A stretch of DNA of 64,000 nt from Bacteroidales bacterium (GTDB taxonomy: Bacteria; Bacteroidota; Bacteroidia; Bacteroidales; UBA932): NCBI GenBank assembly GCA_017620335.1, contig JAFZQO010000010.1, positions 44,063 to 108,062 on the forward strand, in the 5' to 3' direction. The notes beneath the pieces are model-generated. The model saw only the letters and a program-made list of their open reading frames with translations. It made no database searches and had not been told where the DNA came from. Both the position numbers and the translations under genes were made by a program. Below, in pieces: positions 1 through 64,000 of the stretch (its first letter is position 1; each line of letters starts with the position of its first letter).

Positions 1-1706
1 CGGTGTCCGTGCTCGGGATTGAGCTTGCGGTCCTTGTAGCGCTCGTTGTATAGCTTGATGTTGTTGACGAAAGCCTTGCTGAGCAGTTCGTAGCGCTCGT
101 CCATCTCGGTGCAGAGGGAGCGGAGGATCTTCTCGGCCTCCTTGGGCTTCTTGACGATGGCGGAATCGGCCTCTTCCTCCTCGTCTGCCGCTGTGGGCAG
201 GACGGCGAGGTAGTGCTTAAGGAGCCTGCCGTAAGCCGAGAACTCAACCATCTTGGGATCGATGAAGACCAGCTTCATTTCGGCCGGGTGCTTGGAGTAG
301 AGGAGCGAGGCGATCAGGACGTTCAGGCCGACGGACTTGCCCTGCTTGGTGGCGCCTGCCACAAGCAGGTGCGGCGCGTCGGCCAGGTCGAAGACCTTCA
401 CCTTCTTGGTGATGGTGCATCCAATGGCGACAGGGAGGTCGGCCTTGCTGGTGCGGAAGGCCTCGTCGTTGAGCAGTCCCTTGATGGGCACTATGGACGG
501 CTTGTCATTGGCCACCTCGATACCCACCGAGTCGGGCAGGGTGACGATACGTACACCCCTGGCGTTGAGCGACATGGCGATGTCGTCCTGCAGGCTGCGG
601 ATGTTGGCTATCTTGACGCCGGGTGCGGGATATACCTTGTACAAGGTCACGGTAGGCCCCACCACGGCCTTGACGTCCATGATGTCTATCTTGTAGTTCT
701 TGAGGGTCGAACGGATCTTGTTGTTGTTGCGGTTGAGCTCCTCGTCGGAGACTATCTGCGTGCCGGAGGCATGGTCCTCCAGAAGGTCCAGGCTGGGGAA
801 CTTGTACGAAGGAAGGCCCTCGGGAGGGTCCAGGCGCACGTCTATGCGCGGCAGCTGTTCCGTAACTTCCGTGACAAGGTCCTCGCCCCTGTCAATCTCG
901 GAAATCCCTTCGGCGGCCTCCGGGGTTTCAGAGGCTTCCGGTTTCACGGGCTTGGCCGGCCTTCTGACGGGCTGGAGGACGGGAGCGGGCTGCGACGCGG
1001 GTTCCGGAGCCGGCTCCGGCTCGGCCGGAGTCTCCGCTTCGGCCTTCCGCCTGAGCGGAAAGACCGGCTTGAACTCGCGCACGGGCTTTTCTTCCGGTTC
1101 TTCACCGTCGGACGGAGCCCCCAGGCTGCCGAACCACTTGGAGAAGCGCTCGCTGCAGAGGATGAGCCAGCCAATTACCAGCAATGCGAGCAGCACACCG
1201 GTCACGGCCGGTCCAAGGAGGTTCCAGAACCATCCGGTCACATGGGCGCCGCATTCGCCGCCGGGGCCTGCGCCGAACAGCGTCTGCACCCCGACAAGCC
1301 TGCCCACGTAGGCGCAGGCCAGCGCGGCGATCAGCGCGCCGCTGAGCGTCACGGCCGCGGTCTTGAGCAGGGAGCGGTGCCATCTGCCCGCCAGGAGCCT
1401 TGCCGCCATGGCGAAGAGCAGGATGAGGAAGGCGAAGCTTCCCAGTCCGAACCATTTGACCATAAGCGTATTGGCCCATTTGAGGCCCAGCTTGCCGCCG
1501 AGATTGGCCACGCCTACTGCCTGATCCATCATGCCGGGATCGCGGAGCAGGCTCTGGTCCTGCTTCCAGGTGAAGATGTAGGAGACCATGGCCAGGAGGG
1601 TGAAGAGGGCGAAAAGCGCTATGACCGCGCCTGTCCACTTCACGGCATTGGCCTTCTGGCGGTCGTCCCAGGAGTTCCAGAATCTGAGTTTGGGCAGTCT
1701 CATCAT
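1..1706 (-). CDS. ftsK: DNA translocase FtsK (N-terminal and central part; runs off the left edge)
   Basis: Septum-anchored DNA pump that clears chromosome ends during division and acts at dif with Xer recombinases. Translating the minus strand gives four hydrophobic segments in the first ~180 residues, an acidic, Pro- and Glu-rich linker, then the FtsK motor with Walker A GATKQGKS at about residue 451 and a Walker B-like LVFIDPK. About 568 codons are visible; the end of the motor and the gamma domain lie outside the window. Start: ATGATGA overlaps the stop of the DUF4290 gene, so either of two adjacent ATGs (1706 or 1703) may be used. Co-transcribed with the DUF4290 gene. Identification is firm. 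Confidence 0.95.
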   Translation of the reverse strand, partial: MMRLPKLRFWNSWDDRQKANAVKWTGAVIALFALFTLLAMVSYIFTWKQDQSLLRDPGMMDQAVGVANLGGKLGLKWANTLMVKWFGLGSFAFLILLFAMAARLLAGRWHRSLLKTAAVTLSGALIAALACAYVGRLVGVQTLFGAGPGGECGAHVTGWFWNLLGPAVTGVLLALLVIGWLILCSERFSKWFGSLGAPSDGEEPEEKPVREFKPVFPLRRKAEAETPAEPEPAPEPASQPAPVLQPVRRPAKPVKPEASETPEAAEGISEIDRGEDLVTEVTEQLPRIDVRLDPPEGLPSYKFPSLDLLEDHASGTQIVSDEELNRNNNKIRSTLKNYKIDIMDVKAVVGPTVTLYKVYPAPGVKIANIRSLQDDIAMSLNARGVRIVTLPDSVGIEVANDKPSIVPIKGLLNDEAFRTSKADLPVAIGCTITKKVKVFDLADAPHLLVAGATKQGKSVGLNVLIASLLYSKHPAEMKLVFIDPKMVEFSAYGRLLKHYLAVLPTAADEEEEADSAIVKKPKEAEKILRSLCTEMDERYELLSKAFVNNIKLYNERYKDRKLNPEHGH

Positions 1707-2377
1707 TTCTTGCGGTTGTTCTTTCTTCTCTTGTTGTTCCAGCCCCTGTTCTGCTGCTGGGCGCCTCCCACGTTGATGCTTATGCCCGGTCGCGAGAATG
1801 AGGCGGAGTCGGCTATCTTGGACAGGCTGATGCCCTCCGGGACCTTGATGCGGTAGTCGGAGAGCTTCTCTATGTCGTTGAAGATGGTCTGGTCGGCGAC
1901 GCTGTCCTTGTTCCAGATGAGGTACTGCTGGCGCATGTAGATGGCGAGCGAACGTATCATCGCGGTCTTGACCTCGCCCTCGGGCTCGCCTGCGATGAGC
2001 TCTATGATGCTCTCGATGTTGCGTCCGTAATGCGTGGCCTTGACGGGCTTGTTCTTGAGAGGGATAACCTGCGGACGGGACTGGAGGTCCTCGACGACCG
2101 GAGCGGGATAGGGGGCGTCGATGTCCAGGTCCAGCCCGGCCATCAGGTAAAGATGGTCCCATAGCTTCTGCTCGTAGTTTTCCTGCTGGTGGACCTGGGG
2201 ATTGAGTATCTCCATGACCTTCACGACCGCTTTCGCCTGCTCGCTGCGCTTGTCCCTGTCCTCGATGTCCTTCAGCTGCTCGACCATCTCAAGGATGTTG
2301 CGGCCGTATTCGGGCATGCGGAGCTTCTCCCTCTCGGTATTGTAATATAGCTTCACTGTATTCCTGTTGGCTTCCAT
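1703..2377 (-). CDS. DUF4290 family protein
   Basis: A 224-residue protein that I match to DUF4290, a Bacteroidota-specific family of unknown function, from its N-terminal pattern (YNTEREKLRMPEYGRNILEM) and its very basic Asn/Arg/Lys-rich tail ending KRRKNNRKK. No signal peptide or membrane segment is visible, so it should be cytosolic; the basic tail could bind nucleic acid (inference). It overlaps the ftsK start through ATGATGA, suggesting translational coupling. A TATCTTTG box lies 25 bp upstream of the ATG. No function should be assigned beyond the family. Confidence 0.85.
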   Translation of the reverse strand: MEANRNTVKLYYNTEREKLRMPEYGRNILEMVEQLKDIEDRDKRSEQAKAVVKVMEILNPQVHQQENYEQKLWDHLYLMAGLDLDIDAPYPAPVVEDLQSRPQVIPLKNKPVKATHYGRNIESIIELIAGEPEGEVKTAMIRSLAIYMRQQYLIWNKDSVADQTIFNDIEKLSDYRIKVPEGISLSKIADSASFSRPGISINVGGAQQQNRGWNNKRRKNNRKK

Positions 2378-2402
2378 GAATCAAAACATTTTACATAACC
2401 CA

Positions 2403-2410
2403 CAAAGATA
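2403..2410 (-). promoter_or_regulatory. -7 promoter box (TATCTTTG) for DUF4290-ftsK
   Basis: Perfect match to the Bacteroidota -7 consensus TAnnTTTG on the minus strand, 25 bp before the ATG at 2377. No clear TTTG at the -33 position. Confidence 0.6.
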
Positions 2411-2446
2411 ATCAAAAACTCCGTGTAAACCCGAATAAATTTTAGA

Positions 2447-2478
2447 TTTGTCAAAGACTGTTTTTATGCGTAACTTAG
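2447..2478 (+). promoter_or_regulatory. Promoter of the HprK/peptidase/PqqD/ABC cassette
   Basis: TTTG at 2447-2450, a 20-bp spacer, then TAACTTAG at 2471-2478 (one mismatch to TAnnTTTG). The predicted transcript would start near 2483, which disfavours the upstream TTG at 2483 and favours the ATG at 2504 as the first start codon. Confidence 0.5.
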
Positions 2479-2503
2479 CAGGTTGAAAACACTTTGCAGT
2501 TAT

Positions 2504-3400
2504 ATGACCAGGGCTTTCTGCGTGGCAGGACATACTTTCCATCTCGAGATGCCGGACGGGTCCCCCGCCTGGGATCTTCTTTCACAGTACAGGGACTTCA
2601 CGGCCGATCCGGTCGACACCCCTCTTTTCGTCCTCAGGACGGTGGAAGAGCTGCCGGAGTTGGAGAAGGAGCCGCTTCTGGTTCCCGGGAGCAGGGAGGA
2701 AGGCGAGCCGAGGCTTGACCTGTATTCCTGCGGGGAGGATTTCCTCGTGGAGATGGCTCCGCTGGCCAGCCTGCCCGTCAGCAGCCGCTTGCTGATGAGT
2801 GGGGATTACCGCCGGGCGAGCCTCCTTTTCCTCAAGGGTTCCGGCCAGTCCATGCTCTTCGCGCTGAACAACGCCCTGATGCTTCTCTACGCCTTCAGCA
2901 GCGCTCCTTACATGACACTGGAGGTGCATGCGTCGGTCATCGGGAACGGTGGTAAGGGATACCTGTTCCTGGGTAAGAGCGGAACCGGCAAGAGCACGCA
3001 CAGCAGCTTGTGGCTCAAATATATAGAGGGGAGCGAGCTGATGAATGACGACAATCCCATCCTGCGTGTGGGCGACGACGGGGTTGCCAGGGTGTACGGC
3101 TCCCCGTGGAGCGGCAAGACCCCCTGCTACCGCAATGTCTGCGCTCCTGTCGGTGCGATAGTCCGGATACGCCAGGCAAAGCACAACACCCTCACACGCC
3201 AGAACACCCTGGAGTCATATGCCTCCCTGTATTCCTCGTGTTCCGGCTTCAAGGCTGACCGGAAGATTTCGGATGGGCAGCACAAGGCCCTGGAGCACAT
3301 CGCCCTGAACGTGCCATGTTTTTGGATGGACTGCCTGCCGGACGCGGATGCCGCCCGAGTCTGCGCCGCCGGAGTGCGGAAGGAGGATGACGATGCCTAA
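2504..3400 (+). CDS. HPr kinase-like (HprK-type) P-loop serine kinase
   Basis: First gene of a four-gene cassette. The C-terminal half has the HprK/PEP-carboxykinase-like fold signature: a HASV motif (EVHASVI), Walker A GKSGTGKST at about residues 157-165, and an acidic NDDNPILR motif. The N-terminal ~120 residues resemble no domain I know. No HPr or other PTS gene is nearby, so the substrate is unlikely to be HPr; HprK homologues in some lasso-peptide clusters phosphorylate the precursor peptide, a useful analogy given the PqqD and ABC neighbours (inference). A TTG at 2483 would add seven residues, but the promoter position argues for ATG 2504. The stop overlaps the next gene by 8 bp. Confidence 0.75.
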   Translation: MTRAFCVAGHTFHLEMPDGSPAWDLLSQYRDFTADPVDTPLFVLRTVEELPELEKEPLLVPGSREEGEPRLDLYSCGEDFLVEMAPLASLPVSSRLLMSGDYRRASLLFLKGSGQSMLFALNNALMLLYAFSSAPYMTLEVHASVIGNGGKGYLFLGKSGTGKSTHSSLWLKYIEGSELMNDDNPILRVGDDGVARVYGSPWSGKTPCYRNVCAPVGAIVRIRQAKHNTLTRQNTLESYASLYSSCSGFKADRKISDGQHKALEHIALNVPCFWMDCLPDADAARVCAAGVRKEDDDA

Positions 3401-3839
3401 GATCGTCGTTCCCAACGCCATCCTCTTGGGTGAGGTGAAGCAGCTGCTTTCCGAGGGCAAGGACGTAGTGATCCCTACCAAAGGGAACAGCATGCTCCCG
3501 TTCATCAGGGGAATCCGCGACAGCGTGATGCTGCGCAGGCTGGACACCCTTGAGGTAGGGGATATCGTGCTGGCTGAGATACGCGAGGGGGTATATGTCC
3601 TCCACCGCGTGACGGCGCTGGACGGAGACGTGGTTTCGCTGATGGGCGACGGAAACCTCCGCGGCGTCGAACGCTGCAGGCGGGGTAATATCGCCGGCAC
3701 GGCTATGACAATATTGAAGGACGGTGTCAAGGAAGTGGACTGCAGGAGCCCCAGGGCCCTGCGCCGGGCCAGGAACTGGCGAAGGCTGATGCCCTTCCGC
3801 CGCATCATCCTTGGAATATATAGAAGGATTTTCCTATGA
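3393..3839 (+). CDS. S24/S26 family peptidase (signal-peptidase-like, Ser/His type)
   Basis: 148 residues with the S26 serine-peptidase motifs: Ser33 in GNSMLPF, VGDIVLAE after it, His71 in VLHRV and GDGN near residue 86. A His general base in place of Lys is typical of the ER/archaeal/SipW branch. No hydrophobic anchor is visible, unusual for a signal peptidase, so it probably acts in the cytosol or is held by a partner. Start: a perfect AGGAGG at 3381-3386 lies 6 nt before ATG 3393; the upstream ATGs at 3348 and 3387 fit less well. Overlaps the kinase gene by 8 bp and the PqqD gene by ATGA. It may cleave a leader peptide before export (inference). Confidence 0.75.
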   Translation: MPKIVVPNAILLGEVKQLLSEGKDVVIPTKGNSMLPFIRGIRDSVMLRRLDTLEVGDIVLAEIREGVYVLHRVTALDGDVVSLMGDGNLRGVERCRRGNIAGTAMTILKDGVKEVDCRSPRALRRARNWRRLMPFRRIILGIYRRIFL

Positions 3840-4105
3840 AGCTAATCGAAGGATTCAGGCTCCGCCCCCTGGGCAAGGAGTACATAGTGACGCCGGAGAG
3901 CGTCGCACAGATCAATTTCAACAAGATGATCTCCCTCAATTCGTCCGCAGCCTATCTTTGGAAGTCGGTCGAAGGGAAGGAATTCACCCCCGAGGACCTG
4001 AAGCAGCTCCTCCTCGACCGCTATGACGTGGACGAGGAGATAGCAGGACGCGACGCCGTAGCCATAGCGCAGAGCTGGATTGAGGCGGGCATAGCTGAAG
4101 CATGA
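3836..4105 (+). CDS. PqqD family protein (RiPP recognition element-like)
   Basis: 89-residue PqqD-fold protein: an N-terminal beta segment with LRPLGKEYIV, an INFNKMISLNSSAAYLW core, then TPEDLKQLLLDRYDVD and a C-terminal helix. PqqD-like proteins bind leader peptides of ribosomally made, modified peptides and present them to maturation enzymes. Overlaps the peptidase stop by ATGA and ends 4 bp before the ABC gene, so it is translated as part of the cassette. No radical SAM enzyme, cyclase or dehydratase is adjacent, so the partner enzyme may be the HprK-like kinase or lie elsewhere. Confidence 0.8.
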   Translation: MKLIEGFRLRPLGKEYIVTPESVAQINFNKMISLNSSAAYLWKSVEGKEFTPEDLKQLLLDRYDVDEEIAGRDAVAIAQSWIEAGIAEA

Positions 4106-4109
4106 TGCC

Positions 4110-5756
4110 ATGAAGGATTTCCGCACCTGCATGAAAGGCCTGACGGCCATGGGCCGTCCGCTCTGGGGCAAGGTCCTCGTGAGCTGTATCATCGGAGTGG
4201 TGAGGATCGCCGCTTCGATGGGCTTCGTGTGGGTGTGCAAGGCCCTCGTGGACATCGCCACGGGCGAATCTTCGGCCCCTATCGGGCTGTATGTCGGAAT
4301 CATGGTGGGAATCATGTTGGTGCAGGTCGTTTTTTCCGTCGCCTACGGCTGGTGGGAGGGAATGATAGTCACCAAGGTGCAGAATGACTTCCGCTCGAAG
4401 GTATTCGGACATGTGCTTGAAAGCGAATGGAACGGTCGCGAAGCCTTCCATTCAGGGGATATGGTAAACCGCCTTGAAGAGGATACGCGCGTGGTCGTGG
4501 ACTTGCTCTGCACCCGTGTCCCGGACTTCATCATCACCCTGGTCCAGCTGGTAGCCGCCTCGGGATTCCTCTTCGTACTCGAGCCCCGTCTCCTCTGGGT
4601 GCTCCTGATCCTGATGCCCGTGGCCGCCATCGGCAGCAAGATGTTCTTCAAGGTCATCCGAAGGCTCACTTCGCTCATCCGCGCCAAGGACAGCGAGATC
4701 CAGGGACACATGCAGGAGAACCTCCAACAGCGCGTCCTCATCAAGACCCTGGGATGCGAGGAGCGCGTTACCGGCCGTCTGGACGAACTGCAGGATGATG
4801 TGATGCGCAATACCGTGCGGAGGCTGAACTATAATGCCGGAGCGCGTTCGTTCTTGCGCACAGGTTTCATGGCGGGATACGCCGCGGCCTTCCTGTGGGG
4901 AGTGTTCGGCATCAGGAGCGGTGCCGTGACCTTCGGCATGATGACCGCTTTCCTGCAGCTGGTCGGCCAGGTGCAGAGGCCTATAGCCGACATCAGCCGC
5001 CATATACCGGCTTTCATCCATTCCCTCACTTCCGTGGAGCGTATCATGGAACTTACAGAGATGAAAGCGGAAGACAAGGGTGGGGACATCCTTTTCGAAG
5101 GCGCACCCGGCATAAAGGTGGAGGATGTGACATTCGCGTATACCGACGTCCCCGAAGGCGTGGAGCCGCTGAAGGTCTTCGAGCATTTCTCATATGACTT
5201 CAAGCCCGGCACCGTGACCGCCGTCATGGGTGTGACCGGCGTCGGGAAGAGCACGCTGACGCGGCTGGTCCTGGCGCTGCTGCGCCCGGCCGCCGGCAGC
5301 GTGACCCTGTACGACGCCGGCCGCTCGGTCCCGGCCTCTCCCTCCACCCGCTGCAACTTCCGCTATGTTCCGCAGGGCAACAGCCTGATGAGCGGCACCG
5401 TCCGCGACAATCTCCTGATGGCCAATCCTATGGCCACGGAGGAGGAGATGAAGGAGGCGCTGCATCTGGCGGTGGCCGACTTCATCATGGACCTGCCTGA
5501 CGGCCTGGATACAGTCTGCTCGGAGAAGGGCAGCGGCCTGAGCGAGGGACAGGCGCAGCGCGTCGCGATAGCCCGGGCGCTCCTTCACTCCGGAGGAGTC
5601 CTCATCCTGGACGAGGCCACTTCCGCCCTCGACCGCGACACCGAGGACGAACTGCTGCTGCGCCTCTCTAAAAAACTGAGCGGCGGGAAAACCATTATCT
5701 GGATCACCCACCGCGAGTCTGTCACGAGCATCGCAGACGCCGTGCTGAAAATCTGA
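4110..5756 (+). CDS. ABC exporter (fused membrane domain and ATPase)
   Basis: 548 residues: about six membrane helices in residues 1-310, then an ABC ATPase with Walker A GVTGVGKST near residue 374, signature LSEGQ near residue 477, Walker B VLILDEATSALD near residue 497 and a WITH switch histidine. This is the single-chain half-exporter design (MsbA/lipid or peptide exporters). It has no N-terminal C39 peptidase domain, so any leader removal would need a separate protease, possibly the S24/S26 gene two positions upstream. Last gene of the cassette; converges with the FISUMP gene 3 bp away. Substrate unknown. Confidence 0.85.
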   Translation: MKDFRTCMKGLTAMGRPLWGKVLVSCIIGVVRIAASMGFVWVCKALVDIATGESSAPIGLYVGIMVGIMLVQVVFSVAYGWWEGMIVTKVQNDFRSKVFGHVLESEWNGREAFHSGDMVNRLEEDTRVVVDLLCTRVPDFIITLVQLVAASGFLFVLEPRLLWVLLILMPVAAIGSKMFFKVIRRLTSLIRAKDSEIQGHMQENLQQRVLIKTLGCEERVTGRLDELQDDVMRNTVRRLNYNAGARSFLRTGFMAGYAAAFLWGVFGIRSGAVTFGMMTAFLQLVGQVQRPIADISRHIPAFIHSLTSVERIMELTEMKAEDKGGDILFEGAPGIKVEDVTFAYTDVPEGVEPLKVFEHFSYDFKPGTVTAVMGVTGVGKSTLTRLVLALLRPAAGSVTLYDAGRSVPASPSTRCNFRYVPQGNSLMSGTVRDNLLMANPMATEEEMKEALHLAVADFIMDLPDGLDTVCSEKGSGLSEGQAQRVAIARALLHSGGVLILDEATSALDRDTEDELLLRLSKKLSGGKTIIWITHRESVTSIADAVLKI

Positions 5757-5759
5757 TTC

Positions 5760-6755
5760 TTACTGATGGTCGCGGACGCAGCGTACGTTGGCCGCGAAAG
5801 AAGCCTTGTCCGCATGCCCCATGAAGAGGTCCGGACTCTCGTCGAAGAAATACCTGTAGAATGCCTGTTCTCCGTCCTTCTCGTCCGAGGTCCAGAAGGT
5901 CGCGTAATCGTACATGGAGTTGAAACGCGGCCTGGTCTCCTGCTTGATGGCGTAGCCGAGGGGGAGCATGGAGAGGCCAAGCTTGTTGGTGATCTGTACC
6001 TTGGGCCAGTACTCCCACATCTTGTTTCCGTTAAAATAGATGTCACCCATGAAGCCTCCGGCGACGGAATAGAAGCGTGCGGAGGGCTCGGGGCGCTCGC
6101 CGAGGATGGCCGAGGCGGCGTCAGCCCAGTCGTCGAGGCTTGACAGGCGCCATCCCTCCGGGCAGGCGGTCCCGGCTTCTCCCCATGTATAGAAGCGGCC
6201 GAACACGTCGGAAGTAGCCTCGCAGTTGGCGAGGGGGCTGCCGGCGCCCTTGAATGCGAGATTCTCCTTGAACCATTCGGTGGAACCCACAGTGGTGCAC
6301 CAGTACTCGTGCCCGTCGCGGGGATCGGTGAACTTGAAATCCTTGCCCTCGTCGAAGGAGAAGCCGCTGATGCTGCCGTTCTCCCTGTCGGACTTGACTA
6401 TGGTGACGGACTGGGAAGAGCTGGAATTGTAGTATCCTTCGGCATAGGCGACACAATAGACGGTGACCGTGCAAAGCGTGTCGGGGAGGGTTATCGAGTA
6501 GGTGTAGGAGGTGTCCCTGTCGGTCTGGATGGGGCTGGAATACCAGTAATACTTGACGACCGCATCCTTGTCCGAAGCGCTGACGCCCTTGGCGGTGAAG
6601 TTGAAGCTGTCGCCCGCGACGGCATACTCAGGGAGGGTGAACTCCGGCGCTCCGTCGAGGTAATCGAACGTCTCCGTATTGTCTTTCTTGCAGGAAGCCA
6701 GGCTGAGAGCGGCAACTACTGCCAGGCCTGCAAGGATGTATCTTTTGATGTCCAT
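5760..6755 (-). CDS. FISUMP-domain lipoprotein
   Basis: 331 residues with a lipoprotein signal peptide (hydrophobic stretch ending LSLASC, lipidated Cys22 from this start), an Ig-like or fibronectin-like N-terminal region, and a C-terminal FISUMP domain (Fibrobacter succinogenes major paralogous domain): DPRDGHEYWCTTVGSTEWFKENL, FGRFYTWGEAG, CPEGWRLSSLDDW, AFYRYFFDE, FAANVRCVRD. Such lipoproteins are common surface proteins in Bacteroidota; their function is unknown. ATGs at 6773 and 6764 are in frame but would give an odd extension before the signal peptide, so 6755 is chosen. Divergent from apbE. Confidence 0.85.
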   Translation of the reverse strand: MDIKRYILAGLAVVAALSLASCKKDNTETFDYLDGAPEFTLPEYAVAGDSFNFTAKGVSASDKDAVVKYYWYSSPIQTDRDTSYTYSITLPDTLCTVTVYCVAYAEGYYNSSSSQSVTIVKSDRENGSISGFSFDEGKDFKFTDPRDGHEYWCTTVGSTEWFKENLAFKGAGSPLANCEATSDVFGRFYTWGEAGTACPEGWRLSSLDDWADAASAILGERPEPSARFYSVAGGFMGDIYFNGNKMWEYWPKVQITNKLGLSMLPLGYAIKQETRPRFNSMYDYATFWTSDEKDGEQAFYRYFFDESPDLFMGHADKASFAANVRCVRDHQ

Positions 6756-6781
6756 GATGGTCATTATGATCATTTAACTCG

Positions 6782-6789
6782 CAAATATC
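6782..6789 (-). promoter_or_regulatory. Possible -7 box (GATATTTG) for the FISUMP gene
   Basis: One mismatch to TAnnTTTG on the minus strand, 26 bp before the ATG at 6755, in the divergent intergenic space shared with apbE. Confidence 0.4.
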
Positions 6790-6812
6790 GTCATTTTTGG
6801 CTTAAAAACCAC

Positions 6813-6820
6813 TAACTTTG
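6813..6820 (+). promoter_or_regulatory. -7 promoter box (TAACTTTG) for apbE
   Basis: Perfect TAnnTTTG, 24 bp before the ATG at 6845. The box contains the TTG at 6818 that would otherwise be a possible start, so that TTG cannot be in the transcript if this promoter is used. Confidence 0.6.
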
Positions 6821-6844
6821 TACAAATACTTTGCCGTTCCCGCC

Positions 6845-7882
6845 ATGCGTCATAATGAATATCACTCCCACCGCTTCTCCGGCCTGCTGGCCGCAGCCGT
6901 CGCCCTGCTGGTCTGCGCCTGCAACGGCCCCGGCCGGTATGTCGCCGTCACCGGATATGCACAGGGCGGGACATATTCCGTGAAATTCAACACGAGAGGC
7001 GTCAGGGTGCCGCGCGCGGAGATCGCCTCCGCCATCGATTCCATCCTGACATTGGTAGACACGACGCTTTCCGGCTACAACAAATCCTCGCAGCTGAGCC
7101 GCTTCAACGCCGGGGAGACCATCGTCCCGAACCGGCTGTTCTCCGACATCTATTCTTATTCCCATGGCGTCTGGGAGGAGACCGGCGGATGCGTGGACGT
7201 GGCTGCAGGGCCGCTTTTCGATATCTGGGGCTTCGGATTCTCGAACGATTCGCTGCCCTCCGACGACAGGGTCCGCTCCGTCCTCGAGAACTGCGGCATG
7301 GTGCGGCTTGAGCCTTCGATAACCCCGGGCGCGCCTCTCGACGCCGCCTCGTTCGGCGACGCCCTCCTGAACTTCAATGCCATCGCCCAGGGTTACACCT
7401 GCGACCTGGTCGCGGACTACCTGCGCTCGATTGGAGTCGAGGATATGCTGGTGGACATAGGCGAGATTTACTGCGCCGGCGTCAATCCCTCCGGACGCGA
7501 CTGGAGCATAGGCGTCGACCGTCCGGTTGACGGCAACGACACGCCCGGTGCGGACCTGGACGGCGTCTGGCAGTCTTCCGGCCGTTCCTGCGGCATCGTC
7601 ACCTCCGGCAATTACCGTAAATTCTACGTCCGCGACGGCCGGAAGTATTCGCATACCATCGACCCGCGCACCGGCTATCCGGTTGAGGACTCGCTCCTCA
7701 GCGCCACCATAGTCGCGCCCACGGCAGCCGCGGCCGACGCCTATGCGACCTACTGCATGGTCATTGGCTTCGAGGAGGCCAGGGCGTTTGTCGAAAGCCG
7801 TCCCGACCTCGAAGGCTACCTCATCTATGACGCCGACGGCACCATGACCGAATGGGCCTCACCAGGCTTCACCCTAAGGTAA
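6845..7882 (+). CDS. apbE: FAD:protein FMN transferase (ApbE), lipoprotein
   Basis: 345-residue ApbE: attaches FMN through a phosphoester bond to Ser/Thr of exported proteins such as Rnf and Nqr subunits. Seen here: a lipoprotein-type signal ending LLVCAC, GGTYSVKF, a VDTTLSGYNKSSQLSRFN segment, NFNAIAQGYTCDLVADYL, VDIGEIYCAG and the DPRTGYPV motif near residue 273, followed by the T/A-rich ATIVAPTAAAADAYATYCM metal-site region. Length fits the family. Start ATG 6845 is chosen over TTG 6818, which lies inside the promoter box. Its rnf or nqr targets are not in the window. Converges with purF, 8 bp apart. Confidence 0.92.
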   Translation: MRHNEYHSHRFSGLLAAAVALLVCACNGPGRYVAVTGYAQGGTYSVKFNTRGVRVPRAEIASAIDSILTLVDTTLSGYNKSSQLSRFNAGETIVPNRLFSDIYSYSHGVWEETGGCVDVAAGPLFDIWGFGFSNDSLPSDDRVRSVLENCGMVRLEPSITPGAPLDAASFGDALLNFNAIAQGYTCDLVADYLRSIGVEDMLVDIGEIYCAGVNPSGRDWSIGVDRPVDGNDTPGADLDGVWQSSGRSCGIVTSGNYRKFYVRDGRKYSHTIDPRTGYPVEDSLLSATIVAPTAAAADAYATYCMVIGFEEARAFVESRPDLEGYLIYDADGTMTEWASPGFTLR

Positions 7883-7890
7883 TCAATTGA

Positions 7891-9285
7891 TTAAAACTGA
7901 TTTTCGTGTCCGTACAACTCCGTAGGATACCTCCCGCTGAAGCAGGCGGTACAGAGTTCCGCCCGGCCTGAGGCCTCGAAGAGGGCCTTCTCAGAGAGGT
8001 AGTGGAGGGAGTCGGCGCCGATGTAGTCGCAGATCTCCTGTTCGGTGTGGTCTGCGCCGATCAGCTGGTCCCGGGTGCCGGTGTCGATGCCGTAGAAGCA
8101 GGGCCAGGCATATTTGGGGCTTGCGATGAGCATGTGGACCTCCGTCGCCCCCGCGTCGCGCAGCATCTTCACTATTTGCCGCGACGTGGTTCCGCGGACG
8201 ATTGAGTCGTCTATGACGGCGATGCGCCGGCCCTTGACGATGCTCCTTACGGGGGACAGTTTCATGCGGACGCCGATGTCGCGCATCGACTGGGCCGGCT
8301 GGATAAAGGTACGGGCAACGTACATGTTCTTCAACAGACCCATCTCCAGGGGTATATGGCCGGCTTCCGCATAGCCGATGGCGGCGCTCATGCTTGACTC
8401 TGGGACGCTGGCTACGATGTCCGCGGGGACGGGGTGCTCCTGATACAGGAGCCTGCCCGTCCGCTTGCGGAAAGCGTGGACGCTGCAGCCTTCGATGTCG
8501 CTGTCCGGCCGTGCGAAGTAGATGTATTCCATCGCGCACATCCTCCTGCCGGCGGAATGCGAATGGCGGAGGCTCTTCAAACCGTCCGGTCCTATGGAGA
8601 TGAGCTCGCCGGGCTCGACGTCCCTGATGAAATCCGCTTTCAGCGCGTTCAGGGCGCATGTCTCGCTGGCGATGACGTAGCCGTCCCCGAGCCGCCCTAT
8701 GGAAAGGGGACGGAATCCATACTTGTCCCTGCAGGCATACAGGACGCCGTCCGCCAGCATTACGGTGCAAAAAGCCCCGTCAAGCTGGTTCGCCGCCGGA
8801 ATGATGCTGGAGGCCCAGTCTCCCTTCTTCGCCCCCATTCCGATCAGGTGGGCGAACAGTTCGCTGTCGGAAGTTGTATTGAAAAGGTGGCCCAGCGCCT
8901 CGAGCCTGGATTTGATGTCGGCCGCGTTGACGATGTTGCCGTTGTGTGCGAGGGCGAAGCGTCCTGCGCTGCAGGACATCATGAAAGGCTGGATGTTCTC
9001 CATGCCGCCCACCTCGGTGGTGGGGTAGCGTACGTGACCTATGCAGATGCTGCCGTGGAGACCGGCGAGGGCGGATTCCGTGAAAACGTCCTTGACCAGT
9101 CCCGCACCCTTATGTACGCAAATGTTTCCAGCGGGGTCGCAGACGGCGGCACCGCAGGCCTGCTGGCCCCTGTGCTGCAGCGCCTGCAACGCCAGGAAGG
9201 CCTTCCTCGGGGCGTCCTCCACCCCGTAGATCCCCAACACGCCGCACTCTTCGTGCAACTCTTCGAAACAGTGACTAAAGTCCAT
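7891..9285 (-). CDS. purF: Amidophosphoribosyltransferase
   Basis: 464 residues; catalyses the first committed step of purine synthesis, moving glutamine amide nitrogen to PRPP. Motifs: a short propeptide followed by the catalytic Cys14 (HEECGVLGIYG), glutaminase residues GHVRYPTTE and LAHNGNI, and the PRPP site VIDDSIVRGTTS near residue 356. Cysteines in MCAMEY, AWPCFYG and CTACFSG match the 4Fe-4S ligands of the Bacillus subtilis-type enzyme. Last gene of the nitrogen operon, overlapping the end of dapL by 11 bp. Placement with gltBD and asnB groups it with other glutamine-amide users. Confidence 0.96.
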   Translation of the reverse strand: MDFSHCFEELHEECGVLGIYGVEDAPRKAFLALQALQHRGQQACGAAVCDPAGNICVHKGAGLVKDVFTESALAGLHGSICIGHVRYPTTEVGGMENIQPFMMSCSAGRFALAHNGNIVNAADIKSRLEALGHLFNTTSDSELFAHLIGMGAKKGDWASSIIPAANQLDGAFCTVMLADGVLYACRDKYGFRPLSIGRLGDGYVIASETCALNALKADFIRDVEPGELISIGPDGLKSLRHSHSAGRRMCAMEYIYFARPDSDIEGCSVHAFRKRTGRLLYQEHPVPADIVASVPESSMSAAIGYAEAGHIPLEMGLLKNMYVARTFIQPAQSMRDIGVRMKLSPVRSIVKGRRIAVIDDSIVRGTTSRQIVKMLRDAGATEVHMLIASPKYAWPCFYGIDTGTRDQLIGADHTEQEICDYIGADSLHYLSEKALFEASGRAELCTACFSGRYPTELYGHENQF

Positions 9286-10480
9286 CTATGCAGTTTTCCA
9301 ACCTGTCCATAGCTTCGATTGTCCGCTCCCTGCCGGCGAATGACGTCAGCCTGAAGTATCCCCGGCCCGCCCGGCCGAAGCCGGATCCGGGAGTTATGAC
9401 TATTCCCGCCCTTTTCAGCAGGATGTCGAAGAACTCCCAGTCGTCCATCCCGTCCGGAGTCCTGGCCCATACGTACGGGGCATTCTCTCCGCCGGAGGCG
9501 TGCAGCCCCGCCCGCTTCAATCCGTCCCGGATGACGGCGGCGTTGCCGAGGTAGTAGCGGATGCTCTCGCGCGTCTGTTCCCTCCCTTCGGGAGAGTACA
9601 CCGCATACGCTCCGCGCTGCGACACATACGACGCGCCGTTGAACTTGCACCCCTGCCGGCGCTCCCAGAGAGCGTTGAGGGTCTTATCCGCGCCGTCAGT
9701 GCTGCGGCCCCGGAGTTCTCCGGGGACGACGGTGTACCCGCAGCGGATGCCGGTGAAACCGGCCGTCTTGGAGTAGCTGCGGAATTCGACCGCGCATTCC
9801 CGCGCACCGTCTATCTCGTAGATGGAGTGCGGAATGTCCGGATCCTGGATAAAGGCCTCGTAGGCCGAATCGTAAAGGATCAGGGATCCGTTCCGGAGTG
9901 CATAGTCCACCCATCCTTCCAGCTTTTCGCGGCTTATCACCGCGCCGGTCGGGTTGTTCGGGTAGCAAAGATAAACAATATCCAGCTTTTCTTCGGGGAT
10001 TTCTCCCGTAAATCCGTCTTCCTGCGAGCAAGTGATGAACCTGATACGCCTTCCGTCGATGACGTTGGTGTCCACGTATACGGGATAGACGGGGTCGATG
10101 ATGCCCACGGAATTCCCGTCCGAGAACAGGTCCAGGATGTTTCCGAGGTCGCTCTTGGCCCCGTCGCTGATGAACACCTCCTCCGGATCGACGGTGACGC
10201 CCCGGGAGGCGTAGTCTCCCTGGACGACGGCCTCGCGGAGCCAGCCGTAGCCGTGCTCCGGCCCATAGCCGTGGAACCTCTCCTGCACGGAGAGGTCGTC
10301 CACGGCCTCGTGCATGGCACGGATTACGGCCGGGGCGATGGGGAGCGTCACGTCCCCGATCCCCATCCTGATGATGTCGGTCTCCGGGGAGGCTTCATGG
10401 AATGCGGCCACCCTGCGGGCGACCTCCTGGAACAGATACCGGTGTTCCAGCCGGCAGTATCCGTCTTTGATGCGTATCAT
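9275..10480 (-). CDS. dapL: LL-diaminopimelate aminotransferase
   Basis: 401-residue PLP enzyme (class I/II aminotransferase) that converts tetrahydrodipicolinate straight to LL-diaminopimelate using glutamate as amino donor. Visible: MGIGDVTLPIAPAVIRAMHE, FISDGAKSDLGN, YLCYPNNPTGAVI, DSAYEAFI and the PLP lysine, Lys238, in SYSKTAGFTG; PGSGFGRAGRGYFRLT at the C-terminus. Full family length. Three bp downstream of dapF and overlapping purF, so lysine/peptidoglycan precursor synthesis is tied to the glutamate-producing operon. The alternative dapC/dapD/dapE genes are not in this window. Confidence 0.94.
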   Translation of the reverse strand: MIRIKDGYCRLEHRYLFQEVARRVAAFHEASPETDIIRMGIGDVTLPIAPAVIRAMHEAVDDLSVQERFHGYGPEHGYGWLREAVVQGDYASRGVTVDPEEVFISDGAKSDLGNILDLFSDGNSVGIIDPVYPVYVDTNVIDGRRIRFITCSQEDGFTGEIPEEKLDIVYLCYPNNPTGAVISREKLEGWVDYALRNGSLILYDSAYEAFIQDPDIPHSIYEIDGARECAVEFRSYSKTAGFTGIRCGYTVVPGELRGRSTDGADKTLNALWERRQGCKFNGASYVSQRGAYAVYSPEGREQTRESIRYYLGNAAVIRDGLKRAGLHASGGENAPYVWARTPDGMDDWEFFDILLKRAGIVITPGSGFGRAGRGYFRLTSFAGRERTIEAMDRLENCIDGL

Positions 10481-10483
10481 GTC

Positions 10484-11335
10484 TCAGTCCTCCAGTTCAA
10501 TGGTCCCTTCGAAAACGGTAGTCGCCGTACCGGTCATGCGGATTTCCTTGGTGGCGGGATCCCAGGACACTTCCAGAGATCCTCCGTCCATGATTACGGT
10601 ACAGCCGTCCGGCCGTGTGTAGCCGGCCATCGCGGCTGCGACGGCCGTGGCGCAGGCCCCCGTGCCGCAGGCCTGCGTTATGCCGCTCCCGCGCTCCCAG
10701 ACGCGCATGCGGATATGCCTCTCGTCGAGCACTTGCGCGAATTCGATGTTGGCCCGGTGGGGGAACATGACGTCCTTCTCGAACAACGGTCCGGCCTCGG
10801 CCACCGGAGCGGCTTCGGCGTCCGGTACGAAGAGCACCAGATGGGGATTGCCGACGTCAATGGCCGTCCCGCGGAAACGCTTCCCGCAGGCGAAGGCGTC
10901 CTCAAGGATCCACTGCCCGCGGCTCCCGTCGGGAAGGACCACCTCGAGCGGAACTCCCTTGCCCATGTCCACGGTGACGTCGCGCACCTGGCCGGAAGGG
11001 TCCAGGTTCAGCTTGAGCATCTTGATGCCTGAAAGTGTTTCCAGAGCTATCAATGTCTTGTCTGACAGGCCCTTGTCATGGATGTACCTTCCTATGCAGC
11101 GGGAACCGTTGCCGCACATCATGGCCTCGGAACCGTCGGCGTTGAATATCCTCATGCTGAAGTCGGCGCAGTCCGACGCCCCTATGAGGATGAGTCCGTC
11201 GGAGCCGATGCCCTTGTGCCTGTCGCTCCAGAGGACGGACAGCCGTGACGGGTCTTCGATAGGGTACTCCATGGCATTGACGTAGATGTAGTCGTTGCCG
11301 AGCCCGTGCATCTTGGTAAAAGGGATCTTTCTCAT
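10484..11335 (-). CDS. dapF: Diaminopimelate epimerase
   Basis: 283 residues; interconverts LL- and meso-diaminopimelate by a two-cysteine mechanism. Begins [18 protein letters not shown], the classic DapF N-terminus; catalytic Cys74 in MMCGNGSRC and Cys223 in [21 protein letters not shown] and GNPHLVLFV also present. An open frame continues upstream inside gltD, but the ATG at 11335 overlaps the gltD stop by ATGA and matches the family start. Acts directly after the neighbouring DapL. Confidence 0.95.
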
Positions 11336-12681
11336 AATCTTCCGTTCAGATAATCGTCGACTTCCTGTGCCGTGGCCCGTCCTCCGGCCAGCGCCCTGAC
11401 GACCAGGCTTGTCCCGGTCTTTGCGTCGCCGGCGAGGAAGACGTTGGGGCCGAACTGCGGGTGCTGGGGCTTCAGGAAGCCCATCGCCAGCAGCACCATG
11501 TCGCACTCGATGATACTCTTCCGGCCGGTAGGTTTCATCTGGGGACGGCCTCCGTCCGGAGCAGGCAGCCAGTCGACTTCCTCGACTTCCACGCCGGCCA
11601 CCCGGCCCTTGCAGTCGTCGATGAACCTGCAGGAAGACAGGCTCCAGCGCCTGTCGCATCCCTCCTCGTGGCTGGTGGAGGTCCTGAGTATCATGGGCCA
11701 GGCCGGCCATGGAGTGGCCGGATTGTAACCCTCCGGCGGTTTGGGCATGATCTCGATCTGTGTGACGTTTTTGCAGCCCTGGCGGTGGCAGGTGCCGATG
11801 CAGTCGCTGCCGGTGTCGCCTCCGCCGATGACCAGGACCGTCCGGCCTTTGGCCGATACGGTCTCCTCCTTGCTGAACTGCTCTCCCGCGAGCCTGCGGT
11901 TCTGCTGGGTCAGAAGGTCCAGCGCGAAGTATATGCCCTTTAGCTCCCTTCCGGGGATGGGCAGGTCGCGCGCAGTCGGGGTGCCGGTGGAGATGACATA
12001 AGCGTCATAGCCTTCCGGAAGGTGTTCCGTATCCACGGTCACGCCGTAGCGGAAGGTGATGCCCTCCTGCTCCAGCACTGCTATTCGCCTGTCTATCACA
12101 TACTTGTCTAACTTGAAATTGGGTATGCCGTAGCGGACGAGGCCGCCTGCGGAAGGCATCTTCTCCAGTACGGTTACGTCGTAACCCCGTTTGTTGAGCT
12201 GTACGGCTGCGGAGAGTCCGGCGGGGCCGGCTCCGACCACCGCCACCTTCTTTCCGTTGCGGGGATACTGGCGAGGATGGACATATCCTTCGCGGAATGC
12301 GCGCTCGATGATCGAGCACTCGTTCTCGCGGACGGTCACAGGCGCGTCCATGCTGTGGTTGAGCACGCAGCTCTTCTCGCAAAGGGCGGGGCAGATGCGC
12401 CCGGTGAATTCCGGAAAGTCGTTGGTCTGCGACAGGAGCTTGTAGGCAAGCTCCCACTTGCCCTTGCAGGCCGCGTCCTGCCACTCGGGCTGACGGTTGC
12501 CCAGCGGGCAGGCCCAATGGCAGAAAGGTACGCCGCAGTCCATGCACCGGGAAGCCTGGAGCATGCGGTCGCCCTCGTTGAGGACCTGCTCCACTTCTCC
12601 GAAATTGGAGATTCTTTCAAATACCGGCCTGTGGCCGGCTTCCTGACGGGGAATGGTCAGGAATGCATTCGGGTTTCCCAT
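11332..12681 (-). CDS. gltD: Glutamate synthase, small (beta) subunit
   Basis: 449 residues; the flavoprotein half of GOGAT that takes electrons from NAD(P)H and passes them to GltB. N-terminal Fe-S cysteines in [17 protein letters not shown] and [12 protein letters not shown]-binding [13 protein letters not shown](P)-binding [11 protein letters not shown], and a C-terminal [15 protein letters not shown]. Length is normal. It lies 12 bp after gltB and is coupled to dapF by ATGA. Confidence 0.96.
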
Positions 12682-12693
12682 AATCCTTTTCCG

Positions 12694-15600
12694 TTAATAT
12701 TCCATCTGTACATTGTCGATCTTTTCGTTCAGCTTGCGGATCTGCTCCTCGTGGAGCACCCTCTTGTATTCGATAGGGGTGACCTGGATGAAGTCCTCGG
12801 CGTATTCGGACCAATGCTCGAGCATCCTTGCCGCCAGAGAGGAGCCTGTCAGCCTGCGGTGTTCCGCTATGAGGCCCTTCAGTTCCTCCATCCTGGCCTT
12901 CTCCTCGATCAGTCCGAGCTCTATCATCTCCATGTTGCAATAGTAGTCGAAGTTGTGGTCGGGGTCCCAGACATAGGCAAGGCCGCCGGACATACCGGCC
13001 GCGAAGTTGCGTCCCGTAGGTCCGAGGACCACGACGCGTCCTCCGGTCATGTACTCGCAGCAATGGTCTCCGACTCCCTCGACCACAGCGGTGGCGCCGG
13101 AGTTGCGGACGGCGAAGCGTTCGCCGGCCCGTCCGGCCATGAACAGAGAGCCGGACGTGGCGCCGTAGAGCAGCGTATTGCCGGCGATCGTGTTCGCGGA
13201 AGCCTCGAAATGGGCGTCAGGGTCGGGCCGGACGACGATTCGCCCTCCGGAAAGACCCTTGCCCAGATAATCGTTGGCCTCGCCTTCGAGCCTGAAGCTT
13301 ACGCCCTTCATCAGGAAGGCCCCGAAACTCTGTCCTGCCGATCCGTGGAAGGTTACGTTCACCGTTCCGTCGGGCAGGCCTTCCTCGCCGTAGCGCTCCG
13401 CGATACGGCCGGAAAGCAGCGCCCCGACGGTGCGGTCGGTGTTGGCGATCCCGTAGTGCAGCGACACGCTGCGGCCGCTCTCAAGGGCGGGTCTGGCTGC
13501 CGCCAGGATATGCCTGTCGAGGACGTCTCCCAGCGTGTTCCTGAATCCCGGATCGGCGTGGAGGCAGCCCTCTCCATTCTGGAAGAGGAGGCGGCCGAAG
13601 TCCAGCGAAGCCGCCTTCGATCCGCTCTTTGCCTTGTCCACGACGATCAGGTCCGTACGTCCGACGATATCCTCGAACTTCCTGAATCCCATGTCTGCAA
13701 GGTACTCTCGCACCTCTTCGGCCAGGAAGAGATAGTAGTTCACTAGGGCGTCGCTGCTTCCACGGTACAGCTTGAGCAGCTGTGGGTTGCGCGTCGCAAT
13801 GCCCATGGGACAGGAGTTGGCGTGGCACTTGCGCATCAGGACGCAGCCGAGCACTATGAGCTGGGCCGTTCCGAAGCCGAACTCGTCAGCGCCGAGAAGG
13901 GCCATCGAGACGACGTCGCGCCCGGTCTTGAGCTGGCCGTCGGTCTGGAGCGTCACCTTGTCGCGGAGTCCGTTCATTACCAGGGTCTGCCTGGTCTCGG
14001 AGAGTCCTATCTCCGGCGGCAGGCCGGCGTAGCGGATGGAGGACATGGGCGAAGCCCCCGTGCCTCCCTCCGCGCCGGAGATGACGATCAGGTCGGCCTT
14101 GGCCTTGGCAACGCCCGCGGCCACGGTTCCGACCCCGCTTTCCGCGACCAGCTTCACGCTGATGCGCGCATCGGGATTAACGTTGCGGAGGTCGAAGATC
14201 AGCTGCTTGAGGTCCTCGATGGAATAGATGTCATGATGGGGCGGGGGAGAGATGAGGGAAATGCCCGGGATTGAATGCCGGGTCTTCGCTATGATGCCGT
14301 CGACCTTGTATCCGGGCAGCTGTCCGCCTTCTCCGGGCTTCGCTCCCTGGGCGATCTTGATCTGTATTTCCCTCGCGTTGACGAGGTATTCGGTGGTCAC
14401 TCCGAAACGTCCGGAAGCGACCTGCTTGATGCCGCTGTTCTTCGCCGTATGGAAGCGTTCTCGGTCCTCTCCGCCTTCACCGGTATTGCTGCGCGAGCCG
14501 AGGCGGTTCAGGGCTTCCGCGATGGCCTCGTGGGCGCCCTGGCTGATGGCGCCGAAGGACATCGCAGCCCCGACGAAGCGCTTCACAATCTCCTCCGCCG
14601 GCTCAACCTCCTCGATAGGAATAGGATTATGCTTGAAAGTGAAGAAGTCGCGCAGGAACAGAGGCTCCCGGTGGTTGTCAATTATGGAGGTGAACTCCTT
14701 GAATTTCTTGTAGTCGCCGGTCCTCGTGGAAAGCTGGAGGGCGGCTATGGCCTCGGGTGTCCAGGAGTGGGGGATTCCGTCCTTGCGGAAGGAATACTGG
14801 CCGACATGCGGAAGGATGTCGGACACCTCGCAGGCGAATCCCTGCGAATGCATCCTTGCTGCGTCCAGCGCGATACGTGACAGCGAGATGCCCCCGACCG
14901 TCGAGGACGGGGTGCCGAAATAGTCCCTGAGCAGTTCCGCCCCGAGTCCGATGCTCTCGAAGATCTTGGCCCCGCGGTAGGAGCGTATCGTGCTGATGCC
15001 CATCTTGCTGAGTATCTTCTTGAGCCCCTTGTCCACGGCCTTGATGTAGTTCTTGCGCGCGGTCTCGAAGTCGAGCTGCAGGTCGCCTTTCTTCACCAGG
15101 TCGTCGATGATGGCGAAGGCCATGTAGGGGTTGACGGCGCTGGCGCCGTAGCCGAGCAGGAGGGCGGAATGCATCGTCTCCCTTATCTCCCCGCTTTCCA
15201 CGATCAGAGCCGTCTGGACGCGCTTCTGTACCTTGACCAGGTAATGGTGTATGGCGCTGACGGCCAGCAGGGAAGGTATGGCTGCATGGGTCTCGTCCAG
15301 CCCCCTGTCGCTTAGGATGATGTAGTTGATGCCGCGGTCCACGGACGCCTCGGCCTCGCGGCAGAGACCGTCCAGGGCCTCCTTCAGCCCGACCTCTCCC
15401 TTCGATTTATCGAACAGGATGGGCAGGACCTCGGTGTTGAAACCCTTGTAGCGGATGTGGCACAGCATGTCGAGTTCGTCGTTGGTCAGGACGGGCTGAG
15501 GCAGGCGGACCATCTTGCAGTGGCTCTCGTTGGGGGTGAGGATGTTCATGCCCACGGCGCCGATGTACTCGGTAAGGGACATGACGAGGTCCTCGCGTAT

Positions 15601-17142
15601 CGGGTCGATGGGAGGGTTCGTCACCTGGGCGAACTGCTGGCGGAAGTAATTGAACAGCAGCTGGGGACGCTCGGAAAGGGCCGCCAACTGTGTGTCGTTG
15701 CCCATGGACGAGACCGGCTCGGAGGCCGTGCTGCACATGGGCACGATTATGCGCTCAATGTCCTCCCGGGTGTAGTCGAAGGCCCTTAGCCTTTTTTCGA
15801 AGTCGGGGACGGAATTCTCGGCCTTGCGGCCGCTGCGCAGCTTCGCCAGCTCGATGCGGCCGTTGGACAGCCACTGGCGGTAGTCCTGACCGTCCGCCAG
15901 GGCCTGCTTTATCTCGTCGTTGCGGAAGATGCGGCCGGTCTTGGTGTCGACCATCAGGATCTTGCCGGGCTGGAGGGAACCTTTCTCAACTACGGAGCCG
16001 GCGTTGACCGGCAGGCATCCGGCCTCGGAGGCGATGGCGAGCATGCCCCTGTCGGTGACCAGGTAGCGCGAAGGGCGCAGGCCGTTGCGGTCCAGCATGC
16101 CTCCGGCGTACCGTCCGTCCGAGAATAGAATGGCGGCGGGTCCGTCCCACGGCTCCATGAGGATGGAGTGGTACTCGTAGAATGCTTTCAAGTCGTTCCC
16201 GATGGGGTTCTTCTCATTGAAAGACTCCGGAATCATCATCGACATCACGTGCGGCAGCTCCATCCCGGAATGGACGAAGAATTCCATCACGTTGTCGAAG
16301 GATGCGCTGTCGCTCATGCCCGGCTGGACGATTGGATGGATGTCCCGGACGTCGCCGAGGGCCTTGGAGGACAGCACGCTCTCGCGCGCCTCCATCCATC
16401 CGCGGTTGCCGCGGATGGTGTTGATCTCGCCGTTGTGCGCCATCATCCTGAACGGCTGGGCCAGGGACCAGGCCGGGAAGGTGTTGGTGCTGAAGCGCGA
16501 GTGGATCAGCGCCAGGCCCGAGGTGAAGAACGGGCTGGAGAGGTCGGGATAATACTCCTTCAACTGCGTGGAGGTAAGCATTCCCTTGTAAATCAACACT
16601 TTGCTGGAAAGGGAGACGACGTAGAAGTCCTTGTCGTCAATCTTCTGCTCAGCGTGCTTGCGGATGCGGTACAGCCTGGTCTCCAGGCCTTCCGGGGCGG
16701 CGTCTCCGCCCGTGACGATGACCTGGACTATGTGCGGCTCGCAGGCGAGGGCGGTCTCTCCGAGGATACTGCTGTCGACCGGGACTTCCCTGACGTTGGA
16801 GAGGATGAGCCCCTCCTTCTCGGTCTCCCTCCTGAGCACGTCCAGGCACATCTCCCCTTTTGCCCCGTCCTTCGGAAGGAAGACAAGTCCGGTGCCGTAC
16901 CTGCCCCTTTCCGGGACGGGGATGCCCTGGAGGAGGATGAATTCGTGGGGTATCTGCACCATGATGCCGGCGCCGTCGCCTGTCCTGGCGTCGGCGCCCT
17001 CGGCTCCACGGTGCTGAAGGTTCTCCAGCATGGTGAGCGCATCGGATACCAGTTGGTGGGTCTTGTTGCCGTTCAGGTCGGCTATGAGTCCCACGCCGCA
17101 GGCATCGTGCTCGTATGCCGGATTGTAAAGGGTTCTGTCCAT
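12694..17142 (-). CDS. gltB: Glutamate synthase, large (alpha) subunit
   Basis: 1482 residues; transfers the glutamine amide to 2-oxoglutarate to give two glutamates. Ntn-type glutaminase domain with catalytic Cys15 after a short propeptide (HDACGVGL), then the central and FMN synthase domains (GEGGEDRERF, AKPGEGGQLPGYKV, SGAEGGTGASP), the 3Fe-4S cysteines of CVLMRKCHANSCPMG, and the GXGXG beta-helix at the end. A GTG at 17169 is in frame but lies inside glnN; ATG 17142, 4 bp after the glnN stop, is a better start. Confidence 0.96.
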   Translation of the reverse strand: MDRTLYNPAYEHDACGVGLIADLNGNKTHQLVSDALTMLENLQHRGAEGADARTGDGAGIMVQIPHEFILLQGIPVPERGRYGTGLVFLPKDGAKGEMCLDVLRRETEKEGLILSNVREVPVDSSILGETALACEPHIVQVIVTGGDAAPEGLETRLYRIRKHAEQKIDDKDFYVVSLSSKVLIYKGMLTSTQLKEYYPDLSSPFFTSGLALIHSRFSTNTFPAWSLAQPFRMMAHNGEINTIRGNRGWMEARESVLSSKALGDVRDIHPIVQPGMSDSASFDNVMEFFVHSGMELPHVMSMMIPESFNEKNPIGNDLKAFYEYHSILMEPWDGPAAILFSDGRYAGGMLDRNGLRPSRYLVTDRGMLAIASEAGCLPVNAGSVVEKGSLQPGKILMVDTKTGRIFRNDEIKQALADGQDYRQWLSNGRIELAKLRSGRKAENSVPDFEKRLRAFDYTREDIERIIVPMCSTASEPVSSMGNDTQLAALSERPQLLFNYFRQQFAQVTNPPIDPIREDLVMSLTEYIGAVGMNILTPNESHCKMVRLPQPVLTNDELDMLCHIRYKGFNTEVLPILFDKSKGEVGLKEALDGLCREAEASVDRGINYIILSDRGLDETHAAIPSLLAVSAIHHYLVKVQKRVQTALIVESGEIRETMHSALLLGYGASAVNPYMAFAIIDDLVKKGDLQLDFETARKNYIKAVDKGLKKILSKMGISTIRSYRGAKIFESIGLGAELLRDYFGTPSSTVGGISLSRIALDAARMHSQGFACEVSDILPHVGQYSFRKDGIPHSWTPEAIAALQLSTRTGDYKKFKEFTSIIDNHREPLFLRDFFTFKHNPIPIEEVEPAEEIVKRFVGAAMSFGAISQGAHEAIAEALNRLGSRSNTGEGGEDRERFHTAKNSGIKQVASGRFGVTTEYLVNAREIQIKIAQGAKPGEGGQLPGYKVDGIIAKTRHSIPGISLISPPPHHDIYSIEDLKQLIFDLRNVNPDARISVKLVAESGVGTVAAGVAKAKADLIVISGAEGGTGASPMSSIRYAGLPPEIGLSETRQTLVMNGLRDKVTLQTDGQLKTGRDVVSMALLGADEFGFGTAQLIVLGCVLMRKCHANSCPMGIATRNPQLLKLYRGSSDALVNYYLFLAEEVREYLADMGFRKFEDIVGRTDLIVVDKAKSGSKAASLDFGRLLFQNGEGCLHADPGFRNTLGDVLDRHILAAARPALESGRSVSLHYGIANTDRTVGALLSGRIAERYGEEGLPDGTVNVTFHGSAGQSFGAFLMKGVSFRLEGEANDYLGKGLSGGRIVVRPDPDAHFEASANTIAGNTLLYGATSGSLFMAGRAGERFAVRNSGATAVVEGVGDHCCEYMTGGRVVVLGPTGRNFAAGMSGGLAYVWDPDHNFDYYCNMEMIELGLIEEKARMEELKGLIAEHRRLTGSSLAARMLEHWSEYAEDFIQVTPIEYKRVLHEEQIRKLNEKIDNVQMEY

Positions 17143-17146
17143 AAGG

Positions 17147-19333
17147 TTAGTTGATAAAGAGGAGTTCACGGTACTTCGGAAGCGGCCAGAGGTCGTTGTC
17201 CACTATCTCTTCGAGCTTGTCGATGGGCCTGCGGATAGCGAAAAGGCTTTCAGCGATTTCGTGATAGGCCTTCGCCTTCTCGTATTCGTTCTCGATGGTG
17301 TTAGCGCTCTTTCTGGCTTCGATCATCTTGGCTACGCCCTTCTGGAGCTGTTCTATCCTGTGGGAGATTTTCTCGATAAGGGTAATGGTCACCGCCGCCT
17401 TTTCCTGATAGGAATCCGGGAAAGCCTCCTTCATCAAGGACAGGTTTTTCAGGAGCGTGTTCTGGTATGCGAGAGCGGCGGGGATGACGTGGTTGATGGC
17501 CATCCTTCCCATCACGCGGGATTCTATCTGCACCTTCTTGGTGTACATCTCCCACTTGACCTCGTTGCGGGCTTCGAGCTCCTTGAGGGAGTAGATGCCC
17601 AGCGAAGTGAACATCTCCACGGAAGCGGGCGTCGTGAAGGACTTGATCATCTCCGGTACGCTGGTCTCGGTGTCGAGTCCGCGGCGGGCGGCCTCCTCCT
17701 TCCACTCGTCGGAATAGCCGTTGCCGTCGAAGCAAACGACGTCGATGATGGAGGAGATGATGGGCTTGAGCGTATCCATGACTGCGACTTCCAGGGTCTT
17801 GCCCGCGGCAAGTTCCTTGTCGAGGTCTTTCTTGAACATGAGCAGCTGCTCGGCCACGGCGCCGCTGAGCGCGGTCATGGCGCCGGCGCAGTTGGCCGAG
17901 GAGCCGACGGCGCGGAACTCGAAGCGGTTGCCCGTAAAGGCGAAAGGCGAGGTACGGTTGCGGTCGGTATTGTCCACGAAGATTTCAGGAATCTCAACGA
18001 TACCGACGGAAGTACCCTTCTTGCCGGCGATTTCGATAGGGGTGCCGGAAGGGAGTTCGAGCAATTTGTGGAGGACGTCAGTCATCGTGCGTCCGAGGAA
18101 GGCCGAGACGATCGCGGGCGGGGCCTCGTTGGCACCCAGACGGTGTGCGTTGGTGGCGCTGGCGATGCTGGCCTTGAGCAGGGAGTTGTGTCTCTGGACG
18201 GCGGCCAGGATGTTCACGAAGAAGGTGACGAACTGGAGGTTGCCCATGGAGTCCTTGCCGGGGGCGAGGAGCAGGGTGCCGGTGTCTGTACCGAGGGACC
18301 AGTTGTTGTGCTTGCCGGAACCGTTGATGCCATCAAAGGGTTTTTCATGCAGGAGCACCACGAAGCCATGCTTGCGCGCGACCTTGTTCATGATGTTCAT
18401 TATCAGCTGGTTCTGGTCGTTGGAGAGGTTGCACTCTCCGAAGATGGGAGCGAGCTCAAACTGGTTCGGAGCCACCTCGTTGTGCCTGGTCTTGAGCGGG
18501 ATTCCGAGCTTGTAGCCCTCATATTCGAGGTCCTTCATGAAGGCCGCGACGCGGCTGGGGATGGCCGCGAAATAGTGGTCCTCTAGCTGCTGGTTCTTGG
18601 AGGACGCGTGCCCCATCAGGGTGCGGCCGGTGAGGATGAGGTCGGGCCTGGCGGCGTAGAGGTCCTCGTCCACGAGGAAGTACTCCTGCTCCCATCCGAG
18701 GTAGGAATGCACCTTGGAGACGGCCGGGTCGAAGAGCTTGCAGATGGGGACTGCGGCGTCGGAAACGGCCTTGAGGGCCTTCTTGAGCGGGGTCTTGTAG
18801 TCCAGGGCCTCGCCGGTGTAGGAGATGAACACCGTCGGGATGCACAGGGTGTCGTCCTGGATGAATACCGGGGAAGTCGGGTCCCAGGCGGTGTAGCCGC
18901 GCGCCTCGAAGGTGGCGCGGATGCCGCCGCTGGGGAAAGACGATGCGTCGGGCTCCTGCTGTATGAGGGACTTGCCGTTGAAGGACTCGATCATGCCTCC
19001 CTTGCGGTCGTATTCCATCAGGGAGTCGTGCTTTTCGGCCGTCACTTCGGTAAGGGGCTGGAACCAGTGCGTGATGTGGGTGACGCCGTGCCCGAGCGCC
19101 CATTCCTTCATTCCTTCGGCGACTTTGTCAGCCGTGGCAAGGTCGAGGCTGTGGCCATTGTCAATACAGTCTGTCAGTGCCTCGTAAGTCTTGACGTCGA
19201 GATACTTGCGCATCTTTTCGCGGTTGAACACCAGCTCTCCGAAATAGGCGGAAGGTCTCTCTGCGGGAGCGGTCACGTCCAAAGCCCTCTTCTTGAAGGC
19301 GTCCTGGACCACATCGAATCTTAAGGTACTCAT
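17147..19333 (-). CDS. glnN: Glutamine synthetase type III
   Basis: 728 residues, the size of GSIII (GlnN), the large glutamine synthetase typical of Bacteroidota and cyanobacteria. Makes glutamine from glutamate, ammonia and ATP. GSIII features: YFGELVFN near the N-terminus, KHDSLMEYD, FPSGGIRATFEARGYTAWD, GWEQEYFLVD, HNEVAPNQFELAP, NGSGKHNNWSLGTD and DNTDRNRTSPFAFTGNRFEFR. It lacks the adenylylation-type C-terminus of GSI, so control is more likely at transcription or by P-II. It sits 12 bp after asnB and 4 bp before gltB. Confidence 0.96.
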   Translation of the reverse strand: MSTLRFDVVQDAFKKRALDVTAPAERPSAYFGELVFNREKMRKYLDVKTYEALTDCIDNGHSLDLATADKVAEGMKEWALGHGVTHITHWFQPLTEVTAEKHDSLMEYDRKGGMIESFNGKSLIQQEPDASSFPSGGIRATFEARGYTAWDPTSPVFIQDDTLCIPTVFISYTGEALDYKTPLKKALKAVSDAAVPICKLFDPAVSKVHSYLGWEQEYFLVDEDLYAARPDLILTGRTLMGHASSKNQQLEDHYFAAIPSRVAAFMKDLEYEGYKLGIPLKTRHNEVAPNQFELAPIFGECNLSNDQNQLIMNIMNKVARKHGFVVLLHEKPFDGINGSGKHNNWSLGTDTGTLLLAPGKDSMGNLQFVTFFVNILAAVQRHNSLLKASIASATNAHRLGANEAPPAIVSAFLGRTMTDVLHKLLELPSGTPIEIAGKKGTSVGIVEIPEIFVDNTDRNRTSPFAFTGNRFEFRAVGSSANCAGAMTALSGAVAEQLLMFKKDLDKELAAGKTLEVAVMDTLKPIISSIIDVVCFDGNGYSDEWKEEAARRGLDTETSVPEMIKSFTTPASVEMFTSLGIYSLKELEARNEVKWEMYTKKVQIESRVMGRMAINHVIPAALAYQNTLLKNLSLMKEAFPDSYQEKAAVTITLIEKISHRIEQLQKGVAKMIEARKSANTIENEYEKAKAYHEIAESLFAIRRPIDKLEEIVDNDLWPLPKYRELLFIN

Positions 19334-19345
19334 AATATGGGAGAA

Positions 19346-21022
19346 TTAGATGGTTTGATATGCTTGTTCGTGGACTCCGGCGACGGCGCGGCCGCTGGGG
19401 TCGTTGAGGTTCTTGAATGCCGCGTCCCACTCGAGGGCGATGGCGGTGGAGCAGGCCACGCTGGCCTCGCTGGGTACGGAGAGGGCGGCGGAGTTGCTCG
19501 GGAAAAGCTCGGAGAAAATGCTCCGGTAGTAGTATTCCTCCTTGTTCTTCGGAGTATGTATGGGGAAGCGTTCGGCGGCGTGCTCCATTCGTTCGTCGCT
19601 GACGGCCTCGGCCGTGATGCGCTTCAGGGTGTCGATCCAGGAGTAGCCAACTCCGTCGGAGAACTGCTCCTTCTGCCTCCAGGCGATTTCGTCCGGAATC
19701 AGGTCTGCGCAGGCTTCGCGCACGATTTTCTTCTCTATGGTAGAGCCGGGGCACATCTTCGCGGCCGGGTTCAGGCGCATAGCCACGTCGAGGAACTCCT
19801 TGTCCAGGAACGGAACGCGTCCCTCCACGCCCCATGCCGAGAGGCTCTTGTTGGCGCGTAGGCAGTCGTAGAGATGCAGCTTTGAGAGCTTGCGGACCGT
19901 CTCCTCGTGGAATGCCTGCGCGTCGGGGGCCTTGTGGAAATAGAGGTAGCCGCCGAAGATCTCGTCGGCACCCTCGCCGGAGAGCACCATCTTTATGCCC
20001 ATCGACTTGATGACACGGGCGAGAAGGTACATCGGCGTCGAGGCGCGTATGGTCGTGACGTCGTAAGTTTCAGTATAATAGATAACGTCGCGTATCGCGT
20101 CCAGGCCTTCCTGGATGGTGTAGTTGATCTCGTGGTGGACGGTGCCGATGTGCTCCGCCACGAGGCGGGCCTTGGCGAGGTCCGGAGCGCCCTTCAGGCC
20201 TACGGCGAAGGAGTGCAGCCGCGGCCACCAGGCGCGTGTCCTCGAGTCGTCCTCGATGCGCATCGCGCTGTATTTCTCGGCGATGGCCGAGATGACGGAG
20301 GAGTCCAGTCCGCCGGAAAGCAGAACGCCGTAGGGGACGTCGGACATCAGCTGGCGCTTAACCGACGCCTCCAGGGCGGCGCGGAGCTCCGCCGGATCGG
20401 CGGGGTTGTCCCTCACGGCCTCGTAGTCCTTCCAATCGCGTGTATACCAGCGTTTCATCCCGGGCTCCGGGCTCCAGTAGCAGTGGCCGGGAAGGAAGGG
20501 CTCGTAGCGTTCACACTGTCCCTCCAGGGCCTTCAGTTCGCTTGCCACATAGACCTTGCCGTCGGCGTCGTCGAAGCCGATGTACAGGGGAATGACTCCG
20601 ATGGGGTCGCGGGCGATGAGGAAGGCATCCTTATCCTCGTCATAGAGCGCGAAGGCGAAGATGCCGTTCAGGTCCTCGAGAAAGTCCGGCCCCTTGTCGC
20701 GGTACAGCGCGAGGATGACCTCGCAGTCGCTGCCCGTACGGAAGTCGTACTTCCCGGCATAACGCCGGCGGATCTCCTGATGGTTGTAGATCTCGCCGTT
20801 TACGGCCAGGACCTGCCTTCCGTCGGGGGAGAGGAGCGGCTGTCCGCCGGACTCCGGGTCCACGATGCTCAGGCGCTCATGGGCCAGGACGGCGCTTCCG
20901 CCGCTCCAGATGCCGCTCCAGTCCGGCCCCCTGTGCCGGAGTTTGCGGCTCATCTCAAGAGCCTTCCGGCGCATCGCGTCGGACTGTTCCCGGATGTTGA
21001 ATATGCAAGCGATTCCACACAT
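19346..21022 (-). CDS. asnB: Asparagine synthase B (glutamine-hydrolysing)
   Basis: 558 residues; makes asparagine from aspartate, glutamine and ATP. Starts MCGIACIF, so Cys2 becomes the N-terminal nucleophile after Met removal; glutaminase residues in RHRGPDWSG, AHERLSIVD and VNGEIYNHQ; the synthetase domain has the PP-motif LLSGGLDSSVISAIA, then VLSGEGADEIFGGYLYFHKAP and EGRVPFLDKEFLDVAM. Full length and with an intact glutaminase, so it is a true AsnB rather than a lasso-peptide cyclase. Fourth gene of the nitrogen operon. Confidence 0.96.
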   Translation of the reverse strand: MCGIACIFNIREQSDAMRRKALEMSRKLRHRGPDWSGIWSGGSAVLAHERLSIVDPESGGQPLLSPDGRQVLAVNGEIYNHQEIRRRYAGKYDFRTGSDCEVILALYRDKGPDFLEDLNGIFAFALYDEDKDAFLIARDPIGVIPLYIGFDDADGKVYVASELKALEGQCERYEPFLPGHCYWSPEPGMKRWYTRDWKDYEAVRDNPADPAELRAALEASVKRQLMSDVPYGVLLSGGLDSSVISAIAEKYSAMRIEDDSRTRAWWPRLHSFAVGLKGAPDLAKARLVAEHIGTVHHEINYTIQEGLDAIRDVIYYTETYDVTTIRASTPMYLLARVIKSMGIKMVLSGEGADEIFGGYLYFHKAPDAQAFHEETVRKLSKLHLYDCLRANKSLSAWGVEGRVPFLDKEFLDVAMRLNPAAKMCPGSTIEKKIVREACADLIPDEIAWRQKEQFSDGVGYSWIDTLKRITAEAVSDERMEHAAERFPIHTPKNKEEYYYRSIFSELFPSNSAALSVPSEASVACSTAIALEWDAAFKNLNDPSGRAVAGVHEQAYQTI

Positions 21023-21046
21023 GATATTAGTTATTATATGATTCCG

Positions 21047-21757
21047 TCATGGCTGAAGCGTGATGCCTGCGACCAGGTAGGCTGCATTGCTGCAAGGATT
21101 GAAAGCCACCTGCGTGAACAACGGTATGGAGAAGGTATCCGTGACCCGGATATCCTTCGCGGCCGTGAGCGCCAGGTTGACCAGATTAAAGCCATCCGTG
21201 CCGTAGAAGTCCGTGGCAAACGGGACTACTCCTGCTGCTGCCGTCCAGTCGACATCTCCGATGCTGAAAGGAACGCTGGCTTCAAAGTAACTGCTATAGG
21301 CGGGTCTGCCATATCCGTTCAGGCTGTCGTTGCCGGCGAAATTGGTGTACCACTGCAGGGAGGCGAAACCGAAGTCATAGCCTATATTCGCCTCGAATAC
21401 ATGGTTGGTGCAGTCTGGACCGTAGGCGAAATAACGGTTGAGCGGGTCAAGGCCCGAATCGAACCAATAGTCCGTCACGCCGATGTTGAAGCCTCCTACC
21501 GAGTATGCCAGCGTCAGGTCAAATTCACGCGTGTCGAGCGGATTGCTCAGGCCGACGGATCCCCAGGCCGACAGGCTCAGGCCTTTGAATCCTATGCCGA
21601 GGGTCGGCTGCACGGATACGCCGCCAAGATCCTGGCCGCGCCACACATAGTGGCTCACGATGTCCGTGCCGAGCGTCGTTTCGACTGTATCTTGTGCTCC
21701 CGCGGTCACCGCTCCGGCGAGCAGCAGGGCAAAGAGGGATGTCATTATCGTTTTCAT
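21047..21757 (-). CDS. TorF-like outer-membrane porin family protein
   Basis: 236 residues with a signal peptide (MKTIMTSLFALLLAGAVTAG then AQDT) and a beta-rich body with alternating hydrophobic/aromatic strands (DIVSHYVWRGQDLGG, LSLSAWGSVGLSN, EFDLTLAYSVGGFNIGVTDY), ending in a membrane-strand-like segment. SHYVWRG matches the TIGR02001/TorF putative-porin family. The open frame extends upstream over amtB, but ATG 21757 starts the signal peptide and lies 10 bp after the amtB stop. It may let ammonium or small nitrogen solutes cross the outer membrane toward AmtB (inference from operon context). Confidence 0.8.
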   Translation of the reverse strand: MKTIMTSLFALLLAGAVTAGAQDTVETTLGTDIVSHYVWRGQDLGGVSVQPTLGIGFKGLSLSAWGSVGLSNPLDTREFDLTLAYSVGGFNIGVTDYWFDSGLDPLNRYFAYGPDCTNHVFEANIGYDFGFASLQWYTNFAGNDSLNGYGRPAYSSYFEASVPFSIGDVDWTAAAGVVPFATDFYGTDGFNLVNLALTAAKDIRVTDTFSIPLFTQVAFNPCSNAAYLVAGITLQP

Positions 21758-21767
21758 GGCCTTTTCC

Positions 21768-22985
21768 TTAATTGTAGCAGCTTTCGCCGTGTTCGTAGAT
21801 GTCGAGTCCTTCATCCTCCACGCGCGCCTCGACGCGCAGGCCGTGAAGCTTCTTAATACCGAAGAAGAGCAGGAATCCGCAGAGAGCGGCCCAAAGGTCG
21901 ATGACGAGGATGCCAAGGCACTGTACTCCGAAGAAATGCCAGCCGCTGCCGTAGAAGAGACCTCCGTCGGTAGCCAGCAGGCCGGTCAGGAGGGTGCCGA
22001 GGATACCGCATACTCCGTGTACGGAAGATGCACCCACAGGGTCGTCGATATGGAGCTTATGGTCGATGAATTCGATGGCGAATACCAGCACGCTGCCGCA
22101 GAGCAGGCCGATGACGACCGCGCCCCAGGGCGATACCACGTCGCAGCCGGCCGTGATGCCAACCAGGCCTGCCAGGACGCCGTTGAGGGTCAGCGACAGG
22201 GAAGGCTTGCCGTACTTGAGCCAAGTCAGGAACATCGTGGCGGTACCGCCGGCAGCGGCTGCAAGGTTGGTGGTAAGGAATACATGCGAGATGGCGGTGC
22301 GGTTCACCTCTCCGCTCGCGGCCAGCTGGCTTCCGGGGTTGAAGCCGAACCATCCGAGCCAAAGGATGAACACGCCGAGCGCCGCGAGGGCCAGGTTGTG
22401 ACCGGGAATGGCCCGGCTCTTGCCGTCCCTGCCGTATTTGCCGCGGCGCGGTCCGAGTGCGAGCGCTCCGATCAGTGCCAGTACGCCGCCGACGCTGTGG
22501 ACGATCGCCGAGCCGGCGAAATCGTGGAAACCAAGGTCGGCCAGCCAGCCGCCTCCCCAGGTCCAGTGCCCCTCGACGGGATAGACTATAAGGGAAATGA
22601 ATGCGCTGTAGATCAGGTACATCGAGAACTTGGTGCGTTCCGCCATGGCGCCGCTGACGATGGTCGCGGCGGTGGCGCAGAAGACGGTTTCAAAGATCAG
22701 GAAACCCTCGACGGGCAGGTCGCCTTTATAGAAGGAGAGGTCTCCCCAGTTGGGAGCCCCGATGAATCCGGCCCCGTCGCTTCCGAACATGAATCCGAAG
22801 CCTACGAAGAAGAACAGCAGGGAGCCGAGCATGAAGTCGACGAAGTTCTTCATCAGTATGTTGACGGTGTTCTTGCTGCGGGTGAATCCCGCTTCGCAGA
22901 GTGCGAATCCGGGTTGCATCCAGAATACAAGCATCGCTGCAAGCAGCATCCAAACGGTATCGAGGGATATGGCTAATTCGTTCAT
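21768..22985 (-). CDS. amtB: Ammonium transporter
   Basis: 405-residue Amt/Rh-type channel with about 11 membrane helices. Family features: FALCEAGFTRSKNTVNILMK near the N-terminus and both pore histidines of the twin-His pair, in DFAGSAIVHSVGG and SVHGVCGILG. No separate signal peptide is visible. Follows glnK by 22 bp, the usual glnK-amtB pairing but with glnK first; P-II normally blocks the channel from the cytosol when nitrogen is plentiful. Confidence 0.95.
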   Translation of the reverse strand: MNELAISLDTVWMLLAAMLVFWMQPGFALCEAGFTRSKNTVNILMKNFVDFMLGSLLFFFVGFGFMFGSDGAGFIGAPNWGDLSFYKGDLPVEGFLIFETVFCATAATIVSGAMAERTKFSMYLIYSAFISLIVYPVEGHWTWGGGWLADLGFHDFAGSAIVHSVGGVLALIGALALGPRRGKYGRDGKSRAIPGHNLALAALGVFILWLGWFGFNPGSQLAASGEVNRTAISHVFLTTNLAAAAGGTATMFLTWLKYGKPSLSLTLNGVLAGLVGITAGCDVVSPWGAVVIGLLCGSVLVFAIEFIDHKLHIDDPVGASSVHGVCGILGTLLTGLLATDGGLFYGSGWHFFGVQCLGILVIDLWAALCGFLLFFGIKKLHGLRVEARVEDEGLDIYEHGESCYN

Positions 22986-23007
22986 AAGACATTCGATTTT
23001 AAGGTTG

Positions 23008-23355
23008 TTACTTCTTGTCCCTGAGCACGGTGTCGCCGTGCTCGCCCGTACGTATCGACCACGTGTCGATCACGTCGCTCACGAAGATGCGTCCGTCCCC
23101 GACCTCACCGGTATGGGCTTCCCGCAGGATGACCTCCACGGCCGGTTCGACGAAGATGTCGCGGCAGATGATGGTCAGGGCGATGCGCTCGATGACATCG
23201 GTGGAGTACTGGACGCCGCGGTAGATGCGCTCCTGCCGGCTCTGGCCGATGCCGTGCACGTCGTGATACTCAAACCAGTTGATGTCAGACTGGAGGAGGG
23301 CCTCCTTCACATCCTCAAACCTTGTTTTCCGGATGATAGCTTCAATCCTTTTCAT
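23008..23355 (-). CDS. glnK: P-II nitrogen regulatory protein
   Basis: 115 residues, canonical P-II length. Senses ATP/ADP and 2-oxoglutarate and controls partner proteins, here most likely AmtB. Start MKRIEAIIRK (ATG 23355); T-loop with Tyr50 in RGVQYST, equivalent to the uridylylated Tyr51 of enteric GlnB/GlnK; C-terminal signature TGEVGDGRIFV followed by RTGEHG. The T-loop sequence differs from the enteric one around the tyrosine, so uridylylation is not certain. The frame opens upstream to 23412, but that stretch overlaps the terminator's tail and reads like leader sequence. First full-length gene of the nitrogen operon. Confidence 0.93.
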   Translation of the reverse strand: MKRIEAIIRKTRFEDVKEALLQSDINWFEYHDVHGIGQSRQERIYRGVQYSTDVIERIALTIICRDIFVEPAVEVILREAHTGEVGDGRIFVSDVIDTWSIRTGEHGDTVLRDKK

Positions 23356-23410
23356 AATGTTTCGTGACTTTTTTGTTAAGTTGTCGTATAATCCCCGGGG
23401 AAGGATAAAC

Positions 23411-23440
23411 AAAAAAAGACCGGCTCTCTCGAACCGGTCT
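23411..23440 (-). terminator. Intrinsic terminator / attenuator before glnK
   Basis: On the minus strand AGACCGG (23440-23434), a 10-nt loop and CCGGTCT (23423-23417) form a perfect 7-bp GC-rich stem, immediately followed by a run of T. It points toward glnK and lies 55 bp before its ATG, so by default it would stop transcripts coming from the leader promoter or from pyrG. No T-run follows on the plus strand, so it is directional. Its place between a Gln/Asn-rich short ORF and the operon makes an attenuator role likely. Confidence 0.8.
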
Positions 23441-23463
23441 CCTAATATACTCTACAATTTAAT

Positions 23464-23583
23464 TCACCTTATCCGGCCGGCAGGACAAGACACGAGATTG
23501 TTCTGGGAGTTATTATTGCTCTCAGACTGTGACTGCTGCTTGAAATTGGCGGATATGGTGAAAATGTCGATCATTTCCTTCAT
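23464..23583 (-). CDS. Putative Gln/Asn leader peptide of the nitrogen operon (39 aa)
   Basis: ATG 23583 to TGA, 39 codons. Residues 16-29 (QQSQSESNNNSQNN) contain four Gln and five Asn codons; a further Asn is at residue 13. The stop codon is 24 nt before the terminator hairpin, and a promoter box ends about 10 bp before the ATG. The last codons carry CCGGCCGG (23473-23480), able to pair with the CCGG of the terminator's 5' arm; a ribosome at the stop codon would cover it, while one stalled on Gln or Asn codons would expose it. The downstream operon makes both glutamine and asparagine. An ordinary small protein or a modified-peptide precursor is possible but explains less. Confidence 0.65.
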   Translation of the reverse strand: MKEMIDIFTISANFKQQSQSESNNNSQNNLVSCPAGRIR

Positions 23584-23593
23584 TGTTCTACCA

Positions 23594-23625
23594 CAAATAT
23601 AGGCAGTGGAATCCAAATATGCAAG
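23594..23625 (-). promoter_or_regulatory. Promoter of the nitrogen-operon leader
   Basis: Minus strand: CTTG at 23625-23622 (one mismatch to the -33 TTTG), a 20-bp spacer and TATATTTG at 23601-23594 (perfect TAnnTTTG). The start site would fall near 23588, about 5 nt before the leader-peptide ATG. This would let the operon be expressed separately from pyrG. Confidence 0.6.
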
Positions 23626-23655
23626 AGATTTCTTAAAAAAATATAATAAACCGTT

Positions 23656-25272
23656 TTAAGCCTTAACCTTCTTGTATTCAAGCGCTGCGGCGACCAGACC
23701 TTTAAATAAAGGATGGGGATTTTCGGGCGTGCTCTTGTACTCCGGATGGAACTGCGATCCGATGAAGAAAGGATGCGAAGGGAGCTCGACAATCTCCACC
23801 AGGCCGGTCTCCGGATTGCGTCCGGTGGCCATCATGCCGTGCTTCTCGAATTCGTCGAGATACTCGGAGTTGAACTCGTAGCGGTGGCGGTGACGCTCGC
23901 GTATGGCCAGGCTGCCGTAGAGTGACGCCGCCAGCGAACCTTCTTTCAAAGTGCAAGCGTAAGCGCCCAGACGCATGGTCCCTCCCTTGATCGTGGTCTT
24001 CTTCTGCTCCTCCATCATGTCGATGACAGGGTGCGTGGTGTCCGGGTCCTTCTCGGTCGAGGACGCGTCGGCGTATCCGAGGACGTTCCTCGCGAACTCG
24101 ACGACGCACATCTGCATTCCGAGGCAGATGCCGAGGAAGGGTATGCCGTTCTCGCGGACATACTTGATCGCGTGTACCTTGCCTTCAAGGCCTCTCTCGC
24201 CGAATCCCGGCGCTACGAGGATGCCGTCGGCTCCCTTGAGCAGTTCGCCTACATTCTTCGGAGTAATAGTCTCGCTCTGGAGAGTCCTTACGTGCACCCT
24301 GCAGTCGTTGGCTGCCCCGGCATGGACGAAGGCTTCCTGGATGGACTTGTAGGCGTCCTGGAGCTCCACATACTTGCCGACCAGGACGATCTCGACCTCG
24401 TGGGAAGGGTTCTTGATGCGCTCGAGGAAGGTCCTCCACCTGCCCAGTTCCGGAACTGCGAAATTGTCGATCTGCAGCTTGCGTACGGCGATCTCGTCCA
24501 GGTGCTCCTCATGCATGTTGAGGGGGACCTGGTAGATGCTCCAGGCGTCGATGCTCTGGATGACATGGCCGGGACGGACGTTGCAGAACAGGGCGATCTT
24601 GCGCCTCAGCTCCGCAGACAGGGGGTGCTCGGTGCGGCAGACGATGACGTCGGGCTTGACGCCTCCCTGCTGCAGGGCCTGCACCGAGTGCTGCGTGGGC
24701 TTGGTCTTCAGCTCCTTGGCCGCGCTGAGGTATGGGATGAGCGTGAGGTGTATGGACATGCAGTCCTCCTCGGGAAGTTCCCATTGCAGCTGGCGGACGG
24801 CCTCGACGAAGGGCTGGGACTCCATGTCGCCGATGGTGCCGCCGATCTCGGTCAGGATGATGTCATAATCCCCGGTCTGTCCGAGAAGGAGCATCCTGCG
24901 CTTGATCTCGTCCGTGATATGCGGGACGATCTGCACCGTCTTGCCCAGATAGGCGCCCTCGCGTTCCTTCGTGATGACCGTATGGTAAATCCTGCCGGTC
25001 GTGACATTGTTGGCCTGGGAAGTATATACTCCCAGGAAACGCTCGTAATGGCCGAGGTCGAGGTCCGTCTCGGCGCCGTCCTCCGTGACATAGCACTCAC
25101 CGTGCTCGTAGGGGTTGAGCGTGCCCGGGTCGATGTTGATATAGGGGTCGAATTTCTGGATGGTCACGCGCAATCCCCTGGCTTGCAGGAGCTTGGCGAG
25201 CGAAGACGCGATGATCCCTTTTCCGAGCGAGGAAGCCACGCCCCCGGTGATGAAAATGTACTTGGTATTCAT
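23656..25272 (-). CDS. pyrG: CTP synthase
   Basis: 538 residues; aminates UTP to CTP with glutamine. N-terminal synthetase domain (YIFITGGVASSLGKGI, DPYINIDPGTLNPYEHGE, VITKEREGAYLGKTVQIVPH, EIGGTIGDMES) and C-terminal class I glutaminase with nucleophile in PFLGICLGMQMCVVEFARNVL and His-Glu in FIGSQFHPEYKS. The frame opens to 25293, overlapping carAB, but MNTKYIFITGG at 25272 is the family start and leaves a 13-bp gap. Likely in one transcript with carAB. Confidence 0.96.
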   Translation of the reverse strand: MNTKYIFITGGVASSLGKGIIASSLAKLLQARGLRVTIQKFDPYINIDPGTLNPYEHGECYVTEDGAETDLDLGHYERFLGVYTSQANNVTTGRIYHTVITKEREGAYLGKTVQIVPHITDEIKRRMLLLGQTGDYDIILTEIGGTIGDMESQPFVEAVRQLQWELPEEDCMSIHLTLIPYLSAAKELKTKPTQHSVQALQQGGVKPDVIVCRTEHPLSAELRRKIALFCNVRPGHVIQSIDAWSIYQVPLNMHEEHLDEIAVRKLQIDNFAVPELGRWRTFLERIKNPSHEVEIVLVGKYVELQDAYKSIQEAFVHAGAANDCRVHVRTLQSETITPKNVGELLKGADGILVAPGFGERGLEGKVHAIKYVRENGIPFLGICLGMQMCVVEFARNVLGYADASSTEKDPDTTHPVIDMMEEQKKTTIKGGTMRLGAYACTLKEGSLAASLYGSLAIRERHRHRYEFNSEYLDEFEKHGMMATGRNPETGLVEIVELPSHPFFIGSQFHPEYKSTPENPHPLFKGLVAAALEYKKVKA

Positions 25273-25285
25273 GGCGATGGTGTTT

Positions 25286-28200
25286 TTATGCATATTCGTC
25301 CCAACTCTTGATGGGCAGGTCCTCGACCTTCACCGTGCAGAATGCGTTGATGAAGGCGATGGCGAGCCGCGCGTTGGTGATAAGGGGGATGTTGAGGTCG
25401 ATGGCGGCCCGGCGGATCTTGTAGCCGTTGGAAAGCTCGCGCGGGGTAAGGTCCTTGGGGATGTTCACGACCATGTCTATGGTACGGTCGTGCATCAGCT
25501 CGATGGCCTGGGGATGCCTGCCTTCGTCGCTCGGCCAGTAAACTGCCGTGTTGGGAATGCCGTTGTCCGCGAGGTAGCGGGAGGTACCTCCGGTCGCATA
25601 AAGCTTGTAGCCGTGCTCGGCCAGCATCCTGGCTGCGTCGAGCATCTCGGCCTTCTGCACGGCGGTTCCGGTGGAGAGGAGTATGCCCCTGGAAGGGATG
25701 CGGTAGCCTACGGAAAGCATGGACTCGAGCATCGCGCCGGTGACGTCGTCACCGATGCAGCCGACCTCGCCGGTGGAAGCCATGTCCACTCCCAGGACCG
25801 GGTCGGCCTTCTGGAGGCGGTTGAAGGAGAACTGCGAAGCCTTGATGCCGACGCAGTCCAGGTCGAAGAGGTCCTTGGACGGAGGTTCCGGGGATTCGCC
25901 GAGCATGACGCGGGTAGCGAGCTCCACAAGGTTGATTTTCAGGACCTTGCTGACGAAGGGGAAGCTCCGGCTGGCGCGGAGGTTGCACTCTATGACCTTG
26001 ACGTCGTTGTTCTTGGCGAGGTATTGGATGTTGAAGGGGCCGGAGATATGGAGTTCCTGCGCTATCTTGCGGCTGATGCGCTTGATCCTTCGGACCGTCT
26101 CGACGTAAAGTTTCTGCGGCGGGAACTGGATGGTGGCGTCGCCCGAATGGACTCCGGCGAACTCGACATGCTCTCCGATGGCGTAGGCAATGATGCGGCC
26201 GTGGTCGGCCACGGCGTCGAACTCTATCTCCTTGGCGTGCTCGATGAAGCGGCTCACCACGACAGGGTGCTCCTGGGAGACCTCTGCGGCCAGCTGCAGG
26301 AAGCGTTCAAGTTCCTCTTCATTGGAGCAGACGTTCATGGCCGCGCCGGAAAGCACGTAGGACGGGCGGACGAGGACGGGGAAGCCGACGCGGCCGATGA
26401 AGGAGGCGATGTCCTTGCGCGAGGTGAGTTCGCCCCATTCCGGCTGGTCCACGCCTATGCTGTCGAGCATCGCGGAGAATTTCTTGCGGTCCTCGGCATG
26501 GTCGATGTCGTCGGCGGAAGTGCCCAGCAGCGGAATGCCGCGGGCGGCCAGTTTGACCGCGAGGTTGTTGGGGATCTGCCCTCCGGTGGAAACTATCACG
26601 CCTTTCGGGTGCTCGAAGTCCGCGATGTCGAGCACGCGCTCGAACGAGAGCTCGTCGAAATACAGGCGGTCGCAGATGTCGTAGTCCGTCGAGACCGTTT
26701 CGGGATTGTAGTTTATCATGACGCTCCTGTATCCGCGGCTTCTGACGGTGTTGAGCGCCTGGACGCAGCACCAGTCGAACTCGACTGAGGAGCCTATCCT
26801 GTAGGCGCCGGAGCCGAGCACGATGACGCCGTCCCGGCCGTCGTCGAACGAGATGTCGTTCTCGGTGCCCTGATATGTAAGATAGAGGTAATTGGTCTTC
26901 GCTGGGAACTCCCCGGCCATCGTGTCGATCTGCTTGACGACCGGAGTGATGCCGTATTTCTCACGCAGGGCCCTTATATCCAATGAGCTGATTTCCCGCC
27001 CGGGGCGGGAGAGGCCTTTTGCTATCTGGTAGTCGGAGAAGCCGTAGACCTTGGCCTTGCGGAGAAGGCCGGGCGCTATCCGGGGACCTGCCGCGCCTAT
27101 CTCGTCGGCGATATCGACGATGTTGCGGAGCTTGCGCAGGAACCATCGGTCTATCCTGGTCAGTTCGTGGATCCGGTCGATGCTGTAGCCGACCTGCATG
27201 GCTTCGCTGATGGCGAAGATGCGCATGTCGGTCGGCTCCCTGAGGGCATGGTCCAGGCCGTTCATGCGGATGTGCCTGTTCTCCACGAATCCGTGCATCC
27301 CCTGGCCTATCATCCTGAGCCCCTTCTGGATGGCTTCCTCGAATGTGCGGCCGATGGCCATGACTTCCCCGACCGACTTCATGCTCGAGCCTATCTCCCG
27401 GTCCACGCCGTGGAACTTGCCAAGGTCCCATCTGGGAATCTTGCAGACGACGTAGTCCAGTGCGGGCTCGAAGAAGGCGGAGGTCGTCAGGGTGACGCTG
27501 TTCTTCAGTTCGAAGAGGCCCTTGCCGAGGCCGAGCTTCGCCGCGACGAAGGCGAGGGGATAGCCCGTGGCCTTGGAGGCCAGGGCGGAGGAGCGGCTCA
27601 GGCGGGCGTTGACCTCGATCACGCGGTACTCCTCGGAGTCAGGGTCGAAGGCATACTGGACGTTGCATTCTCCGATGATGCCCAGGTGCCTGACTATGCG
27701 TATGGACAGCTCACGCAGGAAATGGTATTCCGAGTTGGTAAGGGTCTGCGAGGGGGCGATGACGATGCTCTCTCCGGTATGGATGCCGAGCGGGTCGAAA
27801 TTCTCCATGTTGCAGACCGTGATGCAGTTGTCGTACGCGTCGCGAACCACCTCATATTCAATTTCTTTCCATCCCTTGAGGCTTTTTTCGACCAGGACCT
27901 GCGGGGAGAAGGAGAAGGACTTCTCCGCGAGCTTCTCCAGCTCTTTCTCGTTGTCGCAGAAGCCCGAGCCGAGACCGCCGAGGGCGAAGGCGGAGCGGAG
28001 GATGACCGGGTAGCCGAGGTCCTTCGCGGCCTTTTTGGCCGCTTCGATGCTTTCGCAGGCTTCGCTCCTTATGGTCTTGACGCCAATCTCGTCGAGCCTT
28101 TTTACGAACAGTTCGCGGTCCTCGGTGTCGATGATGGTCTGAACGGGAGTGCCCAGTACTTTTACTCCGTATTTCTCGAAGACTCCTCCCTCATACAGCT

Positions 28201-29668
28201 TGATGCCGCAGTTGAGCGCGGTCTGGCCTCCGAATGAGAGGAGGATGCCGTCCGGGCGCTCCTTCTCTATGACCTTTTCGATGAATGAAGGCGTTACAGG
28301 CAGGAAGTAGATCTTGTCGGCTATGCCCTCGCTGGTCTGGACGGTGGCGATGTTGGGGTTGATGAGTATCGTACCGATCCCTTCCTCGCGCAGTGCCTTG
28401 AGGGCCTGCGAGCCGGAGTAGTCGAATTCGCCGGCTTCGCCGATCTTCAGGGCTCCTGAGCCGAGAACGAGGACTTTGGAAATCTTCCCGGGCAGGTCCG
28501 GTACCGCGGCGGATTTGTTAAGATGCCCGCTGATGGGGGCCTTCACGCAGTTGTCCTCCTCTTCCATCAGGGCCGTAAAGCGGTCGAAGAGCGACTCGGT
28601 GTCGAGCGGGCCGCCGCTGGCTTCCGGATGGAACTGGACTGAGAACCAGGGCATCCGTGTGTGCTCCAGACCTTCGTTGGAGCCGTCGTTCATATTGACC
28701 AGCAGGGCTTTCCAGCCTTCCGGCAGGGAGTCGTTGTCGATGGCGTATCCGTGGTTCTGGCTTGTGATGAAGCATCTGTCGGTACCGGCGAGGCGGGCGG
28801 GCTGGTTGTGGCCGCGGTGGCCGTATTTCAGTTTGAAGACCCTGGCGCCGGCGGCGATGCCTAGAAGCTGGTTGCCGAGGCAGATGCCCATTACAGGTTT
28901 GGCGTGACCTGTACGCTTGGCGTCTTCCACTCCCTCAGCCAATGCGTTCCGGAGTATATCTATGGTCTTGGTGCATTCCTCTGGGTTGCCCGGGCCGTTG
29001 CTTAGGAAGATGCCGTCGTAATCCATCCCAGTGTAATCATAGTCCCAGGGGACGCGGACGACTTCGATGCCGCGGGAGAGAAGGCAGCGGATGATGTTGT
29101 ACTTGCAGCCGCAGTCCACAAGGACGACGGTCTTTTTCGGCGGACAGTCGGGCTTGTAGCGGATGACTTCCTTGCAGGAGACCTCGGCGACGAAGTTGTG
29201 CTTCCCGTATTCGGGCCACTGATTGTCAGTTATTTCCGTCCCTTCAGGGACGATGCGCCCGTGCATGACGCCGCGCTCGCGCAGGACTTTCGTCAGCGCG
29301 CGGGTGTCTATGCCCGTGATGGCGGGCACACCCTCGCGCTTCAGCCACGCGTCGAGGCTCTCCTCGGCGTCCCAGTGGCTGTATTCCTTGCTGTAGTCGG
29401 CAACCACGAGGCCCTTGACGAAGATGCGGTTGCCCTCGAAATGCTCTTCGAGGCCGTTCTCGACAAGCCCGTGGGCGGGGACTCCGTAGTTGCCGATGAG
29501 GGGGAAAGTGGAGACTAGGATCTGTCCTGCGTAGGAGGGGTCGGTGAGGCTCTCGGGGTAGCCGGTCATCGCGGTGTTGAACACGATCTCACCGGTTGCC
29601 TCACTCAAGCTTCCAAAGGCGTTTCCCTCGAACCGGGAACCGTCCTCAAGGATCAAGTTCGCTTTCAT
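25286..29668 (-). CDS. carAB: Single-chain carbamoyl-phosphate synthase (CarA-CarB fusion)
   Basis: 1460 residues joining both subunits in one frame. CarA part, residues ~1-367: starts MKANLILEDGSRFEGNAFG, class I glutaminase Cys263 in GICLGNQLLG and VQFHPEASGG. A ~27-residue linker (DNCVKAPISGHLNKSAAVPD region) leads into CarB, ~395-1460: KVLVLGSGALKIGEAGEFDY, two ATP-grasp halves, and a C-terminal MGS regulatory domain (YATGGTSRYLADNG). No stop, start or ribosome site separates the halves. In most bacteria these are two genes; fusions are typical of eukaryotic CPS. Start ATG 29668 is chosen over the one at 29746. Provides carbamoyl phosphate for pyrimidines and arginine. Confidence 0.93.
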   Translation of the reverse strand: MKANLILEDGSRFEGNAFGSLSEATGEIVFNTAMTGYPESLTDPSYAGQILVSTFPLIGNYGVPAHGLVENGLEEHFEGNRIFVKGLVVADYSKEYSHWDAEESLDAWLKREGVPAITGIDTRALTKVLRERGVMHGRIVPEGTEITDNQWPEYGKHNFVAEVSCKEVIRYKPDCPPKKTVVLVDCGCKYNIIRCLLSRGIEVVRVPWDYDYTGMDYDGIFLSNGPGNPEECTKTIDILRNALAEGVEDAKRTGHAKPVMGICLGNQLLGIAAGARVFKLKYGHRGHNQPARLAGTDRCFITSQNHGYAIDNDSLPEGWKALLVNMNDGSNEGLEHTRMPWFSVQFHPEASGGPLDTESLFDRFTALMEEEDNCVKAPISGHLNKSAAVPDLPGKISKVLVLGSGALKIGEAGEFDYSGSQALKALREEGIGTILINPNIATVQTSEGIADKIYFLPVTPSFIEKVIEKERPDGILLSFGGQTALNCGIKLYEGGVFEKYGVKVLGTPVQTIIDTEDRELFVKRLDEIGVKTIRSEACESIEAAKKAAKDLGYPVILRSAFALGGLGSGFCDNEKELEKLAEKSFSFSPQVLVEKSLKGWKEIEYEVVRDAYDNCITVCNMENFDPLGIHTGESIVIAPSQTLTNSEYHFLRELSIRIVRHLGIIGECNVQYAFDPDSEEYRVIEVNARLSRSSALASKATGYPLAFVAAKLGLGKGLFELKNSVTLTTSAFFEPALDYVVCKIPRWDLGKFHGVDREIGSSMKSVGEVMAIGRTFEEAIQKGLRMIGQGMHGFVENRHIRMNGLDHALREPTDMRIFAISEAMQVGYSIDRIHELTRIDRWFLRKLRNIVDIADEIGAAGPRIAPGLLRKAKVYGFSDYQIAKGLSRPGREISSLDIRALREKYGITPVVKQIDTMAGEFPAKTNYLYLTYQGTENDISFDDGRDGVIVLGSGAYRIGSSVEFDWCCVQALNTVRSRGYRSVMINYNPETVSTDYDICDRLYFDELSFERVLDIADFEHPKGVIVSTGGQIPNNLAVKLAARGIPLLGTSADDIDHAEDRKKFSAMLDSIGVDQPEWGELTSRKDIASFIGRVGFPVLVRPSYVLSGAAMNVCSNEEELERFLQLAAEVSQEHPVVVSRFIEHAKEIEFDAVADHGRIIAYAIGEHVEFAGVHSGDATIQFPPQKLYVETVRRIKRISRKIAQELHISGPFNIQYLAKNNDVKVIECNLRASRSFPFVSKVLKINLVELATRVMLGESPEPPSKDLFDLDCVGIKASQFSFNRLQKADPVLGVDMASTGEVGCIGDDVTGAMLESMLSVGYRIPSRGILLSTGTAVQKAEMLDAARMLAEHGYKLYATGGTSRYLADNGIPNTAVYWPSDEGRHPQAIELMHDRTIDMVVNIPKDLTPRELSNGYKIRRAAIDLNIPLITNARLAIAFINAFCTVKVEDLPIKSWDEYA

Positions 29669-29790
29669 ACGCACAAAAAAACCGATTCCGGCCGGGGGGA
29701 CGGGGTGCTGTTTAACAGGCGGAGCCTGATAAACACTTGCAGTCACGTCCTGGGATGGAATCGCGCATGGGGATTTCTACTAACTGAACG

Positions 29791-29821
29791 CAAAATTAGT
29801 GAAAGATTTCAAGAATGCAAG
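29791..29821 (-). promoter_or_regulatory. Promoter of carAB-pyrG
   Basis: Minus strand: CTTG at 29821-29818, a 19-bp spacer, TAATTTTG at 29798-29791 (perfect TAnnTTTG). Leaves a leader of about 115 nt before the carAB ATG, with a hairpin, an 18-codon ORF (29712-29768) and a T7 run next to the start codon. Confidence 0.55.
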
Positions 29822-29906
29822 ACCTGCCGATGATTAAAATCACGGGGCCGGGCGTACAAAACAGCAAGTTTGCTTGAAAGTTACGACAGTATTGGGTTTA
29901 TTTCGC

Positions 29907-29914
29907 TACCTTTG
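29907..29914 (+). promoter_or_regulatory. -7 promoter box (TACCTTTG) for the TlpA-like gene
   Basis: Perfect TAnnTTTG, 33 bp before the ATG at 29948. The -33 region is not a clear match. Confidence 0.55.
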
Positions 29915-29947
29915 CGGCCGGAAAATACTCAAAAAAGATAAACAGCA

Positions 29948-31060
29948 ATGAAGAAGTTATCCATTATCATCCTGGCTGCGGCCGCGATGGGAGCGCTGGG
30001 GTGCTCCGGAGATGTCGTGAATTACAAAGTGACGGGGCAGAACGCTCCTGAGGACGGAAAAACCGTGTATCTGATAGACCAGATCACTTCTGAAAACATC
30101 GACAGCACCGTCGTGGCCGGAGGAGCCTTTACGATGAAGGGAAAGGCAGCGAAGGATGCCTACCTTTCGGTCAATATCGACGGTTCCGACTGGTGGTTCC
30201 TGTTTTTCAATGACGGGAAACCCGTTCAGATCAATGTCGCGGACAAAACCGTTACCGGTTCTGCGCTCAATAACAAGCTGACTGAATGTGACCTGAAGAA
30301 CTCCGACGCCTATGCCGCTTACAATGACTTCATCCAGGAGTTCCTTGCCCTCCCCGAGGAGGAGCAGATGGCTAAGGAGGAGGAGTTCATCCCTCAGTAT
30401 ACGGCCAAACTAAAGGAGTATTCCGACGTCTTTATGGGCATCATCGAGGATAATATGGACAACCTCATCCCCGTCGCCTTCATCGATCATGTCCCCTCGC
30501 TTTTCGGAAACGAGAAGTTCGACGAGCTCATGTCTTCGGATGCACCTTTTGCCAAGCATCCTTATGCGCTTGATCTCAAGCGCAGGTTGGACGAGTCCAA
30601 TGCCAGCATGGAGGAGAGCGAGAAGCGCAAGAAGGAGATTGTCGGTCAGCACTTCCTGGACCTCGAGGAGCCTGATACGGACGGCAAGATGCATAAGCTG
30701 AGCGAGTATGTGGGACAGGGCAAGTGGGTCCTGGTCGATTTCTGGGCTGCCTGGTGCGGCCCCTGCAAGGCCGAGATGCCCAACGTCGTCGCCGCCTACA
30801 AGAAGTATCACGCCAAGGGCTTCGACGTCGTGGGCCTGTCCTTCGACAGCAAAAAGGAGGATTGGGTCAAGGCCATCAAGGAATGGGACATGCCGTGGAT
30901 CCACCTGTCCGACCTGAAGTACTGGGACAGCGTTCCCCACGAGGTGTACAGTGTCAATTCCATCCCCGACAACCTGCTGATCGATCCTGAGGGAACCGTC
31001 GTCGCCCGCGGCCTCCGCGGCGAAGCCCTCGAGGCCAGGCTGGCCGAGATCTTCAAGTAG
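29948..31060 (+). CDS. TlpA-like thioredoxin-fold lipoprotein with DUF4369-type domain
   Basis: 370 residues. Lipoprotein signal ending MGALGCSGD (lipidated Cys19), an N-terminal beta-domain resembling DUF4369 (VTGQNAPEDGKTVYLIDQ), a helical middle part, and a C-terminal AhpC/TSA-type thioredoxin domain with redox motif WCGPC in VDFWAAWCGPCKAEMPNV and the cis-Pro loop NSIPDNLLIDPEG. Such proteins are abundant in Bacteroidota and act in periplasmic thiol reduction or cytochrome maturation; the exact substrate is unknown. It stands alone with its own promoter. Confidence 0.88.
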   Translation: MKKLSIIILAAAAMGALGCSGDVVNYKVTGQNAPEDGKTVYLIDQITSENIDSTVVAGGAFTMKGKAAKDAYLSVNIDGSDWWFLFFNDGKPVQINVADKTVTGSALNNKLTECDLKNSDAYAAYNDFIQEFLALPEEEQMAKEEEFIPQYTAKLKEYSDVFMGIIEDNMDNLIPVAFIDHVPSLFGNEKFDELMSSDAPFAKHPYALDLKRRLDESNASMEESEKRKKEIVGQHFLDLEEPDTDGKMHKLSEYVGQGKWVLVDFWAAWCGPCKAEMPNVVAAYKKYHAKGFDVVGLSFDSKKEDWVKAIKEWDMPWIHLSDLKYWDSVPHEVYSVNSIPDNLLIDPEGTVVARGLRGEALEARLAEIFK

Positions 31061-31255
31061 CAGCGGCCCCCCGGGGAATAATGACAAATACCTGTATTAG
31101 AATAGTCAATGCATATTGTTTCGGGATCCATGTGGAATACCTTGATGTGATCGTTCTTCCTCTTCTTCCTTGTTCTCAACTATCTCCTGATTTGGAGATT
31201 GTGTAAGAAGAAGGATTGAGGACCGTGTTTTTGTGAACATCTGATACAGAGTTGT

Positions 31256-31304
31256 TTACGCAAAGTCCCTACCCCCGAAACGAGGATAGGGACTTTGCGT
31301 AAAT
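31256..31304. repeat. Perfect 17-bp inverted repeat with 15-nt loop, probable bidirectional terminator
   Basis: Left arm 31256-31272 (TTTACGCAAAGTCCCTA) and right arm 31288-31304 are exact reverse complements. The stem ends in GGGACTTT on either strand, as in many Bacteroidota terminators, but no long T-run follows. It may end transcription from the TlpA-like gene; a repeat-element origin is possible. Confidence 0.6.
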
Positions 31305-31372
31305 TGTTGTTAGTAATTCGTTTACAAAACACGCTCGTTGACAGAAGTCAACGATTCCGGTTGCTGAGTTTG

Positions 31373-31505
31373 TTTTTCCGAGGGGCCTGGAGCATGGAGT
31401 GGCGTGAATTGGCGTTTTGTGCTCCTGACCCCCACCTCGGACTCCCGGGTCAGGCGCGGGAAACGGCCACTGAAGCCGCTTGGCGCTCCAGGCCCCTCGG
31501 GGAAA
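31373..31505. repeat. Nested inverted repeat (cruciform-like element)
   Basis: Arms 31378-31393 and 31485-31500 (CCGAGGGGCCTGGAGC and its complement) are a perfect 16-bp pair, extendable by G-U and A-T pairs to 31373/31505. Inside is a second hairpin, CCTGACCC at 31424-31431 with GGGTCAGG at 31447-31454. Could be a structured RNA, a small non-autonomous mobile element or a repeat family; nothing in the sequence decides between these. Confidence 0.5.
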
Positions 31506-31708
31506 CCGTGAGATAAACCACCCTGAGCCCGAAACAAAGGTTATTTGGGGGCTACGCGCGAATTTTCATAAGATTTCTGCGCGAAAAAGCTCCCGGAGGC
31601 CGACAGAAGGGGGACGGCGAAGCCGTGCGGGGGAATCCTTTCCCCCGTCCCCTGGGGGTGCAGGGGGATAGAAGGATGGCCCGAAGGGCCGATCCCGGCC
31701 TCGAAGCA

Positions 31709-31746
31709 AAAGCAAAGCCGATGCTGATCAGCATCGGCTTTGCTTT
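31709..31746 (-). terminator. Palindromic terminator of tRNA-Ser
   Basis: A perfect 38-bp palindrome (19 bp per arm, no spacer) beginning 2 nt after the 3' end of tRNA-Ser. On the minus strand the GCCGATGC...GCATCGGC core is followed by a T-rich TTTGCTTTTGC, consistent with intrinsic termination of the tRNA transcript. Confidence 0.65.
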
Positions 31747-31747
31747 G

Positions 31748-31835
31748 CGGAGAGGGCGGGATTCGAACCCGCGAACCCCTTTGGGAGGTCACGCGCTTTC
31801 CAGACGCGCCTCTTCAGCCACTCGAGCACCTCTCC
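31748..31835 (-). tRNA. tRNA-Ser (anticodon GGA)
   Basis: 88-nt cloverleaf on the minus strand: acceptor GGAGAGG pairing with CCTCTCC, discriminator G, D-loop region CTCGAGTGGCTGAAG, anticodon loop CTGGAAA (anticodon GGA, reading UCC/UCU), a long variable arm (CCTCCCAAAGGGG region) as expected for a class II serine tRNA, and T-loop GGTTCGAATCC. CCA is not encoded and must be added by the CCA enzyme, whose gene lies 0.5 kb away. Confidence 0.96.
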
Positions 31836-31905
31836 TTTCGGTTTGCGGCTGCAAATATAAACAAAAATTGTTAACTTTGTACTCTTGTCAGGAAAAAATG
31901 CCTGA

Positions 31906-32328
31906 ATGCCAGGAATGACCGATGGAATGATTTTCGACCCCCTCAGACGCAAGGACGTGCCGCTCACGCCCGAGGAGAGGGTGCGCCAGTGGTTCATCGA
32001 ACAATTGAAGGGGGCGGGAGTGCCGCAGCACCAGATGATGAGCGAGGTGGCCCTGGAATATGGCGCAGGCAAGAAATGGCGTGCGGACATTGTCGTCTAT
32101 GGCCACGGCGGCGTGCCGATGGCAATAGTCGAGTGCAAGCGTCCGGACGTGGAGGTCACCAGGGAAGTGCTGGAGCAGGCCCTTCGGTACAACGCCGTGC
32201 TTCAGGTCCCTTACCTTTTCCTGACCAACGGTCATTTGACCTACATCTGCCGGAAGACCGAAGACGGGTACGAGTTCCTGGACAGGGCCCCGGTGTACGA
32301 AGAAATGCTGAAGCAATGCCGACCATAA
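31906..32328 (+). CDS. Orphan HsdR N-terminal-domain protein (PD-(D/E)XK-like)
   Basis: 140 residues matching the HSDR_N_2 domain alone: FDPLRRKDVPLTPEERVRQW at the N-terminus, then the nuclease-fold core WRADIVVYG with its Asp and AIVECKRP with E-x-K. The helicase part of a true HsdR is absent, and no hsdM or hsdS is near. Small proteins of this kind are widespread in Bacteroidota beside housekeeping genes; function unknown. Starts at 31906, 31915 or 31927 are all possible. It overlaps cca by 13 bp, so the two are likely co-expressed. Confidence 0.8.
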   Translation: MPGMTDGMIFDPLRRKDVPLTPEERVRQWFIEQLKGAGVPQHQMMSEVALEYGAGKKWRADIVVYGHGGVPMAIVECKRPDVEVTREVLEQALRYNAVLQVPYLFLTNGHLTYICRKTEDGYEFLDRAPVYEEMLKQCRP

Positions 32329-33830
32329 CCACAGGCTTCCTGGAGAAGCCCATTTTCAAAATAGTCTCCGACGTGGCTGAAAGACGGGGCGTAAAGGCCT
32401 TTGTCATAGGGGGTTATGTTCGGGACTGCTTCCTGGGGAGGCCCTGCAACGACGTAGATATCGTCGTGGAGGGCAGCGGCATAGACTTCGCCGAAGCGGT
32501 GGGTGAGGCTACAGGCAAGGCCGTTTCCTATTTCAAGAATTTCGGTACGGCCATGATGCGCTATCAGGGCGACGAGGTGGAGTTCGTGGGGGCGCGCAAG
32601 GAGTCGTACCGCCGCGAGTCCCGCAAGCCGATTGTCGAGAACGGTACGCTCGAGGATGACCAGCTGAGGCGCGATTTCACCATTAACGCCATGGCCTTCA
32701 GCCTGCAGAAAGACAGTTACGGCGAGCTCGTGGACCCCTTCGGGGGCATCAGGGACCTTGCCGCAGGCATCATACGGACGCCGCTGGAGCCGGATACGAC
32801 CTATTCCGACGACCCGCTCCGCATGCTCAGGGCGATACGGTTCGCTGCGAAGCTTTCTACTCCGGAGATGGAGTTCCGTATCGTGCCGGAGTCGCTCGAG
32901 GCCATGAGGCGCATGAGCGACAGGCTGTCGATACTTTCCAAGGAGCGCATAGCCGAGGAGCTGAACAAGATGCTCGTCACGGCGCGCCCGTCCATGGCCT
33001 TCAGGCTGATGGACGAAGCGGGCCTGCTGGATCATGTGCTGCCGCAGCTTTCCGCCCTGAAGGGCGTGGAGACCATAGACGGACGCGGCCACAAGGAGAA
33101 CTTCTCGCATACGCTCGCGGTGCTCGACAACGTCGCGGCGGCCGAGGCGGAAGGGATCGCCGCGGGACGGCTCAGGGACTACACGCCCGAGCTCGACGGC
33201 AACGGATTCGTGGAGAGCGTGCGTACGGAGCCCGATGTATGGCTCCGCTGGGCCGCGCTCCTGCACGACATCGGCAAACCGGCTTCCAAACGTTACGAGC
33301 CCGGCACCGGCTGGACCTTCCACGGCCATGAGGTGATAGGCGCGAAAATGGTTCCCAGGATATTCCAGGGCCTGATGCTGCCCCTGAACGAGAAGATGAA
33401 GTACGTGCAGAAACTCGTGCGCCTGCACCTGCGTCCGATAGCCCTCGTCGACGACGAGGTCACGGACTCCGCGGTGCGGCGCCTCCTCTTTGAGGCCGGC
33501 AACGACATCGACGACCTTATGCTTCTCTGCAACGCCGACATCACCTCCAAGAACCCCGCGAAGGTGGCCAGGATCAAGCACAATTTCGAGCTGGTGAAGC
33601 AGAAGATGGTCGAGGTCGAGGCCAGGGATTCCATCCGCAATTTCAAGAATCCCATAACCGGCGAATACGTCATGGAAGTGTATGGAATAGGCCCCGGCAA
33701 GCCCATCGGGGTGCTGAAGGAGTATGTGAAGGAGGCGATACTCGACGGAGTAATAGGAAACGACTTCGAAGAGGCCGACAGGTTGATGCGCGAGAAGGCG
33801 TCCGAGATGGGACTCGTCCCTGTCAAGTGA
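32316..33830 (+). CDS. cca: CCA tRNA nucleotidyltransferase / poly(A) polymerase family, with HD domain
   Basis: 504 residues. Head domain with FVIGGYVRDCFLGRP, the catalytic DVD in CNDVDIVVEG, RRDFTINAMAF and DPLRMLRAIRFAAKL, all class II nucleotidyltransferase motifs; a middle HD phosphohydrolase domain with LLHDIGKP. Adds or repairs the 3' CCA of tRNAs, which the nearby tRNA-Ser needs. The frame runs upstream to 31989, but ATG 32316, inside the end of the HsdR_N gene, starts the typical N-terminus. Confidence 0.93.
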   Translation: MPTITTGFLEKPIFKIVSDVAERRGVKAFVIGGYVRDCFLGRPCNDVDIVVEGSGIDFAEAVGEATGKAVSYFKNFGTAMMRYQGDEVEFVGARKESYRRESRKPIVENGTLEDDQLRRDFTINAMAFSLQKDSYGELVDPFGGIRDLAAGIIRTPLEPDTTYSDDPLRMLRAIRFAAKLSTPEMEFRIVPESLEAMRRMSDRLSILSKERIAEELNKMLVTARPSMAFRLMDEAGLLDHVLPQLSALKGVETIDGRGHKENFSHTLAVLDNVAAAEAEGIAAGRLRDYTPELDGNGFVESVRTEPDVWLRWAALLHDIGKPASKRYEPGTGWTFHGHEVIGAKMVPRIFQGLMLPLNEKMKYVQKLVRLHLRPIALVDDEVTDSAVRRLLFEAGNDIDDLMLLCNADITSKNPAKVARIKHNFELVKQKMVEVEARDSIRNFKNPITGEYVMEVYGIGPGKPIGVLKEYVKEAILDGVIGNDFEEADRLMREKASEMGLVPVK

Positions 33831-33831
33831 T

Positions 33832-34821
33832 ATGAATCCCCTGATAGACAGTTATATACAATATGTTTCGACGGTACACAGGTATTCGCCGCGGACCCAG
33901 GCTGTCTATAGGGAAGTACTGGAGGGATATGCAGGATACAGTCTGGAGGACCCCGGAGACGGGGACGCGCTTGCCGAGTCCATGATCCCTGCGGCCGTGC
34001 GTAACTATGAGGTCCATCTGATGGAGGACAGGAAGCTCGGTTCCCGTACCGTTAACCTCCACCTCTCCGTCCTGAGCGGCTTCTGCCGTTTCCTGACGAC
34101 CAGGGGCCTGCTGAAGTCCAATCCCGTGCGCTTGGTCACCCGTCCGAAGACGGAGAAACGCCTCCCGGAATTCTATCGCGACGAAGCGATCGAGAGGTAT
34201 CTGAAGGATACCGAACATGCCGCTTCGGAGGACGAACTTGAACTGCTGATGTCGCTGGATCCTGAGAAGGACCCGCTGGCGCGGACGCTGTACGAGCGCC
34301 GGCTCCGCCGGCTGACCGTCAGCCTCCTGCACGCCGCGGGGCTGCGCCGCGCCGAACTGGCCTCGCTGGATGCCAGTAATCTTGACACTTCACGCAATAT
34401 CCTGAAAGTCAGGGGAAAGGGCGACAAGATGAGGGATGTTCCCCTTGTGCCGGCGCTGATTACGGAACTGGAGCGGTATCAAAGGGCCGCCGAAGCGTTC
34501 TTCGGCGGCGCCCCGGCGGCCGGGGACCCGCTCCTGCGGACCCCTTCTGGCCGCCGCCTCTACCCGGTCTACATCGACCGGGCTGTCAAAGCCGAGCTGG
34601 GCGGCGTCCCGGGGATAACCGGCCGCAAGTCCCCGCACGTCCTGCGCCACACTCTCGCCACGGAGCTTCTGAACGACGGCTCCGACCTCAACGCCATCAA
34701 GGAGCTGCTGGGACATTCGTCCCTCGCGGCCACCCAGGTCTATACCCACAATTCCGTCGAAAGGCTGAAAGCCGTCTACGACAAGGCCCATCCCCGTGCC
34801 AAGGATCCCGAAGGGAAATAG
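33832..34821 (+). CDS. xerC: Tyrosine recombinase of the XerC/XerD type
   Basis: 329 residues. N-terminal SAM-like DNA-binding domain (IQYVSTVHRYSPRTQAVYREV, a short-helix core) and C-terminal catalytic domain with the R-H-R-H-Y set: AGLRRAELASL, HVLRHTLATELL, LGHSSLAATQVYTH. Resolves chromosome dimers at dif with FtsK (also in the window). Starts 1 bp after the cca stop and precedes hpf, a gene order I know from other Bacteroidota, so it is a chromosomal Xer and not an island integrase. XerC versus XerD cannot be settled here. Confidence 0.88.
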   Translation: MNPLIDSYIQYVSTVHRYSPRTQAVYREVLEGYAGYSLEDPGDGDALAESMIPAAVRNYEVHLMEDRKLGSRTVNLHLSVLSGFCRFLTTRGLLKSNPVRLVTRPKTEKRLPEFYRDEAIERYLKDTEHAASEDELELLMSLDPEKDPLARTLYERRLRRLTVSLLHAAGLRRAELASLDASNLDTSRNILKVRGKGDKMRDVPLVPALITELERYQRAAEAFFGGAPAAGDPLLRTPSGRRLYPVYIDRAVKAELGGVPGITGRKSPHVLRHTLATELLNDGSDLNAIKELLGHSSLAATQVYTHNSVERLKAVYDKAHPRAKDPEGK

Positions 34822-34862
34822 TCTTTTTTTTAAGATTGTTGGCTATTGTGCCACGATTTTTG

Positions 34863-34870
34863 TATATTTA
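34863..34870 (+). promoter_or_regulatory. Possible -7 box (TATATTTA) for hpf
   Basis: One mismatch to TAnnTTTG with GTTG 21 bp upstream. The leader then contains a small CCCC-GAAA-GGGG hairpin (34894-34905) before the ATG at 34924. Confidence 0.35.
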
Positions 34871-34923
34871 CCAACGTATTGCTGTACTAACCGCCCCGAA
34901 AGGGGTCCTAACATATTTCTACT

Positions 34924-35217
34924 ATGGATATCAAGATCAAATCCTTGAAATTCGACGCTGACCAGAAGCTGGTCGCCTTCGTCGAGAAGAAAGTCTCAAA
35001 GCTGGAGAGGTTTTACGATGGTGTGGACACCGCGGATGTGACGCTTTCCCTGCTTCCCGAGCCGGAGAACAAGAACGCCAGGATCAAGATCCACGTGCCG
35101 GGGCAGGAGCTCATCATCGAGCGCAACGCCAAGACCTTCGAGGATGCCATTACGGAATGCGCAGACGCCATGAAAGAAAAACTGACAAGGTTCAAGGAAA
35201 AGTTGTATGAGGCATAA
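34924..35217 (+). CDS. hpf: Ribosome hibernation-promoting factor, short form
   Basis: 97 residues, the short HPF/YfiA (RaiA) family: MDIKIKSLKFDADQKLVAFV, a KKVSKLERFYDGVDTADVTL segment, KNARIKIHVPGQELIIERN and a basic C-terminal helix EDAITECADAMKEKLTRFKEKL. Binds the 30S decoding region and stops translation in stationary phase. It lacks the long-form C-terminal dimerisation domain. Has its own probable promoter and is followed by a strong terminator. Confidence 0.92.
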   Translation: MDIKIKSLKFDADQKLVAFVEKKVSKLERFYDGVDTADVTLSLLPEPENKNARIKIHVPGQELIIERNAKTFEDAITECADAMKEKLTRFKEKLYEA

Positions 35218-35226
35218 ATACTACAG

Positions 35227-35254
35227 GGATGGTTGCTAAACCATCCTTTTTTTT
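35227..35254 (+). terminator. Intrinsic terminator after hpf
   Basis: GGATGGTT (35227-35234), loop GCTA, AACCATCC (35239-35246), then eight T. A textbook rho-independent terminator. Its last T is also the first base of the holA -7 box. Confidence 0.9.
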
Positions 35255-35261
35255 TACCTTT
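35232..35261 (+). promoter_or_regulatory. Promoter of holA, overlapping the hpf terminator
   Basis: GTTG at 35232-35235 (in the terminator stem and loop), 18-bp spacer, TACCTTTG at 35254-35261 (perfect TAnnTTTG). The ATG at 35269 is only 7 bp after the box, so the mRNA would be almost leaderless. Confidence 0.6.
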
Positions 35262-35268
35262 GTGAAGT

Positions 35269-36315
35269 ATGGCAAAGAGTTCGGTCAATGTCCCCGCCCT
35301 GTGCGGACAACTCATTGAGGACGCCCGCAAGGGCGTCTTCAAGCCTGTGTACCTGCTTATGGGCGACGAGCCATACTATCCGGACCTGGTCTGTTCATCC
35401 ATAATTGAAAACTGCGTAGAAGAGAGTTTCAAGGATTTCAACGAATACGTCTTCTACGGCGCCGACACGGACGCCGATACCGTCGTTTCCGCGGCCCGCC
35501 AGTATCCGATGATGTCTGACAGGATACTAGTCGTAGTGAAGGAAGCGCAATTGATGAAGGACATCGAGCAGCTGCAGTACTACTGCCAGCAGCCGCTGGA
35601 CTCGACAGTACTTGTGGTCCTCATGCACAAGGGCCGGGCGGACAGTCGCAAGGCTTTCTACAAGAGCGTCCAGAAATGCGGAGGGGCGATAGTCGATTCC
35701 CCTTCGCTCAAGGATTACGCCATCGCCGACTGGATCGTGAAGTATTTCCGATCACGGGGCCTTACCATCACTCCCGACGCCGCTGCGTTGATGGGGGAGA
35801 GCACCGGCACGGAGCTCGGCACCATCGTGGTGGAGACTGACAAACTGGTCAAGAACCTTCCCGAGGGCGTGGATACGGTCACGGTAGCCGACATCGAAAA
35901 GAACGTCGGCATCAGCCGCCAGTTCAGCGTCTTCGAACTGAACCGCGAGCTGGCCGCCCGCAACGCCGCCAAGGCCGTGCGCATCGCGACTTACGTCGGC
36001 TCCGCCGCCCGTTTCGCGATGCCGATGGCCGTTAGCGTCATCTTCTCCCAGTTCTACAAGGTGCTCCGCTACGGCGCGCTCCTGCAGCGCAATCCCCGCC
36101 CTTCGGCCGAGGAAAAGGCTGTGGCGCTCGCAGGCGTCAACCCTTATTTCTACCGCGACTACGACATGGCCGTCCGCAACTATCCCCTCCCAAAATGCAT
36201 GAAGGTGATCTCCATCCTCTGCGAGTACGACTATAAGGGCAAGGGCGGCGACGGCGGCGACATGGATGACGGCACGTTGCTGGTGGAGATGGTAACAAAA
36301 ATCTTGAATATTTAG
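35269..36315 (+). CDS. holA: DNA polymerase III, delta subunit
   Basis: 348 residues resembling HolA, the clamp-loader wrench that opens the beta clamp. Features: KPVYLLMGDEPYYPDLV at the start, DRILVVVKEAQLMKDIEQL, a Walker-B-like VVLMHKG region without a working P-loop (normal for delta), SLKDYAIADWIVKYFRSRGLTI, and a helical collar domain near the C-terminus. Length matches the family. It has its own promoter and stands between hpf and a NatAB-type transporter. Confidence 0.85.
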   Translation: MAKSSVNVPALCGQLIEDARKGVFKPVYLLMGDEPYYPDLVCSSIIENCVEESFKDFNEYVFYGADTDADTVVSAARQYPMMSDRILVVVKEAQLMKDIEQLQYYCQQPLDSTVLVVLMHKGRADSRKAFYKSVQKCGGAIVDSPSLKDYAIADWIVKYFRSRGLTITPDAAALMGESTGTELGTIVVETDKLVKNLPEGVDTVTVADIEKNVGISRQFSVFELNRELAARNAAKAVRIATYVGSAARFAMPMAVSVIFSQFYKVLRYGALLQRNPRPSAEEKAVALAGVNPYFYRDYDMAVRNYPLPKCMKVISILCEYDYKGKGGDGGDMDDGTLLVEMVTKILNI

Positions 36316-36323
36316 AATTTTTT

Positions 36324-36354
36324 ATTGTATTTCAATATTTATTTATTATTTTTG
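36324..36354 (+). promoter_or_regulatory. Promoter of the NatAB-type operon
   Basis: ATTG at 36324-36327, exactly 19 bp of spacer, TATTTTTG at 36347-36354 (perfect TAnnTTTG), 27 bp before the ATG at 36382. One of the best two-part matches in the window. Confidence 0.65.
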
Positions 36355-36381
36355 CATCGCTAAACAAAATCAGAACTGACA

Positions 36382-37242
36382 ATGGGATTGATAGAATGCA
36401 AGGAAGTTTGCAAGAATTTCGGTGAGAAGGTGGCCCTTGACCACGTCTCCATCGACATTCCCGAGGGCAGGATTTTCGGACTGCTCGGCCCCAACGGCGC
36501 CGGAAAGACGACCCTCATCCGTATCATCAACCGTATCACCATCCCCAATTCCGGAGAGGTCCTTTTCAAGGGAGCGCCCATTACCCAGCGCGACGTCGAG
36601 AAGATCGGCTACATGCCCGAAGAGAGGGGTCTCTACCGCAAGATGAAGGTGGGCGACCAGGCCATGTACCTGGCCCAGCTGAAAGGCATGAGCTCGCGTG
36701 ACGCGCGCGCCGCCCTGAAGGAGTGGTTCATCCGCTTCGGCATCCAGGACTGGTGGGACAAGAAGGTCGAGGAGCTCTCCAAGGGCATGGCCCAGAAGCT
36801 CCAGTTCATCACCACGGTCGTCCACAGGCCCAGCCTGCTCATCCTCGACGAGCCTTTTTCCGGCTTCGACCCGGTCAACGCCGACCTCATCCGCAAGGAG
36901 ATCCTACGGCTTCGCGACAACGGCGCCACCATCGTGCTCTCCACCCACAACATGGAGTCCGTGGAGGAGCTCTGCGACGAGATCGCGCTGATCAACAAGG
37001 CCCGCCTGGTCATCACCGGCGGCGTCGAGCACATCCGCCGCGAATACGGCAACAACAACGTCGAGCTCGTCTATACCGACGCCGACGGCCGCCATACCGA
37101 AGTGCTTCCGCGCGAGGTTGACGGCAACTCCACGCTCGAGGCCTTCATCTCCAAGGGCGTGACCATCAACTCCTACAAGGAGCTGATGCCCCGCATGAAC
37201 GACATTTTCATCAAACTTGTAACTGGGGAGGACGCGAAATGA
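36382..37242 (+). CDS. ABC transporter ATPase (NatA-like)
   Basis: 286 residues: Walker A GPNGAGKTTLIRI, signature VEELSKGMAQKLQFI, Walker B LLILDEPFSGFDP, switch His in STHNMESVEELCD, and a C-terminal extension of the DUF4162 type that is seen in ATPases paired with ABC-2 permeases. Overlaps the permease start by ATGA. Homologues include the Na+ exporter NatA, but the substrate cannot be read from sequence; drug or lipid export is possible. First gene of a likely four-gene operon with the split nucleotidase. Confidence 0.85.
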   Translation: MGLIECKEVCKNFGEKVALDHVSIDIPEGRIFGLLGPNGAGKTTLIRIINRITIPNSGEVLFKGAPITQRDVEKIGYMPEERGLYRKMKVGDQAMYLAQLKGMSSRDARAALKEWFIRFGIQDWWDKKVEELSKGMAQKLQFITTVVHRPSLLILDEPFSGFDPVNADLIRKEILRLRDNGATIVLSTHNMESVEELCDEIALINKARLVITGGVEHIRREYGNNNVELVYTDADGRHTEVLPREVDGNSTLEAFISKGVTINSYKELMPRMNDIFIKLVTGEDAK

Positions 37243-38597
37243 ACCTGAAAACCATCGGAATCATCATAAGGCGCGAGTACCTTAACAAAGTCAAGAAGAA
37301 GAGTTTCCTCATCACGACCCTGCTCGTGCCCATCCTCGTGGCCGGCCTGACCATCGGCGTCATGGCGGTCATGCTGACCACCAAGGAGAAGACCAAGACC
37401 ATAGCCGTCGTGGACGGCTCCGGCATCGTCATGCCGTACCTGGAGGATACGGAGACCATACATTACGTGGACTGCACCGGCCAGGAAGCCGATTCGCTCA
37501 AGCTCCGCCTCGCGGACCTGGGCTATGACGGCCTGCTGAGCATCCCGGCGCTCGACACCGAGGCCAAGACCGTGTATCCCGACCTGTATTCGTCCAAGCC
37601 TCTGGGCATGGACTTGACGCAGAACATCAACAACCGCCTGGACAAGGCGGTGGAGGACTACCGAATCGCCTCGTACGGCATCGAGGGCTTGGACCAGATA
37701 ATGAAGGACGTCAAGGCCAACGTCAAGATGCACTCCTATACCATCTCCGAGAGCGGTGAGGAGAAGATATCCGAGGCCGGGATATATTCTATAATATCCA
37801 TGGTGCTCGGCATCATCATCTTCATGTTCGTAACGCTCTTCGGCAGCATGGTCATGTCCGCGGTCATCGAGGAGAAGTCAAGCCGCGTCGTCGAGGTCCT
37901 CGTATCGTCGGTCAAGGCCACCGAACTCATGTTCGGCAAGATCATCGGCATCGCGCTGGTAGCCATCACTCAGTTCCTCCTGTGGATCCTGCTCTCCGGC
38001 GTCATCATCGGCATCGCCGGCGGCATCATGAAGGACAAGCTGATAAGCCAGGCCGACCCTGCGGAGCTCGCCCAGTCCCTCGGCGTCAGCCCCGACCAGC
38101 TCGACACCGTTGACATCACGCAGCTTGCCGCCGCCGACAATGACATGGCCACCGCCCTGGACATGATCCACAGCATCCCCATCGCCAAGATCCTCATCAT
38201 CTTCCTCGTCTTCTTCCTCTTCGGCTACCTGCTGTATGCCTCGCTTTTCGCGGCCATCGGCTCCGCCGTCGAGAACGCCGAGGATACGCAGCAGCTCCAG
38301 CTGCCGCTGACCATCCCGCTGATGCTGGCCTACATCATAGCGCTGTACGCGTTCAAGGCTCCCGACAGTTCCATCGCGTTCTGGGCTTCGATGTTCCCGT
38401 TCACTTCGCCTATCGTCATGATTGCCCGCCTTCCCTTCGGGGTGCCGGGCTGGGAGATCGCCCTGTCGCTGGTGCTCCTGATACTCACCTTCATAGTCTG
38501 TGCATGGGCTTCCGCCAAGATCTACAAGGTCGGTATCCTCATGTTCGGCAAGAAGTCCACCTGGAAGGACCTTTGGAAATGGCTGAAACAGAAATAG
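37239..38597 (+). CDS. ABC-2 type permease (NatB-like)
   Basis: 452 residues: one membrane helix at the N-terminus (FLITTLLVPILVAGLTIGVM), a large extracytoplasmic domain of about 150 residues, then about five or six helices (SIISMVLGIIIFMFVTLFGS, IIFLVFFLFGYLLYASLFAA and others). EEKSSRVVEVLVSSVKATELMFGKI is the conserved ABC-2 cytoplasmic loop that contacts the ATPase. Coupled to the ATPase gene by ATGA. Confidence 0.85.
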   Translation: MNLKTIGIIIRREYLNKVKKKSFLITTLLVPILVAGLTIGVMAVMLTTKEKTKTIAVVDGSGIVMPYLEDTETIHYVDCTGQEADSLKLRLADLGYDGLLSIPALDTEAKTVYPDLYSSKPLGMDLTQNINNRLDKAVEDYRIASYGIEGLDQIMKDVKANVKMHSYTISESGEEKISEAGIYSIISMVLGIIIFMFVTLFGSMVMSAVIEEKSSRVVEVLVSSVKATELMFGKIIGIALVAITQFLLWILLSGVIIGIAGGIMKDKLISQADPAELAQSLGVSPDQLDTVDITQLAAADNDMATALDMIHSIPIAKILIIFLVFFLFGYLLYASLFAAIGSAVENAEDTQQLQLPLTIPLMLAYIIALYAFKAPDSSIAFWASMFPFTSPIVMIARLPFGVPGWEIALSLVLLILTFIVCAWASAKIYKVGILMFGKKSTWKDLWKWLKQK

Positions 38598-38601
38598 TCT
38601 T

Positions 38602-39450
38602 ATGAAGAGAACATTAGTCCTGCTCCTGGCGCTGTCGCTGGCCGTGCTGCCGGCGGGCGCCTGGGGCTTCAAATGGAAGTCGATCCCCGTAGATGCGTCC
38701 CGCACGGGGGTGACCTGCCCCTCCGCCGACAACGTTGAGGAGGCGATGGGACGCATGGAAGGACGCAATTACGTGGCTCCCAACGGCCGCGTCTTCAAGG
38801 GACGCTCCGCCACCGCGAAGGTGGCGAAGCTGATGCTTGACGCCCAGCCCGGCATGGCCTCCGTCAAGGAGGTCGTCGGCTACTGTCCGACCGGTCTCGA
38901 ACGCGGCGGCGACGAGTCGCTCCTCGGTGACTGGGCCGTCGACATCCTCATGGCGGCTGCGGAGAAGGAATTCGGCCGAAAGGTCGACATCGGCGTCATG
39001 AACCACGGCGGCATCCGCATCGACATGCCTCAGGGCGAGGTCCTCATGGACGACCTCATGTCAATGTTCCCTTTCAAGAACTACCTTGCAATGGTGACGA
39101 TGAAGGGTACGGAGGTCAAGGAACTCTTCAAGCGCCAGTCGCGCAGGCCCCAGGTCCTCGGAGGCGTAAAGTTCGTCGTCAAGGACGGTGAGATACTCGA
39201 ACTCCTCGTGGGCGGCGAGCCCGTCGACGACGACCGCATCTACAATGTAGCCACCATCGACTTCCTCCTCACTGGCGGCGACGGTATCTTCTCCGGACGC
39301 CAGTTCGAGGAGACGCTTGAGTCTGAACAGCTGGTGTTCGATTTCATCCTGGACTATGTCCGTGAGCTTGCAGCCGCGGGAAAGCCCATCGCCAAGGAAA
39401 GGGACGGCCGGGTCGACGACCTGACCGAAAGGAAAAGGAGGGGGGAATAA
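38602..39450 (+). CDS. 5'-nucleotidase C-terminal-domain protein
   Basis: 282 residues with a signal peptide (LLLALSLAVLPAGAWG). The body matches the C-terminal substrate-binding domain of UshA-type 5'-nucleotidases: DWAVDILMAAAEKEFG, IGVMNHGGIRIDMPQGEV, MFPFKNYLAMVTMKGTEVKELF, YNVATIDFLLTGGDGI. The metallophosphatase half is absent and is encoded by the next gene, 3 bp downstream, so the two probably act as a split enzyme in the periplasm. It starts 4 bp after the NatB-like permease. Confidence 0.85.
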   Translation: MKRTLVLLLALSLAVLPAGAWGFKWKSIPVDASRTGVTCPSADNVEEAMGRMEGRNYVAPNGRVFKGRSATAKVAKLMLDAQPGMASVKEVVGYCPTGLERGGDESLLGDWAVDILMAAAEKEFGRKVDIGVMNHGGIRIDMPQGEVLMDDLMSMFPFKNYLAMVTMKGTEVKELFKRQSRRPQVLGGVKFVVKDGEILELLVGGEPVDDDRIYNVATIDFLLTGGDGIFSGRQFEETLESEQLVFDFILDYVRELAAAGKPIAKERDGRVDDLTERKRRGE

Positions 39451-39453
39451 GCC

Positions 39454-40269
39454 ATGAAGAGAATATTACTTACCCTCCTGTGCATGCTTGCCCTGGCGGC
39501 CGGCGCCTCGGCCCAGCGCAACCTTGTGATCGTCCACGTCAACGACACCCACAGCCACCTCGACCCTGAACGCACCGGCGACGATGTCGGCCATGGCGGA
39601 GTCATCGAACGTGCAGCATACATCGACAGCCTCCGCAATGCCGTCGGCAAGAAAAATGTCTTGTTCCTCCATGCGGGCGACTGGAACCAGGGCTCGCCTT
39701 ATTACACCATCTACGAGGGCGACTTGGAGGCAAATCTCGTCAACGCCCTCGGTTATGACTGCCTCACCTTCGGCAACCACGAGTTCGACAACGGCATCGA
39801 GGACCTTGCCCGCAGGGTCAAGATGATCAAGGCCCCCGTCGTGTGCGCCAACTACGACTTCAGCCCGTTCGACATGGGCAAGAGGGGTGTCCAGCCTTAT
39901 GCCATAGTCCGCAAGGCCGGAAAGAAGATAGGCATCATCGGCATGTTGACCGACATCAACAAGGTCGTCTCGTACGAGACGGCCAGCCGCGTCCCCAAGG
40001 CCGGCGAGAATGCCGACATCGTCAACAAGTGGGCCGATTACCTCCGCAATAAGAAGAAGTGCGACATGGTCATCGTCCTGTCCCACATGGGCTACGACGA
40101 GGACCTCGACCTGGTGAAGGACATCAGGAACGTCGACCTGATAGTCGGCGGACATTCACATACCTTCGTGAAGGACTTCGTGTATAAAACCGACCTCGAC
40201 GGCAAGCAGGTTCCAGTCATACAAGACGGCTGCTGGGGCCTCAACATCGGCCGGATAGACGTCGAATGA
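39454..40269 (+). CDS. 5'-nucleotidase N-terminal metallophosphatase domain
   Basis: 271 residues: signal peptide (LLTLLCMLALAAGASAQ) then calcineurin-type metallophosphoesterase motifs of UshA: VNDTHSHLDP, LHAGDWNQGSPY, LTFGNHEFDNG, VLSHMGYDEDLDLV and VGGHSHTF. The nucleotide-binding C-terminal domain is in the gene just upstream, so domain order on the DNA is reversed compared with single-chain UshA. Likely periplasmic nucleotide hydrolysis. A strong hairpin follows. Confidence 0.88.
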   Translation: MKRILLTLLCMLALAAGASAQRNLVIVHVNDTHSHLDPERTGDDVGHGGVIERAAYIDSLRNAVGKKNVLFLHAGDWNQGSPYYTIYEGDLEANLVNALGYDCLTFGNHEFDNGIEDLARRVKMIKAPVVCANYDFSPFDMGKRGVQPYAIVRKAGKKIGIIGMLTDINKVVSYETASRVPKAGENADIVNKWADYLRNKKKCDMVIVLSHMGYDEDLDLVKDIRNVDLIVGGHSHTFVKDFVYKTDLDGKQVPVIQDGCWGLNIGRIDVE

Positions 40270-40271
40270 AA

Positions 40272-40303
40272 AATTAAGCCCGCTCAACCGAGCGGGCTTA
40301 ATT
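40272..40303. terminator. Bidirectional terminator between convergent genes
   Basis: Perfect 14-bp arms, AATTAAGCCCGCTC (40272-40285) and its complement (40290-40303), around AACC. A/T-rich ends serve as T-run on either strand. It separates the nucleotidase gene from the convergent carboxylesterase. Confidence 0.85.
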
Positions 40304-40305
40304 GA

Positions 40306-41949
40306 TTATTCCTCCTCAGCCGGGGCGGCGCGCATCATGCGCCAGGGGTTGAATCCCTTGAGCATGGAGAGTGCCTCGCGGTCGGGGGCGTTGCGCATCT
40401 CGCTCTTCACGGAGAAGATCATGGTCGGACAGTCCTCGGGAGTGTAGGCGGGCCACTCGGGGATCTCCTTGCAGTTCGGGTTGCCGGTACGCATGAAGGC
40501 GAGGAGTGCGGCGGACATCTGCTCGGAAACCTTGCGCGGCTCGGGACCGCCGCCGGTGTGGGTCACCATCAGGTCGGTGTTCCTGAACCAGTAGCAGATG
40601 TCGGAGCAGTGGAAGGCGCGGATGCGGCCGTTGAACAGCGGGGCGTTGTAGTCGAACAGCGCGAGATAGACGGGAGCCTCCTGGTTGTACTTGGCGTCCG
40701 CCGTGGCGATGACGTTCTCGCGGTTGGCGACGATCATGTTGACGATCTCGATGGGCTTCTTCTCAGGGAAAGCGGCCTGGAAGGCCTTGAAGACGGTCTC
40801 GGCGTCAGGCTGGCCGAAACTGTCGCGCACGAGGGCGACGGCGTCCTCGACCGAGATGGCCTCCATCTGGGCGTTCTCCTTGCTCAGCGAGAACTCCGAG
40901 GAAGTGGTGCAGAGCATCAGGGGGATATTGTTTGAATGCGCCTGGCGGTCCTGATAGAAGGTGCCGGCAGGAAGGACTTCGCCGTCGGCGACGGGGGCGA
41001 AGCCGCCCATCGCGTCGGTGTTGGCCTGTGCCGCAACGGCATGTGCGAGGGTGTAGTACTCTTCCCAGGGCATGGCCTGGAGTTTTTTGACGTCACCGCC
41101 GACAGCCTTGAGGATGGCCGAGCCGATGGCGGCGGAGGCCACGGGGTCGGAGGCCGAGGTGGCGTTGCCGCTAAGGCCGACCGCCTTGTGGACGAGGCCC
41201 GCCGCGGAAGGCATGGAGATCACGTCGCAGACCTTGGCGCCGCCGCCGGACTGGCCCATGATGGTCACGTTGCCGGGATCGCCGCCGAAGTTGGCGATAT
41301 TGTCATGCACCCACTGCAGGGCAGCCACCAGGTCAAGGACGCCGACGTTGCCGGAGTACTTGAAAGCAGGGTCGCCGCAGGCGGACAGGTCGGTGAAGCC
41401 GAAGGCGTTGAGGCGGTGGTTGACCGAGACGAAGACGATGTCGCCTTCACGGGCGAGGTTGGCTCCGTGATAGCCGTCCTGCTCGATGCTGTTGCCTGCA
41501 GCGAAGCCGCCGCCGTGCATCCACACGAGGACCGGACGCTTCTTCGCGTCGGGGGCGGGAGTCCAGACATTGAGGTTCAGGCAGTCCTCGCTGACGTCGT
41601 AATAGTTCCAGTGGTCCGTGAAGGTGGAGGCGTTGTTCTGCCACTTGTTGTCCATGTTCTGGGGAGCGTCGTTGCCGTAGAACAGTGCGGGGCGGATGCC
41701 GTCCCAGCTGGCGGGCTTCTGCGGAGGCATGAAACGGTTCTCACCGCCGGTGGGGGCGCCGTAAGGGATGCCGAGATAGGTGTACACGCCGTCCAGGATG
41801 TATCCCTGGACCTTTCCGTACTGGGTCTGGGTGATGGCGATGTCGTCGCCGATCTGGAGGCGCGGACCGTCCTCGCGGGGCGCCTGGTTCCCGCACCCGC
41901 AGCAGACGGCCGCGAAGAGTGCGGGAAGGAGTATGCGATAAAGTCTCAT
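40306..41949 (-). CDS. Type B carboxylesterase, lipoprotein
   Basis: 547 residues of the esterase/lipase type B alpha/beta-hydrolase family. Lipoprotein signal (RILLPALFAAVCCGCGN), GVYTYLGIPYGAPTGGENRF, SEDCLNLNVWTP, oxyanion-hole WMHGGGF, nucleophile Ser in IMGQSGGGAKV, and the His region IRAFHCSDICYWF near the end. Probably hydrolyses esters (for example acyl or feruloyl groups) at the cell envelope; substrate unknown. The frame opens to 42102, but ATG 41949 begins the signal peptide and follows a promoter box. Confidence 0.87.
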   Translation of the reverse strand: MRLYRILLPALFAAVCCGCGNQAPREDGPRLQIGDDIAITQTQYGKVQGYILDGVYTYLGIPYGAPTGGENRFMPPQKPASWDGIRPALFYGNDAPQNMDNKWQNNASTFTDHWNYYDVSEDCLNLNVWTPAPDAKKRPVLVWMHGGGFAAGNSIEQDGYHGANLAREGDIVFVSVNHRLNAFGFTDLSACGDPAFKYSGNVGVLDLVAALQWVHDNIANFGGDPGNVTIMGQSGGGAKVCDVISMPSAAGLVHKAVGLSGNATSASDPVASAAIGSAILKAVGGDVKKLQAMPWEEYYTLAHAVAAQANTDAMGGFAPVADGEVLPAGTFYQDRQAHSNNIPLMLCTTSSEFSLSKENAQMEAISVEDAVALVRDSFGQPDAETVFKAFQAAFPEKKPIEIVNMIVANRENVIATADAKYNQEAPVYLALFDYNAPLFNGRIRAFHCSDICYWFRNTDLMVTHTGGGPEPRKVSEQMSAALLAFMRTGNPNCKEIPEWPAYTPEDCPTMIFSVKSEMRNAPDREALSMLKGFNPWRMMRAAPAEEE

Positions 41950-41972
41950 GATGGAAAGGGTTATCAGTGAGG

Positions 41973-41980
41973 CAAAAATA
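41973..41980 (-). promoter_or_regulatory. -7 promoter box (TATTTTTG) for the carboxylesterase
   Basis: Perfect TAnnTTTG on the minus strand, 23 bp before the ATG at 41949. It coincides with the T-rich tail of the yicC terminator. Confidence 0.55.
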
Positions 41981-42014
41981 AACATTCGGAACAGAATCAG
42001 TCTATTCCGAATGT
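41974..42014 (-). terminator. Terminator of yicC
   Basis: Minus strand: ACATTCGGAA (42014-42005), 13-nt loop with three further pairs, TTCCGAATGT (41991-41982), then TTTATTTTT. Lies 24 bp after the yicC stop. Confidence 0.7.
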
Positions 42015-42038
42015 ACAAATGTTTGCTCAAATGCTCCT

Positions 42039-42926
42039 TTACAGGATGTTGAGGCTCTGTTCGCGGATCTTCTCGAGTTCGTCCTTCATCCGGACGACGC
42101 ATTTCTGGATGGCGGCGTGGTTGGCCTTGCTGCCGGTGGTGTTGATCTCGCGGCCCATCTCCTGGATGATGAAGCCGAGTTTCTTTCCGGGGAACGGCTC
42201 GCCGTCGATGGTGTCCATGAAGTACTTGCAGTGCTGGCGCAGGCGGACCTTCTCCTCGTTGATGTCCAGTTTCTCAAGGTAATAAACCATCTCCTGCTCG
42301 AAACGCTCCTTGTCCACCTTGACCTGCAGGTCCTCGAGATTCTTCTGCAGCTTGGCGCGGACCGCATCCAGGCGCTCGGCCTCAAACCCCTCGACCTCGT
42401 CGTACAGGCCGAGGATATTGCGTACGCGCGAGGTGACGTCGCGGTATAAGGCCTCGCCCTCGTGGAGGCGGTAGGTGTCGATGGCGGCCAGGGCCTCGTC
42501 CACGGCCTTTTCCACCAGAGGCCAGTTTTCGTCGGTGACGACGTCCTGCTTTTTCTGGTCGATCACGTCCGGCATCCTCAACAATGTGGCCAGCAGGTAG
42601 TTGGGCTCGTGGAGGGGGAGGTTCACGGCGCCGATCTCGTTGCCGAGGTCCTGGATCTGGCGGAAGTATTCCTTGGCGAGTTCCATGTTGACGGCCTTGG
42701 CGCTGTCGGCGGCGTTGGGCTCCCAGGTCAGGAACATGTCTATGCTGCCGCGCTGGAGCATGTCGGCTATCTTCTTGCGTACGCCCATCTCCCTGTCCTT
42801 GGGCAGGAGGTAGGTCTTGATGTTTATGTCAGCGTTCTTTCCGTTTACGGAACGGAACTCCACGGTGAGCTTTCCGTTTTCAAGCAGGGCTTCGGACTTG
42901 CCGTAGCCGGTCATCGATCTTATCAT
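42039..42926 (-). CDS. YicC family endoribonuclease
   Basis: 295 residues: N-terminal MIRSMTGYGKSEA and VEFRSVNGKNADI, and the C-terminal DUF1732 region with EEKVRLRQHCKYFMDTI, PGKKLGFIIQEMGREINT and SKANHAAIQKCVVRMKDELEKIREQ, all characteristic of YicC/YloC. Members in E. coli and Bacillus cleave RNA, including small RNAs. Divergent from glnS with its own promoter box 23 bp upstream. Confidence 0.92.
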   Translation of the reverse strand: MIRSMTGYGKSEALLENGKLTVEFRSVNGKNADINIKTYLLPKDREMGVRKKIADMLQRGSIDMFLTWEPNAADSAKAVNMELAKEYFRQIQDLGNEIGAVNLPLHEPNYLLATLLRMPDVIDQKKQDVVTDENWPLVEKAVDEALAAIDTYRLHEGEALYRDVTSRVRNILGLYDEVEGFEAERLDAVRAKLQKNLEDLQVKVDKERFEQEMVYYLEKLDINEEKVRLRQHCKYFMDTIDGEPFPGKKLGFIIQEMGREINTTGSKANHAAIQKCVVRMKDELEKIREQSLNIL

Positions 42927-42949
42927 GCCGAAATGTCGTTTTATCCGTG

Positions 42950-42957
42950 CAAAAATA
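42950..42957 (-). promoter_or_regulatory. -7 promoter box (TATTTTTG) for yicC
   Basis: Perfect TAnnTTTG on the minus strand, 23 bp before the yicC ATG at 42926, in the divergent region shared with glnS. Confidence 0.6.
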
Positions 42958-42969
42958 CGAAATTATGGC

Positions 42970-42977
42970 TATTTTTG
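42970..42977 (+). promoter_or_regulatory. -7 promoter box (TATTTTTG) for glnS
   Basis: Perfect TAnnTTTG, 31 bp before the glnS ATG at 43009, only 12 bp from the opposing yicC box. Confidence 0.6.
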
Positions 42978-43008
42978 CATGATTTTCAATTGAATTAAGA
43001 CTGATTGT

Positions 43009-44694
43009 ATGGCTGATATCAACAAACCCGTGGAGGCTGCCGAAGAGCCCCGCAAGCTGAACTTTCTCGAAGAGATCATCGAAAGGGACCTCGCGGAGGG
43101 CAGGTACGACAGCATCCTCACGCGTTTTCCCCCGGAGCCGAACGGCTACCTGCATCTGGGACACGCCAAAAGCCTCTGCATCAATTTCGGCCTTGCCCAG
43201 AAGTACGGAGGCAAGACCAACCTCCGCTACGACGACACCAATCCCACCAAGGAGGACACGGAGTACGTCGACGCCATCAAGGAGGACATCAAATGGCTCG
43301 GGTTCCAGTGGGAGAAGGAATGCTATGCCTCCGACTATTTCGACCAGCTCTACGAGTGGGCCGAGCAGATGATTGAGCGCGGCCAGGCCTATGTGGACGA
43401 CCAGACTGTCGAGGAGATGCGCGAGAACCGCGGCACCGTGGACAAGCCCGGCACCGACAGCCCCTGGAGAAACCGTTCCGTGGAGGAGAACCTACGCCTG
43501 TTCCGCGAGATGAAGGCCGGAAAATACGCCGACGGCGAGAAGGTCCTTCGCGCGAAGATAGACATGGCGCATCCGAACATGATGTTCCGCGACCCCATCC
43601 TCTACCGCATCAAGCACGCTCATCATCACCGCACCGGCGACAAGTGGTGCATCTACCCGATGTACGACTACACCCACGGCCAGTGCGACTCCATCGAGCA
43701 TATAACCCATTCCATCTGCACCCTCGAGTTTGACGTCCACCGTCCCCTATACGACTGGTTCATCGAGACACTTGGCATCTATCCCAGCCACCAGTACGAG
43801 TTCGCCCGCCTGAACCTCACCTATACCCTGATGAGCAAGCGCAAGCTGCTGGAACTTGTCCAGAAGGGCTTCGTCGCGGGCTGGGACGACCCCCGCATGC
43901 CGACGCTCTGCGGCGTCCGCCGCCGCGGCTACACCCCGGAGGCCCTGAAGATGTTCTGCGACAAGATAGGCGTCAGCAAGCGCGACCAGCTCATGGACAT
44001 CCAGCTGCTGGAGTGGTGCGTACGCCAGGACCTCAACGCCCGTTCCAACCGCTACATGGTCGTGTCTGACGATCCGATCAAGGTCACCCTGACCAACTGG
44101 GAGCCAGGAAAGGTGGAGTGGTTCGACTGCCCGCTAAATCCTGCCGAGCCGGAGGGAGCGACCCGCAGGGTCCCCTTCAGCGGCGAACTGCTCATCGACC
44201 GCGCCGACTTTATGGAGGATGCTCCGAAGAAATATTTCCGCCTCAAGCCCGACGGCGAGGTGCGCCTGAAATACACCTATATCATCAAGTGCAACGAGGT
44301 CGTGAAGGATGCGGACGGGAAAGTCGTGGAGCTCAAGTGCACCTACGACCCGGCCACGCGCCCCGGAGGAGGGGAGTGGCGCTCCGTCAAGGGCACCATC
44401 CACTGGGTGTCCGCGGCTCTCGCCAAGGAGGTTGAGCTGCGCCTGTACGACCGCCTCTTCACCCTGGCCGACATGAGCCAGGTGCCCGAGGACAAGGACT
44501 ACAAGGATTTCCTCAATCCCGAGTCGCTGGTCCTCGCAAAGGGCTGGGCCGAGCCCGCCCTGCTGGAGGACAATTCCGGTATAGCCGTCCAGTTCGAGCG
44601 TGTCGGGTATTTCTTCAAGGACCCGGACAGCACGCCGGAGGCACCGGTCTTCAACAAGACCGTGTCGCTCAAGGATTCGTTCAAGATACAGTAA
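43009..44694 (+). CDS. glnS: Glutaminyl-tRNA synthetase
   Basis: 561 residues, class I synthetase. TRFPPEPNGYLHLGHAKS carries the HIGH-type motif, YDDTNPTKEDTEYVDAI the conserved GlnRS/GluRS segment, YDYTHGQCDSIEHITHSICT and LMSKRKLLELV the KMSKS-type loop; a C-terminal anticodon-binding beta-barrel follows. Charges tRNA-Gln directly, so no gatCAB pathway is needed for glutamine. Relevant to the glnK leader, which would sense the charging level this enzyme sets. Converges with the ROK gene, 3 bp apart. Confidence 0.95.
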   Translation: MADINKPVEAAEEPRKLNFLEEIIERDLAEGRYDSILTRFPPEPNGYLHLGHAKSLCINFGLAQKYGGKTNLRYDDTNPTKEDTEYVDAIKEDIKWLGFQWEKECYASDYFDQLYEWAEQMIERGQAYVDDQTVEEMRENRGTVDKPGTDSPWRNRSVEENLRLFREMKAGKYADGEKVLRAKIDMAHPNMMFRDPILYRIKHAHHHRTGDKWCIYPMYDYTHGQCDSIEHITHSICTLEFDVHRPLYDWFIETLGIYPSHQYEFARLNLTYTLMSKRKLLELVQKGFVAGWDDPRMPTLCGVRRRGYTPEALKMFCDKIGVSKRDQLMDIQLLEWCVRQDLNARSNRYMVVSDDPIKVTLTNWEPGKVEWFDCPLNPAEPEGATRRVPFSGELLIDRADFMEDAPKKYFRLKPDGEVRLKYTYIIKCNEVVKDADGKVVELKCTYDPATRPGGGEWRSVKGTIHWVSAALAKEVELRLYDRLFTLADMSQVPEDKDYKDFLNPESLVLAKGWAEPALLEDNSGIAVQFERVGYFFKDPDSTPEAPVFNKTVSLKDSFKIQ

Positions 44695-44697
44695 GCG

Positions 44698-45900
44698 CTA
44701 CAGCGGAAGCCCGAGCAGCTTGCTCCTGGACAGAAGGCAGTCTCCGATCGAGGCTGCCTTTCTGCCTAACTTGGAGAACTGGATGGTCGTGTCGCTGCTC
44801 ACCCTGTTGAGGGACAGCTTGTTGACGGCGGTCTTGATGGGGTACATGAGGTAGTCGCCGCCGACGATGAGGCGGCCTCCCACTATCACCAGGCCGGGGT
44901 TGAAGATGTTGATGATGCCGGCGATGCCGCGGCCGAGCGCGTCGCCGATGTCGCCGATGCCGTCGATGGCCAGGACGTCCTCGTCCTCCACGGCCTTGAG
45001 GATCTCGTCTAGCGTAACGTCGCCGCGCTCGGCGAATCTCTTCGAAAGCGAGGAGGTCTGGCCCTTACTCAGGCGCTCCACTATCATGCGGTGCAGGGCG
45101 GATCCGGAGGCGCCCGTCTCGAGGCAGCCTTTCTTGCCGCAGCGGCAGATCAGGTCGTTGTCGAGGATGGGGAAGTGCCCTATCTCCCCGGAGAATCCGG
45201 ACTTGCCGTAATACAGCCTCCCGTCGAGTATCATGCCCATCCCGAGGCCCCAGCTCAGGTTGATGAAGATGACGTCCTTCTCGTCCTTTACGCAGGTGAG
45301 GTACTCACCGTAGGCCATGGCCCTGGAGTCGTTCTCGATGCTAACCGGCACGTCCAGCTCCCTCTGGAAGAAGTCCTTGAGAGGGATGTCCTCGGTGACG
45401 AAATACGTCAGGCTGTAGCCCTTCTCGGGGTTGACGCGGCCGGAGAGGCTGACGCCCACCCCCAGGACCTGGTTCCAGTCCCTGCCCGTGTGCGCGACGG
45501 AACTGCGGATCATCCGGCAGAGGGAGCGGAACGACTCGGGATTGTCCTCGAGCACGAACTCGATGTCCTGGATGAAGTCGATCAGCTCGCCCTTGAAGTC
45601 GCAGATGGCGATGTGGAAGTGCTGGCGTGCGATGTCCACGCCCACGAAGAAGCCGGCGTCGGGGTTGAGCCCGAAGATGGACGGCCTGCGTCCTCCCGAG
45701 GTGCCCTGCTTGCCGAGGTCCTGGAGAAAACTCTCGTCGATGAGTTCGTTGATGAGCTTGGTCACTGTAGGGACGCTGGCATTGATGCGGGCGCTCAGGT
45801 CGGCTATGCTGTAGCTGCCGGAATCGATGCAGAGTTTAATAATCTGTCTTTTGAGAGCAGCGTTTTTGCTGTCCGTTTCGCTGAAGAAATTCCTGTTCAT
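44698..45900 (-). CDS. ROK family transcriptional regulator
   Basis: 400 residues: N-terminal winged helix-turn-helix (QIIKLCIDSGSYSIADLSAR, SVPTVTKLINELID) and a C-terminal ROK sugar-kinase-like domain with GVDIARQHFHIAI, GVSLSGRVNPEKG, the zinc motif CRCGKKGCLETG after GEIGHFP, and GIAGIINIFNPGLVIVGG. NagC/Mlc/XylR-type regulators bind sugars or sugar phosphates. No sugar operon is adjacent, so the regulon is unknown. Start 45900 is used because the promoter box at 45931-45924 covers the alternative start at 45924. Confidence 0.9.
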   Translation of the reverse strand: MNRNFFSETDSKNAALKRQIIKLCIDSGSYSIADLSARINASVPTVTKLINELIDESFLQDLGKQGTSGGRRPSIFGLNPDAGFFVGVDIARQHFHIAICDFKGELIDFIQDIEFVLEDNPESFRSLCRMIRSSVAHTGRDWNQVLGVGVSLSGRVNPEKGYSLTYFVTEDIPLKDFFQRELDVPVSIENDSRAMAYGEYLTCVKDEKDVIFINLSWGLGMGMILDGRLYYGKSGFSGEIGHFPILDNDLICRCGKKGCLETGASGSALHRMIVERLSKGQTSSLSKRFAERGDVTLDEILKAVEDEDVLAIDGIGDIGDALGRGIAGIINIFNPGLVIVGGRLIVGGDYLMYPIKTAVNKLSLNRVSSDTTIQFSKLGRKAASIGDCLLSRSKLLGLPL

Positions 45901-45923
45901 AATAAATAGGGGCTCAAACTGCA

Positions 45924-45931
45924 CAAATTTA
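45924..45931 (-). promoter_or_regulatory. -7 promoter box (TAAATTTG) for the ROK regulator
   Basis: Perfect TAnnTTTG on the minus strand, 23 bp before ATG 45900. Confidence 0.6.
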
Positions 45932-46024
45932 TAAAATTATTTTCTAATAAACCACCCTTGAATAAAATTATTGTTTAGTTTTTTGCTTAATGACGCATTT
46001 GGGTGACAAATCCAGAATTATTGC

Positions 46025-46032
46025 TATCTTTG
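46025..46032 (+). promoter_or_regulatory. -7 promoter box (TATCTTTG) for the HAMP-like/trkH operon
   Basis: Perfect TAnnTTTG, 22 bp before the ATG at 46055. A TTTG lies at 45998-46001, 23 bp away, slightly long for -33. Confidence 0.55.
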
Positions 46033-46054
46033 TAATTTGTAAGATAGTGTTCAT

Positions 46055-46897
46055 ATGTTTTTGGGCAAGTTAAGAAACCGCATGGCGACCAGGCGCCTGT
46101 CCCTGAGGGAGAAACTGACCCTCAGCATGAGCGCCATAGCCGTCGTACTGGTCGTTTCCGGCATCATCCTGTGGATGGAGTACCGGAGCATGAGCTCGTA
46201 CGTGTCCGGGCTCATCGCGGACAACATCAACTCCATCAACGTGGCCCAGAAGCTGTCAGAGGTCACCAATACCTACAATCTCGACATCCTCTCGGTCATC
46301 GGTGACGAGAGCGCGAGGCTCCCCAACTTCAACCAGGAGGAGTTCGTCTCCAAGTGCGACAGCCTCAAGAAGAACCTCACCTCCGTGAACCTCCTGCCGC
46401 TGGCGGACTCGGTGATGTACTCCTATTCCGCCTACATGCTCACCACCCTGGAACTCGAGGACGTGCTCCTGTCGGATTTCATCGACTCGCGCACATGGTA
46501 TTTCGACCGCCTGCAGCCCAAGTACAACCGCCTGAGGGGCGACATCGACAAGCTGAGCGCGGGCATGTACAACGATCTGAAGAGGAACTCGCTGACCTTC
46601 GACCGCGGCCTGTTCCGTAGCATCATCCCGGGTTTCGGCGCCATTGCCGTCGGCCTGCTCCTCATCGTGCTGCTCCTTTTCTTCATCATGGCCTATTACG
46701 TCAATCCCATCTACAAGATGCTTGACGCCCTGAAGAACTACCGCTCCTACAACAAGAAATACACTTACACCTTCGAGGGTGACGACCAGCTCGCCGAGCT
46801 CAACTCCGGTATTTCCGAGATGGCGTCCGAGAACCACCAGCTCCGGAAGCGCCTCTCGGCGCTCCGCAACTCCACCATTGAGCAGACAAGGCAATGA
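46055..46897 (+). CDS. Two-helix membrane protein with HAMP-like segment
   Basis: 280 residues: basic N-terminus, membrane helix ~24-42 (LSMSAIAVVLVVSGIILWM), a helical periplasmic part of ~150 residues, a second helix ~195-217 (GFGAIAVGLLLIVLLLFFIM), then YYVNPIYKMLDALKNYRS and DDQLAELNSGISEMASENHQ, which read like a HAMP linker followed by a short coiled coil. This is the sensor half of a chemoreceptor or histidine kinase without any output domain. It overlaps trkH by ATGA, so a role in controlling potassium uptake is plausible but unproven. Confidence 0.7.
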   Translation: MFLGKLRNRMATRRLSLREKLTLSMSAIAVVLVVSGIILWMEYRSMSSYVSGLIADNINSINVAQKLSEVTNTYNLDILSVIGDESARLPNFNQEEFVSKCDSLKKNLTSVNLLPLADSVMYSYSAYMLTTLELEDVLLSDFIDSRTWYFDRLQPKYNRLRGDIDKLSAGMYNDLKRNSLTFDRGLFRSIIPGFGAIAVGLLLIVLLLFFIMAYYVNPIYKMLDALKNYRSYNKKYTYTFEGDDQLAELNSGISEMASENHQLRKRLSALRNSTIEQTRQ

Positions 46898-48354
46898 ACG
46901 TAAAGGCGATCAGCAGGAATGTGGGCTATGCGCTCCTCGTGGATGCGCTGTTCATGTTTTTCTCGGTCCTCGTCTCGATCGGGAACGGCAACGACAGCGC
47001 GCTCGCGGCCCTGCTCATCTCTTTCACGCTCACCTTCACCGTAGGCATCTTCCCGTTCATCTTCGTCCGCAAGACTTCCGCCATCACGCTCAAGGACGGC
47101 TACATGGTCATCGTCCTTTCCTGGCTCCTCTCTTTCGTCTTCGGCATGCTTCCGTATGCCCTGTGGGGAGGGCCCTTCACGCTGATGAACGCGTGGTTCG
47201 AAAGCGTGTCGGGCTTCACCACGACCGGCGCCACCATCCTGGACGACATAGAGTCGCTGCCAAACTCCCTCCTGTTCTGGCGCAGCGCCACCCATTTCAT
47301 CGGAGGCTTGGGAGTCGTGGTGTTCCTCCTGCTCATCATCCCTTCCTCAAGCCCCGCCCGCCTGCGTCTCACCAACATGGAGCTGTCATCCCTGAGCAAG
47401 GACAGCTATAACGTCCGTGTCAACAAGATAGTCACCATCTTCGCATATGTCTATCTCGGCCTGTTCGCCGTGGCGTTCCTGAGCTACATGCTGGCCGGGA
47501 TGTCGCCGCTGGATGCCGTAAACCATGCGTTCAGCGTGTGTGCGGCGGGAGGTTTCAGTTCGAAGAACCTGTCGATAGCCGCCTTCGACTCGAGGCTTAT
47601 AGAGGGCCTTACCATGATCTTCATGTACCTGGCGACTATCCATTTCGGCCTCATCTACATGTCCATCGCCACCCGCTCGTTCCGTCCCCTGAACAATCCC
47701 GTCCTTAAATTCTATACCGGCTGCCTTGTGTCCTTCACGATTGTGCTGGCGTTCATACTCAAGCCGGGCGGTTACGAACCTACCTGGGGCCAGGCCCTCT
47801 GGCACAGCGCCTTCCAGATAATGTGCATAGGTTCCAGCACCGGCTTCGCCATCGTGGACAATGCCCAGTGGCCCCTCTCGGCGGGTGTCATCACGCTGTT
47901 CATCGGCATCATCGGAGGTATGGCCGGTTCTACAGCCGGCGGCCTCAAGTCTGACCGCGTGCTAATGCTTCTCAAGTCCATAGGCCGCCAGATACGCCTG
48001 GCGCTGCACCCTTCCGAGGTCCAGGGCATACGCATCGGCAGGAACCTCATCCGTGACGAGGACCTCATGCCCCAGCTGCTATACGTCTCCCTGTTCACGA
48101 TCCTGCTGGCCCTGTCCGTATTCCTCAGCCTCCTGCTGGGCGTCAATACCCACAGTTCCTTCGCCGCCTCGATAAGCACCCTGACCAATGTTGGCCCGGC
48201 GCTGATGGAATTGGGTACGATGGGCAGTTTCAACAGCGTGCCTGAGGCCGCCAAGTTCATCTATTCCATGAACATGTTCTTCGGGCGCATCGAAATTTAC
48301 CCCATATTGGCGGTGCTCTCCATCCTGTTCTCCCGGAACCGATTCAGGAGATGA
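46894..48354 (+). CDS. trkH: TrkH family potassium uptake protein
   Basis: 486 residues with about ten membrane helices in the four-fold MPM pattern of the Trk/Ktr family: selectivity-filter segments SVSGFTTTGATILDD, SVCAAGGFSSKN, CIGSSTGFAIVDN and STLTNVGPALMELG. GGMAGSTAGGLKSDR is the mid-membrane gating loop typical of TrkH. Takes up K+ with a cytosolic TrkA partner, which is not in the window. Coupled to the HAMP-like gene and to the RecD-like gene by short overlaps. Confidence 0.92.
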   Translation: MNVKAISRNVGYALLVDALFMFFSVLVSIGNGNDSALAALLISFTLTFTVGIFPFIFVRKTSAITLKDGYMVIVLSWLLSFVFGMLPYALWGGPFTLMNAWFESVSGFTTTGATILDDIESLPNSLLFWRSATHFIGGLGVVVFLLLIIPSSSPARLRLTNMELSSLSKDSYNVRVNKIVTIFAYVYLGLFAVAFLSYMLAGMSPLDAVNHAFSVCAAGGFSSKNLSIAAFDSRLIEGLTMIFMYLATIHFGLIYMSIATRSFRPLNNPVLKFYTGCLVSFTIVLAFILKPGGYEPTWGQALWHSAFQIMCIGSSTGFAIVDNAQWPLSAGVITLFIGIIGGMAGSTAGGLKSDRVLMLLKSIGRQIRLALHPSEVQGIRIGRNLIRDEDLMPQLLYVSLFTILLALSVFLSLLLGVNTHSSFAASISTLTNVGPALMELGTMGSFNSVPEAAKFIYSMNMFFGRIEIYPILAVLSILFSRNRFRR

Positions 48355-49787
48355 TGGACCGCGGGGAATTCCTATACCGAGACTTCCTTTCGCATCTCGA
48401 CTACGAGCCGACCCCATGCCAGGACCGGCTCCTCAGGGACATAGGCTCGTTCGTGACCTGCGACGACGCCGACATCCTGGTCGTGAACGGCTATGCAGGC
48501 ACCGGCAAGACTACGGCGCTCGCAGCCGTGATAGCGTCCCTGACGGGACTGCACGTGCCCTGCGTGCTGCTCGCGCCCACAGGCAGGGCCGCCAAGGTCC
48601 TGTCCTCCTACGCCGGGCGTCCCGCATATACCGTCCACAAGCATATATATCGCCAGAAATCCGTCGGGAGCGACGGCTTCGGGCAGTTCACCCTTTCCCC
48701 GAACAAGGCAAAGGACACCCTCTTCGTGGTGGACGAGGTGTCGCTGATAGGCATCGAGGAGGCGCAGCAGCGCTCATCGACGGTGTTCGGCACCGGCAAC
48801 CTCCTGGAGGACCTCGTACGCTTCGTGCGGGCCGGGGCCGACTGCCGCATGATACTGGTCGGGGACGCGGCGCAGCTTCCCCCGGTGGGGCTGGACGCCA
48901 GTCCCGCGCTTTCCCGGGAGTACATGGAGGGTTTCGGCGGCGTGCGCTTCGCCACCCTGACCACCGTGGTGCGTCAGGCGCAGGAGTCGGGCATCCTCCG
49001 TAACGCCACGATGCTCCGGGAGCGCATTTCCGGCAGTTCCGGGGACGAGCTTTTCGACGACCTCAGGCTCAGCGTCAAGGGCTTTCCTGATGTGGAAAGG
49101 ATATCCGGAGGGGAGCTCATAGAGAAGATAGCCGATGCATACGGCCGCTACGGAGAGGATGACACGGTCATACTGTGCCGGTCCAACAAGCGCGCCATCC
49201 GCTACAACCTCGGCATCCGTTCCACCGTCCTTTTCAAGGAGGAGCGGCTGGTAAGGGGCGACAAGCTCATGATAGTCAAGAACTGCTACCAGTTCCTGGA
49301 GGACGTAGAGGAGCTGGACTATATCGCCAACGGAGACATTGCGCGGCTCGAGAGCATAAAGCATTTCGAGGACCGGTACGGCCTGCACTTCGCCGACGCC
49401 GTCCTTTCCTTCCCGGATTACAACGACCTGGAGGTCAGGGCCAAGGTATGCCTCGACACCCTGGAGTCGGAGTCCGCTTCGCTCACCTACGAGCAGCAGA
49501 ACGCCCTTTATAACGGCGTCAGCGCGGACTATGCAGACCGCGGGAGCAAGCGCAAGGTCTGGGAGGCCGTCCGGGAGGACCGCTATTTCAACGCCCTGCA
49601 GATCAAGCACGCCGAAGCCATCACCTGCCACAAGTCGCAGGGAGGCCAGTGGCGCTGCGTGTTCATCGACTGCCCCTTCTGGATGGAGGAGCAGACCCTC
49701 GACGACCTGAAATGGCTTTACACGGCACTGACCCGGGCCGTCGAGAAAGTTTACCTGGTCAATTTCAAGGACCGTTTCTTCGAATGA
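48351..49787 (+). CDS. RecD-like ATP-dependent DNA helicase (SF1B)
   Basis: 478 residues: Walker A NGYAGTGKTTALAAV, APTGRAAKVLSSYAG, VVDEVSLIGIEE, LVGDAAQLPPVG, and the C-terminal UvrD-like motif TCHKSQGGQW with YTALTRAVEKVYLV. It lacks the long N-terminal region of RecD2, so it matches the short AAA_30/UvrD_C_2 helicases common in Bacteroidota. No RecBC genes are nearby. Overlaps the trkH end and starts ATGATG at 48351. Confidence 0.87.
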   Translation: MMDRGEFLYRDFLSHLDYEPTPCQDRLLRDIGSFVTCDDADILVVNGYAGTGKTTALAAVIASLTGLHVPCVLLAPTGRAAKVLSSYAGRPAYTVHKHIYRQKSVGSDGFGQFTLSPNKAKDTLFVVDEVSLIGIEEAQQRSSTVFGTGNLLEDLVRFVRAGADCRMILVGDAAQLPPVGLDASPALSREYMEGFGGVRFATLTTVVRQAQESGILRNATMLRERISGSSGDELFDDLRLSVKGFPDVERISGGELIEKIADAYGRYGEDDTVILCRSNKRAIRYNLGIRSTVLFKEERLVRGDKLMIVKNCYQFLEDVEELDYIANGDIARLESIKHFEDRYGLHFADAVLSFPDYNDLEVRAKVCLDTLESESASLTYEQQNALYNGVSADYADRGSKRKVWEAVREDRYFNALQIKHAEAITCHKSQGGQWRCVFIDCPFWMEEQTLDDLKWLYTALTRAVEKVYLVNFKDRFFE

Positions 49788-49804
49788 TATTAGATTGTGA
49801 TAAG

Positions 49805-51907
49805 ATGAAAAGACTGATTGTTGCCGTTTCGGCCCTCATCCTCGGCGCCGCCCTGGCGGGAGCGCAGGAGTTCGAACGCGTGCCGCTCGCATGGAAATGG
49901 ATATCTCCGGACGAGGTCGTGTTCACCTACAACGGGTCCTATACAGATGCCGACGCGTTCGCGGTGACCCTGCCGTCCAAGACGGTCGTCAAGGGCGTGA
50001 AGGCTCCGGAGAAGTTCGAGCGCATCCCCCTCCAGCCGGAGGGTGCGGTGAACCTGACCTATTCCCCCGATTCGACCAAGCTCGCCTTCACAAGGGCGAA
50101 CGACCTCTGGGTCGTGGACATAGCCTCCGGCGAGGAGACCCGCCTCACCTTTGACGGTACGGACCTGATACTGAACGGATACGCTTCGTGGGTGTACTAC
50201 GAGGAGATCCTCGGCCGCCCGTCGATGTACAGGGCCTTCTGGTGGTCCCCCGATTCGCGGAAGATAGGTTTCTACCGCTTCGACAACTCCGGCGTGCCGA
50301 TGTTCCCCATCTATTCGCCCTTCGGGCAGGACGGAGAGTTGAACCGGACCCGCTATCCCAAGGCGGGGGAGACCAACCCCGAGGTGAGGATCGGAATCGT
50401 CGACCTGGGTACGCGCGACGTGGTATGGGCCGACTTCGACGAGAAGGAGGACCAGTATTTCGGCATCCCCTTCTGGGGAGCGGACAGCAAGGGCTTCTTC
50501 GTGGCGAGGGAACCCCGCCTTCAGCACGAGCTTGACCTTTACTGCGTCAGTCCAGTAGACGGGTCGAAGAAGCACATCTATCACGAGGAGTATCCCACAT
50601 GGCTGGACTGGCCCGAGGAGATGCGCTTCGGAAAGGACGGGCTGTACATGGTGAGGGCCTTCGAGACCGGCTGGGAGCAGATCTACTACCTGTCCTATGA
50701 CGGTTCCGTGTTCCGTCGCCTGACTGAAGGGGAGAACTGGAGGACCTCCATCGTGAGGATAGACGAGAAGGCCGGAGACGTGTACTTCGTTTCCAACCGG
50801 GATGCCACGGCCAAGGCCGCGCTCTACAAGGTCGACAAGAAGGGTGTCGTCACCGCCCTGACCGACCCCGAGTACAATGTTTCGGGGGTGAAGTTCTCCC
50901 CGGACGGGAAATGGTTCGTCGCATCGCTGTCGAATTTCACCACCCCCACCCAGGTGTGGGTCTATGAGACGGCGAAGGCTGGGCAGGCGTGGAACGCCCG
51001 CAGGGTCCTGGCCGCCGCGAGGAAGGGCGGCCGCCGCGTCAACGAGCGCTATGCCTCGGCCGCCTACAAGGTGGCGGACATGAAGGGCCGCGACTTCGAC
51101 GCTTCGAAGTACGCCCTTCCGCAGATGATCCATATCACCACGGACGACGGGCTGGTAATTCCTGCTTCCGTTACCTATCCCGTGGATTTCGACCCGTCGA
51201 AGAAATATCCCGTCCACTTCGAAATATACGGCGGCCCCAACACCGCTTACGTACGCGAGCGCTGGGTTTCGCCCAACGCCTCGAACCAGTGGTGGAGCGA
51301 CCACGGCATCATCAACGTGACCGCCGACACCCGCGTGGCGGGACACAACGGCCGCGCCGGCACCGACCAGGACTTCCGCAACCTCACGGAGGCTCCGGTC
51401 AAGGATTTCGTGGCCTGGGCGGAGTATTTCCAGGGCCTGCCTTACGTTATCCCGGACAAGATAGGCGTCGAGGGATTCTCGTTCGGAGGCACGATGACCT
51501 CGCTGCTGCTCTTCGAACACTCCGACAAGTTCCATTATGGCATAGCCGGTGGCGGCGTCTATGACTGGATGCTCTACGACAGCCATTATACCGAGCGCTT
51601 CATGGAGACACCCCAGGCCAATCCCGACGGGTACGCCGCGTCCCGGGTCATAAGCGCAGCGGCTTCATATCCTGTCACTTACGACAACAACGACGGTTCC
51701 GTGATGCTGAAGATAACGCATGGTACCGGGGATGACAACGTCCATTTCCAGAATACGCTGCAGCTGGTCGACGAACTGCAGAAGCATGGCAAGTGCTTCG
51801 AACTGATGATCTACCCTGACGGCATGCACGGCTACCGCGGATACCAGGGCCGCCATTCCAACGGGGCGGACCAGGATTTCTGGCTGAAGCACCTGAAAGG
51901 GGAGTGA
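49805..51907 (+). CDS. Dipeptidyl-peptidase IV type S9 peptidase
   Basis: 700 residues: signal peptide (LIVAVSALILGAALAG), an eight-blade-type beta-propeller with SPDSTKLAFTRANDLWV and the Glu-Glu substrate motif in SWVYYEEILGR, and a C-terminal S9 hydrolase domain with YGGPNTAYV, nucleophile Ser in GVEGFSFGGTMTS, Asp in HGTGDDNVHFQNT and His in YPDGMHGYRG. Releases dipeptides (X-Pro) in the periplasm. The frame opens upstream into the helicase gene; ATG 49805 starts the signal peptide. Confidence 0.9.
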   Translation: MKRLIVAVSALILGAALAGAQEFERVPLAWKWISPDEVVFTYNGSYTDADAFAVTLPSKTVVKGVKAPEKFERIPLQPEGAVNLTYSPDSTKLAFTRANDLWVVDIASGEETRLTFDGTDLILNGYASWVYYEEILGRPSMYRAFWWSPDSRKIGFYRFDNSGVPMFPIYSPFGQDGELNRTRYPKAGETNPEVRIGIVDLGTRDVVWADFDEKEDQYFGIPFWGADSKGFFVAREPRLQHELDLYCVSPVDGSKKHIYHEEYPTWLDWPEEMRFGKDGLYMVRAFETGWEQIYYLSYDGSVFRRLTEGENWRTSIVRIDEKAGDVYFVSNRDATAKAALYKVDKKGVVTALTDPEYNVSGVKFSPDGKWFVASLSNFTTPTQVWVYETAKAGQAWNARRVLAAARKGGRRVNERYASAAYKVADMKGRDFDASKYALPQMIHITTDDGLVIPASVTYPVDFDPSKKYPVHFEIYGGPNTAYVRERWVSPNASNQWWSDHGIINVTADTRVAGHNGRAGTDQDFRNLTEAPVKDFVAWAEYFQGLPYVIPDKIGVEGFSFGGTMTSLLLFEHSDKFHYGIAGGGVYDWMLYDSHYTERFMETPQANPDGYAASRVISAAASYPVTYDNNDGSVMLKITHGTGDDNVHFQNTLQLVDELQKHGKCFELMIYPDGMHGYRGYQGRHSNGADQDFWLKHLKGE

Positions 51908-53038
51908 TCAGATACGTTCCGTGACAGCCATCAGGCGCTCCGAGGGGGTGCCGGAATAGTCCGCCGTGAACGCGAATACATGGGCGTCGCCTCCCGGGGT
52001 GACGCCCATCCTTTTTGCGAGGGCGTCACTGCTCACAGGCAGGTTGCGGGCCGTGACCGAGCATCGGGGCAGCGATTTGCCCAGGGCCTTGATGCTACGC
52101 CCGTCAAAGGGTAGTATCTCCTTGATGGAGAATAATTTACCGTATGCCTTAAGACTATCGTCCGGAGATACTGAATAGTATAGATGCGTGAAGCGTCCGA
52201 ACTTGCTGAGGCCCAGCCTGTCGCAGAGGAGGTTGAAGCAGCCGGCCTTGAGGAGGGTGGCGGAGGGTTCGAAGAGCACGCCGGCGGGAGCGGGACGGCC
52301 CGGCAGCAGCCTGGGCTGGGCCGCGCCCTCTTCCTGCGCCGTGAAGCGCAGGCCCTCCGCAACGATGGTATATCCATCGCTCCATCCGCGCTGCATCCAC
52401 ACGAGCAGTTCCTTGCATTCCCCGCCGGATCCTACCACATGCACTTCGCGTACGGTCTCCCCGAGGTGCCTGCAGACCATTGAGATGTCTGCCATGGGGG
52501 AGAGCTTGGCCAGGACGTCTGGCGCGGCGGCGAGGAGCCCGTCCCGCAGGGCCGGGAGGTCTGGGCTGCAGTCTTCCAGCAGGAAGACCTTGCGCCCGGT
52601 CCCGCTCCGCCGCGCCGGGTCCAGGAATATCACGTCCGGCCCGTCCGCCACGAGTCCGGGAAGGCTCTCGGGGGTCACCTCCACGTTGGAGAAGGAAACG
52701 TTGGAAACGCCCAGGCGGGAGAAATTGCGCTCCACCGCCGCAGCGAGTTCCCGGTCCATCTCATTGTACAGGACATGCCCGCAGACGCGGCTGAAGAAGA
52801 AGCAGTCCACCCCGAGACCGCCCGTGAGGTCGGCCAGCAGGCCGCATTCAGGGCAGATCCTCCGCACCAGTGCGGCCTTGTACTCCGCCGTGGCGGAGGA
52901 GCTGCACTGCTCGGTGGAAAGGTGCGACGGGAATTCCATTCCGGGCACGTCCGTCCACTCCGGAACCTTCCTCCGCATCTGCGCGGCGCCGGCTTCGGAA
53001 ATGTCCGAAAGAATGTCCGAAAAACTCTTCTTTTTCAT
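51908..53038 (-). CDS. Class I SAM methyltransferase with THUMP-like domain
   Basis: 376 residues: an N-terminal helical region with HLSTEQCSSSATAEYKA, a Rossmann methyltransferase core with SAM motif LADLTGGLGVDCFFFS and catalytic-like FLDPARRS, and a C-terminal THUMP-like domain. Homologues are annotated as THUMP-like or RNA-methyltransferase-like proteins of Bacteroidota; the substrate is probably RNA (inference). ATG 53038 is used: it follows a TATCTTTG box by 6 bp, and the alternative at 53086 would lie upstream of the box. Converges with the DPP gene with no gap. Confidence 0.8.
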   Translation of the reverse strand: MKKKSFSDILSDISEAGAAQMRRKVPEWTDVPGMEFPSHLSTEQCSSSATAEYKAALVRRICPECGLLADLTGGLGVDCFFFSRVCGHVLYNEMDRELAAAVERNFSRLGVSNVSFSNVEVTPESLPGLVADGPDVIFLDPARRSGTGRKVFLLEDCSPDLPALRDGLLAAAPDVLAKLSPMADISMVCRHLGETVREVHVVGSGGECKELLVWMQRGWSDGYTIVAEGLRFTAQEEGAAQPRLLPGRPAPAGVLFEPSATLLKAGCFNLLCDRLGLSKFGRFTHLYYSVSPDDSLKAYGKLFSIKEILPFDGRSIKALGKSLPRCSVTARNLPVSSDALAKRMGVTPGGDAHVFAFTADYSGTPSERLMAVTERI

Positions 53039-53044
53039 GTCTGC

Positions 53045-53052
53045 AAAGATAG
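53045..53052 (-). promoter_or_regulatory. -7 promoter box (TATCTTTG) for the methyltransferase
   Basis: Perfect TAnnTTTG on the minus strand, only 6 bp before the ATG at 53038, so the transcript would be almost leaderless. Confidence 0.5.
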
Positions 53053-53073
53053 GTATTCTCGAAGATTTTCCGT

Positions 53074-53081
53074 AAATTTGT
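53074..53081 (+). promoter_or_regulatory. -7 promoter box (TAAATTTG) for the phosphoglucomutase gene
   Basis: Perfect TAnnTTTG, 36 bp before the ATG at 53118. Confidence 0.55.
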
Positions 53082-53117
53082 GACACTGACGCACGCTGAT
53101 TCTAAAACCATATATCG

Positions 53118-54782
53118 ATGAAAGATTACAAGGAAGTGGCCCAGAGCTGGCTGGACGGAGATTTCGATCCGGAGACCAAATGCAGGATCATAGAGCTCCG
53201 CAACAACGACCCCGCGGGGTTCGAGGATGCGTTCTACAAGAATCTCGAGTTCGGCACCGGAGGCCTCAGGGGCATCATGGGCGTCGGCACCAACCGCATG
53301 AACAAATACACGGTCGGAATGGCCACGCAGGGACTCGCCAATTACATCCTCAGTCACGTGGAGGGAGACGACATCAAGGTCTGCATCTCCTACGACAGCC
53401 GCAACAACAGCCGCGAGTTCGCCCGCATCGCCGCGGACGTCCTTTCCGCCAACGGCATCCACGTCTACATCTTCGACAACATCCGTCCCACTCCTGAGAT
53501 GAGTTATGCAGTACGCAAGAAGGGCGCCGTCGCCGGCATCATGATCACGGCCTCGCACAACCCCAAGGAGTACAACGGCTATAAGGTCTCATGGTCCGAC
53601 GGAGGCCAGGTGACTTCTCCGGTGGACAAGGAGATCGTGGACGAGGTCGCGAAGATCACCGACCCGTCCCAGGTGAAGTTCAAGGCAGACCTGCGCTGCG
53701 GGGCCATCGACATCATGGGCAGGGATATGGACGAGGCCTACCTCTCCGACCTGCTTTCCCTCTCGCTCAGTCCCGAGGCCAACGCCAGGCACTCCGACAT
53801 CAAGATCGTCTATACGCCGCTGCACGGATGCGGCGTGAGGCTCGTCCCCGAGATCCTCCACCGCGCGGGCTTCAAGAACGTCATCAACGTCCCCGAGCAG
53901 GACGTCAGCGACGGCGATTTCCCGACAGTAGTCTCGCCCAATCCCGAGGAGCCCGCGGCGCTGAAGATGGCCGTGGACAAGGCGGAGGAGACCGGCGCCG
54001 ACATCGTCATCGGCACCGACCCCGACGCGGACCGCATGGGCATCGCCGTCCGCGACAACGACGGTAAGATTGTGCTCTTCAACGGCAACCAGACCGCCTC
54101 GATGCTCACCTATTACATACTCAACCGCTGGAAGGAGCTCGGCAAGCTCGGCGAGGGCAAGTACGTGGTCAAGACCATCGTCACCTCCGAACTCATCACA
54201 GACATCTGCAAGAGCTTCGGCGTTCCCGTGTACAACGTCCTCACCGGCTTCAAGTACATCGCCGAGATTGTCAAGCGCGAGGAGGCCAAGGGCGGAGAGT
54301 TCATCTGCGGCGGCGAGGAGAGCTACGGCTTCAACGTCGGCGAGTTCGTCCGCGACAAGGACGCGCAGGTGTCCTGCCTGATGGTCGCCGAGTGCGCCGC
54401 CTGGGCCGCCGACCAGGGCCTCACCCTGTACCAGCTGATGCAGAAGATCTATTCCGAATACGGCTACCGCAAGGAAGGCCTCGTCTCGCTCGTCCGAAAG
54501 GGCAAGACCGGCGCCGAGGAGATCTCCCGGATCATGGCCGATTTCCGTTCCAACCCTCCCGCGGAGCTATGCGGGTCGCCTGTCACCAAGGTCATCGACT
54601 ACCTCGAGCCCGAAAAGACCGGCCAGCCGAAATCCAATGTCCTGCAGTTCTTCGACGAAGCCGGTGACGTGGTCTCCATCCGTCCTTCCGGCACCGAGCC
54701 CAAGATCAAGTTCTACTTCGGGGCCAAGGGCTCCGACGCCGATGCCAAGATCGGCCAGCTGAAAGCACAACTCGTTAATTGA
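53118..54782 (+). CDS. Phosphoglucomutase/phosphomannomutase
   Basis: 554 residues of the alpha-D-phosphohexomutase family: FGTGGLRGIMGVGTNRMN, ISYDSRNNSREFA, phosphoserine loop MITASHNPKEYNGYKV, metal loop GTDPDADRMGIA, sugar loop GGEESYGFNVGEFVRDKD and phosphate loop RPSGTEPKIKFYF. Interconverts hexose 1- and 6-phosphates for glycogen, envelope sugar and nucleotide-sugar synthesis. The length and loops fit the PgcA/PGM2-like branch, but specificity is not certain. It overlaps the potential TTG start of the next gene. Confidence 0.93.
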   Translation: MKDYKEVAQSWLDGDFDPETKCRIIELRNNDPAGFEDAFYKNLEFGTGGLRGIMGVGTNRMNKYTVGMATQGLANYILSHVEGDDIKVCISYDSRNNSREFARIAADVLSANGIHVYIFDNIRPTPEMSYAVRKKGAVAGIMITASHNPKEYNGYKVSWSDGGQVTSPVDKEIVDEVAKITDPSQVKFKADLRCGAIDIMGRDMDEAYLSDLLSLSLSPEANARHSDIKIVYTPLHGCGVRLVPEILHRAGFKNVINVPEQDVSDGDFPTVVSPNPEEPAALKMAVDKAEETGADIVIGTDPDADRMGIAVRDNDGKIVLFNGNQTASMLTYYILNRWKELGKLGEGKYVVKTIVTSELITDICKSFGVPVYNVLTGFKYIAEIVKREEAKGGEFICGGEESYGFNVGEFVRDKDAQVSCLMVAECAAWAADQGLTLYQLMQKIYSEYGYRKEGLVSLVRKGKTGAEEISRIMADFRSNPPAELCGSPVTKVIDYLEPEKTGQPKSNVLQFFDEAGDVVSIRPSGTEPKIKFYFGAKGSDADAKIGQLKAQLVN

Positions 54783-54790
54783 TACAGACT

Positions 54791-56113
54791 ATGTCGACAT
54801 TCATCCGGAAAGCTTTCGGGTTCGATCCCGAGAAGCACAGTATCCGTACAGAGATTGTAGCGGGTATCACTACGTTCCTTACGATGGCCTACATCCTGGC
54901 CGTCAACCCTTCGATCTTCGGCGCGCTTGACGGCATGCCCAACGGAGCCGTGTTCACGGCGACCGGCCTGGCGGCCATCATAGCCACCCTCGTCATGGCG
55001 TTCTATGCCAAGAAACCGTTCGCCCTGGCCCCCGGCATGGGCCTCAACGCCTTCTTCGTGTACACCGTCTGCCTCACGATGGGCTACAGCTGGAAGTTCG
55101 CCCTGACCGCCGTCCTCATCGAGGGTATCATCTTTATCATCCTCACGCTGACAAAGGTACGCCAGTGGATACTCAACTCCATCCCGATGAGCCTCAAGAA
55201 CGCCATCGGAGCCGGTATCGGACTCTTCATCGCGTTCATCGGCATGCAGAACGCCGGTCTCATCGTCAATTCCGACTCCACCCTCGTGACCCTGGGTGAC
55301 GTCTGCCACGGTTCCGGCCTGCTGGCCGTCATCGGCATCGTCATCACGGCCGTCCTCCTCATCCTGAAGGTACGCGGAGGCATCCTGCTCGGCATCCTGG
55401 TCACCGCCCTCCTTGGCCTTCTCATCAAGGATCCGGCCACCGGAGTCGCCCTCACGCATTTCAGCGGCGTCGTTGACACCCCTCCTTCCGTATCCCCGAT
55501 CTTCATGAAGTTCGAGTGGGCCCACATCCTATCCTGGGACATGCTGGCCGTCGTCTTCACCTTCCTGTTCATCGATATGTTCGACACCATGGGCACCGTG
55601 ATCGGCGTCTCCCAGAAGGCCGGCTTCGTGGATGAGAAGGGCAATGTCGAGGACATCGACAAGGTCTTCATGGCCGACTCCATCGGTACCGTCTGCGGCG
55701 CCTGCCTCGGTACCTCCACCACCACGACCTACGTCGAAAGCTCCGCCGGCGTCGGCGAGGGAGGCCGTACCGGCCTCACCGCCTTCAGCGCCGCGATCTG
55801 CTTCGTGCTCGCGCTCTTCTTCGCCCCGATCTTCCTCGGCATCCCCAGCGCCGCCACCGCTCCCGCCCTCATCCTCGTCGGCGTCATGATGATGGAGCCC
55901 GTCGTCCGCATCGACTGGACCAACTTCCGCGAGGCCATCCCCGCGTTCGTCACCCTCATCCTCATGCCCGTGGCCTACAGCATCTCCGACGGTATCCTCA
56001 TCGGTATGATCACCTACGTTGTCCTCAACGCCCTCACCGGCAAGGCAAAGGAGATCTCGCCCACGATGTGGGTGCTCGCCGTGCTGTTCATAGCACGCTA
56101 CATATTCATCTAA
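54791..56113 (+). CDS. NCS2 family purine permease (AzgA-like)
   Basis: 440 residues, about 13-14 membrane segments. Begins MSTFIRKAFGFDPEKHSIRT with TEIVAGITTFLTMAYILAVNP, the hallmark of the AzgA/GhxP adenine-guanine-hypoxanthine branch; also GMGLNAFFVYTVCLTMGYSW, FDTMGTVIGVSQKAGF and CLGTSTTTTYVESSAGVGEG. Proton-coupled purine uptake. ATG 54791 is preferred to TTG 54779, which overlaps the preceding stop. Converges with nth. Confidence 0.9.
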   Translation: MSTFIRKAFGFDPEKHSIRTEIVAGITTFLTMAYILAVNPSIFGALDGMPNGAVFTATGLAAIIATLVMAFYAKKPFALAPGMGLNAFFVYTVCLTMGYSWKFALTAVLIEGIIFIILTLTKVRQWILNSIPMSLKNAIGAGIGLFIAFIGMQNAGLIVNSDSTLVTLGDVCHGSGLLAVIGIVITAVLLILKVRGGILLGILVTALLGLLIKDPATGVALTHFSGVVDTPPSVSPIFMKFEWAHILSWDMLAVVFTFLFIDMFDTMGTVIGVSQKAGFVDEKGNVEDIDKVFMADSIGTVCGACLGTSTTTTYVESSAGVGEGGRTGLTAFSAAICFVLALFFAPIFLGIPSAATAPALILVGVMMMEPVVRIDWTNFREAIPAFVTLILMPVAYSISDGILIGMITYVVLNALTGKAKEISPTMWVLAVLFIARYIFI

Positions 56114-56116
56114 GGA

Positions 56117-56749
56117 TTATTTCCCGGAATATTCCCGGCACCAGTCGCCCAGGCCGCATTCAGTGCACCTGGGCGACTTTGCCGTACATACGTACCGGCC
56201 GTGGAGGATGAGCCAGTGGTGCGCCACGGCCCGCTTGTCCTCCGGGATATGCCTCTCGAGTTCGGTCTCGACGGCGAGGGGGGTCTTGCCGTCGGAAAGG
56301 CCGAGCCTGTGCGACACGCGGAACACATGCGTGTCCACCGCTATTACAGGTTGATTGTAAACGACTGAGGCTACGACGTTTGCGGTCTTGCGTCCGACTC
56401 CTGGAAGGGTCATGAGGGTATCGATGTCCGAGGGAACCTCTCCGCCGAAATCCGACACAAGCCTCTGCGACAGCGCGATCAGGTGGCGGGTCTTGCTGTT
56501 GGGGTAGGAAACCGAACGGACCAGGTCGAAGACATCCTCGAAGGAGGCGGAAGCCATGCTTTCCGGGGTGGGGAAGTGCCGGAACAACTCCGGGGTGACC
56601 ATGTTGACGCGCTTGTCCGTGCACTGGGCGGAAAGGACCACAGCGACAAGGAGCTGGAAGGTGGAGCCGAAGTGCAGCTCGGTCTCCGCCACCGGCATGT
56701 TTTCCGTGAACCAGCCGATGACTCCGGCGTAGCGTTCGGCCTTCCTCAT
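56117..56749 (-). CDS. nth: Endonuclease III
   Basis: 210 residues; DNA glycosylase/AP lyase for oxidised pyrimidines. HhH motif LPGVGRKTANVV with the catalytic Lys, catalytic Asp in VDTHVFRVSHRLGLS, and 4Fe-4S ligands in the C-x6-C-x2-C-x5-C spacing (CTAKSPRCTECGLGDWC). Overlaps the end of ftsE by ATGA. Confidence 0.95.
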   Translation of the reverse strand: MRKAERYAGVIGWFTENMPVAETELHFGSTFQLLVAVVLSAQCTDKRVNMVTPELFRHFPTPESMASASFEDVFDLVRSVSYPNSKTRHLIALSQRLVSDFGGEVPSDIDTLMTLPGVGRKTANVVASVVYNQPVIAVDTHVFRVSHRLGLSDGKTPLAVETELERHIPEDKRAVAHHWLILHGRYVCTAKSPRCTECGLGDWCREYSGK

Positions 56750-57456
56750 ATCGTCAGGGAGAGGTCGATGACCTCGTCCTCCAGCTTCTCCTTGCAGGTT
56801 TCGTCCTTGCAGACGAACACCCTGCCGGGGTATTTCTCGAAGATGCCGCGGTTGTGGGTGACCATGACGACTGCAGTGCCATCCTCCTTGTTGATGCGGG
56901 TGAGCAGGCGGAGGATGCCGTCGGCGGTCTCGTTGTCGAGGTTGCCTGTGGGCTCGTCGGCGATGATGACAGACGGGCTGTTGAGGATGGAGCGGGCTAT
57001 GGCGATGCGCTGCTGCTCTCCGCCGGAGAGCTGGTGCGGCATCTTGTGGGCCTTGGTTTCCATGCCGACAGCCTGGAGGACCTCAAGGATGCGCTTGTCC
57101 ATGGCCGTCCTGTCCTTCCATCCCGTGGCCTTGAGAACGAACTCGAGGTTGGACTCCACCGTACGGTCCATCAGCAGCTGGAAGTCCTGGAACACCACTC
57201 CGGTCTTCCTCCTGAGGTAGGGTATGTCCTTGGGCCTTATTCCGTTCAGGGAAAATCCGCAGACCGTGCCTTCACCTTCCTTCAGGGGGTTCTCGGCTGT
57301 CATGGTGCGGATGATGGAGGTCTTGCCGGTGCCGACCTTTCCCACGATGTAGACGAAGTCCCCGGGGAAGATGTCCATGTCCAGTCCGTAGATGACTATG
57401 CTCTCGCCGTTGATGATATTGGCATTTCTGAAAGAAATGAGTGGTGTATTGCCCAT
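56746..57456 (-). CDS. ftsE: Cell-division ATPase FtsE-like
   Basis: 236 residues: ABC ATPase with GKVGTGKTSIIRTM (Walker A), QDFQLLMDRTVESNLEFVL, LSGGEQQRIAIARSIL, IIADEPTGNLD and MVTHNRGIFEKYP. The pattern around Q-loop and D-loop fits FtsE, which with FtsX activates peptidoglycan hydrolases at the septum. The upstream frame reaches 57627, but ATG 57456 gives the FtsE N-terminus and follows a promoter box. No ftsX is visible, so LolD-type function cannot be fully excluded. Confidence 0.85.
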   Translation of the reverse strand: MGNTPLISFRNANIINGESIVIYGLDMDIFPGDFVYIVGKVGTGKTSIIRTMTAENPLKEGEGTVCGFSLNGIRPKDIPYLRRKTGVVFQDFQLLMDRTVESNLEFVLKATGWKDRTAMDKRILEVLQAVGMETKAHKMPHQLSGGEQQRIAIARSILNSPSVIIADEPTGNLDNETADGILRLLTRINKEDGTAVVMVTHNRGIFEKYPGRVFVCKDETCKEKLEDEVIDLSLTI

Positions 57457-57484
57457 ATTCGGTGGATTTGGCTCAATTGTTGAG

Positions 57485-57492
57485 CAAATATA
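57485..57492 (-). promoter_or_regulatory. -7 promoter box (TATATTTG) for ftsE-nth
   Basis: Perfect TAnnTTTG on the minus strand, 28 bp before ATG 57456. Confidence 0.6.
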
Positions 57493-57505
57493 GCTTAAAA
57501 ATGTG

Positions 57506-57513
57506 TAAATTTG
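57506..57513 (+). promoter_or_regulatory. -7 promoter box (TAAATTTG) for the TPR gene
   Basis: Perfect TAnnTTTG, 28 bp before ATG 57542; divergent to the ftsE box 13 bp away. Confidence 0.6.
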
Positions 57514-57541
57514 CTGGTTAAAGAGAGATAATTGTTTTTTT

Positions 57542-60520
57542 ATGCATAGCAAGAGATTTTTCGCCGTCGCCGCGGCGCTCTGGATCGGGCTGCTGGCCTT
57601 CCAGGCCCAGGCCGGCCCCACCGACAAGGATTACAGGCAGGCCGTCAGGCTGTACCGCAACGGCATGTACGAGCGCGCCAAGGACATCTTCGAGGACCTC
57701 GGCCGCAAGGGAGACATCCTTGCCGAGGGCTATTCCGCCCTTTGCGCGGCCAAGATGCAGACCCCTGGCTTCATGTCCGAGCTGGACTCCTACCTGCTGA
57801 AGTATCCCGAGTCCCCGTTGACCGCACAGGTGCGTTATGAGAAGGGCCTGTCCTTCTTCGACGCCGGGGACTACTCCGCCTCCCGCCGCGAGTTCGCGTC
57901 GTTCTCGAAGGACGATCTCTTCCGCGAGCAGGTGGCCGAGTACATGTTCAAGCGCGCCTACAGCGACTATGCGCTTCAGGACTATCCCGAGGCCCGCGAG
58001 CGTTTCCTCGCCGTGGAGAAGATGCCGTTCTCCGACTACACGGCCCCCTCACGCTACGCTATCGGCTATATTGACTACTCTTCCAAGGACTTCGACTCCG
58101 CCATCAAATGGTTCGAGCTGGCCGCAAGGGACCCCCGTTTCACCGAACATTCCAATTACTACATCCTCGAGTGCCGCTTCAACAACAAGGACTACCGCTA
58201 TGTCACCGACAACGGTCCGGCCATGTTCGAGGCCGTCCCCGCGGAGCGCCAGCCGCACCTCGCCCGCATCCTTTCGGAGTCATACCTCGTGCAGGGCAAT
58301 GTCGACAAGGCGAAAGAGTACTTCGACAAGAACCGCATTTCGGACGAGGCCAAGACCCGTTCGGACTATTTCTACGCCGGATCGGTGATGTACGCGATCG
58401 AGGATTACGCCGCGGCCGTCGAGAACTTCTCCGGCATGCGCACCTTCGCCGACTCGCTCGGCCAGATCGCATCCTACCAGATGGCCGACGCATACCTCCA
58501 GCTGAAGAACAAGGTCAGGGCGATGGAGTGCTTCAAGGACGCTTCAGACCTTTCGTACGACGCCGAGATCCAGGAGGACGCCATGTTCAACTACGCCAAG
58601 CTCGCCTTCGACCTCAACCAGGACGGTCAGGCCTTCGCGGACTATATCGCGAAGTACGCCAAGTCCAAGCGCGGCGACGACATCTACAGCTACATGGCCC
58701 TTTCCAGGCTCGCGGCACACGACTATGCCGGAGCCGTCGAGGCCTATGACAATATCGACGAGCTGAGCCCCGACATGCGGAGCAACTACATGAAGGCCAA
58801 TTACCTGCGCGCCAACCAGCTGATTTCCAACGGTTCCTGGCGCGACGCGGTGCAGTGCCTGCAGGCCGCGGCGTTCTATACCGGCCGCCGCGACCCCTTC
58901 AACCAGCTGTCGCGCTACTGGCTGGCCGAGTCGTACTACAATACAGGCAAGTACGCCGAGGCCGAGAACGTGCTCACCGACCTTTACAACGGCTCCGCCC
59001 TCGACGGGCACGAGGAGGGCAGGCTCCTGCCTTACAACCTCGCTTACAGCTATTTCCGTGACGGGGATTATCAGAATGCGGCGAAGTGGTTCGACACCTA
59101 CCTGTCATCTGGCAGCCCCGCCTTCGCGAAGGACGCCGGCGTGCGCCGGGCAGACTGCGACTTCATGCGCAGGGACTACGCCGCTGCCGCCGGTGGCTAT
59201 GAGTCTGTCCTTTCCAGGTTCTCCGACCCTGACGACGTGTATCCTTATTACCAGCTGGGCCTGGCGTACGGCCTGGCCGGCGAGAAGCAGAAGAAGGTGG
59301 ACGCCCTGGCCCCCGTGCGCAAGGCGAGTCCTTCCGCCAATTTCTGGCCCGAGGCCATGTACGAGTTGGGAAGGGCCTATGTTGAACTGGACCGTACCGA
59401 CGCGGCCATCGAGTGCTTCGAGGCGCTCCGGGCCAATGCCAAGGACGGCACTTACGTGGCCAGGGCGCTCATCGAGCTTGGAATGGTCGCGAGGAACTCC
59501 AGGCAGAATGAAAAGGCCCTGGATTACTACAAGGAAGTGGTCGAAAGGCTCCCTCACGGAGAGTACACCGAGGACGCCATGCTCGCCATCGAGGCCATCT
59601 ACCAGTCCATGGGCGAGCCTGACACCTTCCTCGCCTATGCCGACTCCGTCGGAGACGGTTCCCGCAGGACCGAGGCCGAGAGGGAGCAGATATACTTCAA
59701 CTCCGCCGAGCAGATCTTCCTGAGCGGCAACTACCAGAAGGCCCTCGTGTCGCTGCAGAAGTATTTCGACATGTATCCTTCCGGTGAAAAGGTCACGGAG
59801 GCCCGCTTCTATGAGGCCGAGTGCTACAACAACATGGGGCAGAAGGAGAACGCCGCCGACAGTTACGCCAAGGTCATGACCGCCCCCGACTCCGGTTCGC
59901 TCCTCGAGCCCGCGATCCTCAACTACGCGGTCCTCTCATACGGCCTCGAGCATTATTCCGACGCCTACAACGGTTACTACATGCTGCGCGAGAAGGCGAA
60001 GATGGACGAGAACGTATTCGCCGCCAAGGTCGGCATGATGCGCTCGGCGTACCGCGCCAAGGACTACCGCAACGCCCTGGCCGAGGCTGACGCCGTCAAG
60101 GCCGACAGGCGCAGCGACGAGGCGCTCAAGCGCGAGGCCGACTTCGTCAAGGCGAAGTCGCTTATGGGTACCAGCCAGCGCGCCGCCGCCCTCGACATCT
60201 TCCGCAGCCTTGCCTCCAGCCCCTCTACCGACGAGGGTGCAGAGGCGGCTTACACGCTGATACAGAACACCTACGACATCGGTGATTTCGACAAGGTCGA
60301 GAACATGGTGTACGACTTCTCGTCCAAGGCGGGCGGCCAGAGTTACTGGCTTGCCAAGGCCTACATCGTCCTGGGCGACGCCTTCGCCGAGCAGGACAAT
60401 CTCGCTCAGGCGAAGGCTACCTTCGAGAGCATAGCTTCCGGCTACGAACCGACCGGTCCCGGGGACGATGTCCTTGACGCCGTCGCCATGAGGCTCGAGA
60501 AACTTTCACAATTGATGTAA
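57542..60520 (+). CDS. Large secreted TPR-repeat protein
   Basis: 992 residues: signal peptide (FFAVAAALWIGLLAFQAQAG) and then tetratricopeptide repeats almost throughout (for example YRQAVRLYRNGMYERAKDIF, KGLSFFDAGDYSASRREF, YWLAESYYNTGKYAEAENVL, FYEAECYNNMGQKENAADSY). No enzymatic domain is visible. It is probably a periplasmic or outer-membrane scaffold; the outer-membrane barrel gene starts 6 bp downstream, so the two are likely partners. I know this TPR-plus-barrel pairing from other Bacteroidota but no assigned function. Confidence 0.82.
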   Translation: MHSKRFFAVAAALWIGLLAFQAQAGPTDKDYRQAVRLYRNGMYERAKDIFEDLGRKGDILAEGYSALCAAKMQTPGFMSELDSYLLKYPESPLTAQVRYEKGLSFFDAGDYSASRREFASFSKDDLFREQVAEYMFKRAYSDYALQDYPEARERFLAVEKMPFSDYTAPSRYAIGYIDYSSKDFDSAIKWFELAARDPRFTEHSNYYILECRFNNKDYRYVTDNGPAMFEAVPAERQPHLARILSESYLVQGNVDKAKEYFDKNRISDEAKTRSDYFYAGSVMYAIEDYAAAVENFSGMRTFADSLGQIASYQMADAYLQLKNKVRAMECFKDASDLSYDAEIQEDAMFNYAKLAFDLNQDGQAFADYIAKYAKSKRGDDIYSYMALSRLAAHDYAGAVEAYDNIDELSPDMRSNYMKANYLRANQLISNGSWRDAVQCLQAAAFYTGRRDPFNQLSRYWLAESYYNTGKYAEAENVLTDLYNGSALDGHEEGRLLPYNLAYSYFRDGDYQNAAKWFDTYLSSGSPAFAKDAGVRRADCDFMRRDYAAAAGGYESVLSRFSDPDDVYPYYQLGLAYGLAGEKQKKVDALAPVRKASPSANFWPEAMYELGRAYVELDRTDAAIECFEALRANAKDGTYVARALIELGMVARNSRQNEKALDYYKEVVERLPHGEYTEDAMLAIEAIYQSMGEPDTFLAYADSVGDGSRRTEAEREQIYFNSAEQIFLSGNYQKALVSLQKYFDMYPSGEKVTEARFYEAECYNNMGQKENAADSYAKVMTAPDSGSLLEPAILNYAVLSYGLEHYSDAYNGYYMLREKAKMDENVFAAKVGMMRSAYRAKDYRNALAEADAVKADRRSDEALKREADFVKAKSLMGTSQRAAALDIFRSLASSPSTDEGAEAAYTLIQNTYDIGDFDKVENMVYDFSSKAGGQSYWLAKAYIVLGDAFAEQDNLAQAKATFESIASGYEPTGPGDDVLDAVAMRLEKLSQLM

Positions 60521-60526
60521 TCCGCT

Positions 60527-62362
60527 ATGAGACGCTATATAATCCTTGCTGCGGCCCTGCTGGCCGGTGCGGCGCTAAGCGCCCAGAACCTCAACCCTAC
60601 GGTCCAGGTCACGAACGACTACCAGGGCAAGCCCATGGAGGTTGAGAAACAGAAAGTCCAGATGGCCGTCCCGGACTCCCTGCTGAAGTTCGACTGGAAC
60701 TTCAACTATTCCGTGTTCGACAACCCTTACAAGGGCGCCTACGAGTTCTCGCCTTACCGTATCGAGATGAAACCGGACGCCACCGTCCGCGACAACCGCA
60801 GGTTCTTCCTGCGTGCCGGGGCTGGTTATTCCCTTCATCCCGAGGCCCAGCTGGTCTTTACGCCTGACATCAAGGGCAAATTCGGAATAAGCGTTTACGA
60901 CGACTTCAAGGGATATTTCGGCAAGTACAACAACATCGTGGCCGAAGCTGAGAACGGCGTCATAAACGGTCCCTATACCATCTCCAGGGACGGTGATTAC
61001 GGCGGGAACGAGCTTTCCAACCGGGTGGGCACGGAACTCCGCTACGACGCCCGGAGGACGGTATTTACGCTTGACGCCGGAATGGACCTGATGAAGACGA
61101 AGGAACAGTATATCCCCGGCAACGACATGCTTGGGGGCTCCGCCACCCTGCGCGCCCGCTCCGTCGGGGAGTCGGACCTGCTCTATGACATCAGCGCCGG
61201 CTGGATCGGCTTCGGCAACAAGCTGAAGTACAGCGATTCCTCCGACAGACGCTTCACCGAGCATGACGCCGGATTTGACGCCAGGTTCGTCTATCTCCTA
61301 GCCGGGAACCATTCCATACGCTTCGAGCCTTCCTGGCATCATGTCATCTTCAACCAGACCGGAGCTCCCGACCAGGTCCAATACTCCTGGGGTGAATATG
61401 ATAGTTATATTTCTGCCGATCCCTTCGTCGAATCAATGGTGACCGACGTAGTGGAAATAGTCCCTTCGTACGTGTTTTCCAACAACGGCCTGTCCCTGAT
61501 GGCCGGAATAGTTTATTCCAACGCCTGGAACGACAATGCCTTTTCTCCGCTCATGGAAAAGAGGCGCAGCCTGTTCCCGAACCTCCGGCTCTATTATGAG
61601 GCGGTTCCCGACAAGGTCGTCCTCTCGGCCAAGCTGACCGGAGGGCGGAAGTTCAATACTTACGGGTCATACCTGAAAGGCAACCATCACCTGCCCGAAC
61701 TTTCTTCCTTGAACTATGCGAACATGTTAGGTGACGCCACCGTCAATGCGTTCGATGCCGGAGTAGGCTTCAGCGGAAGGGTGGGAAGCCGCCTGCAGGT
61801 GGGAGCCGAGGCCGGTTTCGCACGTTATCTCAACGCTCCGATGGACTGGGTCTATCAGGCTTACCAGGGTCCTGTCATGGCAGGCCAGAACAACTATCTC
61901 CGTTGTCATCCCTGCCTTGTCATGGCAGACTATGACCTGGTATATGCCGACCTGACCGGCTCGTACAACTCCGACAGGCTTGAAGGCTCCGCCCATCTGC
62001 GGGCCCAGCATTCGGAGATCAAGCAGGAGGCCGGAGACAATCTCCATCCTTTCCCCCTGCCCCTGTTCACCGGCTCCGCGGCCCTGACCTACAACTGGAA
62101 TCGCCGCCTGTTCGCAGGCGTTTCGGCTGAGTGGGCCACTTCTAGGTCCGGTAACGGGCTTGTCACTTTCTCATACAACAGTCCCGTCGAGTGTACGGTG
62201 CCGGGATGGGTCGACCTTGGGGTCAACGCGGAGTTCCGGGCCAACAACCGGCTGTCGTTCTGGGCCGAGGGCAGGAACCTTCTGAACCACATGGTCATGC
62301 GGGATTTCCTGATATCGGAGAAAGGCCCCTATTTTACCGCCGGAATTTGCCTGAATCTGTAA
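60527..62362 (+). CDS. Outer-membrane beta-barrel protein (TonB-receptor-like barrel, no plug)
   Basis: 611 residues: signal peptide (IILAAALLAGAALSAQ), a short N-terminal part, then many amphipathic strands (FFLRAGAGYSLHPEAQLVFT, HSIRFEPSWHHVIFN, RRLFAGVSAEWATSR, ADLTGSYNSDRLEGSAHLRA) and a C-terminal strand ending with aromatic/Leu residues (YFTAGICLNL). The final 60 residues (DLGVNAEFRANNRLSFWAEG, NLLNHMV) look like the end of a TonB-dependent receptor, but no plug domain is present. Co-transcribed with the TPR gene; role unknown. Confidence 0.75.
   Translation: MRRYIILAAALLAGAALSAQNLNPTVQVTNDYQGKPMEVEKQKVQMAVPDSLLKFDWNFNYSVFDNPYKGAYEFSPYRIEMKPDATVRDNRRFFLRAGAGYSLHPEAQLVFTPDIKGKFGISVYDDFKGYFGKYNNIVAEAENGVINGPYTISRDGDYGGNELSNRVGTELRYDARRTVFTLDAGMDLMKTKEQYIPGNDMLGGSATLRARSVGESDLLYDISAGWIGFGNKLKYSDSSDRRFTEHDAGFDARFVYLLAGNHSIRFEPSWHHVIFNQTGAPDQVQYSWGEYDSYISADPFVESMVTDVVEIVPSYVFSNNGLSLMAGIVYSNAWNDNAFSPLMEKRRSLFPNLRLYYEAVPDKVVLSAKLTGGRKFNTYGSYLKGNHHLPELSSLNYANMLGDATVNAFDAGVGFSGRVGSRLQVGAEAGFARYLNAPMDWVYQAYQGPVMAGQNNYLRCHPCLVMADYDLVYADLTGSYNSDRLEGSAHLRAQHSEIKQEAGDNLHPFPLPLFTGSAALTYNWNRRLFAGVSAEWATSRSGNGLVTFSYNSPVECTVPGWVDLGVNAEFRANNRLSFWAEGRNLLNHMVMRDFLISEKGPYFTAGICLNL

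Positions 62363-64000
<1,638 letters not shown>

Follow-up and report, generated by a model that had tools for sequence, protein, structure and literature searches.

A putative Gln/Asn leader-peptide attenuator before nitrogen assimilation genes in some Bacteroidales

A nitrogen operon headed by a short leader

The window analyzed here is a 64,000-nucleotide stretch of a Bacteroidales genome (contig JAFZQO010000010.1). On its minus strand, glnK (23008..23355; Pfam P-II), which encodes PII and is the first structural gene, is followed by amtB (22985-21768; Amt), a porin gene (21781-21047; Gcw_chp), asnB (21022-19346; Asn synthase), glnN (19333-17147; GSIII, the type III glutamine synthetase), gltB (17169-12694; glutamate synthase large subunit), gltD (12681-11332; gltD-type oxidoreductase), dapF (11710-10484; DAP epimerase), an aminotransferase gene (10480-9275), and an amidotransferase gene (9285-7891). 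Pfam thus bears out the gene order of the original prediction, glnK-amtB-porin-asnB-glnN-gltBD and onward; the labels dapL and purF for the last two genes are those of that prediction, and Pfam gives class I/II aminotransferase and class-II amidotransferase. The rest of the operon (7891..22985) is presumably co-transcribed with glnK, judging from strand and tight spacing. Both glnS and asnS are present in the genome, with GlnRS encoded in the window at 43009-44694.

The leader region lies on the minus strand between pyrG (stop at 23656) and glnK (ATG at 23355). The promoter box that had been predicted upstream of the leader ORF is present as a Bacteroidetes-type pair, TTG (23624-23622), a 20-nt spacer, and TATATTTG (23601-23594); we call it promoter-like by comparison with the Bacteroidetes promoter consensus. 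The ORF originally described, with 39 codons from ATG 23583 (72 nt past the end of pyrG) to TGA 23466-23464, exists as stated and reads MKEMIDIFTISANFKQQSQSESNNNSQNNLVSCPAGRIR, but a form of 36 codons plus stop (23464..23574; MIDIFTISANFKQQSQSESNNNSQNNLVSCPAGRIR) is likelier because the starts of close relatives align with the second ATG (23574). The aligned start falls 18 to 20 nt after the promoter box in L001, L003, L004, L008, L028, and L370, and in L006 it falls 29 nt after the box, or 20 nt if its GTG is used.

As had been claimed, 9 of 14 successive codons of this ORF (23538-23497; residues 16 to 29 of the 39-codon form) specify Gln or Asn; these candidate regulatory codons comprise 4 CAG and 5 Asn codons. 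When every possible start is considered, the window contains 2,047 short ORFs, of which only 4 have ≥7 Gln/Asn in 15 residues; 3 of the 4 are the leader ORF read from different starts. The fourth (1771-1703; 8 in 15) was rejected as an internal start in a longer ORF. Among 16 terminator-like sites in the window with a short ORF just upstream, the leader scores 9 and the next best scores 4.

Downstream of the ORF, a sequence scan finds an intrinsic terminator, AGGAGACCGGTTCGAGAGAGCCGGTCTTTT (23411..23443, minus strand), in which a stem of 13 pairs, G-U allowed (23443-23414), leads into a T-run ending at 23411, 55 nt before glnK. Its GACCGG core begins 24 nt past the ORF stop, the distance originally given between the stop and a GC stem with a T-run. 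The only other terminator-like site on the minus strand between 7000 and 26000 is a 5-pair stem at 22551. As a whole, the 188-nt leader folds more stably than shuffled sequences (z = -3.78). The 5' arm of the terminator, AGGAGACCGGTTC (segment 3; 23431..23443, minus strand), defined by the terminator scan and the covariation alignment, is complementary to GCCGGCCGG (segment 2; 23473..23481, minus strand) in the last sense codons, which would supply the 5' strand of an antiterminator; CCGGCCGG, near the ORF end, occupies 23480-23473. A possible segment 1, or protector, TTCACCATATCCGCC (23548..23562, minus strand), is predicted to pair with 23478-23463 when the ORF is untranslated.

Distribution of the leader among relatives

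The region upstream of glnK was compared among relatives, and the combination of a Gln/Asn-rich ORF and a terminator recurs: we collected 43 distinct leaders, whose peptides have diverged almost beyond alignment. The scanner behind this number demands both the ORF and the terminator, and L031 (6 Gln/Asn in 15) was kept by name. A first scan, in which ORFs within 450 nt upstream of glnK were ranked ignoring terminators, covered 107 loci. ORFs with ≥7 Gln/Asn in 15 residues were found at 20 of these, and a terminator follows directly in 19; at the twentieth, L021, a less strict scan recovered it, and a manually supplied string fixed its place. A search for relatives with the hairpin but no Gln/Asn-rich ORF, the case that would speak against the original prediction, turned up none. 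With the threshold lowered to ≥6 and a terminator demanded after the ORF, 21/107 loci have the arrangement, two of them being the window's own. The remaining loci score ≤6 and lack it in the 450 nt upstream of glnK; in L016 and L038, a leader is present farther upstream. A further 70 loci were reduced by BLAST to 53 with a PII gene (17 were dropped), and 7 of the 53 have a leader; five of these seven belong to a different genus (g15), and MSNGIAILIAAQFGQNQNQNQNQVPLAIPLDRQES is an example of their peptides. The leader of L137, also among the further loci, lies farther upstream, and L027 and L120 offered no upstream sequence that could be used.

Promoter-like sequences accompany many of these leaders. 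TAnnTTYG occurs ≤90 nt upstream in 26/43, compared with 4% of random 90-mers, a control that applies to TAnnTTYG alone; in 22 of the 26 box-bearing leaders, TTG precedes the box by 18 to 22 nt.

A loose scan of 419 loci (1.70 Mb), which were fetched around nitrogen genes and are not an unbiased genome sample, yielded 765 distinct terminator-like sites; at 41 of these, an ORF with ≥7 Gln/Asn in 15 residues lies immediately upstream. Looking downstream of terminators instead, as a mirror test, gave 7, every one an ORF of the same leaders. BLAST against the window proteins identified nitrogen operon genes after every leader except L026, where a partial glnK was found, and L292, where the stretch past the terminator starts like glnK.

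Many relatives do not have the leader. It was found at 2/69 order-level loci (L187 and L188, family f18) and at 0/28 phylum-level loci (2 of the 28 duplicate order-level positions); both searches extended no more than ∼1.5 kb upstream of glnK. The 30 top-ranking GSIII loci in the family (L247 to L276) yielded no leader, and none of 20 further windows upstream of GSIII genes (L334 to L353) scored above 5. The leader is a trait of certain lineages and not of the order Bacteroidales as a whole. The window's own genome carries a second type III glutamine synthetase gene (G000:C5:107622-108098; L334), upstream of which no Gln/Asn leader was found.

A covariance model, R1, recovers the window leader with an E value of 2.4e-12 (the window is in the training set), and in the window's own genome it matches strongly at the leader site alone, the next match having an E value of 0.023. 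It also found leaders outside its training set, L290, L292, and L313, the last at a place already known from the scan. We did not use R1 for counts because its weaker matches, inspected in 14 of 15 stretches, were mostly ordinary terminators after genes.

The leader stands at the head of differing units

The position of the leader tracks whatever comes first in the unit: glnK, porin-glnK, glnN, or asnB. From genomes lacking an adjacent leader, we drew 20 regions of 6 to 15 kb, most of them upstream of glnK; in three (G016, G096, and G277), a leader at a distance had been identified beforehand. Nine of the 20 have a leader on the operon strand, six of these new, and none was found in the other 11, of which L314 and L317 are shortened by contig ends. 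The gene orders seen include leader-porin-glnK-amtB and leader-glnN-gltB-gltD-(pyrG-purF)-glnK, in which the leader lies 8 to 11.6 kb before glnK. A leader directly precedes asnB in L364, L365, L367, L370, L408 (where downstream genes were read as far as asnB), and the minus strand of L319. Three units in genome G096 each carry a leader: one starts with glnN, one with porin-glnK, and the third is asnB-pyrG-dapF-dapL-purF.

These arrangements bear on a reading in which the terminator ends pyrG transcription or that of a separate small RNA, with the ORF there by coincidence. The window leader does carry both a promoter-like pair and a terminator of its own, and just 72 nt separate the end of pyrG from ATG 23583. 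Yet in relatives leader and terminator also precede glnN, asnB, and porin-glnK units, and the composition of the ORF is left unexplained; we therefore consider this reading highly improbable.

Amino acid and codon composition

The 43 leaders contain 202 CAG, 7 CAA, 188 AAT, and 86 AAC codons, and their Gln:Asn mix differs among units. The two lowest Gln shares, one Gln and nine Asn each, belong to L365 and the minus-strand leader of L319; both head asnB units, with no glnN, glnK, or amtB seen downstream. In a single genome, G059, the glnK leader has eight Gln and three Asn, and the asnB leader has one Gln and nine Asn. Where asnB heads the unit and glnN follows (L364, L367, and L370), Gln and Asn are mixed. 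The L319 leader before glnN leans toward Asn (three Gln, seven Asn), which goes against a simple rule.

AAT makes up 188/274 (69%) of the Asn codons in leaders versus 18 to 22% in genes: 77/424 in 19 window ORFs and 325/1,509 in ORFs of ≥110 residues that lie after leaders, possibly with some spurious frames among them. Fisher's test gives a P value of 4e-51 for the excess, with codons treated as independent. Low G+C alone fails to explain it, because CAA is not favored. Leader Asn codons are mostly AAT while genes prefer AAC, as if slower codons had been chosen.

Triplet composition could also matter in another way: the ORF might be no sensor at all, its CAG/AAT triplet repeats instead binding a TRAP-like RNA-binding protein that controls the terminator. 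The runs are triplet-periodic and purine-rich, and CAG serves for nearly every Gln (202/209); CAG is, however, the usual Gln codon in window genes anyway (294/311). Moreover, triplet order and spacing vary, Asn uses both AAT and AAC, the runs sit in open frames that end near segment 2, and Asn-only runs go with asnB. We judge control by such a protein to be quite unlikely.

Predicted pairing between the ORF end and the terminator

The terminator helix covaries: 6/10 pairs show double changes, and 97.3% of cells are paired (22 distinct rows). The original prediction had also placed a segment complementary to the terminator where a ribosome at the stop codon would cover it, and relatives keep such a segment. 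The core of segment 2, CCRG, is present between -30 and +18 relative to the stop in 37/43 leaders, compared with 20% in shuffled regions. Counts for the three frames are 16, 11, and 4, with another 6 past the stop, a spread over all frames and beyond that argues for conservation at the level of RNA and not of peptide. In its best register, complementarity to the leader's own terminator arm covers ≥6 bp in 40/43 leaders, and in 23/26 representatives versus 59% of shuffled regions; in 40/43, this best match begins between -26 and +12 relative to the stop.

Whether segments 2 and 3 change together is less clear. When the site was rechosen for each swap, 165/5,000 permutations reached the native mean (43 leaders), and with related leaders thinned to 26 representatives the covariation was not significant (1,108/5,000 permutations). 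A swapping test gave means of 16.4 for native versus 15.3 for cross combinations, in agreement with weak segment covariation. We discarded an earlier figure of 10/5,000 shuffles, which was biased because sites had been picked to pair with their own terminator; the absence of mismatches in that test was by construction, as four core pairs were required. The pairing originally proposed between CCGGCCGG and the terminator is kept in relatives, its covariation is only marginal, and in the window itself it is predicted to run via the first CCGG.

Folding was simulated mainly with only the RNA ahead of the ribosome (37 leaders). With the ribosome on the last Gln/Asn codon, the mean predicted pairing of segment 3 with segment 2 is 0.80, and 29/37 leaders exceed 0.5; with the ribosome on the stop, the mean is 0.17, and 5/37 exceed 0.5. 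The mean in shuffles is 0.50. Taken alone, the window leader has a pairing of 0.97, equaled by 12% of shuffles. Folds in a fixed register form the antiterminator in 21/37 leaders with the ribosome at the last position, 8/37 at the middle position, and 1/37 at the stop. A scheme that left the upstream RNA free covered 30 of the 37 leaders and gave 6/30 at the middle, 9/30 at the last, and 2/30 at the stop position; it was replaced by folding ahead of the ribosome. In minimum-free-energy folds, long-range pairing between the ORF start and the stop region occurs in 8/8 close relatives, with varying details, and covariation of the protector (1:2) helix is not significant.

Coding constraint on the leader peptide is weak. 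In 12 leader pairs, synonymous single changes number 24 versus 15.2 expected, changes are flat over codon positions (62/55/60), 23/35 changed Gln/Asn codons leave the Gln/Asn class, and 4 gaps are multiples of three and 3 are not. In the minus-strand leader of L370 (genome G081), a 1-nt frameshift downstream of the Gln/Asn run leaves segment 2 intact and scrambles the peptide. This leader (ORF at 1274) is a near-copy of the window type placed before asnB-glnN, and G081 also carries a leader before glnK (L003).

These data are relevant to the possibility that the signal for the leader is a nascent arrest peptide or a general slowdown in translation and not Gln/Asn tRNA charging. Only a short distance separates the run from the stop, and the C-terminal residues are similar within the window clade. 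Between clades, however, the peptide is not conserved, in L370 it is scrambled while the nucleotides stay, and the composition of the run fits the products of the operon, so we hold out very little prospect for this reading.

Proposed mechanism

Given the composition and position of the ORF, the terminator, the complementary segments, and the link to nitrogen units, the element is very probably a ribosome-mediated transcription attenuator of the trp/his type that uses Gln and Asn codons and senses the charging of Gln-tRNA and Asn-tRNA. We infer translation, stalling, termination, readthrough, and the direction of the response from this layout. RNA polymerase would start just upstream of the leader ORF with a ribosome trailing it. 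With Gln-tRNA and Asn-tRNA well charged, the ribosome would reach the stop and cover segment 2, the terminator (3:4) would form, and transcription would end before glnK. When amide nitrogen is short, the ribosome would stall on the Gln/Asn run and leave segment 2 exposed; free segment 2 would pair with segment 3, the 5' arm of the terminator, no terminator would form, and transcription would proceed into the genes that serve to take up ammonium and to make glutamine, glutamate, and asparagine. In these uncultured gut Bacteroidales, conservation in relatives suggests that the leader serves as a gauge of the cell's nitrogen status by which the operon is switched on or off.

In enteric bacteria, a comparable role in nitrogen status belongs to transcription factors and PII relays. 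A broader version of the attenuator reading holds that amide-nitrogen status is read mainly by translation, charging of leader-decoding tRNA-Gln and tRNA-Asn controlling the assimilation regulon, with a Gln:Asn mix tuned for each unit: Asn-only before asnB and mixed or Gln-rich before glnN and glnK. We regard the chances of this broader version, tuning included, as evenly balanced. If attenuation operates as proposed, glutamine and asparagine would join the amino acids sensed by leader peptides, and gut and rumen Bacteroidales would have a concrete mechanism of nitrogen control. Transcription-translation coupling in Bacteroidota would also become testable, because the design needs a ribosome close behind RNA polymerase.

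Relation to known systems

The trp, his, leu, ilv, and thr attenuators of enteric bacteria act by ribosome-mediated transcription attenuation by a leader peptide. The present leader resembles them in its short ORF rich in codons for the product, its intrinsic terminator, and the segment at the ORF end complementary to the 5' arm. It differs in its Gln and Asn codons, its central nitrogen assimilation targets, and its phylum, Bacteroidota, and it lacks a clearly conserved protector helix. Among known RNA motifs, Bacteroid-trp RNA functions in trp attenuation, and the glnA and Downstream-peptide motifs bind glutamine as glutamine riboswitches. In passages of PMC2864571, Bacteroid-trp RNA (Rfam RF01692) is listed in a table as a Bacteroidetes RNA motif, glnA RNAs are described, the Downstream-peptide motif is cyanobacterial, and the glnA/Downstream-peptide motifs are riboswitch candidates. 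An Rfam search of window positions 22500 to 24500 returned only two matches, both to other families with E values above 1, and L310, L319, L160, L187, and L041 had no match up to an E value of 0.5. A known Rfam element (glnA, Downstream-peptide, T-box, or Bacteroid-trp) was rejected for lack of a covariance-model match. Unlike Bacteroid-trp RNA, the window leader concerns other amino acids and genes, and unlike the glnA/Downstream-peptide riboswitch candidates, it is a putative leader peptide.

Prevotella ruminicola 23 has a nitrogen cluster of much the same genes as the window operon: glnK, amtB, PRU_1977, asnB, GSIII-2, gltBD, and dapF. Extracts of PMC5552732 report that, dapF excepted, transcripts of these genes change 26.6- to 69.1-fold with ammonium; the extracts disagree on the direction of the response and describe no mechanism. 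Prevotella-named glnK loci, searched up to 4 kb upstream, yielded no leader. Clues of leader-peptide attenuation before amino acid operons in Flavobacterium (excerpts of PMC9723704) and sORFs in long 5' untranslated regions of B. thetaiotaomicron (excerpts of PMC7366714) have been described. The words glutamine and asparagine are absent from the passages of PMC2965389 and PMC1262725. The original prediction knew of no described Gln/Asn leader, and our search of the open-access literature, which mostly excludes subscription papers, likewise found neither a Gln nor an Asn leader peptide. The mechanism is known; the amino acids and target are probably new as far as this search extends.

Other elements near nitrogen and trp genes

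A conserved inverted repeat (like TTGCGAAAT n5-6 ATTTCGC) followed by GGGGG...TATnCCC occurs upstream of glnK in 19/160 upstream regions by a loose pattern; the 14 listed loci are L011 to L015, L019, L020, L072, L085, L087, L091, L095, L097, and L104. Regions L010, L011, and L085 gave no convincing Rfam match. The repeat is perhaps an internal promoter or operator.

In genome G325 (genus g15), the minus strand of L310 carries a Phe/Trp-rich leader ORF (at 1486), MNAQVNSFFFWRAWFWQSSVSVCASPIV, with a terminator. It precedes a trpB-like gene, identified by eye from sequence, and is apparently another leader-peptide attenuator in the same family.
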